Shown here one piece after another: positions 1 to 64,000 of a DNA stretch of 64,000 nucleotides. Where the stretch lies: contig OY987225.1 in assembly GCA_963920705.1 (NCBI GenBank), positions 6,956,175-7,020,174 of the forward strand, given 5' to 3'. The stretch is from Odiellus spinosus (taxonomy: Eukaryota; Arthropoda; Arachnida; Opiliones; Phalangiidae). Position numbers and translations under genes: made by a program. Under the pieces are notes generated by a model that ran no database searches, was not told the DNA's origin, and worked only from the letters and a program-made list of their open reading frames with translations. Each line of letters begins with the position of its first letter. Within the stretch, counting starts at the first letter, position 1.

Positions 1-40
1 CCTTTTCTACTCTAACAAAATTTTCAAAAATAACAAATAT

Positions 41-108
41 ACGTCCGAAAGCCCTCCTGAAAACGTTTATTTAATAAACTGTTTATTTTGAACCATGGAG
101 TAGCTGTC
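41..108. repeat. Half copy of a MITE arm (same family as the 21.3-kb palindrome)
   Basis: This stretch matches one arm of the palindrome at 21286-21467. Shared segments are TCCGAAAGC, then AACGTT(T)ATTTAATAAACTGTTT, then a variant of AAACCATGCAGTAGC. Only one arm is present, so this is a truncated element or a divergent terminal repeat. It lies about 200 bp upstream of a Harbinger transposase fragment; whether they belong together is inference. Confidence 0.55.
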
Positions 109-308
109 TCTACTCTAGTGATTTATTTGAAAAGTATTCTTCAATACTTTGTGTTGTACAATACCTTTGGGTAAGACTAGGACGTATGTGTTTGAAAAAT
201 GAAAATACCTTTTAGTGTAAAAAGAAAATTATGATATTTGTCCACCCCTCTCATCTGAAAAAGGTATGCATTTGAAAATAAATTTCTATGTAGGAAAAAA
301 TGCAAAAA

Positions 309-788
309 CATTATCACATTTGCGGATTTTGCCCCCTCCAATATGAAAAACGTACATACGCCCCTGAAGTAAAAAGTACTTTCAATTTCCGTCTCTGTCG
401 AGCACGCCGAATAGTTGAAAACGTGTTTGGAATTGTGGCTGCCCAATGGAACATTTATCATTGAACTATAAAAGAAAATCCTGAAAATGTCGATGGTATA
501 ATACAGGCAACAACTTGTTTACATAATTTTCTGATGACGGATGAGGATGGAAAGCCAACACATCAGAGAAGAAATAATCCCGAGGGTATGACAGACACTT
601 TAGATGAGCTTGGAAATATATTAAACGCAGGGCAATGGAGAAGGGAGATTAGTGATTCAGCCATAAGAGTAGGGCCTGGTATGAGAAAAGCAAATAGGTC
701 TGGCATGAAGCCTTCTAATTACAGGGATAAATTAGCAAATTATTTGTACCATGAAGGTGCAACCAACTTCCAAAAGGATAATGTTTAA
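309..788 (+). pseudogene. PIF/Harbinger (HARBI1-like) transposase, C-terminal fragment
   Basis: One reading frame runs from about 309 to the stop at 786-788 with a single internal TGA at 462-464. It encodes a block typical of DDE_Tnp_4/HARBI1 transposases: FNFRLCRARRIVENVFGI, and about 40 codons later TTCLHNFL, which is the conserved C-terminal helix of the family. The upstream CPLQYEKRTYAPEVKS matches the usual FPLxxYLMRPY region. The N-terminal half with the first two catalytic aspartates is absent. The protein ends in a basic, poorly conserved tail. In intact elements this enzyme cuts and joins DNA together with a Myb/MADF partner; no partner is seen here. Internal stop and truncation make this a dead copy. 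It is not the missing half of the Harbinger N-terminus at 26.7 kb in any way that can be shown. Confidence 0.8.
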
Positions 789-2264
789 GGCCTAGGATTT
801 CTTCTGAATGTCACCCTGGAAATATACTCAACTTCTAGTCTTCCCCTTGCATTTCGGCTTTCCTCAAAACAGGTTTCTGGCCAAGGTAGATTGACGAAAA
901 CGCCGTTGCGACCGGGACATTTTCTGCCTGCCATTCCAATTCTTCGCCATTGTTCCAATTCGGAGAAATGGACATACCGGTATCGACTATCGAGTAGGGG
1001 AGGGGCGTTTGTGAAGAAAAATCGAGAGTAAAATACCAAGAAACGAAGGATTTTCTAACTAGATAATAGTTGGTATTTTAAAACTTCACTTCGTCCCACC
1101 TTGAAAACAGGCAACGTCTTGCGTAGAACGTTCTATTTAGCTATAATTTTTTTACCGCGAAAGGTTCGCTGCGAAGTGTAAGGAAAATCATTTTTAGATT
1201 TGAATCTTCCGTACAAGTATTAATATATTCATAGCTTTGTTTTTTTGTTAGTGTTTCTCGGGTGTATAAAAAACAATGCGCGTGCCATTTAATGACATAT
1301 CGAACGCTAACTTCTTTGTGTCGAAAAAGAGATTATCAACGGGGGAAATAAAAGAATACCATTGCCAGAGATCTCCAAGGAAAAACATTACTCTATGTTT
1401 CCGAACAGAGAATGACAAAACCCTCTTTTTTTCTATATATACCCTTTTCATTTTCTTTGTCGCCAGGGCCGAAGCTTCTAGAACTTTCCACCCAGAATTC
1501 GCTCAGGTGGTCGTGCGTCATTTGTTTTTCCCAACTTCGACCCTCGGTTAACTGACCATGTTCGTATTTATCGACGGAGGGGTCGTTTATTCTAATTGGT
1601 CAACTCTCAGAGCGACGTCATTTTTCTACCTGATTATTGGCTCTTAGCTATTGTCGAGGGAAATGTATCTTAGCCAATTTAAGTGGAAATAGGTCCGTGG
1701 TGACCCAAAAAAACATTTCTCAGAATTTGGAAGTTGATGTCGGGACGACTTAAATAATGTCGTTGAGGGATAAGGTTTTTCTTAGTTAAAGTTCTATAAG
1801 ATCGGTCGACTTGGGATGTCGTTTAACACTGAGGTGTGAAAAGTTTATATTATATTTTCCCACAGTTTTTAAAGGTTGAGCGGCAGAAAAAAGTGAAAAA
1901 CCTTTAAATTATTGGCCTATTTTGGCCTATTTGTCTTTAAATTGAGGGGAATTAAGTTTAAAAGTGATTAAAACGAAAAATGTTAATGGGGATTTGGACG
2001 GGAAGGGTTACATATCTCCCCCCCCCCCTTTCTTATGTGTTCGTCCCTAACACAAATATTATTTTCCTTTGGGAGGTGAGTTTCATGAGCGCCTTAAAGA
2101 GAAAATAAATTTTATTAGTATTTAGTTGAACAATTTTGTTACCCTTATGAGTCTGGTACTGAGGAGAAAAAATTTAATTAGGAAGTCGAGCACACAAAAA
2201 AAAAACTATTTGGTTACGATACTCTCCCATGAGGGAGCAATGCACACTTTAATAGGCGGACAAC

Positions 2265-2265
<1 letters not shown>
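789..2265. other. No gene recognised
   Basis: AT-rich sequence with only short open frames on both strands, none with a recognisable domain. It contains a C-run near 2019-2030. The open frames at 785-1039 (minus) and 1276-1551 (plus) look like chance. Confidence 0.5.

Positions 2266-2298
<33 letters not shown>
2266..2298. repeat. Poly(A) tract, 33 A
   Basis: An uninterrupted run of 33 A on the plus strand, followed at once by the GC-rich block 2299-2640. It could be a retroposon tail or a simple repeat. Confidence 0.8.
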
Positions 2299-2304
<6 letters not shown>

Positions 2305-2640
2305 ACGCCGGGGGCAGGTAGCAAAATGATCGGTGATCTACTTGGGCGAGTGGTCCGTTCCTCGTTATCTCCTCGAGATCATGTGTGTCAGTTGACACTT
2401 CCCGGGGGGAATTAATCTCGGCCGATGGTTGGCACTCGTGCCGGGAGTGGCCCGTTACGCGACATCGCGCACACCTAACGTTCTCTAATGGGAGGATCCC
2501 ACTGAGGGTCCGGGCGTTTCCGAGGCCGTTCTGAACGCTCGGGGAGCTCCAGATGAGCGTTCAGCTTGATCAACTCGGGGGGGGGGGGGGTTTATACCCT
2601 CCAAAAGTTTGGGGTTCACGGATTACCCTAAGAGGGGTAT
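2299..2640. other. GC-rich block, unassigned
   Basis: Clearly more GC-rich than its surroundings and bounded by a poly(A) run on the left and an adenain-like fragment on the right. It includes a G-run near 2577-2591. No open frame with a recognisable product was found on either strand. Confidence 0.4.
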
Positions 2641-2876
2641 TACGTGGATTGTTGGTCCCATTCCGTTCCAGGATCCATGCCCTTCCCGGGACCCGAACGT
2701 GAATCATCTGGCGCGACCCAATGAGATCCCTCAGATCCTTGTTGATCAAAGTTTATAACAAGTGCTGCTGGATATTTGGTTATCCTGTGGGGTAGCTTGT
2801 CCGAGGGGAAAACACCTGTGAAGCCGCGTGTTTTAGGCAGCGCCATACTCAAGTCATGAGTATTTGTGGTGGCCAT
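2640..2876 (-). pseudogene. Adenain-like cysteine protease fragment (Maverick/adintovirus type)
   Basis: A 78-codon open frame. Its middle carries the pattern of adenovirus-type proteases in invertebrate Maverick/Polinton-like elements: GFTGVFPSDKLP, then KYPAALVINFD, then GSEGSHWVA. The HW pair would be the active-site histidine strand (compare G-x-HW in adenain). After HWVA the text keeps family flavour (DDSRSG) but then loses it, so a small indel near 2690 is likely. The downstream catalytic Asp and Cys are absent. The fragment follows the truncated LINE RT with no spacer. This is an old partial copy with no function expected. Without a profile search the family call rests on motif recognition only. 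Confidence 0.5.
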
Positions 2877-4675
2877 TAGTAATCAATAACCACGTTTCTA
2901 TTTTTATCAATCTGAATCAGACTTTGAAACTCAGCATATACCATACAAACTACTGACTCGGGTAAAACGTCAGCGAAGCCAAGGCAGCTTACGATACCAT
3001 GAAGGGCGGTTTCAGTCGATCTGCCTTTTTGATAGGCAAACTGAACATTTGAGAGAGGTTTCTCAGAAAGAGTCTCCTCCCGCACATGTCTATCCACCAA
3101 CTTTTCTTAGACCTTCAGAAGGAAGGAAGTTAGACTTATTGGCCTAAATGCCTTAGCCTCGAGATAATTAGATTTCCCTGGCTTAGGAACGAAGATTACC
3201 TTAGAATGCTTCCAGGATCTTGGAATATGCCCAAGAGCTATACAAGACCTGTAGATTCTACATAACACAGGACCAAGGAGATCAATTCCTTCCTGCAGGA
3301 GTTTGGGAAGAATTCCATCCGGGCCAGGCGCCTTGTAGGGCTTAAATGAATTGATAGCCCAGTTGAGCCTGGAGTAAGTGACTATTCTATTAGCCACATT
3401 CCAATCTTCCCTCTTTGTTCTTTTAAACCTAGTGGGAAGAGAACCCGGGTTATCAGAGTCGATCACCTGGGATTCTGGAAAGTTAACACTTAACATACGT
3501 GTAAGTGTCTCCTTACCACTACTGGAATAACTACCATCTTGCAACTTAACAGTGTCCAGATGTTTAACGTTATCATGCGCCATAATTTTCATCAACTTGG
3601 CAGTGTGAGGTACATCAGCAATACCCTCACAGAAATCCCTCCATGAGGCTTTCTTTGCCTCACGGATGGCTTTGTGATAGGCGGTGAGGGTCTCCCTATA
3701 GGTCCCCCAATCGCCTGTCCTCTTAGCCTTATTAAAGAGACTACGAGTTAGCTTGCGAAGTCTACCAATTTCCTTATTCCACCAGGGAACTAACTTAGGT
3801 TGGTTGATAGACTTCACCGGACAATTCTGATGATAAGACTCGACAATGGCTAGTTGTAAATGTTCAACAGCCAGCTCAAAGTCTATCACCGAGGAGAGTT
3901 TAGAACTACATCCTCCAAGTCGAAGAGCTAAGTCTTCTTTATAACCGGCCCAGTCGGCCGTCCTGGGGTTACGAATTTCAGTTAAGACTGTAGCAGGTTT
4001 AACTGAGACGGAGAAGAAAATATGCCGGTGATCCGCTAGAGACGGCTCACTGGAGACATGCCAGTTCGTGAAAGAGGACACCACGTTTCCTGTACACAGG
4101 GTGATATCAATGACCTCACTTCTGCTCCTAGTGACAAATGTTGGTATATTGTTCCTATTTAGAATATGGAGATTAGTGCTCACCAGGTATTCCATTAAAT
4201 CATCACCACGTTGGTTGCAGTCACTACTGCCCCACACAACATGATGTGCATTAGCATCACTACCTATAATGAGCTTCTTCCCCAAACCTTCACAGTGGTT
4301 TACCAAACTGGCAACCTGCTGCGTTGGAGTCGAGTCGGCCACATCATACGGCAAGTAGGCAGACGCCATTGTAAGCTCATTTTCTTCGTCCTCAGTAGAG
4401 GAGAATATCCTTACAACAGCAGTATCCCGAGACTGGTACTGAGTCAAGGGAAGGGCGTGGATGCCCTTTCTTACCAAGATACAAGATCTTGGCATATCGG
4501 AGGCAAAATCAAAGTAGATGTTGCCTGCGCCCATGAGACCCAGGATCTGGCCCTTATTGATCCAGGGCTCCTGGATAAGAGCCATATCAAGGTTCTCTAT
4601 GGCAAACCTACGGCATAAAACTGCCGTAGCTGCCCGACAATGTTGTAAGTTAACCTGTACAACTTTAAGTCCCAT
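2877..4675 (-). pseudogene. LINE ORF2 (endonuclease + truncated RT), R1/LOA/Jockey-like
   Basis: Starts at 4675 and reads 522 codons before a frameshift near 3105. The apurinic-type endonuclease comes first: VVQVNLQHCRAAT at the N-terminus, IQEPW with the catalytic Glu at about residue 35, then IIGSDANAHHVVWGSS, PTFVTRSRSEVIDITL, and SLADHRHIFF, where Ala replaces the usual Ser of SDH. The RT begins with KAPGPDGILP and FRPISLTSF. It resumes in another frame (2876-3100) with QFAYQKGRSTETALHGIV, which precedes RT motif A. Motif A and the YADD box are absent, so the 3' half of the element is gone and the protease scrap abuts it. The ORF2 start overlaps the ORF1 tail region, as in many two-ORF LINEs. 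It is defective for retrotransposition. Confidence 0.85.
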
Positions 4676-4704
4676 TTTTCGAGGACAGGTAGGGGTATGC
4701 CCGG

Positions 4705-6013
4705 CTATTCCATGGCACTAGAGGTGGTTGGAGGTACCAGCCCATCCACCCTATCCTCAGCGCCAGCAGAACCACCGGCATCCCCCCCTGTCCCAGACAA
4801 ATGGGCATTATAGGGTTCATCTTCCGGCACCACAGTGTCATCTGTGTTGTCGGAAGTGTCCCCCAGAGAGACATCGTCCAGCAAAGCCCGTAATGACCCC
4901 TCATCATCACTGGGCTCCGCTGGAGTCGCGCCAGTACTCCCAGCCTCCAATTGTGGCTGAGGCTTGTTTGGATCAGAAAGGATCTTGAAGATCCCCTGAT
5001 CCAAGCCAGTGTAAGCTAGATAATTAGCCTCTTTAATGGCATCCACCGAGTCCCCATCCATCTGGAAAATCCAGCGGACGGTTTCTTTGGTGGATACCGA
5101 GTTTACAGCCCTCCAACACCCAGTATTCAACCGGTTGTTGTAGGACTGCATCCTCCTAAACAGCACAGCAGGGTTGGTAGTCAGCGTGTCCCTGGTTTTG
5201 AAGGCAACATTGAACGGCTTTGGCAGCGCACCGGCTTCTGTAACCAGTAACCTGGTGTCCGCCAGAACCTGTTAATTTTGGTCGAAAGCCTTCTTCAACC
5301 AGGTACCCGACTGCAAATCGCCACAGTGATAGATGAGAGCGCCACCCACCAACTGGAAACTCTTTAGGAGAGGTAGTGGTTCACCCGAAGGTATCCCATC
5401 TATCCTCTCCAGCCCTCACATCAACCTCCGTGACCTTATTGACTGGATAGCCATCTTTAATGATGGCCATCTTCGTCAGGCCAACCGCATCCTTATAAGA
5501 CTTAGGGGCCGAAGCCTCTTTAGCCCTTTTAGGATGCGGTTGAGAAGACCCAGGAGAGGGATTAGAGTCCACTGTCCTGGGCCTTTTGGCTGAAGGTACC
5601 ACTTCACTGCTAGGCAGTGGATTGGTCTCCTTCTTTTTTGCTTCGCGAGCCCGCTTGCGACGGGCATTGCGATTGAAGGTCTTTTTGGTAAGCTGGGTTC
5701 TGTCTTGCGACGACCCAGACTTATCAGCAGTACTGCCAGAGGCAGAACCAGAGGCAGTTTCCAGCATATTGGTGGGCTGGGTTTCACCCAAGGATGACCC
5801 AGACCCATGTTTGGTTTTTGGATTTTTCTTTTTGGAATTCATAAAAGTCCCACGAGAAATTGCGGCAAATAAGAGGTCACCACCCGGTAGTCCGCATCCC
5901 GGGTGGAAGGCTAGATACAACGGGGTGTCGCCTGGTGCCCCGAGGGGATCGTTAGGGGGATACCGTGATTCACTTCCCCGGTACCATACAGCCATCGGCA
6001 CGATGCCTCCCAC
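4705..6013 (-). pseudogene. LINE ORF1, DUF4780-type nucleic-acid-binding protein
   Basis: ORF1 of the same LINE, directly upstream of ORF2. An open frame from 6013 encodes a basic, Ser/Lys-rich N-terminus (RRKRAREAKKKE) and then SYKDAVGLTKMAIIKDGYP, the usual entry of the DUF4780 domain found in ORF1s of arthropod LINEs. A frameshift near 5390 moves the rest to another frame: GGALIYHCGDLQSGTWLKKA, a TAA stop near 5273, then NNRLNTGCWRAVN and AYTGLDQGIFKIL, which fit the second half of DUF4780. The tail is acidic (DDEGSLRALLDD). I infer an RNA-binding role by analogy with other LINE ORF1 proteins. One frameshift and one stop make it inactive. No CCHC knuckles are seen. Confidence 0.65.
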
Positions 6014-6980
6014 CTTAGCTTTGGGAAGTCCCCTAAGCAGATGTATAAAAATATCCGCCTAGGGGAAAAAGATAGTTGTACTTAGTCAGGCGCCTCCATG
6101 CTGACCAGATCGGCATGGGAGACCTGCCAGGGGCCAAGCAAAGCTAAGCCCCAGCCGACAACGCCCAGCACTTCCCTGACGCACACAAGCCTCACCACCA
6201 CGTCAAGGTGACAACTATTAATCGGTGAGGTATAGAAGTGATAAAAGTTATGAAATATAATTAACGACTTGATTTTTACACACCATTTTTAGAGAGAAAA
6301 TCCAGTTGTCAGTTACTAGCGCGCGACACACGCAAAGCTAGGTCCACAATGAAAAACTTCAATGCAAACTCCGGTTGAATTTTAATTTTTATTCGCGCTT
6401 TATTTCAAACGTCAAGGCCAATTTATTTTTTATAATTTGGAAATTATAACGCTTTACTTCATGTTTAACAAAGAAAGATGTGGTACATATTAAGGAAAAG
6501 TTCAGTATATGATCATGCCACATAACTCAAAGCCAAAAAGGGGAAAACCATAATTTTTTACTGTCTCCTATTTTTCACACAATTTAGAGTGAGAAAATCT
6601 TTTTTCAAACAATCAATTGCACTTATAATTGAACTATGGCTTGGTTACCGTTTAGATTGTTATGAAAAAAATGTACATTTCATTTAAACGCAATTGAAAT
6701 TGTATATTCGTCGTGTATAGAATTTAAAAACGCACGTGTTAAAAATCCCTTTTGAAACTGCGCTCGTTAATATCAACAACTTCCAATAGGGTTCTTTCTG
6801 GGCCATAACGCAGTTCTGGTTAAAGTCACACCAAGGTGATACATTCTTCGCTGAAGTTCGCTCGGTTTCTTTTGTTACCGAAGTGCGTTTCTTTGCGATC
6901 TATAAACCACTACAATTTGTAGAGTTTAATTACGCGTTTTTATCTTTTTTAGTAGTTGTTTTTACTCTATTAACCAGGCA
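6014..6980. other. LINE 5' UTR, then AT-rich spacer
   Basis: About 6014-6235 is moderately GC-rich and probably the 5' UTR of the minus-strand LINE. From about 6240 to 6980 the sequence is AT-rich, without open frames. It should contain the left end of the MULE, but I could not find a matching terminal inverted repeat. Confidence 0.4.
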
Positions 6981-6982
6981 AT

Positions 6983-9900
6983 ATGGAAAATTCAAGTAAG
7001 AAATTAAATTCGGAAGGGAATAAAACTGACTTGATCTCAAAAGACGAGTCAACTTCTGAAATTCCTGCGAAAGAAAAAGCTGCCTCGATCCAAGTAGGCG
7101 AGCGCAATGGCAACACTAACCCGGAAGGGAATAAAACTGACTTGATCTCAAAAGACGAGTTAACTTCTGAAATTCCTCCGAAAGAAAAAGCTGCCTCGAC
7201 CCAAGTAGGCGAGCGCAATGGCAACACTAACCCGGAAGGGAATAAAACTGACTTGATCTGAAAAGACGAGTTAACTTCTGAAATTCCTCCGAAAGAAAAA
7301 GCTGCCTCGACCCAAGTAGGCGAGCGCAATGGCAACACTAACCCGGAAGGGAATGAAACTGACTTGATCTCAAAATACGAGTTAACTTCTGAAATTCCTC
7401 CGAAAGAAAAAGCTGTCTCGATCCAAGTAGGCGAGCGCAATGGCAACACTAACCCGGAAGGGAATAAAACTGACTTGATCTCAAAAGACGAGTTAACTTC
7501 TGAAATTCCTCCGAAAGAAAAAGTTGCCTCGACCCAAGAAGGCGAGCGCAATGGCGAAACTAACCCAACTAATTTGACCGAAGAAGGCGACACAAATAAA
7601 TTAAGCTCCGAATTACCAAGCCAAGCTTTTCTACGTAACGTACGAAAAACCTTCATGATATTGAAAATAAGGCAGTCGAGGGAAAAGTCTTTACTACCCC
7701 ATTGCCCTTGAACACAAATATAAGAGGAGGCGACATTTACGCTTTTTGTGTTGCGTTAAAAGAGGTAAATGATGTTAACATTGACAGAATGTTATGGAAA
7801 AAAACTAAGAAAGATACGGCTAGTGATGTAACGAAGGAATATTTTTACATTAAGACCTCTGCAAAAAAGATTAATTCTGGCTTTAAGAAGCTGATATTCA
7901 AACAAGTATGTAATAAAAACAATAGTCGTGTTCCAGTTATCGTCCAATATATTGGAGACGAAAAATTATTCATCCAAAAGCCGCATGGTAACTCCAAAGT
8001 TCAGGATAGGGTATTTGCCCCAACCATTCCCTCAGCGAAAGAAGGCTTAAAAAAAGGTCTCTTACGATTTGAAACCCAAAAAAGCTTACAAAAAGGTTAA
8101 ACGGGAAACTTTAGAGAGATATACTTTGAAAACATCGAATGAGAAAGAGGTTGCGGCAACTTATGAAGATAATGAAGACATTTTAGCCAGAAATAGGAAG
8201 CAAGCTGAAAATTTCAAATACAATATTGACAAAAAAAAATTAGTAATGATCCAAGATTGAACACGATTTTTTTGAAAAATGGACCGTTACAAAACGTTAT
8301 AAGGTCAATTTCTATATGTGATCCTGTTTACGTAATGTGGGGCGCACCCGAAGCAGTAACGCTGGCAGTAAATTTATTAAAGGATTCTTTCAAAGATGCA
8401 ACGCTCGATCAGCTTATTTCGTATGACACGACGTATGATATGGGAAACTTCTATATTTCTGCCATAGGAATGCGAAATACACACATCAAGGGGGACCCAG
8501 TTTTCCCTCTTTTTTATCTATTACACGAAAAACGTTTTAAAGAGGTTCATACAATTTTCTGGAAGTATGTGGCCAATTTAATTGAATTTGAACAATGGGG
8601 GAAAAATTGTCCTATTTTCACTGACCGAGAAAAAGGTCTGATCACTGGAATTTCGAAAAGTTGCCACCAAGCAAAGGCTAACCTTCGATTTTGCCAAAAC
8701 CACATTCACCGAAACATTGATTTTTTCTTGAAGAAAGCTGGTGCAAAATCAAAAGATAAACTGGCATATAAGGAATTTATCCGTGATATTATTAAGGCTA
8801 GAACAGAAGAAGAATTTGAAAATCCATACGACCTTTTTTCAAAATCGTGGTCGCAAGAATTTCTCAAATACGTAAATGAAAACATTAAAAACGACTTGAA
8901 AGAAGGTGCCATAGTGGCAAAAACCTGTCAATTTGCTGCGTTCCAAAATAAAATGCCGACAAATAATTTGTCCGAAGCATTTAATAGGCAATTGAAATCT
9001 GAAATTGGTAATAAAGAACAAAATGAAGATTATCTTATTCTTTTGTTGCATCAGATGCAAATAGATCATATACTAGAATTTAATAGCTGTTACCGAGGGT
9101 GTGGCGATTATCATTTAAAAAGCTCGCTTTGTGGGATTGGTTTGATAATTCCGATCAATAAAGTTCAGTTAAAAAGTGTTGAAGATTGCATCGAAGATGT
9201 CCGTCGCACAATTCTTGAAGAGCATTCCGAAAAGACTATTTCCAACACGAAATTGTGTTTGGCTTCTTTGTGTGTTGAAAACAAATATATATCTTTCGAA
9301 CCAAAAAATCAAGTGTACATTGCGAAAGAACCATTTGAAGAGGTCGCTAGTCAAAGTTTTCATTTAAGTCAAGAGATGAAGTGCACTTGCGATGTTGACA
9401 ACTGCTATCACGTTTTAGCAGTCGTGAAATTGATGTTCCCAGAAACGTCTAGCCTCCAAAAATCTGCCATGAATAATCTCACTAAGTTGCTAAAGGGAAA
9501 CACAAAAAGTGGACGAAAAAAACCCAGACCAGTTGATTTTGACTACACTTGTACTGATGCTCCAGATTCTATAAATGCAATGAACAAAACCATACTAAAC
9601 TCAACTCCTATTCGTGCCAGCAAGAAAATTAAAATTTCACAAAGTACCGAATTCATTTTTTCTACAGATGATTACCCAGCGGTAAAAGACACTGATAAAG
9701 AACCCAAGGTAGAAAGTGTTTCTTCATATTCTCCCGCACAGAGAAATAGATCGGAAATGGATGACCATCCTGGTAAAGAGATGGTGAAAAGGCTGAAGAC
9801 TGCCCAGGACGGTGTAAATGTAGATGAAGCAAGTAGTTTCGAATTCAATAGAGGAGAGTTTTATACTACAAACGATTTTAATAGAAATATGTGCACTAAT

Positions 9901-10107
9901 AGCTTGAATTTGGGAAAAGAGATTTATGCGAAGGTTATTGAAATAGGTATGGCACTTTTGGTTAAAACATTCAAGTTAGAGGGTAAAGTATTTGTGATAG
10001 AGAGCTTGGATTTGACGTCGGTAGCTGGCGCCTTGTTCAACGGTCTAACTAAAAAAAAAGATTTTTTTAGACAAGCATATCGTGAAATTTTCGTCCTATC
10101 TATATGA
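6983..10107 (+). pseudogene. MULE (Mutator-like) transposase with SWIM zinc finger
   Basis: The core is an open frame of about 610 codons (8257-10107). It has MULE hallmarks: SYDTTYDMGNFYISAIGMRN with the first catalytic Asp, PIFTDREKGLI with the second, CQNHIHRNI after it, NNLSEAFNRQLK, and a SWIM finger CTCDVDNCYHVLAVVK (CxC..CxH). Upstream frames join it through three A-rich frameshifts (near 7650, 8065 and 8235), and a TGA lies at 7259-7261 inside a repeat. The N-terminal part is a 37-residue repeat followed by a region with EGKVFTTPLPLN and GGDIYAFCVALK. The enzyme would excise and insert DNA at the element's ends. The intact core against broken N-terminus may mean recent decay, or sequencing errors in homopolymers. 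No terminal repeats were located. Confidence 0.85.
7008..7562 (+). repeat. Five tandem 111-bp (37-codon) coding repeats in the MULE N-terminus
   Basis: Copies begin at about 7010, 7121, 7232, 7343 and 7454, spaced exactly 111 bp, so the frame is kept. Each encodes EGNKTDLISKDELTSEIPP followed by KEKAASTQVGERNGNTNP with few changes. A single C-to-G change (TCA to TGA) at the third copy creates the only stop. The repeats are charged and probably disordered. Confidence 0.9.
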
Positions 10108-10660
10108 AACTCAGGCTTTAAATAAGGAAGTATGGGCGATTTTCTTACCTAACACCCCACTTGGAAGAACATGTCACTGGCTACTGGGGTTGGTAAACAT
10201 AAGAGAAAAAAAAAATATTCATTTTGGATAGTATGCGGACCGAGTCACAGAACTTGCGCCATCATTTCAAATGCATACTGGTTATAGTCTACAGTATAAA
10301 CACAAAAATCATTTCAACATTTCTCTCTCTGTACATTTATTTGAGATTATAGGGGGTAGACATTACAAAATCAAATGCTGCTAGCCATTAAAATACAGTT
10401 TTCACCTTTCAAATTCACTTTAAATTAGACGTTAGATGACTTGATAAGGGATTACACACTTCAAAAATTGTTTTAATACTTAAAAGGTTAAGAGGTTTTT
10501 AATACTTGGTTTACAAGACCACTTCAAAACGCTGGATTTTAAAATAGGGAAACACAAAACGAATGCTCTGTCAAGCGTGGGATATTGTGTTCAAGAAGAC
10601 TCCTTCTGTCCAAGGTTCAAATTTGAGGGGGGAGGGGACAGTTAATTTGAGTGTACCCAC
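10108..10660. other. Downstream of the MULE, no gene recognised
   Basis: AT-rich, with no open frame of interest. It would hold the right end of the MULE, which I could not delimit. Confidence 0.4.
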
Positions 10661-10845
10661 ACAATGCGCTTCTCAATCACTTGGCTACTTTCGGTGAGAA
10701 GAGATCGATTTCGGTCTAGTTCCAGCTCCTGCTGTGTCTTGGTGTTTTTTTTTGGTGCCTTTGGTACTGCGATTCTTTGCCCTCGTTGGATTTATGCTGT
10801 TCGTCAGTCTGTAAGTCTATTTGTTTATTTCTACTTTTTGTTTTC

Positions 10846-11038
10846 GTCGGTAGCTTTTTACCTAATTTTAAGTGTATTTCTAACTTCCGTTTTTCGACGG
10901 TAGCTCTTTTACCCAATTCTAAGTGTATTTCTAACTCCCGTTTTCCGACGGTAGCTTTTTTACCCAATTTTAAGTGTATTTCTAACTCCCGTTTTTAAAC
11001 GGTAGCTTTTTTTGCCCAATTTTTAAGTGTATTCAACG
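10846..11038. repeat. Four tandem copies of a 50-51 bp unit
   Basis: The segment GGTAGCTTTTTxCCxAATT followed by AAGTGTATTTCTAACTYCCG recurs with GGTAGC at about 10849, 10899, 10950 and 11001. The copies are imperfect. They sit just upstream of the AlkB-like remnant. Confidence 0.8.
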
Positions 11039-11099
11039 GTTATTTATTTTGTCCCCCTGTAAAAGAATGGCATCTCGTTCCGCTGTTCGACCTTTTTTT

Positions 11100-11625
11100 G
11101 GGCCTTCTCTCCCCCTACTAGGCTGTCCGTGGGTAACACGGACTTAGTCGTCCCTATTTCAAGTGGCCCAGCTTCGGTTGAATGGATTCCAAAGTTTCTT
11201 ACGACAAATGAGGTTGAAGGAATATAAAGGGTATTTTGACGTGAATCCGACTCTTCCTCGAAAAGCGTTTTACATCTGCACTGATGAAAAATATATGGTA
11301 TACTCATACGGCAAGGTTAGACACAAATCGGAACCTATTTGGCCAGACAGTCTTCTTCGGCTGAAGAAGATTGTCGAGAGTATAACTGAATGTTCGTTCA
11401 ACGCTGCAGTAGCCCTAGGTCATGGCTCCCTTCTAATGATGAAGGGAACATGCCAACAATCCTGACAGCATCGTGTTCCTAAGGAATCCTACGCTGGAGA
11501 CCGATGGTGCTTAAACATGGGAAATGTGACGGATAAGTTTATTTGTCGTAATCCAACTTTGGCCATTTCGCTAGAAGGTGGTCCTCGTGAAATAGAGCCA
11601 CTGCATTCCTGTTGTCCCAATGGCC
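11100..11625 (+). pseudogene. AlkB-like 2OG-Fe(II) dioxygenase remnant, rearranged
   Basis: Pieces of an ALKBH2/3-type protein are present. An N-terminal part (VEWIPKFLTTNEVEGI, near 11175-11226) is one frame off from the next part, which holds LPRKAFYICTDEKYMVYSYG, IWPDSLLRLKKIVESI and CSFNA. It then jumps straight to LGHGSLLMMKGTCQQS, a TGA at 11463-11465, and QHRVPKESYA, the strand carrying the distal iron-binding His. The segment with the HxD iron ligands is missing. A family-like strand that should come before GSLL (NPTLAISLEGG then PREIE) comes after it, at about 11545-11600, so the domain is permuted. Active enzymes reverse alkylation damage in DNA or RNA; this copy cannot. The frame then runs into the minisatellite. 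Whether it belonged to a mobile element or to the host is unknown. Confidence 0.55.
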
Positions 11626-11638
11626 TAGTTTCCCTGTG

Positions 11639-14600
11639 TTGTCTTCTCCTCGTTCTCCCCCCGTGTTGTCTTCTCCTCGTTCTCCCCCCGTGTTGTCTTC
11701 TCCTCGTTCTCCCCCCGTGTTGTCTTCTCCTCGTTCTCGGGCCCCGTGTTGTCTTCTCCTCGTTCTCGGGCCCCGTGTTGTCTTCTCCTCGTTCTCCCCC
11801 CGTATTGGCTTCTCCTCGTTCTCGGGCCCCGTGTTGTCTTCTCCTCGTTCTCGGGCCCCGTATTGGCTTCTCCTTGTTCTCCCCCCGTATTGGCTTCTCC
11901 TCGTTCTCCCCCCGTGTTGTCTTCTCCTCGTTCTTTTCCTCGTTCTCCTCCTGTGTTGTCTTCTCCTCGTTCTCCTCCTGTGTTGTCTTCTCCTCGTTCT
12001 CCTCCTGTGTTGTCTTCTCCTCGTTCTCCCCCTGTGTTGTCTTCTCCTCGTTATCCCCCTGTGTTGTCTACTCCTCGTTCTCCCCCTGTGTTGTCTTCTC
12101 CTCGTTCTTTTCCTCGTTCTCCCCCTGTGATGTCTTCTCCTCGTTCTCCTCCTGTGTTGTCTTCTCTTCGTTCTCCTCCTGTGTTGTCTTCTCCTCGTTC
12201 TCCCCCTGTGTTGTCTTCTCCTCGTTATCCCCCTGTGTTGTCTACTCCTCGTTCTCCCCCTGTGTTGTCTTCTCCTCGTTCTTTTCCTCGTTCTCCCCCT
12301 GTGTTGTCTTCTCCTCGTTCTTTTCCTCGTTCTCCCCCTGTGTTGTCTTCTCCTCGTTCTCCTCCTGTGTTGTCTCCCCCTGTGTTGTCTTCTCCTCGTT
12401 CTCCCCCTGTGTTGTCTTCTCCTCGTTCTCCCCCTGTGTTGTCTTCTCCTCGTTCTTTTCCTCGTTCTCCCCCTGTGTTGTCTTCTCCTCGTTCTCCTCC
12501 TGTGTTGTCTTCTCCTCGTTCTCCCCCTGTGTTGTCTTCTCCTCGTTCTCCCCCTGTGTTGTCTTCTCCTCGTTCTCCCCCTGTGTTGTCTTCTCCTCGT
12601 TCTCCTCCTGTGTTGTCTTCTCCTCGTTCTCCTCCTGTGTTGTCTTCTCCTCGTTCTCCCCCTGTGTTGTCTTCTCCTCGTTCTCCTCCTGTGTTGTCTT
12701 CTCCTCGTTCTCCCCCTGTGTTGTCTTCTCCTCGTTCTCCCCCTGTGTTGTCTTCCCCTCGTTCTCCCCGTGTTGTCTTCTCCTCGTTCTCCCCCTGTGT
12801 TGTCTTCTCCTAGTTCTCCCCCTGTGTTGTCTTCTCCTCGATCTCCCCCTGTGTTGTCTTCTCCTCGTTCTTTTCCTCGTTCTCCCCCTGTGTTGTCTTC
12901 TCCTCGTTCTCCTCCTGTGTTGTCTTCTCCTCGTTCTCCTCCTGTGTTGTCTTCTCCTCGTTCTTTTCCTCGTTCTCCCCCTGTGTTGTCTTCTCCTCGT
13001 TCTCCCCCTGTGTTGTCTTCTCCTCGTTCTCCCCCTGTGTTGTCTTCTCCTCGTTCTCCCCCTGTGATGTCTTCTCCTCGTTCTCCCCCTGTGATGTCTT
13101 CTCCTCGTTCTCCTCCTGTGTTGTCTTCTCCTCGTTCTTTTCCTCGTTCTCCCCCTGTGTTGTCTTCTCCTCGTTCTCCCCCTGTGTTGTCTTCTCCTCG
13201 TTCTCCCCCTGTGTTGTCTTCTCCTCGTTCTCCCCCTGTGTTGTCTTCTCCTCGTTCTCCCCCTGTGTTGTCTTCTCCTCGTTCTCCCCCTGTGTTGTCT
13301 TCTCCTCGTTCTCCCCCTGTGTTGTCTTCTCCTCGTTCTCCCCCTGTGTTGTCTTCTCCTCGTTCTCCCCCTGTGTTGTCTTCTCCTCGTTCTTTTCCTC
13401 GTTCTCCCCCTGTGTTGTCTTCTCCTCGTTCTCCCCGTGTTGTCTTCTCCTCGTTCTCCCCCTGTGTTGTCTTCTCCTCGTTCTCCCCCTGTGTTGACTT
13501 CTCCTCGTTCTTTTCCTCGTTCTCCCCCTGTGTTGTCTTCTCCTCGTTCTCCCCCTGTGTTGTCTTCTCCTCGTTCTTTTCCTCGTTCTCCCCCTGTGTT
13601 GTCTTCTCCTCGTTCTCCCCCTGTGTTGTCTTCTCCTCGTTCTTCTCCTCGTTCTCCCCCTGTGTTGTCTTCTCCTCGATCTCCCCCTGTGTTGTCTTCT
13701 CCTCGTTCTTTTCCTCGTTCTCCCCCTGTGTTGTCTTCTCCTCGTTCTCCTCCTGTGTTGTCTTCTCCTCGTTCTCCTCCTGTGTTGTCTTCTCCTCGTT
13801 CTTTTCCTCGTTCTCCCCCTGTGTTGTCTTCTCCTCGTTCTCCCCCTGTGTTGTCTTCTCCTCGTTCTCCCCCTGTGTTGTCTTCTCCTCGTTCTCCCCC
13901 TGTGATGTCTTCTCCTCGTTCTCCCCCTGTGATGTCTTCTCCTCGTTCTCCTCCTGTGTTGTCTTCTCCTCGTTCTTTTCCTCGTTCTCCCCCTGTGTTG
14001 TCTTCTCCTCGTTCTCCCCCTGTGTTGTCTTCTCCTCGTTCTCCCCCTGTGTTGTCTTCTCCTCGTTCTCCCCCTGTGTTGTCTTCTCCTCGTTCTCCCC
14101 CTGTGTTGTCTTCTCCTCGTTCTCCCCCTGTGTTGTCTTCTCCTCGTTCTCCCCCTGTGTTGTCTTCTCCTCGTTCTCCCCCTGTGTTGTCTTCTCCTCG
14201 TTCTCCCCCTGTGTTGTCTTCTCCTCGTTCTTTTCCTCGTTCTCCCCCTGTGTTGTCTTCTCCTCGTTCTCCCCGTGTTGTCTTCTCCTCGTTCTCCCCC
14301 TGTGTTGTCTTCTCCTCGTTCTCCCCCTGTGTTGACTTCTCCTCGTTCTTTTCCTCGTTCTCCCCCTGTGTTGTCTTCTCCTCGTTCTCCCCCTGTGTTG
14401 TCTTCTCCTCGTTCTTTTCCTCGTTCTCCCCCTGTGTTGTCTTCTCCTCGTTCTCCCCCTGTGTTGTCTTCTCCTCGTTCTTCTCCTCGTTCTCCCCCTG
14501 TGTTGTCTTCTCCTCGTTCTCCCCCTGTGTTGTCTTCTCCTCGTTCTCCCCCTGTGTTGTCTTCTCCTCGTTCTCCCCCTGTGTTGTCTTCTCCTCGTTC

Positions 14601-15327
14601 TCCCCCTGTGTTGTCTTCTCCTCGTTCTCCCCCTGTGTTGTCTTCTCCTCGTTCTCCCCCTGTGTTGTCTTCTCCTCGTTCTCCCCCTGTGTTGTCTTCT
14701 CCTCGTTCTCCCCCTGTGTTGTCTTCTCCTCGTTCTCCCCCTGTGTTGTCTTCTCCTCGTTCTTTTCCTCGTTCTCCCCCTGTGTTGTCTTCTCCTCGTT
14801 CTCCCCCTGTGTTGTCTTCTCCTCGTTCTTTTCCTCGTTCTCCCCCTGTGTTGTCTTCTCCTCGTTCTCCCCCTGTGTTGTCTTCTCCTCGTTCTCCCCC
14901 TGTGTTGTCTTCTCCTCGTTCTCCCCCTGTGTTGTCTTCTCCTCGTTCTCCCCCTGTGTTGTCTTCTCCTCGTTCTCCCCCTGTGTTGTCTTCTCCTCGT
15001 TCTCCCCCTGTGTTGTCTTCTCCTCGTTCTTTTCCTCGTTCTCCCCCTGTGTTGTCTTCTCCTCGTTCTCCCCCTGTGTTGTCTTCTCCTCGTTCTCCCC
15101 CTGTGTTGTCTTCTCCTCGTTCTTTTCCTCGATCTCCCCCTGTGTTGTCTTCTCCTCGTTCTCCCCCTGTGTTGTCTTCTCCTCGTTCTCCCCCTGTGTT
15201 GTCTTCTCCTCGTTCTCCCCCTGTGTTGTCTTCTCCTCGTTCTCCCCCTGTGTTGTCTTCTCCTCGTTCTCCCCCTGTGTTGTCTTCTCCTCGTTCTTTT
15301 CCTCGTTCTCCCCCTGTGTTGTCTTCT
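11639..15327. repeat. 27-bp minisatellite array (left part)
   Basis: Basic unit of 27 bp containing CCTCGTTCTCCCCCTGTG then TTGTCTTCT. Because 27 is a multiple of three and the unit holds no stop in the forward frames, several frames stay open for kilobases (PPVLSSPRS, VVFSSFSPC and CCLLLVLPL repeats). Early units (11639-11930) are more diverse, with GGGCCC-containing and CCCGTATTGGC variants. Later ones are near-uniform, mixed with a short CTTTTCCTCGTT insert variant. The strand is strongly pyrimidine-rich. The long open frames are a by-product of the period and I do not call them genes. Confidence 0.95.
12839..14514. repeat. Higher-order duplication (838 bp) inside the minisatellite
   Basis: Rare variants recur at a fixed spacing of 838 bp: CTCGATCTCC at 12839 and 13677, the one-base-short CTCCCCGTG near 13437 and 14275, the paired GTGATGTC units, and the CGTTCTTCTCCTC junction. 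An 838-bp block containing many units was therefore copied in tandem as a whole. Confidence 0.8.
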
Positions 15328-15384
15328 TTTTGTTTGTTTGTTTGTTTGTTTTATTAAACTTTGAGATATTACAATAAGATGATT

Positions 15385-15420
15385 AGAGGGCTAAGTCAGC
15401 TGGCGACTTGTAAGCCCTCT
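15385..15420 (-). other. 3'-UTR stem-loop of the LINE
   Basis: AGAGGGCT at 15385 pairs with AGCCCTCT ending at 15420, and inside it AAGTC pairs with GACTT around AGCTGGC. It lies about 35-55 bp from the tail. In several LINE clades a 3' hairpin is the RT recognition site; that role here is inference. Confidence 0.6.
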
Positions 15421-15567
15421 TAATAAGTATAGAATATAAAAAAAATAATGATAACAATGAACAGAGAAAAAAATAAAAAAACAAACAAAGCAAAAAAGAA
15501 TACTACTTTGAGTAGTCAGAAAAACTGTGTAACGATATAAGTATAAGTATGTATATAAGAGCAAACA

Positions 15568-18276
15568 TTATAAATAGTAAGGGTTTTCATTATGAATAAA
15601 TAATTTAAGCAGATTTTTAAATTTTTGTCTAGTTGGGGCGGTTTGAACGGCTTTGTCAAGGCTGTTGAAGCTTTTTGCCCCTTGATATAAAAATGACGTT
15701 AGCTTTTTGCTGGTCTTACATTTTGGAAGTTTTAATAGGGTTCTAGCTCTAGTGTTTGTAACACTAGGATTTTTGGTCGTCAATCTAGATTCACCTAGGT
15801 CATCATAGATTAAAGTTAAAGTAGCCAGATACTGCTGCTGTTTGACCGTTAATATTTTACTTCTATTGAAAAGGGGCCTTGTATGGGCGCGGTAGGGGGC
15901 CTTATGTAATGATCTTACTGCCCTTTTCTGTAGTTTTTGGATACGGGCAATATTTTGATTGGTTGTGTTACCCCAAAGACAAATACCATAGGATAAGGTG
16001 GAGTGAAATAAGGAATGGTATATTTCCAAAAAAGCCTTTCTTGGAATCATGTTTTTACAGATATAAAAGAGACCACATAGTCTTGATAGTTTTTTGCAGA
16101 TGAAATCAACATGATCATTCCAAGAAAGATGGGGGTCAAACCACAGTCCCAAATATTTATATTTATCAACCATTTTTAATGCATGGCCATCAATGTGGAT
16201 GGCTTTTTCCTCCATCAATATATTTTTACCTCTATTTCTAAATATCATGTATTCACTTTTATCAAGATTTAGTCTGAGACCATTATTAGTCAGCCATCTA
16301 TGAATTATAGATAAGTAATCATTTGAGATATTCACTATATTTTCAAGGGTTTTACCCACTACCAAGAGCAAGGTATCATCTGCATATAGATACAAGAGTC
16401 CTTGCGAGATTAGGTTGGTGATATCATTAATATATAGATTAAACAGGATAGGTGAGATAATTGACCCTTGAGGAACGCCCGTTTTAAGAGTTGTTGGTAA
16501 TGATAGCGTGTTATTAGCCCGTGTATAACATTGTCTATTGGCGAGATAGCTTTGGATCCATTGTCCTGCCTTGCCTCTTATACCAAGCCGAGAGAGCTTG
16601 TCAACAAGTCTCTCATGGGGGACACTGTCAAAGGCTTTGCGCAGATCCAAAAATATCCCCAAACACATACTGCCCATGTCCAACGAATCAACAACCTTCT
16701 TATAAGTCTCCGCAGTAGCATTAATCGTTCCCCTACCTGAGCGGAACCCAAACTGGAACTCTGAAAGCAGCTTGCATTTATTTGAAAAAGATTCCAGGCG
16801 ATTAAAAAAAGCCTTGTCAAAGATCTTTGAGATAAAGGATAAAAGAGAAATCGGCCTATAATTAGAGGGATTTTTAGGATCGCCTTTCTTTAAGATAGGT
16901 ATGATTATGGTTCGTTTTAATTTTTCTGGGTACCGCCCTAGCGTAAAGGACAGATTTATGAGGAATACCAGTGGGATAATTAGCGCGTTGATGGCATATT
17001 TCATTGGGCGGGGGTGGAAGCCGTCGAAACCTGGTGCCGATCCCGAGGATAATTCTCTAGCAATGTTACTGATTTCCAGATTCGTTACCGGCAATAGTGC
17101 CATGGTTTTGGGGTTTATAGGGGGAAGGTCATAATCAAAGGTATTATCATTTGTTATGTTTTCAGAGGTGAAGTGGTTATTGAGCGTATTAACTTCAATT
17201 GGGATTTCCCGGCTAGCGTTAGTACTTCTTCCTAAAATATTGTTTATGGTTTTCCATTTCTCCTTCGCAGTGGTCGCCTCGTGTATTTTTTTATAGAAAA
17301 AGGAGTTTCGTTTATTTCTAAGTTTATTATTGGTGTGATTACGATGAGCTATATAACTCCTTATATTTAATGGGGTAGGGTTTCTTTTTGATATTTTTTG
17401 TAACCTATTCTTTTCCTTGATAAGGTATTTTAATTCCGACGTAAGCCATGACTCTTCTTTAATCACTAAAGTTGTAAATTCAAAAGTCTGATTATATTCA
17501 TTGGCAACTATTTTTTCAAAGTGATCGTAGGCCTCTTCAATATCTGTATGTTCATAGAGGTCTGCCCAATTAACCCTTGATAGATTTAGCGCAAATAAGT
17601 TAGAATTCTTATTACTTAGATTTCGAATTTTAATGGAATTTTGTTCACTGGCGTACGATCCCTTACAAATATGTATCGGGTAATGGTCAGTTATATCTAG
17701 CCCCGATAGTACCTTAATCTCAGCTATTGTGTTGCAAAATACATTATCTAAGCAGGTCGATGTGGTCGATGTTACCCGAGTTGGTTCCATTACACCTTGT
17801 TTAAGATCGAGGCTAGTGAACAAGTCAATTATTCCATTAATACATGGGGATTTAACAAGAAAATCAAAGTTAAAATCACCCATAATAAATTTGATTGCCT
17901 CCACGGGTATTTTGTGTAAGATTTCTTCACAGTATGATAAGAATAATTCATAGTTGGCTGAGTGTGGTCGATAGATTACAACTAGGTATTCTGAGTTAAT
18001 TTTAATAGCGAAGCTTTCAATATGTGTGTTGAAAAAGCATAAGTTATGCTGTACAGAGACAGACAGGTCGTTTTTACAATAGAAGCCAACACCGCCTCCA
18101 TTCCTTTCACCAGCCCCAAAAAAGGTAAAATTCGGTACATATAAAGAGACATTGTTTTTATACCACGTTTCTGTTAGAGCGAGAACATTATATTGTACGT
18201 CGAGGTTATCTAAATTCAGCATCAATGGCGTAAGGTTACGATTGGCACTTCTAATATTAGAATATGTTATATGCAT
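15568..18276 (-). CDS. LINE ORF2 protein: endonuclease + reverse transcriptase (CR1/Jockey group)
   Basis: A full 902-codon frame. Residues about 1-210 form an endonuclease/exonuclease/phosphatase fold: YSNIRSANRN at the start, LTETWY with the catalytic Glu, IIYRPHSANY-type core, FIMGDFNFDF and ITDHYPIHI at its end. RT motifs follow: SGSAPGFDGFHPRPMKY, YRPISLLSFISKIFDK, EFQFGFRSGRGTINA, LGIFLDLRKAFDSVPHERL (motif A), LKTGVPQGSIISPILFNLYI (motif B), LYLYADDTLLLV (catalytic YADD), and LNLDKSEYMIF. A thumb-like C-terminal part includes KYKYLGLWFDPHLSWNDHV. The protein nicks target DNA and copies LINE RNA there. Start chosen as the first ATG, 55 bp after ORF1. No stop or frameshift is seen. The clade is inferred from motif style and needs a tree. 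Confidence 0.92.
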   Translation of the reverse strand: MHITYSNIRSANRNLTPLMLNLDNLDVQYNVLALTETWYKNNVSLYVPNFTFFGAGERNGGGVGFYCKNDLSVSVQHNLCFFNTHIESFAIKINSEYLVVIYRPHSANYELFLSYCEEILHKIPVEAIKFIMGDFNFDFLVKSPCINGIIDLFTSLDLKQGVMEPTRVTSTTSTCLDNVFCNTIAEIKVLSGLDITDHYPIHICKGSYASEQNSIKIRNLSNKNSNLFALNLSRVNWADLYEHTDIEEAYDHFEKIVANEYNQTFEFTTLVIKEESWLTSELKYLIKEKNRLQKISKRNPTPLNIRSYIAHRNHTNNKLRNKRNSFFYKKIHEATTAKEKWKTINNILGRSTNASREIPIEVNTLNNHFTSENITNDNTFDYDLPPINPKTMALLPVTNLEISNIARELSSGSAPGFDGFHPRPMKYAINALIIPLVFLINLSFTLGRYPEKLKRTIIIPILKKGDPKNPSNYRPISLLSFISKIFDKAFFNRLESFSNKCKLLSEFQFGFRSGRGTINATAETYKKVVDSLDMGSMCLGIFLDLRKAFDSVPHERLVDKLSRLGIRGKAGQWIQSYLANRQCYTRANNTLSLPTTLKTGVPQGSIISPILFNLYINDITNLISQGLLYLYADDTLLLVVGKTLENIVNISNDYLSIIHRWLTNNGLRLNLDKSEYMIFRNRGKNILMEEKAIHIDGHALKMVDKYKYLGLWFDPHLSWNDHVDFICKKLSRLCGLFYICKNMIPRKAFLEIYHSLFHSTLSYGICLWGNTTNQNIARIQKLQKRAVRSLHKAPYRAHTRPLFNRSKILTVKQQQYLATLTLIYDDLGESRLTTKNPSVTNTRARTLLKLPKCKTSKKLTSFLYQGAKSFNSLDKAVQTAPTRQKFKNLLKLFIHNENPYYL

Positions 18277-18331
18277 TATCAGTTTTTTAAAAAAAGAAAA
18301 GAAAAAAATTCTCGGGTAGAAGTAATCTAGA

Positions 18332-19066
18332 TTAATGATCTTTTTTAACTACCGAACGAGAGGTTTCATTGTAATAATATTTATCATTTTCGAATTGGAC
18401 TAGGAAATTAGAAATAAATTTTGCCTTATCATTCCCGTGTTCTTTAATAAACTGCCTGAGAAAGAAACGAGACGTTTCTTGACGGGGTGTGAAATCTTGT
18501 GAAATATATACCTTGCAGCCCTTTAGCTTATATGCATTTTTTAAAATATCGTTTTTTATTGAAATATCAGGGAGCTTTAATACTATTTTCCTAAGAGTAT
18601 TCGCTGGTGAGGGTGGTCCTCGTCTGTACACTTGATATGGGCGAATTACGCCAATCCAGCCAAGCATGTCTTTGAGGAAGATTTCTAGTAAATTAGCTAA
18701 AGTATTACGGTCTTCACCATTTTTTTCCGCAATACCAGCAATAACCAGATTATTTCTCCTAGTTTCAGACGCTAACTGATTGACTTCAGATTGCAGATCG
18801 CTAATTACTTTATCTTTTTTTGCCATTAGATCATGTATATTATCCGAGAGATTTGCAAAGTTAAATACTACTGTCTCGTGCTCTAAGGCCTGTTCTTCAA
18901 GTTTGAGTATCCTATTCTCGTGGTTATCCACTTTTAATGTGAGAGAGTCTAACTTGTTATTAGTCATGTTAACCGCTTTGTTAACATTGGATATGTCAGC
19001 TTTGATATCGGCTTTCATACATTTAAGTTCATTGAATACATCTTGTAAGCTAACTTTATCAGTCAT
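18332..19066 (-). CDS. LINE ORF1 protein (coiled coil + RRM-like)
   Basis: A 244-codon frame just upstream of ORF2. Residues about 1-105 have heptad spacing (NKLDSLTLKVDNHENRILKL and ISDLQSEVNQLASETRRNN), which predicts a long coiled coil. Then comes LVIAGIAEKNGEDRN, typical of the RRM-like core of L1-type ORF1 (Transposase_22) and related proteins, followed by a C-terminal part with KGCKVYISQDFTPRQ. Such proteins form trimers or multimers, bind the LINE RNA and act as chaperones in the RNP. There is no CCHC knuckle. The frame is uninterrupted, in keeping with a young element. Confidence 0.85.
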   Translation of the reverse strand: MTDKVSLQDVFNELKCMKADIKADISNVNKAVNMTNNKLDSLTLKVDNHENRILKLEEQALEHETVVFNFANLSDNIHDLMAKKDKVISDLQSEVNQLASETRRNNLVIAGIAEKNGEDRNTLANLLEIFLKDMLGWIGVIRPYQVYRRGPPSPANTLRKIVLKLPDISIKNDILKNAYKLKGCKVYISQDFTPRQETSRFFLRQFIKEHGNDKAKFISNFLVQFENDKYYYNETSRSVVKKDH

Positions 19067-19140
19067 TTTAAATCGGTAAGTAGAGCACCAATCTCAAGTG
19101 AAATAATTATAATAATTATCCGAAGATATAACTACCTGTA

Positions 19141-19748
19141 AGAGAGAAGGGTTTTAGTCCACTGCTTAACGAGATATGATGCTCTACTGATCTGCTACAG
19201 GTGTCGAAAATGCGCTTTTATCACTGCGGAATGTAGACTATTTGTTTTTTGTATTCTTCCTTTTATCTTCAAGTTTTTTATAATCGCGCGTAGTGTTATG
19301 CTTCCGACAGAGACATCCGGACGGACTACGCAAATATTGGTGAGCGAGGCGGTGTAGTGCACGGCTAATAGTTCTAGATGAGTAGTATCCCTCGTAGTTC
19401 AGGCGTTTATTCAGGCTGTAAGAGAGAAGGGTTTTAGTCCACTGCTTAACGAGATATGATGCTCTACTGATCTGCTACAGGTGTCGAAAATGCGCTTTTA
19501 TCACTGCGGAATGTAGACTATTTGTTTTTTGTATTCTTCCTTTTATCTTCAAGTTTTTTATAATCGCGCGTAGTGTTATGCTTCCGACAGAGACATCCGG
19601 ACGGACTACGCAAATATTGGTGAGCGAGGCGGTGTAGTGCACGGCTAATAGTTCTAGATGAGTAGTATCCCTCGTAGTTCAGGCGTTTATTCAGGCTGTA
19701 AGAGAGAAGGGTTTTAGTCCACTGCTTAACGAGATATGATGCTCTACT
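19141..19748 (-). promoter_or_regulatory. Tandem 280-bp 5' monomers of the LINE (putative promoter units)
   Basis: Two monomers, 19141-19420 and 19421-19700, are identical as far as I can read. A third begins at 19701 and breaks off after 48 bp at the minisatellite. This is the layout of mouse L1 5' monomers, which carry the promoter. That these units drive transcription is inference; no core promoter motif was identified. Confidence 0.7.
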
Positions 19749-20026
19749 CCTCGTTCTCCCCCTGTGTTGTCTTCTCCTCGTTCTCCCCCTGTGTTGTCTT
19801 CTCCTCGTTCTCCCCCTGTGTTGTCTTCTCCTCGTTCTTTTCCTCGTTCTCCCCCTGTGTTGTCTTCTCCTCGTTCTTTTCCTCGTTCTCCCCCTGTGTT
19901 GTCTTCTCCTCGTTCTCCCCCTGTGTTGTCTTCTCCTCGTTCTTTTCCTCGTTCTCCCCCTGTGTTGTCTTCTCCTCGTTCTCCCCTTGTGTTGTCTTCT
20001 CCTCGTTCTCCCCCTGTGTTGTCTTA
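19749..20026. repeat. 27-bp minisatellite array (right part)
   Basis: Same unit and same orientation as 11639-15327, including the CTTTTCCTCGTT variant. It resumes directly at the LINE 5' end and stops abruptly at GTTGTCTT, followed by an AT-rich array. Confidence 0.95.
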
Positions 20027-20224
20027 AAAATTGATGATTTAATTAAATTAATTTAAATAAAAATTGTTGATTTGATTAAATTAATTTAAATAAAAATTGT
20101 TGATTTGATTAAATTAATTTAAATAAAAATTGATGATTTAATTAAATTAATTTAAATAAAAAATTGATGATTTAATTAAAATAATTTAAATAAAAATTGA
20201 TGATTTAATTAAATTAATTTAATA
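20027..20224. repeat. 33-bp AT-rich tandem repeat, about 6 copies
   Basis: Unit begins AAAAATTGATGATTTAATTA and ends AATTAATTTAAAT. Copies alternate between TTGATGATTTAA and TTGTTGATTTGA variants. One copy has an extra A. Confidence 0.9.
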
Positions 20225-20466
20225 ATTTTTAAATGTAAATTATTAATAATTTTTAAATGTAAATTATTAATAATTTTTAAATGTAAATTATTAATAATTT
20301 TTAAATGTAAATTATTAATAATTTTTAAATGTAAATTATTAATAATTTTTAAATGTAAATTATTAATAATTTTTAAATGTAAATTATTAATAATTTTTAA
20401 ATGTAAATTATTAATAATTTTTAAATGTAAATTATTAATAATTTTTAAATGTAAATTATTAATAAT
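20222..20466. repeat. 24-bp AT-rich tandem repeat, about 10 copies
   Basis: Unit AATAATTTTTAAATGTAAAT plus TATT, nearly identical in each copy. It abuts the 33-bp array without a spacer. Confidence 0.9.
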
Positions 20467-20470
20467 TATT

Positions 20471-21285
20471 GAGTATTGAAATTGAAATTTGGAGTTGACC
20501 CAAGTCTGAGTATTTTTATAGCTTGGCTCGATACTAGAATGAGTACTCGCAAATGGCTATAAATTATATATCAATAAGAAACGCCTTTTTAGACTGGTAA
20601 TGCTCAGGGATAAGGACTGGCCCAACCAAACTGTCCTTGGCTCGGCCCTGATATGCTTTTAATTTGAACTAAACACAATTTAGGAACATTGGCAGCCAAA
20701 ACGTTTTGTCACGGCCAAGGTCAGTTTAGGTTGGGATAGGCCTTTCCTTTCGGTTGGTGAGGTTGGCTGTACGTTGATACAGGGAGTCGTGATAAATGTT
20801 AATGTTGGTCTGCACAATTAATGGACTTGAGCTATACAATAATAATATTATTTCATTGTTTTGACAAACATATACAGACAACCTGAAATAAAATGAAATC
20901 GGGTTAGATTATAGCCTTATGAATGGTTTACCAAGAGATTTTTAAGAACTTACTAAGAATAGTACGAGTTATGTTCACTCTTCTTCATCTTCAAGATCAG
21001 AACTAAATATAAAATAGGGATATATTTCCAAATATTATGCTTTGATCCGTGCGGATCACCGTATTCTACTAGATGAAAAAGAGCAATTACAACGGAAGAC
21101 CAAGGTTCCTGTATAGTTTTCCAAAATACCTAACAGTCCCTATAATACTCTAAAATCATAATTTGGTTCCTAAATGACATTTTTATTTAATAATTCCAAA
21201 GAATAACGAAATACTGAATTTTTCTCTCCTTCAGGAGGGTCAAAATACTAATAGTTCTGGCCAAATTTTATAATTAATTTAAAAT
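20471..21285. other. No gene recognised
   Basis: AT-rich sequence between the tandem arrays and the palindrome. There are no open frames of note and no repeats I can define. Confidence 0.5.
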
Positions 21286-21467
21286 TACTACTGCATGGTT
21301 TAAACAAACAGTTTATTAAATAAACGTTTTAAGGAGAGCTTTCGGACCAGTACTAGTCCCTTTTCAATCCATTTCTACGTAGAAATGGATTGAAAAGGGA
21401 CTAGTACTGGTCCGAAAGCTCTAGAAACGTTAATTTAATAAACTGTTTCTTTAAACCATGCAGTAGC
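21286..21467. mobile_element. Near-perfect palindromic MITE (foldback), about 180 bp
   Basis: The sequence is its own reverse complement around CTAC|GTAG at 21378/21379. The central arm of about 44 bp is perfect (for example GAGAGCTTTCGGACCAGTAC and its complement). The outer arm (CTACTGCATGGTTTAAAC ... GTTTCTTTAAACCATGCAGTAG) has a few mismatches and a 3-bp shift. A related arm lies at 41-108. No coding capacity. TSDs are not clear. Confidence 0.8.
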
Positions 21468-21693
21468 AGTCGCGTAAATTATTATAATTTTATTATAACT
21501 TATTCACCATGGTCAATAGTTGTGTTAACAATCTCATTTAGCTTTTCATTTGACCCTATTTGGTTTCTTTCTTTAGAATTTTGCTCCCTATTTTGCCCTT
21601 TTTTCATGGTAAGAAGTACGCTTTTTCCCTGTTTACTTTCAGATTTTGGCTGGAACCTTGGAGTGCTCTTTCTCACCCAGTTAAAAACGTTAA

Positions 21694-22054
21694 TTACCTG
21701 TCTCCTGCAGTCCATTCAAAGTTAGAAACCATATTAATCAAAGTCAAAACTTTTGGGTTTACAGAAGCTTTCTTCACACTAATAGTCTTTGGATTAATTT
21801 TAGTGACAATCCTGCGATAAAAAATGTTTTAGATGGCAATGGGTAAGAAAAAATTCACTGACCCACCAAACAAAATTACCTTTGCAAAAATTCTAGTGTG
21901 CATTCTGCTACATCTGGATATTTGACATTGGCCATAAAACATAAACCAAAAAAACCACTTAAGGCAGAAATCAGTTGATCACCACGTATATGATCATTTA
22001 CAACGCATCCATCTAAGGATAGCATCAAATAACTCGTTTGAACAAGATTTTCTC
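21694..22054 (-). CDS. Two 3'-terminal exons of a conserved, uncharacterised gene
   Basis: Exon 1, 22054-21880, lies between an acceptor TTTTTATGCAG and a donor CAAAG/GTAATT. It reads ENLVQTSYLMLSLDGCVVND, then HIRGDQLISALSGFFGLCFM, then KYPDVAECTLEFLQ. Exon 2, 21811-21694, starts after TTATCGCAG and reads IVTKINPKTISVKKASVNPK, then VLTLINMVSNFEW, ending GDR-stop. The exons join in phase through a split Arg codon. The pattern (YPxxxxxTLEFLQR then INP and NPKVLTLI..FEW) resembles the C-terminus of a widespread animal protein group that includes SAMD3-like proteins, often tied to captured or mobile genes. Function unknown. Upstream exons are not found. The 69-bp intron and clean splice sites argue for a real gene. 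Confidence 0.45.
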
Positions 22055-22320
22055 CTGCATAAAAATAGGGATTCAGTAAGTAGTGTAGTTAAAGGGAGAA
22101 ATCAACCTGATAAATGATTTTCTACCGCAGATTGCGTTTACTATTGACAATTTCAAACCAATATTAAGCTACAAATAAATTCTGAATTTGTCGGGAACTA
22201 GGCTTGACTGTTGTAAAGTCTGATATTTCGCAGTTAACGGGACACCAGCGAATAACGTGAGACTCGAGCTTTATTCCAACAGTAAAACGTCACACTCAAG
22301 TGATAATGGTAAGAACCTGT

Positions 22321-22899
22321 GGTGCGTTCAGTAACACTCAGCGGTGAGTCCGGTTTCTTTACTGTACGCTTTTACGTCACGGTTACTCACCGATTGCTCA
22401 TTGGAGGCACCGGATATTCGAGATGGTTTTTTCGGTGGCGTGACGTAAAACGCGTTGCGCCGCGCTCTTAATCAATTATTTCGTTTTTTGGTCTCTAATC
22501 TTAACGCGAAGAAAGTCTTAGAAAATGAGTGCTCCTATTATTAAAATTTTTGCTCCTGTAGATAATAGAGGGTATAAATATTTTATCGGTTTAATAGTTT
22601 GTACATAGTAATTCTAACTGGATTTGAATTAAATATGCTGCTAAAATACCAGTAGTCGCAGTTTTTATTGAGTCTAAACAATTTTCTTCGAACTATTTAA
22701 CCTTCTACTGGCTCACTTGATATTAAATATGGTCATTTTTCCCTTTTATACGGTTTTCGGGAGCAGAAAACCTAGCCGCCAGGTAACTAGTAAACCGGTT
22801 TTTAAAAATTAGTGTTCAACAACCCGCTACGTCATCGGCAAAGCGGTTTCTGAAATCTTGAAATCAGTTTCTCTCCCTATGAGTGTTACTGAACGCACC
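22321..22899. mobile_element. Non-autonomous DNA transposon with 20-bp TIRs
   Basis: GGTGCGTTCAGTAACACTCA at 22321-22340 is exactly inverted at 22880-22899, giving a 579-bp element with no open frame. It contains CGG/CACCG-rich subterminal motifs. Flanks CCTGT and CCTAG do not give a clean target-site duplication, so the superfamily (hAT, P or other) is open. Confidence 0.7.
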
Positions 22900-23420
22900 C
22901 CTAGTCTGGATTGTTTGCGAGTTTTCAGTAGGCGTGTTTTCGCTCTTTCGTCAGTGACTAGTAAAAAATTAATTTCTAGCTTTATACTTGGTTATTGTTT
23001 CTATACTAGCAGATTAGTATAATTTACTAATAGTCGAGGAGACAAAGTGTTATTTTGTGGTGAACCGTCGGATTCAGTATGACTAAAGTTCTTGATTGAT
23101 TCCGGTATTTTCGAGGGTGCTGATCACGAATCTGCCGGGTGCCAGAGCGAGAAAGTTGAGAAATTTAAGTTATGACGTCATCAAGATGACCACTGGTCAC
23201 CTAACACCAAACGAGTCATATCTCTTTAACTAATTGCCATATATCATTTAATAGATAATGAGGCGAGAAACAAAATAAAATTATAAGATTTTCTATGTCT
23301 CCCGCCAGGGGCGCTGTTACGAGTGTAAACTTACCTTTCGTTTATTTTTACCTACATATTGGCTTGTTATACCTCATTTAGAAGCATTTCTTTTACTCTT
23401 TAGAAATAATTGAAATGTTT
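22900..23420. other. No gene recognised
   Basis: Mixed AT-rich sequence without usable frames or clear repeats. Confidence 0.45.
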
Positions 23421-23723
23421 TAAATTAACTATTGATGATAGATGCCCAAAGATGACTTTTTTGAGTAGAAATTGTCCCTGGGGCCCATGGCCGCCGGACT
23501 ATCGGCTCTTGCGACGGTGGGAATGTCGCGTGGGGGAAGGAGAACTTGCGGGACCTCTTCCTGATGTTCCCACATATCCGGGCTCTCTGCCCCTGCAGGG
23601 ATAATGTCAATGGGGCGATTATAGGGGAGGGGGTCGTTTACGCCCATCCAATCGATCTCTTGGAAACGATTTGCTATCTCGGCGTCGATTTCCTCTTCGT
23701 CCTCGTACGGTCGAATGGGGGGT

Positions 23724-24260
23724 TTACCAGAGGCTGCCGCCTACGCCTAGGGTTGCGTCCCCTAGGTTCGGGAGACTGAATCCGGGGTGGGGTTCTGTCT
23801 CCTTCTCCCCATGGGATACGTTCATATTCCTCCATCGGATGACGTCCTGTCCGTCATGAGGGGCTTCGTCCAGAAGCGCTTGGTCCTCCAACCATGCCTC
23901 ACGTTGGCGTCGTTCCAGCTCCACGTCTGTTTCTCCTTCCATTCGGAGGATACGGGAGGGGGGCTTTTGGCTCGAGGAGCCACCAAAACGATAGTTTTTT
24001 TTCCTTTCCAATTAGGATGTTTCCGTAACAATTTTTCGTCTTCCGAAGGGAAGTTAATTGGAGATCCCATGCGGGATTGATGGGGTGCTTGAATAGAAAA
24101 CAAAGTTCTGGTCTACAAATGTGACAATAGTAATGGGGTAGTGCTTCTAAGATATCCAAGGTGATTCCAACGCAGATAACATGATATTGTTCCTCGCAAT
24201 TGTCGCATTGTACCCAATCAATTTGGGGTTCAAGAGAAAGAAAGAAGCCAAGGCCCGGAA
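23724..24260 (-). pseudogene. PHD-finger-like remnant and acidic tail
   Basis: Reading from about 24260 on the minus strand gives IDWVQCDNCEEQYHVICVGI and, 17 residues later, YYCHICRPEL. The spacing C-x2-C-x4-H-x2-C ... C-x2-C is that of a PHD finger from its second cysteine pair on, including the Trp before it. The first CxxC pair is not seen upstream, so the finger is incomplete. The frame continues for about 60 residues, then shifts near 24005 to a charged region (MEGETDVELERRQREAWLED). PHD fingers read histone H3 tails. It lies 0.4 kb downstream, on the same strand, of the MBD remnant of a Ty3/gypsy element. It may be part of it or an unrelated gene piece; context does not decide. Confidence 0.45.
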
Positions 24261-24469
24261 CTCGACTAAGGCGCGAAGAAAAAGCGCCTTAAGCGGCGGA
24301 CGTCACGTAACCGTTTGTAATTTTATTTTTGAGCAAGAAACCATTTTGATGGCCACGTCCCCAAAAACCGATCCTCTGTATTTCGAAAACTACTTACTCA
24401 ATAGTTGGATCTATAAACGGGGAGGAAATTTTGGAGAAAGAGTTCTCGCGACGTCATACCTTGTCTAGT

Positions 24470-24650
24470 CTCTCAGCGCCCACTCAGCGTCAAGCTTATT
24501 TCTTAAGCTAAGAATTTATTTATTTCCGGTTTCTCTCCTCTTCTCCGAGGCTCTTAAATTTCAACTTTTCCAATCGGATAACGCGTTTATCGAGATTTCG
24601 CGACCCAATGATTTTTATTAAGTTATGATAGCGTTTATATTACATCGTTA
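24470..24650. other. Spacer between PHD-like and MBD remnants
   Basis: No usable frame; AT-rich with many stops on the minus strand. Confidence 0.3.
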
Positions 24651-24654
24651 ACGG

Positions 24655-25028
24655 TTTCATAATAAAGATGGGGAACGCAGACGTTTAGAGTTCGGGCCAG
24701 GTGGATAATAATAAACATCTAATCCAGCCTTGCTTAAAAGGTTCCTTATAACGCTCATGTAAGGTGCTAATTAGTGAAGGATCATTAGTATTATCTTCTG
24801 CAGAAGATAAGGTAAATAATCTCATATCGTGTTGTGTTCGAAGAAGAACGGGAGGGTCTGAGAATAATTCAAAACCAGGTTCTGAAGTATCGATAAGTGA
24901 TTCTAACGATGGACTTCGTGTACTAGGAGGGGTTTCTATTGTACCTGCTTCACTTGAGGATCGCAGTTCATTATAACTATCTTGGATTTGGACAGACTGA
25001 TGACCTAGGATTTCAGACTGCTTGATCA
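24655..25028 (-). pseudogene. Methyl-CpG-binding-type (MBD) domain remnant behind gypsy integrase
   Basis: A single frame from 25028 to about 24724 begins one base out of register with the end of the integrase frame, so a single frameshift near 25015-25028 separates them. It runs through a Ser/Glu-rich linker and LISTLHERYKEPFKQGWIR, then after a frameshifting deletion near 24722 continues DVYYYPPGPNSKRLRSPS. GW-I-R followed by DVYYY..P and K-RLRS is the MBD signature (compare DxYYxSPxGxRxRS). The deleted part is the strand that carries the first DNA-contacting arginine. A stop follows shortly. Domain identity is from motif recognition. A second, better preserved copy of the same arrangement is at 32418-32935. 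Confidence 0.65.
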
Positions 25029-26562
25029 GGAATTTCCTTAGAAAGGGTATTGGGGACGTTAGATGAAGTCTGCGCGCTGACCTCAGCTGTTGATGTTAAA
25101 TGAGTACTCGATTGGCCGATCGAATCCTCAGTAGCTGGTATATCTGTATCCTCTACCATAAGTCTTTCATCAAGGAAAACTGTATCATTGTTCCAATACA
25201 GTTTGAGTTGAGAGATATGAGTGGTGCCTATAATTTCACCTGTTTCTATGTCTGCTAACTCATATACTAAAGGAGATTGTTTATCTACTATTTTGTAAGG
25301 TCCTTTCCATTTCGGACTTAATTTTGCCATAAAACCTGATGCTGCCTGGGACAAAGGAAAAAGTTTCCTTCCAGACAAGTGTTCCAATATTATATTCTAT
25401 CGGATCTCGCTTCTGATCATAATAAAGTTTTTGTCTCTTTTGATCTATCTCTGCTAATTTTTTGGATAATTTAAGTTGATCATGGAGAATTTTAATGGTT
25501 TTTTGCACGATCCATATCTTGGGGTAGTTCTAACTCATATTCAGAGTCAATTTCCCAAGGATTACGTGGTTCTCTGCCGTAATTTAAATAAAATGGTGAT
25601 CTACCTGTTGTATCGTGAGGAATTGAGTTTATTGCAAATGCAATTAAAGGTAAAAAATCACATCGGCGATGGTGTCTACCGACATACATGGAAATTGTTT
25701 CACCTAGTATTCTATTTATTCTCTCTGTCAAATTAGTCTGTGGTTGGTATGGTGTAGTGAAAACAATTTTAAAGAGACGGCAAGTGTCAGCCCAAAGTTG
25801 TGATGTAAATTGAGAACCTTGATCTGATAGGATTTTAACTTTAGCGCCCCATCTACAAATTAAGTTTCGAAGAGCTGTAGCACAAGTGTCCGCTGTCACT
25901 GATTTTAGGGGTATTAACTCAACATACTTTGTCATGTAATCAACAAATACTAATAGATAATTGTTGCCATTATGACTACGAGGCAAAGGACCCATGATGT
26001 CAACCCCGATCATGCTCCATGGAGCGGAAAGCTCTGTTGACATCATCAATCCAGGCTTACGTCTGTTTCTTGATTTATATTCTTGACAAATTCTACATCC
26101 TCTAATGTAATCAGCCACATCCTTATTCATAGAAGGCCACCAAAATCTATTCTTAATTTTAATTAAACTCTTATCCCGACCTCTATGAGCTGAAAGAGGT
26201 TGATCATGTACCAATCTCAGAGCTTCGCGTCTGAGAGAAAGAGGTGAATAAATCAGATTTGAGCCTCCTCTAACTGGACGATAATATAAAATGTCATTTG
26301 TCAATTCATAGAGGCGATTATATGGTTGGTTTTTATCCTTGAGCGTGTCTATAATTCGACGTAGAATCGTATCTTCATGTTGGGCTCGTTGTATATCGGC
26401 TCGAGTAAAAACATGAAAATTTGCATGTGGACCAGGAACAAAAGCGTCGATTAGGGATGAACTAACCTCCGTAGAGGAATCAACTACGGATCCACTAGAT
26501 AAATCTAAACTAGAATTGGTAGATTCAAGGGTGGAAGATCTTTGGTTGTTAGATACTCTAGA
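25013..26562 (-). pseudogene. Ty3/gypsy pol: integrase, 5'-truncated and frameshifted
   Basis: Coding starts at about 26562 with no RT or RNase H upstream and runs 26304-25492 without stops. The zinc-binding H2C2 domain is HDQPLSAHRGRDKSL ... CRICQEYKS. The catalytic core has IGVDIMGPLP (D), ILSDQGSQFTS (D) and NLTERINRILGE (E), so the DDE triad is present. The C-terminal part lies in two further frames (25508-25281 and 25387-25013) and includes FMAKLSPKWKGPYKIVDKQ and IGTTHISQLKLYW, the usual post-integrase barrel of gypsy elements. At least two frameshifts (near 25500 and 25370) inactivate it. The enzyme joins element cDNA to host DNA. No LTRs were recognised. It is a relative, not a copy, of the integrase at 32.9-34.5 kb. 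Confidence 0.88.
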
Positions 26563-26734
26563 GATTTGTAATGGTCAATACAATCTGAAGCCGGAGATGT
26601 AGTTTTTTTCCGCCAAAAATCGTGATGCGCTTTAAGCTTGATCTATCCGCTCTGTCGCCAGGTGTTTCGTTCACATGTGTGCTTATAGAGAGCGCTCAAC
26701 TCGCGCTCGAGAGGAAAAAAGGTAAACAAGGAAA

Positions 26735-27182
26735 ATGGCGTCGAGCGTAACTACTCTGCTGCTTTTTAAAAGGAATTTGCTGTTATTGAGATTGAAAAAG
26801 CGAAAACAATTAAGAAAAGTAAAACAGAGAAAAGAACGTCGGTGGTGGGTTCACCCTATTTGGTTAATCCGAAAGAAAGAAGGATATATTCACACTTTAG
26901 TAAGTTAATATTGCTATGATAAACACTAAAAGGCTTAAATTTTCTAAATGTATTTATAGATATATATGGAATTGAAATTATTGTCTCTCTTCGTTAATAA
27001 TCTTTATTTGAATTTCAGCTTAATAACATGAGATTGCACGATCCTGCTTATTTCAAGAATTTTACCCGTATGTCTCCAACGGTATTTGATGAACTTGTAG
27101 GCATGTTGGAAAACCGCCTTAAAAAGTTTCCTTTATCTCGAGAGCCACTTTCATAGCCATAGATTGGCCATAACGCTGGAGG
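26735..27182 (+). pseudogene. PIF/Harbinger (HARBI1-like) transposase, N-terminal two exons
   Basis: Exon 1 (26735-26899, 55 codons from ATG) ends in ERRWWVHPIWLIRKKEGYIH-TL at a donor GTAAGT. A 119-bp intron ends with TTTGAATTTCAG. Exon 2 from 27019 reads LNNMRLHDPAYFKNFTRMSP then TVFDELVGMLENRL, in phase. RRWWVHP, the short acidic linker and F-R-M-S-x-x-x-F-D-E-L are diagnostic of the N-terminal helices of HARBI1-type transposases. A TAG at 27154-27156 stops the frame, but the next frame continues HSHRLAITLEV, matching RLAVTLRxL of the family, so one base was lost or gained near 27150. Homology ends at about 27182. The catalytic part is missing. Confidence 0.8.
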
Positions 27183-27251
27183 TACTCCACTAATGACCTC
27201 AAGGTGCTATTCGTTTTAGAATGGCCGATCTTGGAAGCTTTATAGATCTCG

Positions 27252-29205
27252 GCTATTAAAAAAATTATTTTAACATTTTAAAGCAAAACTGCTAGTGAAA
27301 TCTCCAAAAAAATTTGGTTTAAAAAAAAAATCCACAATTTAAAACTAGTCCGTGCTTTCAAGGGAAAAATTCTATAGCAAATGGCGCCTTTAAACTTTAA
27401 CTAGCTATGGTTTTGAGACCTTACAACTCTTAAAGGAAATATCTGCTCTGAAACTAGCCCCTTTAAAATGCTCTTTCCTTATGCACGCTGCCTAGCTTTG
27501 ACTGTACAGTTTGTTTTGTACAACGTCGTCTGCTAAGCTAAAAAAGAAGGCGACTTTAAAGGGGATTTGAAAATCGCAGATAGTCCCTTTAATAGTTACT
27601 TCTGTAAAGAAATCTAACAACCTTGGAACGAACAAAAAGAGGCGTTAAAAACCTCCTCTTAATATTGTATATGTTGCCTTTTTTCAAGGTTGTGACATGT
27701 GCAATTTTATAAAATGGTGTATTGTGAAAATTAAAATAACAATTTAATTATAGTTAATAGACAAATTATAATTGAACTTGGTGACATAGTTCAACAGAGA
27801 TTCTGGTGAAGAGTTTCAAAGAACTCGGAAAACAAGAGTAAAGGAAAATTCTTTAAACTGCGTCAGTCTGGGAAGTGGTCGAGACCCTCATTAATTAGCA
27901 AAATGATTCTATTGGCTGACATGACTTACTACACGTGACTCCGTAGTATTCAATAAAAATTAACACAAAGAATTATTATTTTTGACTGGGTTTTCCCTCG
28001 ATTCTGCGGTCCATATTCTATGGTTGATCTTGTGACAAGGTGTCATTATGAAAATTGCATGTGAAACAATAGAAGTATCATACTTATAGAAGATATGTTC
28101 TATACTTATGGTTTTAGCCACGGTGATTCAGAAAATAATAAATTATAACAAATTTTCTTACTTCCTCTATAACCCATTGTTTTCAAGAAATGATACGCCA
28201 CTTCATCTCCAACAACTTCAAATCCAAGAAAATTTGGAATTTTACCTGAAATTTGCAAAAATTATGAACAATAACAAAACAGATATGTTAATTTACTTTC
28301 TAGCATCTTCCATTTCCAATTGCAGCTCCTTTCCCGTATCGAGAAGGAGAACTTGATTGGCGGAAAAAGTAATATATTATCATTGTGCATTTAATTTATT
28401 AAAGAATTATTGGTATTTTGTTGGGGTCATAAATGTAAGGGAGAATGAAACCTAACAACAATCGATTTTTAACCGATTCCTTATCGTTAACCAATCTAAC
28501 CTAATTTTGCACACAAAATTACAAAATTTATTTCTAATTTATTATTTGTTTTTATATTTATATAATAGTGGCTTAGGCTGCTATTTAAACTAGGAATTTA
28601 TAGTAAAAGCACTTGTTGATTGGTTGAATTGTGCCTTATAAAGGCCCTATCCGCTCTGAAACTTGCCCCTTTAAAATGCTATTCCCTTACGCACGCAGGC
28701 TAGCTTTGACTGTACAATTTGGTTTGTACAACGTCGTCTGCTTAGCTAGAAAAGATGGCGACTTTAAAGGGGAACGCAGACAGTCCCTTTAAAAGGACTA
28801 CCTGGGATTTTCAAATCTCCTTTAAAGTCGCCTTCTTTTCGAGCTTAGCGGACGACGTTGTACAAAACAAACTGTACAGTCAAAGCTAGGCCGCGTGCAT
28901 AAGGAAAGAGCATTTTAAAGGGGCTAGTTTCAGAGCAGATATTGCCTTTAAGAGTTGTAAGGTCTCAAAACCATAGCTAGTTAAAGTTTAAAGGCGCCAT
29001 TTGCTATAGAATTTTTCCCTTGAAAGCACGGACTAGTTTTAAATTGTGGATTTTTTTTTTAAACCAAATTTTTTTGGAGATTTCACTAGCAGTTTTGCTT
29101 TAAAATGTTAAAATAATTTTTTTAATTGATCAGTAAAAGGTAGCCTGCATGCGTAAGGGAAGAGCATTTTAAAGGGACAAGTTTCAGAACAGATAGGGCC
29201 TTTAA
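27252..29205. repeat. Nested inverted repeats (foldback elements) 27252-27592 / 28637-29205
   Basis: About 335 bp at 27258-27592 reappears inverted at about 28797-29125 with few differences (shared: ACTAGTCCGTGCTTTCAAGG, TGTACAACGTCGTCTG, AGGCGACTTTAAAGG). A shorter third copy in direct orientation is at about 28640-28795. Outer ends AAAGGCCCTATCCGCTCTGA (28638) and its complement (ending 29204) form a TIR pair of about 40 bp. So a foldback element 28637-29205 contains a second one, and a related arm lies 1.2 kb away. The 1-kb interior (27600-28630) shows no gene. Confidence 0.75.
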
Positions 29206-29486
29206 CGAAAATAAATCCTAACGTTTGTCATATGCATAATACTCACAGGTTCGCTGTCTTTCAGGTTTACGACGTCCTTCATCTAATTAAGATTAAATAA
29301 TATTGTTACAATAGAAGAATAAAAAGTTTTAAATATCTGGCCTTAAGGTTGAACGTACAGCTTGAAATTAGTGAACCTTTTTAAGATTTAAGAGTCCATT
29401 ATCAATCCATTTATAAATGGCTTGGTAATGGATTAGTATGTCTATAATCTTTCCTGAAACATATCTTTATTAAAATGTTTACTTAA

Positions 29487-29700
29487 AGGGAGAATGCAAA
29501 CGAATGACAATCGATTTATTATCGATTCCTTATCTTTTAAATAGGCCTAATCCAACAATAAAAAGTTTACAAAACAAATATGAAACTATAAATTTTAAAC
29601 GTACCCGGCAAATTGGAGATCCAATGAGCAAAGGCCCGTCATTCACGCGAGATCTCCCAGAGACTTATCACGATACATTCGTCGCTATACTTGATAAGTG
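29487..29700. repeat. Copies of a TTAAAGGGAGAATG-ended repeat (also at 28436)
   Basis: GGGAGAATG followed by ACAATCGATTT and CCGATTCCTTATC occurs at about 28440 and again at 29489 in the same orientation. The end motif TTAAAGGGAGAATG is shared with the foldback MITE at 62992. The unit's other end was not located. Confidence 0.45.
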
Positions 29701-29849
29701 AAGAAAACAGGATCTCCATGTTTAATATAATTTTTTTTATTGTTGTATTACGCCTATTTAAACAATAACGCAATAAGGAATCATTTATTGATATGTTGCA
29801 TTATCCCTTCCCCCATGATTTAGAAGTAAAAAAAAAAAAAAAAAACCTT

Positions 29850-30193
29850 GCGGTTGGATCAGGGGGAAACTGATGAAGAGCTGGAGTTTGAAAATGAGTC
29901 TTGGCTAGGGTCTGACGCTGACGAAGACGCGCTCGAGATCGGGTAAGCTATACTATTATTATCATAATTAGTTAACTACTGAATTTATGCTAGAAATTGA
30001 AAAAATGTTCTAGGAATTTCGAATCTCCAGCCTCCCCTGATCCAGAATACTACAACAATTTCATTGCGGATCAGGAGAAGGTGGATGTTGAAGAAAGGAA
30101 TAAGGAAGAAGAAGAAAAAGGTCTAGAGAATTCTATGAAAGGTATAGAAAAAGCTTTGAGAGCCTGAGAGAATTCATTGCCGATTAATATAGC
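29850..30193 (+). other. Candidate acidic exons (unrecognised gene)
   Basis: An acidic frame (GETDEELEFENESWLGSDAD) runs to a donor ATCGG/GTAAGC at about 29942. After an intron of about 70 bp ending TTCTAG, a second frame follows (PASPDPEYYNNFIADQEKVD, then a Glu/Lys-rich stretch) and stops at 30166-30168. Splice sites and composition look genic but no family is recognised. It may be an N-terminal acidic region of a transposase or host gene. Confidence 0.25.
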
Positions 30194-30524
30194 AGGTAAG
30201 AAGATTAAATTATACTCTTTATTTATAATAGCCCCTGTAAAAGTGTTTCAACCCTTTTACTTCAAAGCTCGCTGGCTAGTATATAGATAGGGGTAAATTT
30301 CTTAACGTCTATTTAGTGCCTCTGTAAAATTCCGAGACTACTAAAGAGGTTGAAGAGATCTAGAATGTTTTAGGGGATGTTTCGTTACCCTATCCTAATT
30401 CAGAGAATGAAGCTAGGGGTAAAAAAAAAAAAAAAAAAAAAACAATTTATATGTTTTTTAAAATCTTCTTTTATTTAAAAACATTAGTTTTTCCGCACTT
30501 AGCGCCGGACTGGGTGTGGAATTT

Positions 30525-31030
30525 ACAAAAGTTCATCGTTTTCCAACACCCAGTCCGCGTGCATACGCAGTTTCCCTCGCGCATTTCTTGCTTGACCCGG
30601 TGTGCATCCCACAGGGTTTCTGAACCCATGGGACTGCGGGGCATCCATATTTATCCAGGTCGGTGGCATAGAGTTCGAATAAATCAGCCGCCAATAAAGT
30701 TTTCTCGTGCCCCTTGCACAGAATTTTTTTAAAACCTTTAAAGGCTTTGCAATGGGGCACGAGACGGTTATATGGCAGTAACCCAGCCTCCCAATCTAGT
30801 CCAGTAAGCGAACGCGTTCGAATTACGCGTTGCCACGGGTACCTCCTCTAAAGCGTAAGGAGGTAGATACGACGAAAAGTCCACCACTTTTGGGAAATAC
30901 CCGCGGCAACAAGCGCACTTTTCAAATTTTGCGACGGCCATCTCTTTTACCACAAAGTCAGCATGTTTTTTCCCCTTGAATATGGGGCGACCCCGCAAGT
31001 AGATTATATCCACAATAAGCACTTGCTCCA
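30525..31030 (-). pseudogene. Nuclease-like (DEDD/RNase H-like?) domain at the 3' end of the MBD-gypsy unit
   Basis: In the same frame as the TatD-like region upstream: VLIVDIIYLRGRPIF, HADFVVKEMAVAKF, then a frameshift near 30785, then LPYNRLVPHCKAFKG, ILCKGHEKTLLAADL, ATDLDKYGCPAVPW and a Cys/His-containing end. The order VDxxG ... FVVKExAV ... (V/C)KGxEK ... DL..xGCP ... C..H..C matches an uncharacterised animal family, common in arthropod genomes, that I believe has a DEDD-exonuclease-like fold. The residue that would be the motif-I Glu is Ile here (VDII), so catalysis is doubtful. Family identity is from memory of its pattern, not a search. The frameshift and neighbouring stops mark a pseudogene. 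Confidence 0.4.
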
Positions 31031-31089
31031 GTTGATCTATAATATATGTAATTTCCTTTTTAGACTATACGAAGAAGAGTATATCAGCT

Positions 31090-32333
31090 GTTTAGTATGC
31101 GGAAATCTTCATCTCTACGAAGTCGAACACAACGCTAACCTTCGTGGGTACTATTGAATGAGCTATAACCAAGGCACTGGGGGTCGACATAAACGCGTCG
31201 CGAACATGGTCCATCGAGTGAAAAGAAACCATGGGGGAGAAACCAAAACAAGCATTGGGGAATAACTGCAATACCCTTTTCAAAAAAAAATTAGTACTGG
31301 TGAAGTTCAAAAATAATATACGGTGGTCCCAAGCTAGCTCCTCCTCCAAAAGGGATAGCAGATCGGGGTATGCCTCATAGCACGCGTGGGGAAACTACTC
31401 GATACCTACAACCATTACCGGTTGACAAAAACGACGCGCGATACGCAGCTGGACTCGCGCCACTTCCTATTGTACCAGTTTTGGAACCATTTGAATTGAG
31501 TGGCTGTAATCCAAACCAATACCCCAAATTCCCATAATTTTTGAATGGGCCAAAGCATTCAATAAAAGTTGTTCCGCCCCAAAAGATTCGTAGCGACCCG
31601 CGAAACTCGGGCCAATACCGACTACCGCATAAAAATCCGCGTCCCTTAAGATAGCTTCTAAACGGTCCCAATTCAATTCGTCAATTACCCCACCCAAATG
31701 CGTTACGCAACCCACTAAACTGGCAGGGAAAAATCCGGGGTTTCGGGCCCTAAACTCCGCGAAGGGTATTCTACAAGACGTTACTCGGCGAAAAAGCGAG
31801 AGTTCAAAATACGGGTCAACGTAATCGAAATCTTCAGCGGAGTCCACCGGGTAACGTGGCGGAACTGACAAACGCCAATCTGGAACTCCTGACGGCCGAC
31901 GCGGGAGGAACACCTGATAACTCGATGCAGCTTCAAGCCTGGTAACCCCAACCTCTTGATGATCCAAAGTCCGTACAACGGCGGTCGTCGAATTGCCTGC
32001 GCACCCGTCAATGATCGGATGGACATCAGCGAGTAATACTTGCCTGCCCGTGGTTGGTCGTGCGTCTACCACTTCCAGGCCTTCAACGGGATACTGCTCT
32101 GCCGAGGAATCGAAGCCCATAGGAGATTCTTCGTCCAACCGTGTCTCCAATTCAGTCGTTTCCTCCAAGATATCACCCATCCTGGCCTCCAATCCAGCCA
32201 CATTCATACGACTAACTTGACAATCTCCCAAAAACGCCTCACGGAATTCGACAGTTGCCTCTGGATCATTCAAATTTAATTCATCCGGATCCGGAGTAGG
32301 GGGTAAGGAGAATTTGGCCGCCAGACGTGACAT
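31090..32333 (-). pseudogene. TatD-like (metallo-dependent hydrolase fold) protein, metal ligands lost
   Basis: The ATG at 32333 directly follows a T-run plus AG that looks like a splice acceptor. Residues 1-170 are low-complexity, acidic then Pro/Arg-rich. A TatD-like barrel follows: DFDYVDPYFELSLFRRV where active members have DxHxHL, VGCVTHLGGVID, YAVVGIGPSFAGRYESFGAE, then IWGIGLDYSHSIQMVPKLVQ where active members have GEIGLDY. After a TAG at about 31464-31466 it goes on in the same frame: QLRIARRFCQPVMVVG, a second TAG, EELAWDHRILFLNFTSTNFF, LFPNACFGFSPMVSFHSMDH. Every expected metal ligand seems replaced (HxH, E, H of VIHxR, H of HCF, final D) while the surrounding text stays family-like. 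Resembles TATDN2-type genes expanded in invertebrates. Shares frame with the MBD ORF and the nuclease-like region. Confidence 0.6.
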
Positions 32334-32417
32334 CTAAAAAAAAAACTACCAATAATTCTCTATTCCAAGGCTTCCATGGCAACCAAAGGACCCAAACATA
32401 AACTCCACTCTATTTCC

Positions 32418-32935
32418 TTAATGGGCATGACGGACTAACTCATATGGGGGTCTTGAAATTGGATTTGGTGACATCGAAAAATTATCAATAGTCAATCCCT
32501 TAGAATCCAAAGGATACGACTGTAAATATGCTTCTATCTGCTTCAAGGACCTTAATTTTTCTTTCACCTTATCCGGGGTATAATAGTAAACGTCTCCCAA
32601 ACGCGATGATGGTTGTTTCCTTAAAACCACTTCCCTAGTCCAACCATGGAAAAATGGCAACTGCGATACACTAATGTTGTCCTGCTCCTCGACCTCCATA
32701 CACCTAGGCTCCTCGCGAAACTGACTATCGGGAATCACCAAAACTTCATCCATAAATCTAACTCTACGTCGAGGGTTACTATGTCGTATACTTAGGTTGA
32801 CACCCCTCTCATCTACCACCTGGGGCCAACTCGTTCCTCCATCGCTTCCTCGCTCGGAAACTCGACCACTACACTCGATCCACCAACCTGGGTATGGTAG
32901 GTCTCTCGAACCACACGACTGCGTAGCGTATAACG
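32418..32935 (-). pseudogene. Methyl-CpG-binding-type (MBD/TAM) domain fused to gypsy integrase
   Basis: After the integrase stop at 32936-32938 the same frame continues RYTLRSRVVRETYHTQVGGS for about 35 residues, then one frameshift near 32855 leads into an open frame ending at 32418. That frame holds RRRVRFMDEVLVIPDSQF, an acidic linker, and an MBD: HGWTREVVLRKQPSSRLG, DVYYYTPDKVKEKLRSLKQI, EAYLQSYPLDSKGLTIDNF. The counterparts of the residues that contact methyl-CpG in MBD1/MeCP2 are present: Arg in LRK, Asp and Tyr in DVYYY, Arg in KLRS. I infer an integrase tail that could read methylated DNA, in the way chromodomains do in chromoviruses. A related but more decayed MBD sits in the same place in the element at 24.6-26.6 kb, so this is not a chance fusion. 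Confidence 0.72.
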
Positions 32936-34545
32936 CTAGGGATCTAAAACGACCTCTTCTTCCTCAACTCCTAACTCATTTTCCAATGGAATTGGCGGAA
33001 CTAAGTCATTATTTATAGGAGTTCCCTGGGTGGCCAACTCCTGTCCAGATGGGTGTACCTGCGCTATTGGTAGTTCCTGAGGTGCCACCACTGGTATAGA
33101 AGGATCCACCTGAGCAACTGTTTGTTCCTGAGTGTCCAAAACTACCGTATTCATACAGAGCTTTAATTTCGAAATATGCCACGTACCAACCAAGGCACCT
33201 GTCTCTAAGTTCATTATCATATAGGCTACTGGGGACACCTTCTCTACAACTCTAAAAGGACCTTCCCAATTAGGAGCTAGTTTGGCACTAAATTTCGCAG
33301 CAGCATTAGAAAGTCTATGACCAGACTTCCAGACTAGTTGCCCTACTTCTAACTTGCTTCCTGAGTAATTCCGATCATAGAAAAATTTCTGTTTCGCACT
33401 GGCAACACTATTTACTTCCTGGGCCATATCAATTGCTCGTTGCCATTCTCTTAATGGACCTTGTTCATAATCTAAGATTTCTAAAACCTCCTCATCAGGA
33501 ATTCCAACAAATACTCTCTCATCCCTAGGAAGCGTAGGCTCATATCCATGGTGAAGGTAAAACGGGGAATATCCGGTCGAACAATGTACAACGCTATTAA
33601 CTGCTGACTGAATTAAAGGCAAGTGGGCATCCCAAGTAGTATGAACATTCCCAGCGTAAATACTCATTATTTCCTCAATTACTCTATTACACCTCTCCGT
33701 CATGTTAGCCTGGGGATGGTATGGTGACACGAATTTAAGTTTAATTTTCAACATCATACATAACCGTTTCCATAAACCTGAAATAAACTGGGGCCCGTTG
33801 TCCGACAAAATAGCTGACATAATCCCATGGCGCGACACATACTGCAACAGAACCTTGCATAATATTAGGGCCGTAACACTCCTTACAGGGAAAACCTCTA
33901 CGTATTTCGTAAAATAATCCACCATGACTATTAAAAATCGGTTCTGCTGCTTCGTCACGGGAAGGGGGCCCATTATATCTATCCCGACCAAGTCTCCTGG
34001 GTGAATTTTATGAGATGGAATCATTAACCCTGGCTTCTTTGTATTTCTACTTTTGTATCGTTGGCATGTTTCACAATTCTGTACGTATTTCTGAACCAAG
34101 GAATACAATCTAGGATGGTAATATTTAGCCTGAACTCTCATGTAAGTTGCGGTACGACCCCTATGACCTGATAGAGGGTGACTATGAAAAGCCTGCATTA
34201 ACCTAGGAACTAATTCAGTAGGCACCACAACTTTAGCTGGTTTAAATCCTTCCGCCTTTCTATAAAGCAAATCGTCTTTAATACAGTATACCTTAGAATC
34301 TCCACCTCTTTCTAACTTGCCCTTTATTTCGCTAAATTGATCTTCTAACAACTGCGCCTGTTTTATCTCTGCCAAGGTAACATAATCCAGAGGTTGTCCA
34401 AGGTCTACAGGGTTACAAATTGACATGTTCAAGCGAAAAGCGTCCAAAGATTGATTATCTGGCATGGGAAGTGCTGATAAATCTGAACCTATATAATCGC
34501 TATCTATAACCTTAGGACATACAACATCTAGGTCGGAAACTCCTT
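32936..34545 (-). pseudogene. Ty3/gypsy integrase (intact catalytic core, element truncated)
   Basis: An open frame of at least 509 codons (34465-32936), readable back to a stop near 34546. H2C2 zinc domain: AFHSHPLSGHRGRTATYMRV ... NCETCQRYKS. Core: LVGIDIMGPLP (D), AILSDNGPQFIS (D), NMTERCNRVIEEIMS (E). The C-terminal region has SAKLAPNWEGPFRVVEK and VGTWHISKLKLC, then a Gln/Val/Pro-rich linker with repeated QxVAQVxPSxPVVAP-like text leading toward the MBD. Protease, RT and RNase H are missing between this and gag, replaced by about 500 bp of noncoding sequence. The integrase itself has no stops, but without RT the element cannot move alone. No LTRs recognised. Confidence 0.92.
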
Positions 34546-35059
34546 AATTTCGACAGGAAACATAGCTAACTATTCTAGCTCGATATTAATCCTCGCGTTC
34601 TTTATTTTTAAGGTCTACGCGAGTTGGGTTTTAAATAACCTCTTTTCATTTTAATTCGGACATTCGCGAACTTGGCTAGGTTAATGCGTAATTGCGTATT
34701 CGCGTTGATGATTAAGTTTTTACTTGTCCACGAGGGACCGAGAGCGAGCGAGAGAATCCAGAGAATAATTTATAAACTCAACTATGTTCTTTTCAAACGT
34801 GTTAGGTTTTTGATCAACCGAGTTGAAGGGCCCTGATTGGTCAGCGAACTCGCTTAGTTTCTAGTTTTCGGGAACATTCCTCGAGACCAGGTGTTTTGCG
34901 AAGGAAAGGGGTTTTTTCCAGCCACGGGGTCCAGCCTTACAATAGGTTTTAAAGTTTTGGGTTTTCAAAATCAACCCCGAATATATTTGCTCTTTTCGTA
35001 TGAAACAAGTATTAAGTGTGGGCAGAAGTAAATAATTTGGAAAAGTATTAAATAAAACG
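34546..35059. other. Noncoding insert between gag and integrase
   Basis: About 500 bp without coding potential where protease, RT and RNase H should be. It has GAGCGAGCGAGAG and several TCGCG-type motifs. It may mark a deletion filled by other DNA. Confidence 0.4.
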
Positions 35060-35697
35060 TCACAAATCATCCAACGTCGTGCAACTATCCACAGATATCA
35101 ATAATTGAACCATCGGTGGAACCTTGGAAAGCGAAAGCTTAACCAACTCTTCCTCTACTAAAGGGGAATCTAATAACCTATAAATGCCTACTATTCGCTT
35201 ACGAAACATCCATAAATCCTCCCCAACGTTTTGCGTGGCACTGTATAGTGATATCCGAATAGAGTGTTCCCGACTTTGTGATAAATATCGAGTTTTAAAA
35301 GCCAACGCCAAAGTATTCCACGAAATATTCTCGCCATTCCTAAGAAAAAACTCTTCTATCCAAATCTTAGCACTGTCCGTAAAAATCAGAGGGCATAACA
35401 TCGGTAAATCATCCTTACGTATTCTGTGATATAAAATAAAATTCTCTAAGGTTTTCAAAAACAATTTCGGATCTTCCTGGGTATCACCGGAGAAAGTAGG
35501 CATTTTCATGTGGGCTACGAGAACAGCTGGAATTTCCCTTGGAACTCGTTCCTCACCACTAATCTGATCTATATCATTATGACTCGAAGACCTAACCCTT
35601 GAATCTAACGGAACTCCTGGGCATCTTTGAGGTTGAGGAACTGAGGGACAACTAGGTAAAGGATTATCCACCCCTTGATTGAACTCATCACGAGCCT
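35060..35697 (-). pseudogene. Ty3/gypsy gag (capsid) fragment
   Basis: A 203-codon frame from 35671, readable to about 35697. After a Pro-rich N-terminus it reads HMKMPTFSGDTQEDPKLFLK then ENFILYHRIRKDDLPMLCPL, FTDSAKIWIEEFFLR and NTLALAFKTRYLSQS, the typical retrotransposon gag capsid pattern (P-x-F-x-G...F...F...L.A..W...L..F...Y). The frame ends after TTLDDL with no CCHC knuckle, so the nucleocapsid is missing. It lies on the same strand as, and upstream of, the integrase. The upstream side is cut exactly where a plus-strand LINE starts. Gag would build the virus-like particle. Confidence 0.72.
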
Positions 35698-35895
35698 GTG
35701 TCTATCCTAATTTGTCGTTCAATGTCTCGCTGGCGCTGTCTCGTAAAAAAATTGCGCTTTGAAACCAAATTATATGCTAAAAAACATAGCTTTAAATTTG
35801 TTTGGATAAATAACGGTAGAGTATTGCTTAGAAAAGATAGCAATGATAAAATTTACAAAATCTTAACGTTACAAGATCTCAAACAGATTAAATAA
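35698..35895 (+). pseudogene. LINE ORF1 C-terminal piece (FP_C-like)
   Basis: 65 codons: RFETKLYAKKHSFKFVWINN then GRVLLRKDSNDKIYKI and LKQIK. This is the characteristic end of ORF1 proteins with a Baculo_FP-like C-terminal domain in CR1-like elements (ETKxYAKKxxYKFVWxKNGxVxxRK). The rest of ORF1 is lost to 5' truncation. It is followed after 67 bp by ORF2. Confidence 0.65.
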
Positions 35896-35962
35896 TAACA
35901 ATAACTTAATTTATCTTATCTAATTAATTAATATCAATAGTTTAACTTATCTTATTTAATTA

Positions 35963-38900
35963 TGGATTACCCTAACCTTGACTTTTCGAATTTAAAAAAC
36001 TTCCAAAGTCATGACCAATATCCTGAGATTGTAAAAAAAACAAATGTAATATAATTAACACGTACACTAATGGCCTAAAAATATTCCATACCAACGTGCG
36101 AAGCATTTCGAAGAACTTTGACGAATTAAATATACTGTTAAGTACTCTCGACATTGACTTGGACTTAATCATACTAACTGAATGTTGGCTAGGTGATCTA
36201 AACCCAAATGTATTCCATCTACCTGGATATCAAAGTTGTTTCACCACTAATTTTGTAAACCAAAATGATGGTCTCGTAGTTTTCTCAAGATCTTATTTAA
36301 ATATTGAAAATACAGAAATTAATATAGGAGGTGTTAATACTATTTACCTCGACATTAAAGAGAATAATCAAATAATTCATAGGTTTATTTGTGCTTACCG
36401 ATCTCCATCAAATAACTTTTTAGAATTTCTACCTAACCTTGATAAACTACTCAACGATTATAACAAATTAAATATCCAAAATACATACCTAATAGGTGAC
36501 TTTAATTTAAATATATTGTCACCTGAAGTGAGGGATGGAACTGCTGAGTATTTAGATATTCTTAGCCTACATGGATTCATTTCGTTAATTAATAATCCTA
36601 CAAGAATATCGGGAAATTCAAAAACATGCTTAGACCATTGCTTTATCAAATCTAGAATAAATATGGAATTCGAAAGTTCAATACTTGAAAACTTCATAAC
36701 AGACCATTATCCAATACTTATTAATGTAAATAGTACGTACGCTAAACCAAAAATCGTTAAGGAAATTTTTCAGCAAACCAAAGTAGATTATGTTAAGTTA
36801 AATATGCTGCTACAATTTGAAAACTGGCTAACAGTTCACAAAACAAATGAAGTAAACATTGCCCTAAATAACTTTATAAATACCTTGAATTTTTACATTA
36901 AATTAGCAACTATTGTCAGTAACACTGAACCAGTACTTAATGATCCTAGGGTTTTGAAACTCAAAAAACCCTGGATGACAGTGGGCCTAATCACTTCGAT
37001 TAAGGTTAAAGACAAATTAAAATTAAAATGTATTAAAGAGCCTTTCAATATAAATCTTAAAACTAAGTATATAAAATATAGGAATAAACTAAATACCTTG
37101 ATAAAAAACACCAAATCAAATTTTTTTAAAAATAAAATTGAGAGAGCTAACGGAAACAGTAAAAAAATATGGCAAACTATAAATGTTGCTTCTTCCAGGA
37201 CAAAGCCAAAAATTCCCATATCAAAAATATTTAGCAATTCTGACAACACTATTATAAACATGGAAAAAGACCCGATTAAATGTGCCAATGTATTCAACGA
37301 CTACTTTTCTAAAGTAGGTAGTATCTTAGCTAGTGATATATTGTTAAATCAAAATACGAATAACCCTCAACTTACCACACATCATAGTAAATCAATTGAA
37401 AATTCGTTATTTCTTACGCCAGTTGACGAATACGAAGTGAACGCAATAATAAGCAAATTAAAGCAAAACTCTGCCACTGGTCACGATAAGATAAGTTCAA
37501 TTACTCTAAAAAACGTCGCAAACAATGTTAAATTTCCCCTTACCTATATCATCAATCTGTGTTTCTCAGAGGGAATATTCCCAGATACATTGAAATTAGC
37601 CATTATTTCTCCTATTTATAAGGCAGGAAATCCCCTAGAAGTACACAACTATAGACCAATATCAATTTTGAGTCACCTTTCCAAAATACTTGAAACATGT
37701 ATTAAGTCCCGATTAACAAACTTTCTAGCTAAGCAAAACAATATCTCTAAAAATCAATTTGGTTTCCAAAAAGGAACAAATACGAATGACGCTATTTATA
37801 AATTTACTAAAACGATCATTTCCGCCATGGATAAAGGTAAAAAGACTTTGGCAATTTTTTTGGATCTTGCGAAAGCCTTTGATACGATATCCCATACTCG
37901 ACTTCGGACAAAACTGGAAAAATGTGGAGTTAGAGGCATCCCATTAAAATTATTTAATAGTTATTTATACAAAAGAAAACAACTTACACGCCTAAACAAC
38001 TATTACAGTTCTCCATCCTACATTACTTACGGTGTCCCACAAGGAACAATCTTAGGACCTATATTGTTCCTGATTTATATTAACGAATTCTGTAACATGG
38101 ACCTATCAGACTCACTCACCTCCTTCGCTGATGATACAGTTTTAACTTATATCGGAGAAACTTGGGATGATGTCTACGTAAAAGCAAACAAAGGCCTTCA
38201 AAAAACAAAAAAAGTACTAGATAATGAATTGCTTAGTTTAAATATTAACAAAACAAAATATATTGCCTTTTCCTTAAGAAAAATGACAGAATCCCTTGAT
38301 AGTAAAAAGATAAAATTACATAACTGTGATCATTTAAATTGTTGCGCGATGTGCAGGGAGATAGAAAAAACAACCTCAATAAAATACCTTTGTCTACATA
38401 TAGACTCAAACCTAAAATGGAATATCCACATAAAAGCTTTAACAAAAAACTTAAGATATATAGCATACACAATAATAACTTTAAATAGATTTCTAAATCC
38501 TAAACTAATTCGCATGGTCTATTTTGCGTTGGTCCAGTCTATAATCAATTACGGAATTATTGCCTGGGGTAACGCAAACTACACTACTTTACGCCCATTA
38601 ATTGTTTTACAAAATAAGATCCTACGCACTTGTCTGCACAAGCCCTATGATTACCCAACAAAACAACTATATCATGAATTCAAAATTATGTCAATTGCTC
38701 AACTTTACTCGTTTCAAGTATTATTGGACGGTTTCCAAAAACGTTTTAAAGATTACAAAATAACTCACTTAAGAAGTACAAGATCGGTAGATCAAAAAAA
38801 TCTTGTACTGCCCAAAGTCTCAACTACATTAGCACAAAGTCATGCTTCCTACTATGCGTTAAAATTATTTAATAATCTTGACCGAAGTTTAAAGTCCATA

Positions 38901-38966
38901 AATGACTACAATGAATTTAAATTAAGCTTAAAGATTGGATATATAAGATGGCCTAATAACTTTTAA
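35963..38966 (+). CDS. LINE ORF2 protein: endonuclease + reverse transcriptase (CR1/Jockey group)
   Basis: Open for 956 codons from 36096. The first 30-40 codons (ATG at 35963) are separated by a stop or frameshift near 36050. Endonuclease: FHTNVRSISKNFDELNI, LIILTECWLGD (catalytic Glu), YRSPSNNFLEFL, TYLIGDFNLNIL, TKTCLDHCF-type core and FITDHYPIL. RT: NSATGHDKISSITLKNV, NYRPISILSHLSKILE, NQFGFQKGTNTNDAIY, LAIFLDLAKAFDTISHTRL (motif A), ITYGVPQGTILGPILFLIYI (motif B), SFADDTVLTYI (catalytic FADD), LNINKTKYIAFS. It has the usual hydrophobic thumb and C-terminus. The core is intact but the truncated ORF1 and damaged start make it non-autonomous. AT-rich codon use fits the surroundings. Confidence 0.88.
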
Positions 38967-39056
38967 TAATATTTAATGATGATTTATACTAAATAGATTA
39001 ACATGTAATACGATCGCCAGTTCCAGTATGTCTATCTAAATATTGTATTACTAAGA

Positions 39057-39091
39057 GTCACCCACATACAAGAAGTTCTTAGGTGGGTGAC
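39057..39091 (+). other. 3'-UTR stem-loop of the plus-strand LINE
   Basis: GTCACCCAC (39057-39065) pairs perfectly with GTGGGTGAC (39083-39091); inside it AAGAA pairs with TTCTT. It lies about 90 bp before the A-rich tail, like the hairpin at 15385-15420. Confidence 0.65.
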
Positions 39092-39230
39092 GTTAATATT
39101 TCTATAAAACTAATTACTATCAATTGTACAATGAATGGAAATAAAATAAACCAATAATAATAATAATATATATACAAAAAAACAAAAAAAAACGTTAGTG
39201 TCCATCGGTGGGGGGTGCCGGGCCGTTCTC

Positions 39231-39451
39231 GTGCTGACACATAGCGGAAACGACGATCTCTCTCGCCCCTCCCATCAACACCTCCCGCGCGAGGAAGGCC
39301 GCGAGTGCTGACACATAGCGGAGACGACGATCTCTCTTGCCCCTCCCATCAACACCTCCCGCGCGAGGAAGGCCGCGCGTGCTGCCACATAGCGGAGACG
39401 ACGATCTCTCTCGCCCCTCCCATCAACACCGGCCGCGCGTGCGACGTCATC
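39231..39451. repeat. Three tandem 74-bp GC-rich repeats
   Basis: Starts with GTGCTGACACATAGCGG at about 39231, 39305 and 39379 (the last slightly changed and shortened). They lie inside the 3' part of an unrecognised minus-strand gene; a 74-bp period shifts the frame at each copy. Confidence 0.85.
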
Positions 39452-40032
39452 CATGGTAGGGGCGGTGGTCACGCGCCAATCCACCAGCTGTTGGAGCTCG
39501 GAGAGCACCCTGTTTATAATAATAATAATTTAGTAAGTTACATTAAGAGCTGGTGAAGAGCTCATTAGCCAAGTACCGTGTACCCCAGACGTCATTAGCA
39601 GCCAGGCAGCTCGTCGGATCCTTGTTGTTCCGCACAACCGAATGGACCTGATCTAGGGCAGCGACAGGATACTCCCCGTAATGATTCTCGTACCGCCCGG
39701 CGAGATGCTGGAAGTTGGCGAGAATGCTACAAATATATATATATAAATAAATTATAAAAAAAAATACTATTTGAGCTTGAGAAGTTGATGAAACTTGACT
39801 GAGTGGGCGTTAGGCCCATGGTTTGGTCCCATGTGGTTTAACCACGGTTGGTCTGGCCGGTCCGGGGTATCAATTATGGGGTAGGCGGGTGAATGGCGGC
39901 GGGCTGTGGCGACGGGGTTCCTCTACGCTGGAGAGCTCCCGCTCGCTGCTCCGGGGTCGCGGCTGGATACCCCTCCTCCCAAAAAGGGGCTTCATATTCC
40001 CCGCCTATGCGGACGGGGCTAGCGGTTGGCGG
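39275..40032 (-). CDS. Unrecognised GC-rich gene with very short introns, running into the gap
   Basis: From the gap edge the minus strand reads RIGGEYEAPFWEEGYPAATP. After a frame change near 39925 comes RNPVATARRHSPAYPIIDTP then HSVKFHQLLKLKY, ending at a donor GTATTT at about 39769. An intron of about 45 bp (AT-rich, ending TTTGTAG at 39725) joins in phase to ILANFQHLAGRYENHYGEYP ... NKDPTSCLAANDVWGTR. A donor G/GTACTT (about 39575) and acceptor ATAAACAG (39509) would join in phase to VLSELQQLVDWRVTTAPTMD, with an intron of about 67 bp. If unspliced, the second exon ends at ELFTSS-stop. The last part contains the 74-bp repeats. I do not recognise the family. The high GC contrasts with all neighbours and suggests a different origin. 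The 5' part is lost in N. Confidence 0.35.
39460..39460. other. Compositional boundary
   Basis: GC content rises sharply from the LINE tail (39190) to the gap (40032), apart from the short AT-rich putative introns. Confidence 0.4.
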
Positions 40033-40232
40033 NNNNNNNNNNNNNNNNNNNNNNNNNNNNNNNNNNNNNNNNNNNNNNNNNNNNNNNNNNNNNNNNNNNN
40101 NNNNNNNNNNNNNNNNNNNNNNNNNNNNNNNNNNNNNNNNNNNNNNNNNNNNNNNNNNNNNNNNNNNNNNNNNNNNNNNNNNNNNNNNNNNNNNNNNNNN
40201 NNNNNNNNNNNNNNNNNNNNNNNNNNNNNNNN
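40033..40232. other. Assembly gap (200 N)
   Basis: Exactly 200 N, probably a placeholder of unknown true length between the GC-rich gene and the 14-bp satellite. Confidence 0.98.
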
Positions 40233-43200
40233 ACCGGATTTGAAAAACCGGATTTGAAAAACCGGATTTGAAAAACCGGATTTGAAAAACCGGATTTGAA
40301 AAACCGGATTTGAAAAACCGGATTTGAAAAACCGGATTTGAAAAACCGGATTTGAAAAACCGGATTTGAAAAACCGGATTTGAAAAACCGGATTTGAAAA
40401 ACCGGATTTGAAAAACCGGATTTGAAAAACCGGATTTGAAAAACCGGATTTGAAAAACCGGATTTGAAAAACCGGATTTGAAAAACCGGATTTGAAAAAC
40501 CGGATTTGAAAAACCGGATTTGAAAAACCGGATTTGAAAAACCGGATTTGAAAAACCGGATTTGAAAAACCGGATTTGAAAAACCGGATTTGAAAAACCG
40601 GATTTGAAAAACCGGATTTGAAAAACCGGATTTGAAAAACCGGATTTGAAAAACCGGATTTGAAAAACCGGATTTGAAAAACCGGATTTGAAAAACCGGA
40701 TTTGAAAAACAGGATTTGAAAAACAGGATTTGAAAAACAGGATTTGAAAAACAGGATTTGAAAAACAGGATTTGAAAAACAGGATTTGAAAAACAGGATT
40801 TGAAAAACAGGATTTGAAAAACAGGATTTGAAAAACAGGATTTGAAAAACAGGATTTGAAAAACAGGATTTGAAAAACAGGATTTGAAAAACAGGATTTG
40901 AAAAACAGGATTTGAAAAACAGGATTTGAAAAACAGGATTTGAAAAACAGGATTTGAAAAACAGGATTTGAAAAACAGGATTTGAAAAACAGGATTTGAA
41001 AAACAGGATTTGAAAAACAGGATTTGAAAAACAGGATTTGAAAAACAGGATTTGAAAAACAGGATTTGAAAAACAGGATTTGAAAAACAGGATTTGAAAA
41101 ACAGGATTTGAAAAACAGGATTTGAAAAACAGGATTTGAAAAACAGGATTTGAAAAACAGGATTTGAAAAACAGGATTTGAAAAACAGGATTTGAAAAAC
41201 AGGATTTGAAAAACAGGATTTGAAAAACAGGATTTGAAAAACAGGATTTGAAAAACAGGATTTGAAAAACAGGATTTGAAAAACAGGATTTGAAAAACAG
41301 GATTTGAAAAACAGGATTTGAAAAACAGGATTTGAAAAACAGGATTTGAAAAACAGGATTTGAAAAACAGGATTTGAAAAACAGGATTTGAAAAACAGGA
41401 TTTGAAAAACAGGATTTGAAAAACAGGATTTGAAAAACAGGATTTGAAAAACAGGATTTGAAAAACAGGATTTGAAAAACAGGATTTGAAAAACAGGATT
41501 TGAAAAACAGGATTTGAAAAACAGGATTTGAAAAACAGGATTTGAAAAACAGGATTTGAAAAACAGGATTTGAAAAACAGGATTTGAAAAACAGGATTTG
41601 AAAAACAGGATTTGAAAAACAGGATTTGAAAAACAGGATTTGAAAAACAGGATTTGAAAAACAGGATTTGAAAAACAGGATTTGAAAAACAGGATTTGAA
41701 AAACAGGATTTGAAAAACAGGATTTGAAAAACAGGATTTGAAAAACAGGATTTGAAAAACAGGATTTGAAAAACAGGATTTGAAAAACAGGATTTGAAAA
41801 ACAGGATTTGAAAAACAGGATTTGAAAAACAGGATTTGAAAAACAGGATTTGAAAAACAGGATTTGAAAAACAGGATTTGAAAAACAGGATTTGAAAAAC
41901 AGGATTTGAAAAACAGGATTTGAAAAACAGGATTTGAAAAACAGGATTTGAAAAACAGGATTTGAAAAACAGGATTTGAAAAACAGGATTTGAAAAACAG
42001 GATTTGAAAAACAGGATTTGAAAAACAGGATTTGAAAAACAGGATTTGAAAAACAGGATTTGAAAAACAGGATTTGAAAAACAGGATTTGAAAAACAGGA
42101 TTTGAAAAACAGGATTTGAAAAACAGGATTTGAAAAACAGGATTTGAAAAACAGGATTTGAAAAACAGGATTTGAAAAACAGGATTTGAAAAACAGGATT
42201 TGAAAAACAGGATTTGAAAAACAGGATTTGAAAAACAGGATTTGAAAAACAGGATTTGAAAAACAGGATTTGAAAAACAGGATTTGAAAAACAGGATTTG
42301 AAAAACAGGATTTGAAAAACAGGATTTGAAAAACAGGATTTGAAAAACAGGATTTGAAAAACAGGATTTGAAAAACAGGATTTGAAAAACAGGATTTGAA
42401 AAACAGGATTTGAAAAACAGGATTTGAAAAACAGGATTTGAAAAACAGGATTTGAAAAACAGGATTTGAAAAACAGGATTTGAAAAACAGGATTTGAAAA
42501 ACAGGATTTGAAAAACAGGATTTGAAAAACAGGATTTGAAAAACAGGATTTGAAAAACAGGATTTGAAAAACAGGATTTGAAAAACAGGATTTGAAAAAC
42601 AGGATTTGAAAAACAGGATTTGAAAAACAGGATTTGAAAAACAGGATTTGAAAAACAGGATTTGAAAAACAGGATTTGAAAAACAGGATTTGAAAAACAG
42701 GATTTGAAAAACAGGATTTGAAAAACAGGATTTGAAAAACAGGATTTGAAAAACAGGATTTGAAAAACAGGATTTGAAAAACAGGATTTGAAAAACAGGA
42801 TTTGAAAAACAGGATTTGAAAAACAGGATTTGAAAAACAGGATTTGAAAAACAGGATTTGAAAAACAGGATTTGAAAAACAGGATTTGAAAAACAGGATT
42901 TGAAAAACAGGATTTGAAAAACAGGATTTGAAAAACAGGATTTGAAAAACAGGATTTGAAAAACAGGATTTGAAAAACAGGATTTGAAAAACAGGATTTG
43001 AAAAACAGGATTTGAAAAACAGGATTTGAAAAACAGGATTTGAAAAACAGGATTTGAAAAACAGGATTTGAAAAACAGGATTTGAAAAACAGGATTTGAA
43101 AAACAGGATTTGAAAAACAGGATTTGAAAAACAGGATTTGAAAAACAGGATTTGAAAAACAGGATTTGAAAAACAGGATTTGAAAAACAGGATTTGAAAA

Positions 43201-45078
43201 ACAGGATTTGAAAAACAGGATTTGAAAAACAGGATTTGAAAAACAGGATTTGAAAAACAGGATTTGAAAAACAGGATTTGAAAAACAGGATTTGAAAAAC
43301 AGGATTTGAAAAACAGGATTTGAAAAACAGGATTTGAAAAACAGGATTTGAAAAACAGGATTTGAAAAACAGGATTTGAAAAACAGGATTTGAAAAACAG
43401 GATTTGAAAAACAGGATTTGAAAAACAGGATTTGAAAAACAGGATTTGAAAAACAGGATTTGAAAAACAGGATTTGAAAAACAGGATTTGAAAAACAGGA
43501 TTTGAAAAACAGGATTTGAAAAACAGGATTTGAAAAACAGGATTTGAAAAACAGGATTTGAAAAACAGGATTTGAAAAACAGGATTTGAAAAACAGGATT
43601 TGAAAAACAGGATTTGAAAAACAGGATTTGAAAAACAGGATTTGAAAAACAGGATTTGAAAAACAGGATTTGAAAAACAGGATTTGAAAAACAGGATTTG
43701 AAAAACAGGATTTGAAAAACAGGATTTGAAAAACAGGATTTGAAAAACAGGATTTGAAAAACAGGATTTGAAAAACAGGATTTGAAAAACAGGATTTGAA
43801 AAACAGGATTTGAAAAACAGGATTTGAAAAACAGGATTTGAAAAACAGGATTTGAAAAACAGGATTTGAAAAACAGGATTTGAAAAACAGGATTTGAAAA
43901 ACAGGATTTGAAAAACAGGATTTGAAAAACAGGATTTGAAAAACAGGATTTGAAAAACAGGATTTGAAAAACAGGATTTGAAAAACAGGATTTGAAAAAC
44001 AGGATTTGAAAAACAGGATTTGAAAAACAGGATTTGAAAAACAGGATTTGAAAAACAGGATTTGAAAAACAGGATTTGAAAAACAGGATTTGAAAAACAG
44101 GATTTGAAAAACAGGATTTGAAAAACAGGATTTGAAAAACAGGATTTGAAAAACAGGATTTGAAAAACAGGATTTGAAAAACAGGATTTGAAAAACAGGA
44201 TTTGAAAAACAGGATTTGAAAAACAGGATTTGAAAAACAGGATTTGAAAAACAGGATTTGAAAAACAGGATTTGAAAAACAGGATTTGAAAAACAGGATT
44301 TGAAAAACAGGATTTGAAAAACAGGATTTGAAAAACAGGATTTGAAAAACAGGATTTGAAAAACAGGATTTGAAAAACAGGATTTGAAAAACAGGATTTG
44401 AAAAACAGGATTTGAAAAACAGGATTTGAAAAACAGGATTTGAAAAACAGGATTTGAAAAACAGGATTTGAAAAACAGGATTTGAAAAACAGGATTTGAA
44501 AAACAGGATTTGAAAAACAGGATTTGAAAAACAGGATTTGAAAAACAGGATTTGAAAAACAGGATTTGAAAAACAGGATTTGAAAAACAGGATTTGAAAA
44601 ACAGGATTTGAAAAACAGGATTTGAAAAACAGGATTTGAAAAACAGGATTTGAAAAACAGGATTTGAAAAACAGGATTTGAAAAACAGGATTTGAAAAAC
44701 AGGATTTGAAAAACATGATTTGAAAAACAGGATTTGAAAAACATGATTTGAAAAACATGATTTGAAAAACATGATTTGAAAAACATGATTTGAAAAACAG
44801 GATTTGAAAAACATGATTTGAAAAACATGATTTGAAAAACATGATTTGAAAAACATGATTTGAAAAACATGATTTGAAAAACATGATTTGAAAAACATGA
44901 TTTGAAAAACATGATTTGAAAAACATGATTTGAAAAACATGATTTGAAAAACATGATTTGAAAAACATGATTTGAAAAACATGATTTGAAAAACATGATT
45001 TGAAAAACATGATTTGAAAAACATGATTTGAAAAACATGATTTGAAAAACATGATTTGAAAAACATGATTTGAAAAAC
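40233..45078. repeat. 14-bp satellite, about 346 copies, three variant blocks
   Basis: Unit AACNNGATTTGAAA of 14 bp. Block 1 (40233 to about 40705): AACCGGATTTGAAA. Block 2 (about 40706 to 44714): AACAGGATTTGAAA, almost without variation for 4 kb. Block 3 (about 44715-45078): AACATGATTTGAAA, with two block-2 units mixed in near its start. The boundary of blocks 1 and 2 is sharp. Three units (42 bp) make 14 codons with no stop on the minus strand, so all three minus frames look open (FFKSCFSNPVFQIL-type text); these are not genes. Confidence 0.97.
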
Positions 45079-45165
45079 GTTCTTCTACGGTTCATTTTAC
45101 CCTAAAAGGGTAGTTTTTTCCCAAACCAGAATGTTTTTTCGATGGTTGAGAGACTGCTGAAGATA

Positions 45166-45550
45166 TTCTATTTACCGGTTTTGCGAGATTTTACGACACC
45201 TTTACCGAATTTTATAAAATAAAGGGAACAATTTTCGAACGTTTGCGCAGGCGCATAGTGGTCTCTACCACTAATATAAAATAGAGAAAAAATTGGGAGT
45301 GTGTCACTTTAACCCATCTTTAGATATCTTCGCTCAAATTCGCCACAATTTTGGAGTTAAAACTAGTCGACTCTCTACAAGGTTTTTTCAAAAAATTGTA
45401 TCTTTCAAAATACTAAATGTTTTGAGCTAAAATCTTGGCTTTCCCACTCAAAAGGTCTATATTTCAAGTGGTTAAATTTTAAAGAAAATCGAAATCGGTG
45501 CCGTGGGAAGATTTTCCAAAATTGGGCGATTTGGGAAAGATTTACCCATG
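45166..45550 (+). repeat. Dispersed repeat, inverted copy at 57467-57843
   Basis: About 380 bp matching 57467-57843 in reverse complement with roughly 10% differences. Shared pieces include CGAACGTTTGCGCAGGCGCA, ACTAGTCGACTCTCTACAAG and TGGGAGTGTGTCACTTTAAC. No coding capacity. The other copy is linked to an AAGACTTCCCCAAGACCTCT repeat. Confidence 0.8.
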
Positions 45551-46062
45551 TATTTAAATACCCGAGTAAATACCTGATACATGATATAATTAGGAGAAGA
45601 CATAGACATATACATGTCTATGAAGGACAGGACATGGACAATTGTTAAAAATCGTAAAACCAAAAATTTTCGGTTCACCAAAAATGGTTACGTGAAAACC
45701 AATCGCCGTCGCGTAAGCGAAAACGGACGGAATTTCGCGGCGGAAATGCGACATTCAGCCTTAAAATTTCGGTCTCGTGAAAACCAGACTTAATACTATA
45801 TGTATTTTCAGCCCTATATGCATTGCTGGGTATAGCTGTCTCTCGATTTATATATGTTTATATATATATGGGATCAAGGTAAATTTAATGTTTATTAATT
45901 ATTTGCAAAATTAGTAGAACAGATTTAAAAAGCATTTTGTTTTATTTCGGATAAGTTCGTTTATTTAAGCAAATATGTTCGTCGAGCGAATCAATTAGTT
46001 ACTTAACGCTTTAAAAGTTATTTAAATATGAAAAACAGTATACATAGGCGTTATTTTCGTAG
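45551..46062. other. No gene recognised
   Basis: AT-rich sequence between the dispersed repeat and the first readable YqaJ exon. It ends in TTATTTTCGTAG, a plausible splice acceptor. Confidence 0.4.
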
Positions 46063-46568
46063 TAAAATGAACCCATACCTTTTGAAGAGTTATGCTATTT
46101 TAAAAAAGTCAAGACTGCACATAAGGAACCAACGGCTGAACAACAAACAATAATAATGGATAAACTATTAGTCAGCTCTCCAGCGTCTGCTCTTGCCCTT
46201 CATAAGAAAGGTAGGCTGCTGCATGAAATCTCTTTAGCACTCGCTTCCCAAAACTCTGTACCTATGAATGCATCCCGAAACCAAAATTCACTACCTAATA
46301 AATGAAACAGAACCAATGTAGTTTTTACGATATTCACATCTCAGTGACTAAAGACACTGCCGCTAGACTGTGCTCTGAAACCATAAAGCAAGGGAAGGAA
46401 GACAAAAATCAGAAGTGGCTACTCGAAAGAAGGAGGTTTTCTGGTTCAACATGCTACGCGATATATACATACGGGGAAAAGAAAGGGGGTGACTGGTTAT
46501 TGAAAATCGATAAACATTTAAAATCTTTCAATTTTAAGGGTAACAACAAGTTGGGAAACCAAAATATA
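46063..46568 (+). pseudogene. YqaJ/lambda-exonuclease-type gene, 5' half
   Basis: After a possible acceptor (TTTTCGTAG, 46062) the frame reads CYFKKVKTAHKEPTAEQQ, MDKLLVSSPASALALHKKGR and LLHEISLALASQN. One frameshift near 46300 leads into QKWLLERRRFSGSTCYAIYT then a Lys-rich stretch ending FNFKGNNK. The W-x-x-x-R-x-x-R-x-T/S-G/A-S-x-x-Y element and the following F.GN match the start of YqaJ-type recombinase/exonuclease domains common in invertebrate genomes. The frame is broken at 46569 by an insertion and resumes at 50410 in the next codon phase. The family digests one strand of double-stranded DNA ends. Whether the gene is host or mobile is unknown. Confidence 0.6.
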
Positions 46569-46659
46569 ACCTCCCCGACCCCGACGTTAAGGTAATCTAA
46601 CCTAACCTAACCCTACCTAAAATAAAAGATGAAAAGAAATGTAGAGTATTGGATGAGTA

Positions 46660-48220
46660 GAAGAAACAGCGAAATAGGCAAAATATTATATCACATTGAA
46701 CCTATATGCATTTCTTCAGTATACCAACACAACCCTAAATAATTCTCTACTTAAAACCAAACCTAACTAGAGAAAAAAAGGAAAATAAATAAGATATAAC
46801 CACATAGATTTCAAGATAAATAATCCAGTCCATAATTCAGTATTAAAACAAAAAAATCAGAATTAAGACAACTGAAATTAGCAATCTTTGGTAATATGTA
46901 AAATAGCCCTTACACGAACAATTTAAGTAAAGCAAATTATCAAATAAACGCCAAATAAGTCAATTAAAATTAAAAATATTAATCTTACCACTACCAAATA
47001 GCGGGCAGAAAACACAGACATCAAGATAACATTAGCAAAATAAATTTTCAACACCGGTAATCCTGAGAACTAGATTCTACAAAATCTTCTGGAATAATAA
47101 ATTTATTTTAATCTAAAAAATATAAAATCTTAAAAAAAATATCTATACAAATAACATATTGATAAACCAATTAAAATTAGATGCGAAAAACATTTAATCT
47201 CGATATGAGATTAAATACACAAGGTCAAGGTTCTTCTTTTAAAACCATATCAGAATTTTGACGGTTGTAGAGTATTTGTAGACCAAGTAACGTGAAAAGG
47301 CAAAATGTTATATCAAATTGAACCTATACATGGCTTCAGTATACAACACAAGTTGTGAAACAAACGTTATTTTACGTGACTACACACTAGCTAAAACATC
47401 ACCGAAAATAAACGACAGTAGGCATTAATAACTCTTTTACGAAAACAAAAAATTACTACAGAGAAAAATGAGTCAGAAAAAAAAAACCTTTTGATTTCCA
47501 AACTAATATTTCAGTCACAACTCAGTAATAAAAATTAGAGTTCAGGTCAATGAAAATATACCAAAAATGTCCAAACAAATAATAAACGCATCAAATAAAT
47601 GATTCAAATTCAAAATTACTTCATTACCAATAAATTGTATTCAAACGAATGAAACTTAATTTAAAATTTCAACGAGTCAAATCTCTAGAGAACAAACTTC
47701 GTCGAAGATTTCAAAAGAAATGAAACGATTTTACGTTCAATAAATTAAAATTTAGATAAGCAAGGTCAAGGTCCCTCAGTAAAATCATATCGGCGTTAAG
47801 AAAACTAGAGTATTTGTAGACCAAGTAACGTCAATAGGCAAAATATTTGATCAAAATCAAGTTATGACCTCGGTATCGTCATATAACCGTAAATAAACAT
47901 ATTCAATAAACAATTAACGAATAAGCTTTCCGCATAACACGCTAAACTACGAACTGTGACGTACAATTTCGCTTTTTGGTGCTACACGACCTACAGATAC
48001 CTTATAAGCCTACGTCTAAAAACACGTTTTTTGGTGATAATGCTGTGAGTATAGAATAGATGTTTCTCTTTTGGCCCTACCATAAATTTTTTATATATTT
48101 TTTTTTCTGACAGGGCAGGCCTGAGTAAAAATATACCAAGTTGTGAAACAAACGTCATTTTACGTGACTCCACACTAGCTAAAATGTTACCGGAAATACA
48201 CGACAGTAGGCATTAAAAGC
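46660..48220. repeat. Degenerate long repeats inside the 3.8-kb element
   Basis: Blocks with AGAGTATTTGTAGACCAAGT, AGGCAAAATATTATATCA and AAGTTGTGAAACAAACGT recur near 46670, 47265 and 47808, and the last block again near 48140, spaced about 540-620 bp with many differences. Confidence 0.6.
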
Positions 48221-48537
48221 CTGGTTCTATTATACTTAATTGGGATTAACATTAAATTCATGTATGAAAAAGTGTGAAACTAAAACTAGCAGTCATCACG
48301 AGATCCAATCACGTGATTCTTTTCCTCACTCTGTCTACATTTCACTCTTGGGTCAACCATATCATACATGACTATTAAAACACGAGAAATTTCAATGTCA
48401 ATCCGGTTTAAGAAAGTTCGTCAATTGTTAATTGTGGCATGACTAAAGCCGGATTCACACAGACCTATTTTCACGCTTTTCACGGTCACGCGCGAGGGGC
48501 AATGGGCAAACCACTCTTGGAATCAGGTGTACAAACT

Positions 48538-48792
48538 AAATGGAATCACGCGAATCGATTCGGAATCAGGAGAATCGATACGGAATCACGCGAATCGATT
48601 CGGAATCACGCGAATCGATTCGGAATCAGGAGAATCGATACGGAATCACGCGAATCGATTCGGAATCACGCGAATCGATTCGGAATCACGAGAATCGATA
48701 CGGAATCACGCGAATCGATACGGAATCACGCGAATCGATTCGGAATCACGCGAATCACGAATCAATTCGGAATCACGCGAATTGATTCGGAA
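48538..48792. repeat. 20-bp tandem array (about 12 units)
   Basis: Units GGAATCACGCGAATCGATTC and GGAATCAGGAGAATCGATAC alternate; the period is 20 bp. It is flanked on both sides by GGAATCAGGTGTACAAA. All forward frames are open (ESRESIRNHANR-type text) by virtue of periodicity only. Confidence 0.88.
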
Positions 48793-48829
48793 TCACTGAC
48801 AATCAAATGAATCTGGAATCAGGTGTACA

Positions 48830-50180
48830 AAATTTTTCTAGAGTGGTTTGCACCTCGCTCGCGCGTGCTAATGGTACTTCTATGAGTTCACGAGCGTGAA
48901 ACGCGTAAAAACAGGTCTGTGTGTATCCGCGTTAACCTGGTTAGCTCTGCGCATGTACACAATTTCGCACGAAATACATTTGCGAAACGCGCGAAAATTA
49001 TAAAAAAATTAATTTGAAAATCCGTGCCAGTAATTAAAACCAAATACGCCACTGTTTGCAAGTTTGCCAGAAGATTACGATATTTCCCCATACATGAAGC
49101 TGATTCTCCCAAGAATATCAAAAAAAATCACATTGATATTTTCCATGCGTAAAGAGGTTTCCGACTTCAAATTTAGTGGTCTACACATACTCGCGTGCTG
49201 GCGAACTCGATTTTACACGTGTCACAAATACACTGGAAACCTACTCTACTTCTGTTCGAGGAGAGTTTTCACGACTATCATTTTTCTTAAGTGGTTTAAC
49301 ATTATGCATAAATCCGCCTCAGCTTCAAATCTTATACACCAATTCCCCTTGAACTGGTTAAAAATTCACCGAGTATAATCGAAGTTATTATTGTCTTATC
49401 TCTTATCTAAATTATGTTGTTTCAATCTTCCATACCCGTGTAAACGCACCTTTATTTAAGTTCTTCAATCCACCCCAAGTTTGCACCAGAGATAAGCCTA
49501 TACTGCCCGTTATACCTTTGCTTTTTCGAGTAAATGATATATATGAAAAATAGCTTAGGCGCATGCTGCCAACTAAAACTGCCATTAATCGGTCAAATTT
49601 CTTTAAATTTTTGCATAAATTCTCAAATAACTTCTAAACTATCTCGAATTTTAAATTAATTTTTCGACTTTCTAATTAATTAGATTAAGATGAACCATTT
49701 TAATATTTTTAATTATAATATAAATTAATATTGCGTTTCATTTCCCTAAACAATATCAAAAAAATCACCCCATGAGGCTAATTTGCATACGTTCCAAAAA
49801 GATACTATATAAACCTTTCGAAGTAACCGTGCGTGATGGCCATGAAGTTAGGGGGAAAACCCCCCCCCCTTTCAATGTCTTGCTGATTCTTGATCTCTAG
49901 GCGCTTGGCGACGCAATTTACCCATTGGTGGGGCGATGTTTGGAGTCAGTGGAAGGTTGATGTGAACTGTACTAGTGGGGGACGCCTCGCTAGTATGGAA
50001 CGCTGAGATCGGAAACTGGAGGTTGGACCTTGGTGCGGGGATGGTCGGAGGTGATTATGACAGTGGGAGACGTCCCATTGCTTGTAATCGCCTTCGGCTG
50101 TTCAGCATCGAGGTTCGACCGTAAAGTGGATGGTGGAATGCGATGATGTTTAATGGGAGACGTCCTGTTGTATGTCTTTG
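48830..50180. other. No gene; weak repeats at the right end
   Basis: Nothing recognisable to about 49820, where a C-run (49860-49872) precedes a GC-richer block with three imperfect copies of AxTGGGxGACGYCC about 90 bp apart (49974, 50064, 50151). Confidence 0.4.
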
Positions 50181-50403
50181 CACGACACTTGAAACTCAAT
50201 GTGGCAGCCACGCTTAAAGGAGGTAATTCCCCGGAATTGAACGATAAGCTGGTATGATTACGTCTCTAGACTTTTGGCTCCACGAGCTAGGTCACGTGAC
50301 TTCCGTTTACACAGGATATCCGCTTACACACACAGACAGACACACAGACAGACACACAGACACGACCAGTGTAACACCTCCCCCTGAACTAAAGTTCAGT
50401 CGG

Positions 50404-50883
50404 GGAGGTAAAAATACGCAATACGGAAATGACACTGAACAGCTAGCGTTTACTCGATACGAGGAAGTTTACAGTTACGATCTAAAATCCTACGGGGTTG
50501 TTAATAATCCCATTACACCTTGGCTAGCTTTCAGTCCGGCTGGGGTTGTTTTTGAAAATGACAAACCTAGCGTGCTTCTAGAAATGAAGTGTCTTACGAA
50601 AGGAGCGACACTTTCAATCGCTGAGTTAATTGAGCTAAAACAGATTCCATATTTGAAAGTTGAAGGAGACAATTTTGTTTTGAAGAAAAAGCACAAATAC
50701 TACCTACAGATTCAGCAGAGCATGGCTATTTTAAATTTGGAGTTTTCTTACTTGGTCACCTACAGCAAAAAAACTAACGAAATACTAGTCACGGTAGTAG
50801 ATAAAGACTTAAATTTTATTTCAAATTTGCTTGAAAAACTACAACACATTTATTTTACTTTATTGTTACCAAAATTGGCATAA
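50404..50883 (+). pseudogene. YqaJ/lambda-exonuclease-type gene, 3' half
   Basis: From 50410 the frame reads NTQYGNDTEQLAFTRYEEVY, NPITPWLAFSPAGVVFENDK, SVLLEMKCLTKG, then HKYYLQIQQSMAILNLEFSY and a short C-terminus ending at 50883. The motifs YGxxxE..A, PWLxxSPxGV (Asp-to-Ala at the usual SPDG position), LLExKC and YYxQxQxxM are those of YqaJ-type nucleases; Glu and Lys of ExK are kept, while the SPD aspartate is Ala. An open frame beginning at 50254 includes transposon sequence and is not the native start. See 46063-46568 for the other half. Confidence 0.7.
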
Positions 50884-51014
50884 AAAAAAAAATCACACTT
50901 GAAATATTGATCATTAATCATATTTTTAAAAACAAACTTGACCATTAATAGTATTTATCTTAATTAAAATCTAACTTCGTCCAATATTGGCGATGACAAG
51001 TTAACAATACCCGC
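50884..51014. other. Short spacer
   Basis: AT-rich 3' flank of the YqaJ half before the LINE fragment. Confidence 0.4.
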
Positions 51015-51334
51015 AGCGATTGTAATCATGAAGCAAAAATTACAAAGAACATGTGTACCAACCCTAAAGCTTTCTTTGGCTTCATTAACCGCAAGCGCAA
51101 ATCCCGCCATGGAGTTTCGAGCCTCCTTGTAAATGGCACCCTAACTACGGACGACCACAACATCGCCAACGCTTTAAATGAATTCTTCGCCTCTACATTC
51201 CAAGCTGCCCCCCACGCACCGCCCCAACCCGCTCCCGCAGCGCAACAGGCTACCCTCTCTGAACCAATTCAGTTTCGATGTATTGAAGTCCGCCAAGCAC
51301 TCCAACGTCTCAAACCTATCAAAGCCCCCTGGTA
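51015..51334 (+). mobile_element. LINE fragment, nearly identical to 51998-52310
   Basis: About 320 bp matching part of the following LINE (MCTNPKAFFGFINRKRKSRH ... EVRQALQRLKP) with only a few base changes. Both its ends are internal to the LINE. It abuts a THAP exon at 51335, which it appears to interrupt or truncate. Confidence 0.85.
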
Positions 51335-51395
51335 TGTTTAATTTTAATCTAGAATTACACTGTGGAACACAGCAATACTTCTTTCTGGGTGCCAT
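51335..51395 (-). pseudogene. THAP zinc finger, first exon fragment
   Basis: Minus-strand ATG at 51395: MAPRKKYCCVPQCNSRLKLN then IPG, where homology stops at the LINE fragment. M-x(2-5)-KYCxVPxCxxR is the start of a THAP C2CH finger, found in P-element transposases and host THAP proteins, which bind DNA. Only the first two zinc ligands are present. The continuing minus frame through the LINE is a by-product. Confidence 0.55.
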
Positions 51396-51402
51396 GACTT
51401 AA

Positions 51403-51590
51403 AAACAATAAATTAATAACTTAAAACTCTGTAACCGATTAAAGGAATTTAAAATATCCAAAAATAGCAAAATCTAAATTTCCTCGATTTTACTTTTTTT
51501 TAGGGAAAGTCGTGCTTAACTAACCATTACAAAGTAATTTATAATTTAAATTAACTTAAAATTATTTTAATCGTATTATAGGGTACATCT
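51403..51590. other. AT-rich spacer
   Basis: No coding sequence; 5' flank of the THAP exon on the minus strand. Confidence 0.3.
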
Positions 51591-51639
51591 ATATTATATA
51601 AGTGTCTTCATATCTACCTACGATAGATGTCACGAAAAT

Positions 51640-53935
51640 TATAATATGCCTTGCGCATCTTGTTACTTTCTATCCCCTTTTGCTATACAGCCATGAAGGC
51701 CCATCTTTCACGGATAAATTGGCGGATGCTGTTCTCCCACAGCTCTGTCACTACCTGCTGGGATATTCTCCTCCATATCCTGACGGTCGGTGCATCTACC
51801 TACCTCCGTCACAGGCGTATACTGACCCCTAAACAAAGGCTTAGCAAACCTCTTAAACTAGCCAAGAAAATTCTGGACACCTCCTGGAAAATGTATCTTC
51901 GCCACCGCCATCTCTCCACCCCGGCAAGCACCCCCTACCATAACGCCTACAAGACAGCCCGTAACGCTTTCACCACTCTTATACGCCAAGACCGAGCTCG
52001 TCATAAAGCAAAAATTACAAAGAACATGTGTACCAACCCTAAAGCTTTCTTTGGCTTCATTAACCGCAAGCGCAAATCCCGCCATGGAGTTTCGAGCCTC
52101 CTTGTAAATGGCACCCTAACTACGGACGACCACAACATCGCCAACGCTTTAAATGAATTCTTTGCCTCTACATTCCAAGCTGCCCCCCACGCACCGCCCC
52201 AACCCGCTCCCGCAGCGCAACAGGCTACCCTCTCTGAACCAATTCAGTTTCGATGTATTGAAGTCCGCCAAGCACTCCAACGTCTCAAACCTAACAAAGC
52301 CCCCGGTCCAGATGGCCTCCATCCCAACCTCCTCCGCACCCTGGCTTACGAACTAGCCTGGCCTCTGGCCCATATCTTCAACCTCAGCATCACCACTGGC
52401 GACATACCACCAGCCTGGCGCCAGGCAAATGTCACGCCTATTCCAATAAAAGGCAACCCAAAAATGTCTGAAAACTACCGCCCTATCAGCCTCACCTGTC
52501 AAGTGGTGAAAACCATCGAATCCCTCCTTCACAAGAAAATCTACGACTTCCTGGAAACTTCAAATTTTTTCTCCTCTTACCAACATGGCTTTCTACCACG
52601 TCGCTCCTGCACCACAAATCTCCTCACCGCCTCAAACTACTGGACAAAAGGCCTTGATGCAGGTCACAGCGTCGATGTTATCTACCTGGATCTCCGCAAG
52701 GCCTTCGACACAGTTCCACACGACAAGCTAACCTCGCGTCTCTATGACGCCGGGATCCAGGGTGCCCTCCTCAGATGGATAGTAAACTTTCTATCTGGCC
52801 GTACCCAACAGGTGGTCCTTCGTGGGGTATCCTCCCCCCCCCCGTGTAATGTCACCAGCGGTGTCCCCCAAGGGAGCGTCCTTGCACCTTTACTGTTCGC
52901 TATTTTCATAAACTGCCTTCCCGGCCACATCAAATCTGCCCTTCCGAGTCTCTTCGCGGATGACAAAAAGCTCTCCCAGATAATCCGTTCCCCTGCAGAC
53001 ACAACCTCCCTCCAACTAGACCTTGACGCCGCGCAGCTTGGGCCGCAGACTCCGGTCTGTCGTTCAACGCTGCCAAATCCCAGGTCCTCCACCTCGGCTC
53101 AAAAAACGCCCGTCACGTGTATTCAACATGCGGCCTCCCTCTACCCTCGTCAACGGTAGTGCGGGACCTCGGAGTTCTCGTCGATGATAAACTTAGTTTT
53201 TCGGACCATTGTCGGGCTGTTTCGAAAAAAATAAACATGTTCACCGGACTAACGCGTCGCTCGTTCACGCGCATCACTCCCACGCTCATCAAAACCGTCT
53301 ACAATTCGTTTATCCTACCGCTCCTCGACTTTTGCCTCCCCATTTTGGACACCCCACCTCAAACAAGATATCACCCTCCTCGACAAAGCAGTGAATCGCC
53401 TCACAAAACTCATCCCACTCCTCAAACACCGCTCCGCAGTCGACCGAAGAAAATTTCTGAACATAGGCCCTATCTCCCTACGCCACCAACAGAACGACCT
53501 CATCACAACCCACTCAATTCTGCAAAACAGCTCCCCCATTCCCTCTGCCGACTTCTTTATTCAATGCGCCGCCCATCGCAGCTCAAATCGAGGGCACTCC
53601 CAGAAACTATTCCTCCCGCGCTACAATACATCATTTCGCAAACACCATTTTGCCCGGCGTGTGATCCCACACTGGAACTCTCTCTCCAATGACTTGATCC
53701 TCAAAACCTCTCGGCACTCCTTCTCAACTGTCGGCGCCATAAAGTGGTCCCTCACTACTTAGTTGCAAATACTAAGAAGAAGAATGTTAGGCGAGTCAGG
53801 GTTTATAGCTTTTTATATTATTAACCCTTACATTTATTTCCCACTCTGAAGTCTGAATATGAGTGTATCGTCTGCTCTTAACCAAGAAGGATCTGATCCT
53901 TCTTGTCTTAACGTACATAGGGTTTTTGTCATGTA
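51640..53935 (+). pseudogene. LINE, 5'-truncated RT with frameshifts (Rex1/CR1-like)
   Basis: An open frame from about 51651 enters LINE sequence before RT: KAFFGFINRKRKSRHGVSSL, then PNKAPGPDGLHPNLLRTL, NYRPISLTCQVVKTIESLLH, YQHGFLPRRSCTTNLLTA, VIYLDLRKAFDTVPHDKL (motif A), VTSGVPQGSVLAPLLFAIFI (motif B), SLFADDKKLSQII (catalytic FADD). A frameshift near 53036 moves to the frame with SFNAAKSQVLHLG and DLGVLVDDKLSFSDHCRAVS, and another near 53345 to the frame ending with HFARRVIPHWNSLSND at 53762. No endonuclease remains. Noncoding 3' UTR continues to about 53935 with a hairpin. GC-rich codon use differs from the AT-rich LINEs here. Confidence 0.88.
53884..53904 (+). other. 3'-UTR hairpin of the GC-rich LINE
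   Basis: AAGAAGGATC and GATCCTTCTT form a 10-bp perfect stem around one T, enclosed by TTAA pairs. Third LINE in the window with a near-perfect hairpin shortly before its 3' end. Confidence 0.6.
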
Positions 53936-54013
53936 GTACCAAAGAATTGTCGTTCATGTTTGTAGTTTTGTAAACAAAGGAATTGAGAACTTTAAATCCA
54001 AATTATCAAAATA

Positions 54014-54092
54014 ATGAGTGTTGTTAGAAGAGGTAGAAAGGTTTCTTCTGTTGTCGAAGAAATATTATCACCTAGGAAGAAGCGCACTGAAA
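54014..54092 (+). other. Candidate first coding exon (unrecognised)
   Basis: ATG followed by SVVRRGRKVSSVVEEILSPR and KKRTE, ending at a consensus donor AT/GTAAGC. Basic and short; no downstream exon could be tied to it. Confidence 0.2.
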
Positions 54093-54800
54093 TGTAAGCC
54101 TTTACGCGATATTTATAGACCATGGTTAAGTTTAGGGAACTACCGTTTTTTTTTTAATAAAAATATCAATTAAGTGTAAAGTTTTGCAATTTTTGGCATC
54201 AAGCCTTAAAAGACAGAAATTGACTGGGCTCAAGCATGAAAGAACCAGAGATGGAAGAGTGACCACACGTTATAATTCGTGTCGTTCATAGCATCTAAAA
54301 CTGTGCTTTCTGCTCCAATTCCTCGTTTTTATTTTCCCCCATTTGGCCATACACTAATTGCGAATCTTTTTTGGCGAATTCAAGTTTCCTCTCTCTTCGT
54401 CTCTCTTGTCCAAGAAAATCCGATATTATAGAGCTGCAGCTAAGGTGGCTAGAATTTAGCGTATGTGGGATGTCGAGGCGCCACGTGACTATGCACCAAA
54501 ACGCACGTTAAACACCTTTGGTTCGACAGAGAGAGAGAGAAAATGATGTCAATGCTACGTCAATTACATACATTTCTTGAAGCGGTTCGCTTATTCCATG
54601 GCTCAAGCTGTTTGTTTCAACAGTTCAATTTTTGAGGCAGAATTATTAATAAATAAAGGGTGCGTTCAAATTGTAACGGTTTCTTTAGAATTTTTGAAAG
54701 GGGTGACCCCAAATCGAAGTAATTCAATTTGGCAACCAAACACAAAGTAAAAAGTTATCAATCAATACCCGATTGATTAAGATTTAAGAATCAACCAAGG
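54093..54800. other. No gene recognised
   Basis: AT-rich, with a short GA run near 54526-54540 and GGGTGCGTTCAAA at 54659, which resembles transposon ends (compare 22321) but has no partner seen. Confidence 0.4.
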
Positions 54801-54804
54801 ACCC

Positions 54805-54945
54805 ACCTAAAGTTAGTCTTAAGAGGTCTTGGGGAAGCCTTTTGAGTGGCTTATGTAGTCTTAAGAGGTCTTGGGGAAGTCTTTCATTGTGTCAAGAAGT
54901 CTTTTGTAGTGTTCTTGAGGACCTCTTTAGATCAGACTATATTTT
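54805..54945. repeat. AGTCTTAAGAGGTCTTGGGG repeat copy
   Basis: Two direct copies of AGTCTTAAGAGGTCTTGGGG in this block; the same family as 57380-57470 and the MITE at 62043-62234. Ends with CTCTTTAGATCAGACTA, which matches the other terminus of that MITE. Confidence 0.75.
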
Positions 54946-54949
54946 CTTG

Positions 54950-56040
54950 ATAAGGAGAATTATCAAATAAATGAAACTGACATCGTAATTAAAAGGAACA
55001 ATAATAATTTTATTTCGTCACTTACAATTGGTTTCTTTAATAATGCATAATTCTTGATTATTTATGACGATTTGGCGAGACAGTTTGCTAGTAAGAATTG
55101 GGGTAAATCCACTCACCTTTCTTCAGAGCTGACAGTTAATTGACGAATTCGGACTGTCCATACTCATAAACCAACTTCTAGGGGCTAGGTACAAATATAA
55201 TGATGAATTATCGCAATAGATGGCGCGCCTGCCCCTCACTCTATCTCTCGCTCTCGTACCTATCCACGCATTACACCCGCTGCTATGGGAAAGCGTAGAG
55301 GGGAGGAATTATCTTAATTAGTATAGTCAAGAGTTATGGTCAGTTTGCGGAATATCTGAAAAAAGAACGTTTTAAAGAAGAGTGTTTGAGTGAGAAGGAC
55401 ATAAACAGTGTTCTGAAATATATAATAAAATTATAAGAATCAACCTCCACCATAAGACTGTAAATGAACCTTTTATACGGTAGTGACATCTATACTATCG
55501 CATTATTTGATACATATTAAAATTACTTTTAAATATCATGTTAATTACTCGGAGATAACAATTTTAATAAAACTATTCAATCGTACTTTTGTAAAATAAA
55601 TAATGTTTTGGTTTATAGCCATAATTTACGCGATAGAGGACGGTATATACAAATTTATCATTTTGAGTGGATGGTAATTGCCCTTAGCATTGTATCTATG
55701 GGCGAGTCTAACTTATGGTAATTATTTTTCTTATGGTAATAACAACAGTAAATAGAAGAGTCTGTTTCTTCCCTAAAATGCCGAGATGCCTTGTTAGAAG
55801 GGATATGGAAAAGCGCTAGACTTGCTTCAAGCCCCCCTCCTAGAATAACCGAATCACCACTTTTCGGAACGAAACGTAGTTCGAATGAGAGTTTTTATCT
55901 ATCCCGGCGTCGTCTGCTTATTTCTCGTTTTATTATGGAGGGGACGCAACGAGCTAATATTGACGGGGATTCCTCAGGGATTACTGACAATTATCTCAAT
56001 TTAGCTTCCAGAGCGTGTTAACTGACCAAGGCTTAGAGTT
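54950..56040. other. No gene recognised
   Basis: AT-rich. A plus frame at 55791-56021 is open for 76 codons but shows no recognisable domain and lacks context. Confidence 0.4.
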
Positions 56041-56046
56041 GATACG

Positions 56047-57037
56047 CCTATGATATCATCAGTTTGTACAGGTTTAAAGTTAAATATTTAATATAAAAAT
56101 TTACTTGGGTGCCCTGATTTGTCCACTTAAGTTTAGAATCAAGCATCATGCAGCGTTTTTCAGCCATAATTATTTAGCACGATAGTTGGTTTTTGTCGGT
56201 TCGAAGTTTCCGACTCCCGATATTACCGTTGCTTTTATATAAGCAAGCCGTCAGCGGAGGATTTTTTTTTCTCTCGCTCTCTAGTCTCTACCCATGATCC
56301 TTTGCAGCGGAAGTACGAAACGTACAATCTCAAGAAAAGACTACTCATTTCTTTCAGCTATGATTGGTTACTCCATTTTAAGGGGGGGGGAAAGCATCAA
56401 ACAAGGCGCGATGCATTAGCAACGCTTAAATTCAAGGGAAAAAACAGGCTCTCTTCTATTTACTGTTGGTAATAATAATAATAATCAGGAAAAACCTGTG
56501 GAAAGGCTTAGGTAATTTCTCTGAATCACATTGGCTAAATAATTATGGCCTATGATATCATCAGTTTGTACAGGTTTAAAGTTAAATATTTAATATAAAA
56601 ATTTACTTGGGTGCCCTGATTTGTCCACTTAAGTTTAGAATCAAGCATCATGCAGCGTTTTTCAGCCATAATTATTTAGCACGATAGTTGGTTTTTGTCG
56701 GTTCGAAGTTTCCGACTCCCGATATTACCGTTGCTTTTATATAAGCAAGCCGTCAGCGGAGGATTTTTTTTTTCTCTCGCTCTCTAGTCTCTACCCATGA
56801 TCCTTTGCAGCGGAAGTACGAAACGTACAATCTCAAGAAAAGACTACTCATTTCTTTCAGCTATGATTGGTTACTCCATTTTAAGGGGGGGGGAAAGCAT
56901 CAAACAAGGCGCGATGCATTAGCAACGCTTAAATTCAAGGGAAAAAACAGGCTCTCTTCTATTTACTGTTGGTAATAATAATAATAATCAGGAAAAACCT
57001 GTGGAAAGGCTTAGGTAATTTCTCTGAATCACATTGA
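56047..57037. repeat. 502-bp tandem duplication, nearly identical copies
   Basis: Copy 1 56047-56548, copy 2 56549-57037, both starting CCTATGATATCATCAGTTTG and ending TTTCTCTGAATCACATTG. They differ mainly in a T-run. Each holds a TATATAAG box (TTGCTTTTATATAAGCAAGC) about 30 bp before a pyrimidine tract. No open frame. The unit's origin is unknown. Confidence 0.9.
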
Positions 57038-57369
57038 CTGGACAACTTTTACTTGAAGCATTTGAACAGAAATGAAAGATATACGGAGCTGTTTGAAATC
57101 TTTGAAGAGTGTTAGAAGATAAGACGAATGAAAAAAGGGAGGCTGTAATAAAAAAAGAAAATAGATCAAATTCATAACAGTAATCGAGAAACTAGGTTAT
57201 AAAATTAATGCACTTGATAGGTCGTTAAAATAAAGTTTGAATTGGTGCAGATGATAAGAAGCTTCAGCCCTGATTTCCTTAAAATATTGAAGTTTTAAAA
57301 AATTGTGATTAAATGTGAAATAATTAAAAATTTCAGTTGTGATTTACGGACTATAAATTTAAGTTCCCC

Positions 57370-57466
57370 CCTTACCAAAAAAAGTTAAGTCTTAAAAGGT
57401 GTTGGGGATGTCTTTCGGGTGCCTTATGTAGTCTTAAGAGGTCTTGGGGAAGTCTTCCATTATGTC
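57370..57466. repeat. AGTCTTAAGAGGTCTTGGGG repeat half
   Basis: CCCCTTACCAAAAAAAGTTAAGTCTT then two copies of the AGGTCTTGGGGAAGTC-type motif, homologous to one half of the MITE 62043-62234. It runs directly into the dispersed repeat 57467-57843. Confidence 0.75.
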
Positions 57467-57843
57467 AATTGGGTAAATCTTTCCCAAATCGCCCAGTGGC
57501 TCCCACGGCACCGATTTAGATTTTGTTTAAACTTTAACCACTTGAAATATAGTCCTTTTGATTGGGAAAGCCAAGTTTTTAGCTCAAAAAATTTAGTATT
57601 TTCAAAGATCCAATTTTTTGAAAAAACCTTGTAGAGAGTCGACTAGTTTTAACTCCAAAATTGTGGCGACTTTGAGCGAAGATATCTAAAGATGAGTTAA
57701 AGTGACACACTCCCAATTTTTTCTCTATTTTATATTAGTGGTAGAGACCACTATGCGCCTGCGCAAACGTTCGAAAATTGTTCCCTTTATTTTATAAAAT
57801 TCGTTAAAGGTATCGTAAAACCTCGCAAAACCGGTAAATAGTG
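57467..57843 (-). repeat. Dispersed repeat, inverted copy of 45166-45550
   Basis: See 45166-45550. Ends at ACCGGTAAATAG in this copy. Small indels separate the two. Confidence 0.8.
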
Positions 57844-57859
57844 CAACCGCCAGAAAGAA

Positions 57860-58230
57860 AAAAAAAAAAAAAATTTTAGAATATTTCCAGCCCCGTTGGA
57901 ACTGGTGGCGCCCCCTCGCATTCCCTCGCCGAATTTTTAGTTAATAAGCCAACGAAAAAAACGAGCATATTGATTGATGGTTAAACGTCCGAAGGAAAAA
58001 TTAACAGTGAAAGAAAAAGGCGGGACTCTTACATTGTCAACCTGTCTTAACAGGTTCAAAACTCAAAAACAACCGATTTTAACTAACTCTAGACCTGGGC
58101 ACCGGAAATAACCTTACCTCCTCTAACGCCTCATAAGGTCACAAAACTACCTAAACAATCCCTCTATATATTATTAAAAACTAAACTGCCAGGCCAGGAA
58201 ATGAGCCAAAAACTCAACTAAAGTGGACAC
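57860..58230. other. No gene; A-run and flank of the pogo-like element
   Basis: A-run at 57857-57875 and AT-rich sequence. It probably holds the 3' end of the pogo-like element, but no TIR was matched. Confidence 0.35.
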
Positions 58231-58236
58231 TTATTC

Positions 58237-60506
58237 TCATTTATTTAATGACGAAACTGGATACGCAATTAACTGTCTTGGTTTATTCGGGGGTTTCGCA
58301 TGTCTTTCGATTAGCGTAATTTTCGACCGTTTAGATGTAGAAGGCCCATCGTATCTTGTTTCAACTGGTGAACTATTATGAAATTGAAAACCATCAAAGA
58401 GTTCATCTACTTCTGACATTCCTCTTTCATCGTCGTCTTCTTCAGCATCTTTTCTTGTAGAGGTTTCTAACTGAGCCTCCTTTCGGTTTTCAGTTGTTTT
58501 TGGTGATGTATCTCTTCGTTGTCTTCTACTTTGTTTTTGGAATATTCTTTTGGGTTTGTTTTTAAATATTTTTGACGTGGTTTCGGGTGTTTAGGGTAAA
58601 GTTTCCAATATTTCTGAAGTTTACTTCTTTTTAAGCATGATGAATCTTCGTTTTCGCCAGTAATTTTCAGTTTGCTTTGGGGTTGTACGATCAGTGGTGT
58701 CCATTCTCTTGGGACATTCTCCTAAAGATATCCAATCTTTTAAGGGAAATTTCTTCCTCTACGCTAGATGGAACCGACTCAAAGCCAAGCCGAAGCTCCA
58801 AAAGAGTTTTCCAACACTCGAATAAGGGTTCTGGCAAATCATACAGGTCCTCTTTCATTAAATTGTACTCCATAATTTTGAATTCACCCAATCCTTCCTC
58901 TAATTTCGAAATAGCAAATTCAATTTTTGCCTTTTCCAGTGAATTTGAATTTGGTAGGTTTTGGCCATCAGGTTCATTGATAATTTCAGTGGGTTCTTCG
59001 TCAAAGATTATTGAAGGTTGTAGCTTTGAATTGTCAATCGCGTTACGGTTAACCGGATATATACCACTAGCTCTAAACCCATTTGCAATTGTTGCTGTTG
59101 ACATAGATAGTTCCAAACAGTGTTTAAAAACCTCAGCAAATGATTTCTTGTTAACGCTAGCACCAGGGTTTCGAGTTAAGTACGACTGAACTCCTACCTT
59201 CCAATTACTTTTGACGGATTTAAAAACCGATACATCCTGCGGCTGCATGATATGTGAAGAATGTGGTGGTAAACAATAAAGTTCCACTTCATTTTTGGCA
59301 CACAGCTTACTAACTTCTAAATCAATATGACTTTTGTGCCCATCCAGTAATAGAATGACAGGACGTATTGGTGGAATGCTGGTTTCTGTAGTCATCCATC
59401 CTGATTTTGTCAGAGCATATCTCGCACCTTCCACCCCGTTTTCCAAAGAATTGAAGTTTAAACGGCTGCCACTATAGAGCTGATAAGGTGGTATATAATT
59501 ACCAGCAGCTGAAACAGCTGCCAAAACCGTTATCTGGTTTCTTGTGTTTGCAGTGATTTGCAAAACATTTCTTTGATTTTTCAATGCCAGTTTTGGGACA
59601 AAGAGAAGATCCCGCCTCGTCACAGTTCCACAATCGGTTACCAGAATCGGATAACATTCCTAGCTTTGACATAAAGTTGAAGAAGCCATTAAACCATTCG
59701 CTTATTTTTGAGGGGGTACCGGCCTGAGCGCGTGCAAGTTGAAGAGGTTCAGGGTTTCTTAATTTTACATTCGGATGGCGGTCTAGGACTATGCTTTAAT
59801 GGTGAGGGTCTCTTCTCTTTTGTCACCAACTGTTGCACTTTATCAAGAATCTGTCTCTTAGTTTGACCGTATCCTATCTGAGACATTTGCACTGCCTACT
59901 GGGCTAGTTCCATTTCTTCATCATCAGATAAAACTCGGGGCTTACCAATTACTGGTTTTAAGTTAGCTTTTCCAGATAATTTATTGTGGAGTGTTTGTCT
60001 TGGTATCCCATAATGTTTCTTAGCGTCTCGGAGAGAACGTCTCCTTTCTGAGACATCCTCCATAGCTCTTTCTACATCTTCTAGTTTCCAGTTATTGTAA
60101 TTACGCTTCGACTTTATTTCATCATCTCCTAAAATAGTTTAATAAACTTTATTTGACATAAAATATAACTCGGAAGAAAGTAATCGGAAATTCAAAGTGA
60201 AAATCTAACATTATATTAAGAGTTTCCTTACTGGCCAAACTTAGCCACCCCATAAGCCTGTCGGACACCCCATAAGCCTGTCGGAAAAAGTGTGTCTTAC
60301 AAATTATTTATTTAAAAGCCAAGGGTTAGGGTTATGAATCGAAATATAATGATTAAATCTACTATAATTCCAAGCCGCTAACAAATCCAATCGATAGAAA
60401 AGAAAAGAGACCTTATTCAAAACGAGTATGAGATGAACATTCCTCAAATTTAAACAAGTTAATTATGAAAAGTTACCGAACCTCCATCTTCGTCCTCCAT
60501 TTTCGA
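58237..60506 (-). pseudogene. pogo/Tigger-like transposase (HTH_psq + DDE_1)
   Basis: A possible first exon (ATG at 60506, MEDEDGGS, donor GTAACT) precedes an exon starting at 60123 after TTTTAG. That exon reads RNYNNWKLEDVERAMEDVSE then SLRDAKKHYGIPRQTLHNKL, a Psq-type helix-turn-helix, and GKPRVLSDDEEMELAQ, TAG. Another frame holds RHPNVKLRNPEPLQLARAQA and NRLWNCDEAGSSLCPKTG with the first catalytic Asp (NxDExG). The open frame 59623-58691 has ISANTRNQITV-type core text, ILLLDGHKSHIDLEV (second Asp), CLPPHSSHIMQPQDVSVFKS (third acidic residue is Asp, a DDD triad), and GFRASGIYPVNRNAI. A frame at 58419-58237 gives the C-terminus. Stops and at least three frameshifts kill it. It would recognise and move elements with TA targets. 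TIRs were not found. Confidence 0.85.
60248..60287. repeat. Direct repeat, two 20-bp copies
   Basis: CACCCCATAAGCCTGTCGGA occurs twice in tandem. It lies in the intron or 5' flank of the pogo-like transposase. Confidence 0.8.
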
Positions 60507-60509
60507 AAC

Positions 60510-61110
60510 GCTTCTTCCTACGAATTTGTTGTATTTTTTTTTGAAAAGCTTATGTTTAGGGCTAAACCGTAATACCGGGTTGCCGGAAAAATTCACTACC
60601 AGACGGCAGTGATAATTAAAATAGTAAAAGTGTCCGAACTTAGATGTGTCCAAACTTACCCTAACTAACCATAGACGATCTCAGCTTACAACATCGACTG
60701 CCTCGATTCCTGAACAATCTCTTCTACTTTTACCTGCTTCCTTTCCTGGTCGCAGACTCCAGCGCCCTCTGCCAGAGGTAACGTCAAACCCTGGTTTCCT
60801 ATTTACTTATTGAAATGAGAAGTAAATGCGCCATCACTCAAATGTAAAAACAGCCTTGGGAATGTTTTTCATTTCTGGTGATTAAATTATCTTGCTTGGC
60901 GCAAGATCAATTCAACAAGGTGCGAATGGAGTCGGTTTTCATATCTACTTTATGTACCATCCACGAACGTAATCTTACTCCGAGGAAGTTCTGTGGATTT
61001 AAACTTGGTAAAAAAGTGGCTATTCTATAACATATTGAACATTATCTTGTACACACTATTTATTTCCTATCTTATTCCTATTTTAAGATCATTGTGTTAC
61101 AATCAAATTT
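60510..61110. other. No gene recognised
   Basis: Mixed sequence upstream of the pogo-like gene; includes GTGTCCGAACTTAG and GTGTCCAAACTTAC side by side near 60640, possibly transposon-end motifs. Confidence 0.35.
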
Positions 61111-61117
61111 TCTACAG

Positions 61118-61196
61118 GAATGAAGTTAAGCAGTATGAAGCGCCATCAAGTGACCAAAATGGGATAATGGACTTGAACAGAAAGTTCATTAAAAAT
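61118..61196 (+). other. Candidate internal exon (unrecognised)
   Basis: Bounded by acceptor ATTTTCTACAG and donor AAAAAT/GTGAGT; reads NEVKQYEAPSSDQNGIMDLN then RKFIKN without stops. Short and unsupported by neighbouring exons. Confidence 0.2.
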
Positions 61197-61239
61197 GTGA
61201 GTATTGAGAATTTTGTTAAATGCCATAAAGAGTAAGGCC

Positions 61240-62040
61240 CGTTTCTCACTGGCGCAGATAGCCAACATAAGCATGTTTTTGCGAAACGTTTTTGCAAACT
61301 GGAAGCAGTAAATCGTTGAAGGAACCTTTAATTCGATCTGTTTCTATTTTTCATGTGATTTAAAATACTGTTCAGTGTATTGCGAGAATCCAAGTCATGC
61401 ACTTAATTTCAAACATCAACGATTAGGCTTAACAGGACTTAATTTAATTTTCAAAATGATTGTAGACTCTTTTTAAAAATTTAGATTTATTTGAACACTC
61501 GTGGTTTTTCAATGTAGAAATATATTAATGTAATGATAAATTTGAGAATAGAAGTTTATTACAAAATCATATCACGTGAGTAACGCGAAGGTATAAAGAT
61601 CGTAGTGTGAGTTTTGTCACTTTTTAAAGTAGATAAGCAAACCTGGCTCAATTGGGGCCTTGTCAATTGGATGTCACAGTAAGCTCGCCAATTTAATCAC
61701 AAGAAATTGAAAACATTCCCGCAGCTATTATGTAGGTGTGATGTCAGTTTTACTTTTCATTTGAATATATGCTTCTATAAAATAACCAAAGAAATCGGCT
61801 TTACAAATCAGGAAAATTCAACTTTTTTGGTCAAATTGGTCCAAATTGGAAAATTCCATCAGAATTTCGCTGGCTTAATCAATTGAAGTAACCTCAATTT
61901 AATGAAACTGTACCAATGTTTTTCTACATTTTGGTCTCTTTCAGGTTAAATTAAGATTTCAGTTGGTGTATTTAGTGGCATACACCTGAAAAACAAATCC
62001 TTTGAAATATTCTAACAGTTTCAGTCTAGTTTGCCGGGAA
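61240..62040. other. No gene recognised
   Basis: AT-rich, no repeats or frames of note. Confidence 0.45.
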
Positions 62041-62042
62041 AT

Positions 62043-62234
62043 ATCCCTTACGGAAAAAAGTTAGTCTGATCTGAAGAGGTCTTCAAGAACACTACAAAAG
62101 TCTTGGGGAAGTCTTTAAGAGTTCCCCAAGACTTATTGACATAATGGAAGACTTCCTCAAGACCTCTTAAGACTACATAAGACACCCGAAAGACTTCCCC
62201 AAGACCTCTTAAGACTAACTTTTTTTGGTAAGGG
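62043..62234. mobile_element. 190-bp MITE with TIRs (AGTCTTAAGAGG family)
   Basis: TCCCTTACGGAAAAAAGTTA(GTCT) at 62043 is inverted at 62211-62234. ATAT flanks both sides, a possible target-site duplication. The body contains AGACTTCCCCAAGACCTCTT repeated. Relatives at 54805-54945 and 57370-57466 are partial. Confidence 0.75.
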
Positions 62235-62239
62235 ATATG

Positions 62240-62735
62240 AGGAAGGAAACGCTTGATTGGCTGATTTTTGTCTTGCGCAAAGACTGATTTTATCAAATCC
62301 TGATTTATTCGCGTAAAACTTTTGCATTTATTAACACAACAAACAGAACCTCCTTTAACTTTCATCTTCAGTTGATAAAAGAAACCTTAATCCAATCTTA
62401 TTATTTATTTAATATTTTAGCGTCATAGATATTGTCTAGGCCTAGTTCACGTAGTTTTAGAAAAATTAGCAGACTATATAATCTAGCCAATAAAATAATC
62501 GAACTATCTCATACTCCTTAACCCTTCTCTAGATAGCACTGCGGTTTGTTCTGCTAATCACGTGACCTCCTGGTTTATCCCTTCCTTGAACACGCGGCCG
62601 CCCATCTTGTTTATTTGTTTTTCAAGTGTATTTTGTTGTTAGACAAATTTAGATCATTTTTGACTAAATTAAGCGTTTTTTTCTTCATTGGGTGTGCCTT
62701 TTCTTTAGATTTTACAAGGGAGCATATTCAATTTA
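62240..62735. other. No gene recognised
   Basis: AT-rich, with one GC-richer patch (GCGGCCGCCCATCTTG near 62597). Confidence 0.4.
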
Positions 62736-62743
62736 AAAGTAAA

Positions 62744-62950
62744 ATGGATGTCGTATCCAACGTGAGCTGCAAAATGAATCGATTGCGCCAGTGAAAACAG
62801 CTCCTAAAGTTTTAGAGCTTGAAATTAAATTTTAACTTTATATAAAGGAAATAGTTATTGTGGAGGATTTGAAGGAGGAGATTCATAAGAAAAGACACTC
62901 AAATTAAAGCTTTGCAACATCAGTTGGATAAAGAAAGATCAAAGGTAAAG
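62744..62950 (+). pseudogene. Broken coding remnant with a coiled coil
   Basis: ATG at 62744 (MDVVSN), then in a shifted frame RELQNESIAPVKTAPKVLEL, a stop, then VEDLKEEI and, after another shift, KKDTQIKALQHQLDKERSK to a donor AAAG/GTAAAG. The end has heptad character and recalls N-terminal leucine zippers such as that of cGMP-dependent protein kinase, but this is only a resemblance. Confidence 0.25.
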
Positions 62951-62991
62951 CACAAATAGCGTCCATTTGGCCAATGATACAGTCATGGTTA

Positions 62992-63466
62992 AAGGGAGAA
63001 TGAAAGGCCAAAACAACCTATTTTTAATAGATTAAGAATGCTAAAATAATGAAAAAAACAATAATATAACTCACCAAAAATATTTCGTTATTTTATAATC
63101 AATTTCCAAAGTTCCCATGCTAAGCCTAGGCTGCCAAGCTCGGTGAACTAGGCTAGCACGACCTGTATTTTTTTAATATTCGCGGCTGTTCTTGTCGCCA
63201 ATCACGAGCGAGTACTCGTATTTTAAAAATACGCGTACTCGCTCGTGATTAGCGACTAGATCAGACGGGAATATTTAAAAAAAACCGGCTCGCCTAGTTC
63301 GCCGAGCTAGGCAGCCAAGGTTTAGCATCTGCAAGTTTCGAAACTGAAATTGATTGTAAAATAATGAAATATTTTTGGTGAGTTATATTATTGTTTTTTC
63401 TCATTATTTTAGCATTCTTAATCAATTAAAAATAGGTTGTTTTGGCCTTTCATTCTCCCTTTAGAG
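62992..63466. mobile_element. 475-bp foldback MITE
   Basis: The whole element is a long inverted repeat. Ends AAAGGGAGAATGAAAGGCCA (62994) and its complement (to 63464); about 120 bp of outer arm is nearly perfect. The inner part also pairs (CGAGCGAGTACTCGTATTTT with its complement) around 63228. TTA/TA flanks suggest a short target duplication. The end motif is shared with sequences at 28440 and 29489. Confidence 0.85.
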
Positions 63467-64000
63467 GGGTGTTTAACGTAACGTGGTGTACGTTATTAAT
63501 ACAGTTAAAATACCGCCAAAGGCAGTTTTTTTTTTTTTTTGGTATTTGGAAGTGTTTGAATTTCTCTAAAAACGTGTGTCGCCACAATTTACCCCTAGCT
63601 ATGTTTTCTTTTCTGGTTTGAACAAACATATGAGAAAATTAAAATTAACAGAAAATATCAGCGCTGAAATTACAATTATTTACATAAATATACACTTAAT
63701 AAAACTTAGGAGCAGCTTGCTAACCGTTTAATACCAGGACTGCCCCGTTTGAACTAGCTCATTGGGTCTTTCTTGGACAGTTCAACCAGCGCTTTGAACC
63801 CCACTCCTGTCCCATCATATATTGTTTCTAGGGTTTTTTTGGGCCACAGAAGACGATTCCGAAAGTTTTATAGCGATCGGTCAAGCCATTTATGAGATAC
63901 AGCATTGGTCATTTTAGAGAAAATGACCACCACCTCTAAAACACTTTTAATTTTATTTCAGCTGCTATTTGTTGTAAACTATCGTGTAAGAGCCAAAAAA
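63467..64000. other. No gene recognised
   Basis: AT-rich with a T-run at 63525-63540; no coding features to the end of the window. Confidence 0.45.

Follow-up and report, generated by a model that had tools for sequence, protein, structure and literature searches.

A Ty3/gypsy retrotransposon lineage with a methyl-CpG-binding domain after the integrase in Odiellus spinosus

The window analysed here is a stretch of 64,000 nucleotides from the genome of Odiellus spinosus, and all features of the central element, element A, are situated on its minus strand. The integrase frame of this Ty3/gypsy element extends from stop to stop over 535 amino acids (32936..34543, minus strand). It comprises a zinc-binding H2C2 domain, a DDE core and an SH3-like C-terminal domain, recognised by Pfam as Integrase_H2C2 (69.5 bits), rve (48.2 bits) and SH3_Tf2-1 (31.6 bits); the DDE core is open and the frame stops at 32936, as an initial sequence-only reading of the locus had stated. 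A single stop and a single change of frame lead to a second frame (32418..32963, minus strand), in which a methyl-CpG-binding domain (MBD) occupies 32460-32672. The MBD pattern that had been picked out by eye after the integrase is borne out by Pfam, in which MBD (PF01429) matches the frame 32418-32963 with 39.6 bits and an E value of 4e-10, against a curated cut-off of 21, and with 41.9 bits when 32421-32693 is scanned alone. Among sequences of solved structure, the frame matches BAZ2A (E 0.0028) and MBD2 (E 0.0078) best. Scored with a profile built on the MBDs of 13 other gypsy copies, its own row excluded, the window MBD reaches 78.6 bits, whereas the top score of this profile among 60 simulated 64-kb sequences (first-order Markov, with the composition of the 20-40 kb part of the window) was 14.1 bits, which excludes a chance match. 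The positions of methyl-CpG contact read RDYRS in the window MBD, and the Arg, Asp, Tyr and Arg counterparts proposed earlier agree with the MBD2 alignment and with a column check. A single-sequence AlphaFold model of the domain had a mean pLDDT of 38.2 and was not used. Assignment of the window MBD to a copia fragment was considered and rejected, as it clusters with the gypsy MBDs.

Element A is a broken relic: between integrase and MBD lie a stop and a frame change, and a third reading frame, ORF3, is interrupted too. The ORF3 consists of a TatD-like piece (31467..32333, minus strand; TatD_DNase 14.5 bits) and a further piece (31092-31394, minus strand; 12.7 bits), both below the Pfam cut-off of 27, and this region shares 72% DNA identity over 677 bases with another copy, L072. 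Upstream of the integrase, a Gag-like piece (35060..35701, minus strand; Retrotrans_gag 24.3 bits, cut-off 24.1) is a putative member of the element, and a 78-aa frame between the two gave no Pfam match. The gap of only ~0.5 kb is too small for a reverse transcriptase (RT) upstream of the integrase, and the window copy retains none. The sequence-only reading had described an integrase, a stop, a short stretch continuing in the same frame and then one frameshift into the MBD. Comparison with relatives agrees with this account: in the copy at C1:2198940, residues 46-180 of the window MBD frame match within a long frame, and residues 2-47 match in another frame.

A second gypsy pair of integrase and MBD, element B (24657-26574), is present in the window in decayed form. 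Its Ty3/gypsy integrase frame (25492..26574, minus strand) shows 64-68% blastp identity to the integrases of loci L031-L036, described below, and falls within the clade of MBD-gypsy integrases in the tree. About 0.7 kb downstream of the integrase frame lies a decayed remnant of the core strand region of the MBD (24657..24770, minus strand), which scores 25.4 bits with the gypsy MBD profile and 14.6 bits with the first MBD profile, while the overlapping frame 24688-25095 scores 11.4 bits with the gypsy MBD profile. We also note a PHD finger frame (23899-24288, minus strand; 29.4 bits, cut-off 24) situated ~0.4 kb downstream of the MBD remnant.

A search of the genome (443 Mb, 286 contigs) for MBDs gave 150 scored matches among 415 candidates, and 70 of the 150 were fetched, namely the 30 top-scoring, 20 hand-chosen and the 20 next-best. 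Loci were typed by blastp against gypsy integrases from the window and the integrase and RT sequence of L017, a copia element by its Pfam domains (gag_pre-integrs, rve, SH3_retrovirus, MBD and RVT_2 in this order). The 70 loci are made up of 52 copia, 16 gypsy, L001 and L046, counts that do not represent genome proportions because the fetch was non-random. L001 has neither integrase nor RT and is a BAZ2-like exon in the MBD tree, and L046 has an MBD with no integrase within reach. Copia elements of the L017 type, in which the MBD comes after the integrase and before RT, make up the 52 and are common in the genome. A single frame unites integrase and MBD in 7/16 gypsy loci (L031-L036 and L044); H2C2, rve and MBD occur together in single frames of L044, L034 and L032. 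L048 has H2C2 and rve, with RNase H and integrase in one frame, and Pfam MBD is found at E <=0.001 in all 14 gypsy copies scanned. The first reading would have fallen if full-length relatives ended Pol before the MBD; among the 70 fetched MBD loci, seven instead have the two fused in one open frame, and the proposed element family with an MBD at the integrase tail holds.

When the window MBD frame itself was used as the query, 150 scored matches of 306 candidates were obtained, among which 136 rows, corresponding to 133 places, reach the MBD. Frames of at least 1200 aa surround 31 of the 133 places, one of them (C261) with an internal stop. Six of the 31 were inspected: L031, L033, L034 and L035 are gypsy by integrase, L071 is assigned to gypsy from the SH3 tail of its integrase and an RVT_1 further upstream, and L072 is typed as gypsy only through the similarity of its tail DNA to L071 and the window. 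With the window MBD frame, the copy at C1:2198940 shares 84% identity over residues 46-180, and this part lies in an open frame of 1381 aa. Its upstream piece (L076) contains RVT_1 (108.3 bits) and RT_RNaseH (117.1 bits) and its downstream piece (L071) SH3_Tf2-1 followed by the MBD; the two pieces were scanned separately and the integrase core lies outside both, H2C2 and rve being known from other copies. The MBD-gypsy family has the Ty3/gypsy gene order, in which RT and RNase H precede the integrase in one Pol frame.

The region downstream of the MBD differs between copies. L072 has, after the MBD frame, an ORF3 that is open for 427 aa and carries a TatD-like nuclease domain (L072:760-2040, minus strand; TatD_DNase 78.2 bits). 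In L071, the shared 3' block comes after the MBD, without ORF3. We take the block common to L071, L072 and L073 after the coding part for the 3' LTR, an assignment made from the 3' side of the copies. What we take to be the usual metal-binding motifs of TatD look altered by eye in the ORF3 of both the window (31092-32333) and L072, so the TatD-like protein may be inactive; a literature search on a TatD-like ORF3 brought up a single paper, whose title points to another subject. A different long frame, with a zinc-knuckle-like stretch (motif by eye), follows the MBD stop in L034, and the accessory ORFs after the MBD hence vary between lineages.

Three copies, L034, L035 and L036, have 4.2 kb in common at 98.6-99.9% identity. 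A common 3' end, TTACA, is observed within each of the sets L034/L035/L036, L033/L050 and L071/L072/L073, beyond which the flanks differ. These MBD-gypsy copies are separate insertions, and the near-identical copies with different flanks indicate that some of them are recent. L072 meets, at its 3' end, the RNase H frame of another MBD-gypsy (L047) in the manner of a nested insertion, and the 3' end of L071 adjoins a Mutator-like transposase frame; these neighbours are two cases and no test of targeting.

The columns R, D, Y, R and S of the MBD alignment are those that we take to be the methyl-CpG contact residues of the MBD fold. All five are present in 11/14 gypsy MBD rows, with a single change each in L039, L047 and L033, and likewise in 11/14 copia rows. 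Fourteen alignment columns, including P, F, G, W, two R, D, Y and S, are invariant in the 14 gypsy MBDs, some of which are near-copies of one another. The MBD dN/dS is 0.07-0.30 in 10 of 12 pairs, the other two being saturated. It is lower than the dN/dS of the preceding linker in 9/9 pairs with both values finite, although the pairs are not independent and the MBD dS exceeds 1, near saturation, in 6 of the 9. These values show purifying selection on the gypsy MBD, which has been conserved across integrases separated by deep divergence. A separate observation is that the MBD dS (1.2-2.3) is higher than that of the preceding linker (0.5-1.1) in 6/6 pairs among L031, L032, L034, L037, L038 and L042, as if MBD tails had been swapped between elements, with values that are near saturation.

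The gypsy and copia MBDs have different nearest relatives. Compared with PDB sequences, the gypsy MBD profile scores 47.8 bits with BAZ2B, 44.7 with BAZ2A and 35.7 with MBD2, while the copia MBD profile scores 72.3 bits with MBD2, 65.3 with MeCP2 and 34.9 with BAZ2B; the TAM (MBD-like) domain of BAZ2A and BAZ2B thus provides the best solved relatives of the gypsy profile, in contrast to the copia type. A tree of 32 MBDs, built on 79 columns with one MBD2 as the sole stand-in for its family, separates the gypsy and BAZ2 domains from those of copia and MBD2 with support of 99/98. The gypsy MBDs are found on one side of a branch in 11% of bootstrap trees, and their grouping is not rejected (AU p 0.558). 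A single group of gypsy and copia MBDs apart from BAZ2 and MBD2 is not rejected either (AU p 0.141), so that separate capture of the two is favoured, with moderate confidence, and not proved.

Within the gypsy lineage, 13 MBD-gypsy integrases form one clade against 60 public integrases (SH-aLRT 97, quick tree), with deep splits inside. The public set consists of the first of 120 listed sequences to align over 220 residues and includes no MBD-less gypsy of the same genome; the clade may partly reflect a single genome and the selection of loci for an MBD. Because the sampled integrases form one clade, the MBD was, most simply, captured once in the gypsy lineage, a point that the short MBD tree does not decide. 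A protein database returned 147 relatives of the element A integrase frame, and no precomputed MBD domain is annotated in the 120 listed; candidates were limited to 0.55-1.75x the query length, a range that full-length Pol would escape. Protein database searches with the MBD gave no matches.

We consider it likely, from the fused frames and the retained contact residues, that this Ty3/gypsy lineage has a Pol whose terminal MBD tethers the integrase to methylated CpG. The MBD would travel as the integrase tail within the pre-integration complex and bind symmetrically methylated CpG in the host, and new copies would land in methylated chromatin. Methylated gene bodies or older methylated elements would be the candidate target sites in an invertebrate. 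The genome contains DNMT1-like exons (95.7 bits to a DNMT1 chain) and a DNMT2-like exon. The search for DNA methyltransferases (2 matches of 6 candidates) showed no DNMT3, which is weak evidence of absence because the search runs exon by exon. The observed/expected CpG ratio is 0.89 in the window, with medians of 0.98 in 13 gypsy loci and 1.12 in 49 copia loci. Values around 1 speak against prolonged and heavy germline methylation of the sampled elements; the young age of the copies could also account for them.

The alternative that survives best is that the MBD-like domain contacts DNA or chromatin irrespective of methylation and gives the integrase a general clamp on DNA or a tether in the nucleus. 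The TAM domain of BAZ2 proteins is not known to be specific for methylated DNA, and the affinity of the gypsy MBDs to BAZ2B and BAZ2A in the profile comparison, their grouping with BAZ2 in the 32-row tree and the CpG ratio near 1 all speak for a role of this kind. Methyl specificity of the gypsy MBD is not given by this kinship, since the contact residues are altered in the host chromatin proteins: in the alignment, BAZ2A has changes at both Arg and at Asp, and BAZ2B has Glu for Asp. Unlike them, the gypsy copies largely keep the R, D, Y, R and S positions lost in BAZ2A and partly lost in BAZ2B, and this retention, together with the low dN/dS of the MBD, makes the clamp or tether an unlikely, if serious, contender. 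A still less probable function is the countering of host silencing, in which Pol or a cleaved MBD would compete with host MBD proteins at methylated copies. The reader residues are kept in a genome with a DNMT1-like gene, as this explanation would have it, and the other sequence facts bear on it equally; the MBD, however, follows the integrase in copia as well as in gypsy despite their different gene orders, the integrase preceding RT in copia, which suggests that the position after the integrase is what matters and argues for a role with that enzyme. That chance nesting or transduplication placed a functionless piece of a host gene or a copia MBD next to a gypsy integrase is hardly credible and is rejected on the one-frame copies (L031-L036 and L044): the window is rich in repeats and element pieces and its copy is broken, but the same arrangement recurs in 16 of the 70 loci fetched, with a single frame in 7, and in the second element of the window, alongside purifying selection and the single integrase clade.

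The tethering of integrase by an MBD has a parallel in chromoviruses, in which, as Gao et al. reportedly described, a chromatin-mark reader is fused to the integrase C-terminus of Ty3/gypsy elements. The present lineage likewise has a reader domain at the integrase C-terminus of a Ty3/gypsy element, and differs in that the reader is an MBD and not a chromodomain; no chromodomain (PF00385) was found in the integrase and MBD frames scanned. The comparison drawn in the sequence-only reading is therefore fair as an analogy, by which the MBD tail would do with a DNA-methylation reader what the chromodomain does in chromoviruses. The MBD-bearing arthropod retrotransposon family of de Mendoza et al. 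is said to be Copia. The copia elements of the present genome share with it the capture of an MBD, which in them lies after the integrase. In contrast to the published Copia family, the element described here is Ty3/gypsy, with RVT_1 and RNase H upstream and the MBD at the end of Pol. According to its title, the study of de Mendoza, Pflueger and Lister (2019, Genome Res 29:1277) concerns an MBD, functionally active, that a family of arthropod retrotransposons had captured, and a review cites that work on how strongly the centipede S. maritima is methylated. KnitGypsy-Dnmt3 (de Mendoza et al. 2018, PMC5890265) has a Gypsy Pol frame with Dnmt3 under purifying selection (Ka/Ks <0.2). Here too a Gypsy Pol took in a cytosine-methylation protein that is kept by purifying selection, with a reader (MBD) in the present case and a writer (DNMT) in KnitGypsy-Dnmt3. 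No report of a Ty3/gypsy element with an MBD was found by title or abstract start in the open-licence literature. Of the earlier remark that no gypsy family of such architecture had been described, the part concerning Ty3/gypsy thus stands within that literature, where it is apparently a new variant, while the capture of an MBD by retrotransposons was already published.

DNA methylation is usually seen as a host means of silencing transposons, and a second retrotransposon superfamily with a long-kept reader on its integrase points to use of the mark by the elements as a landing signal. A wider proposal, which we advance tentatively and regard as falling slightly short of an even prospect, is that the gypsy and copia superfamilies independently took readers from different host genes, BAZ2-like and MBD2-like, respectively, both at the integrase tail and both steering insertion to methylated DNA. 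If true, this convergence at the integrase tail would make DNA methylation a transposon targeting signal and not only a silencing mark. The presence of gypsy-MBD and copia-MBD elements in one genome, several with intact frames, offers a natural test of convergent targeting, for which MBD-less gypsy elements would serve as controls.

The window also contains other repeats. LINE-like frames were recognised by eye at 3107-4717, 15568-18348 and 51645-53159, and a further LINE-like frame at 36027-38966 contains RVT_1 (115.4 bits). Long tandem arrays at 11466-15390 and 39874-45101 are open in several frames, with repeat units of the RTRRRQHRG and FFKSCFSNP types.
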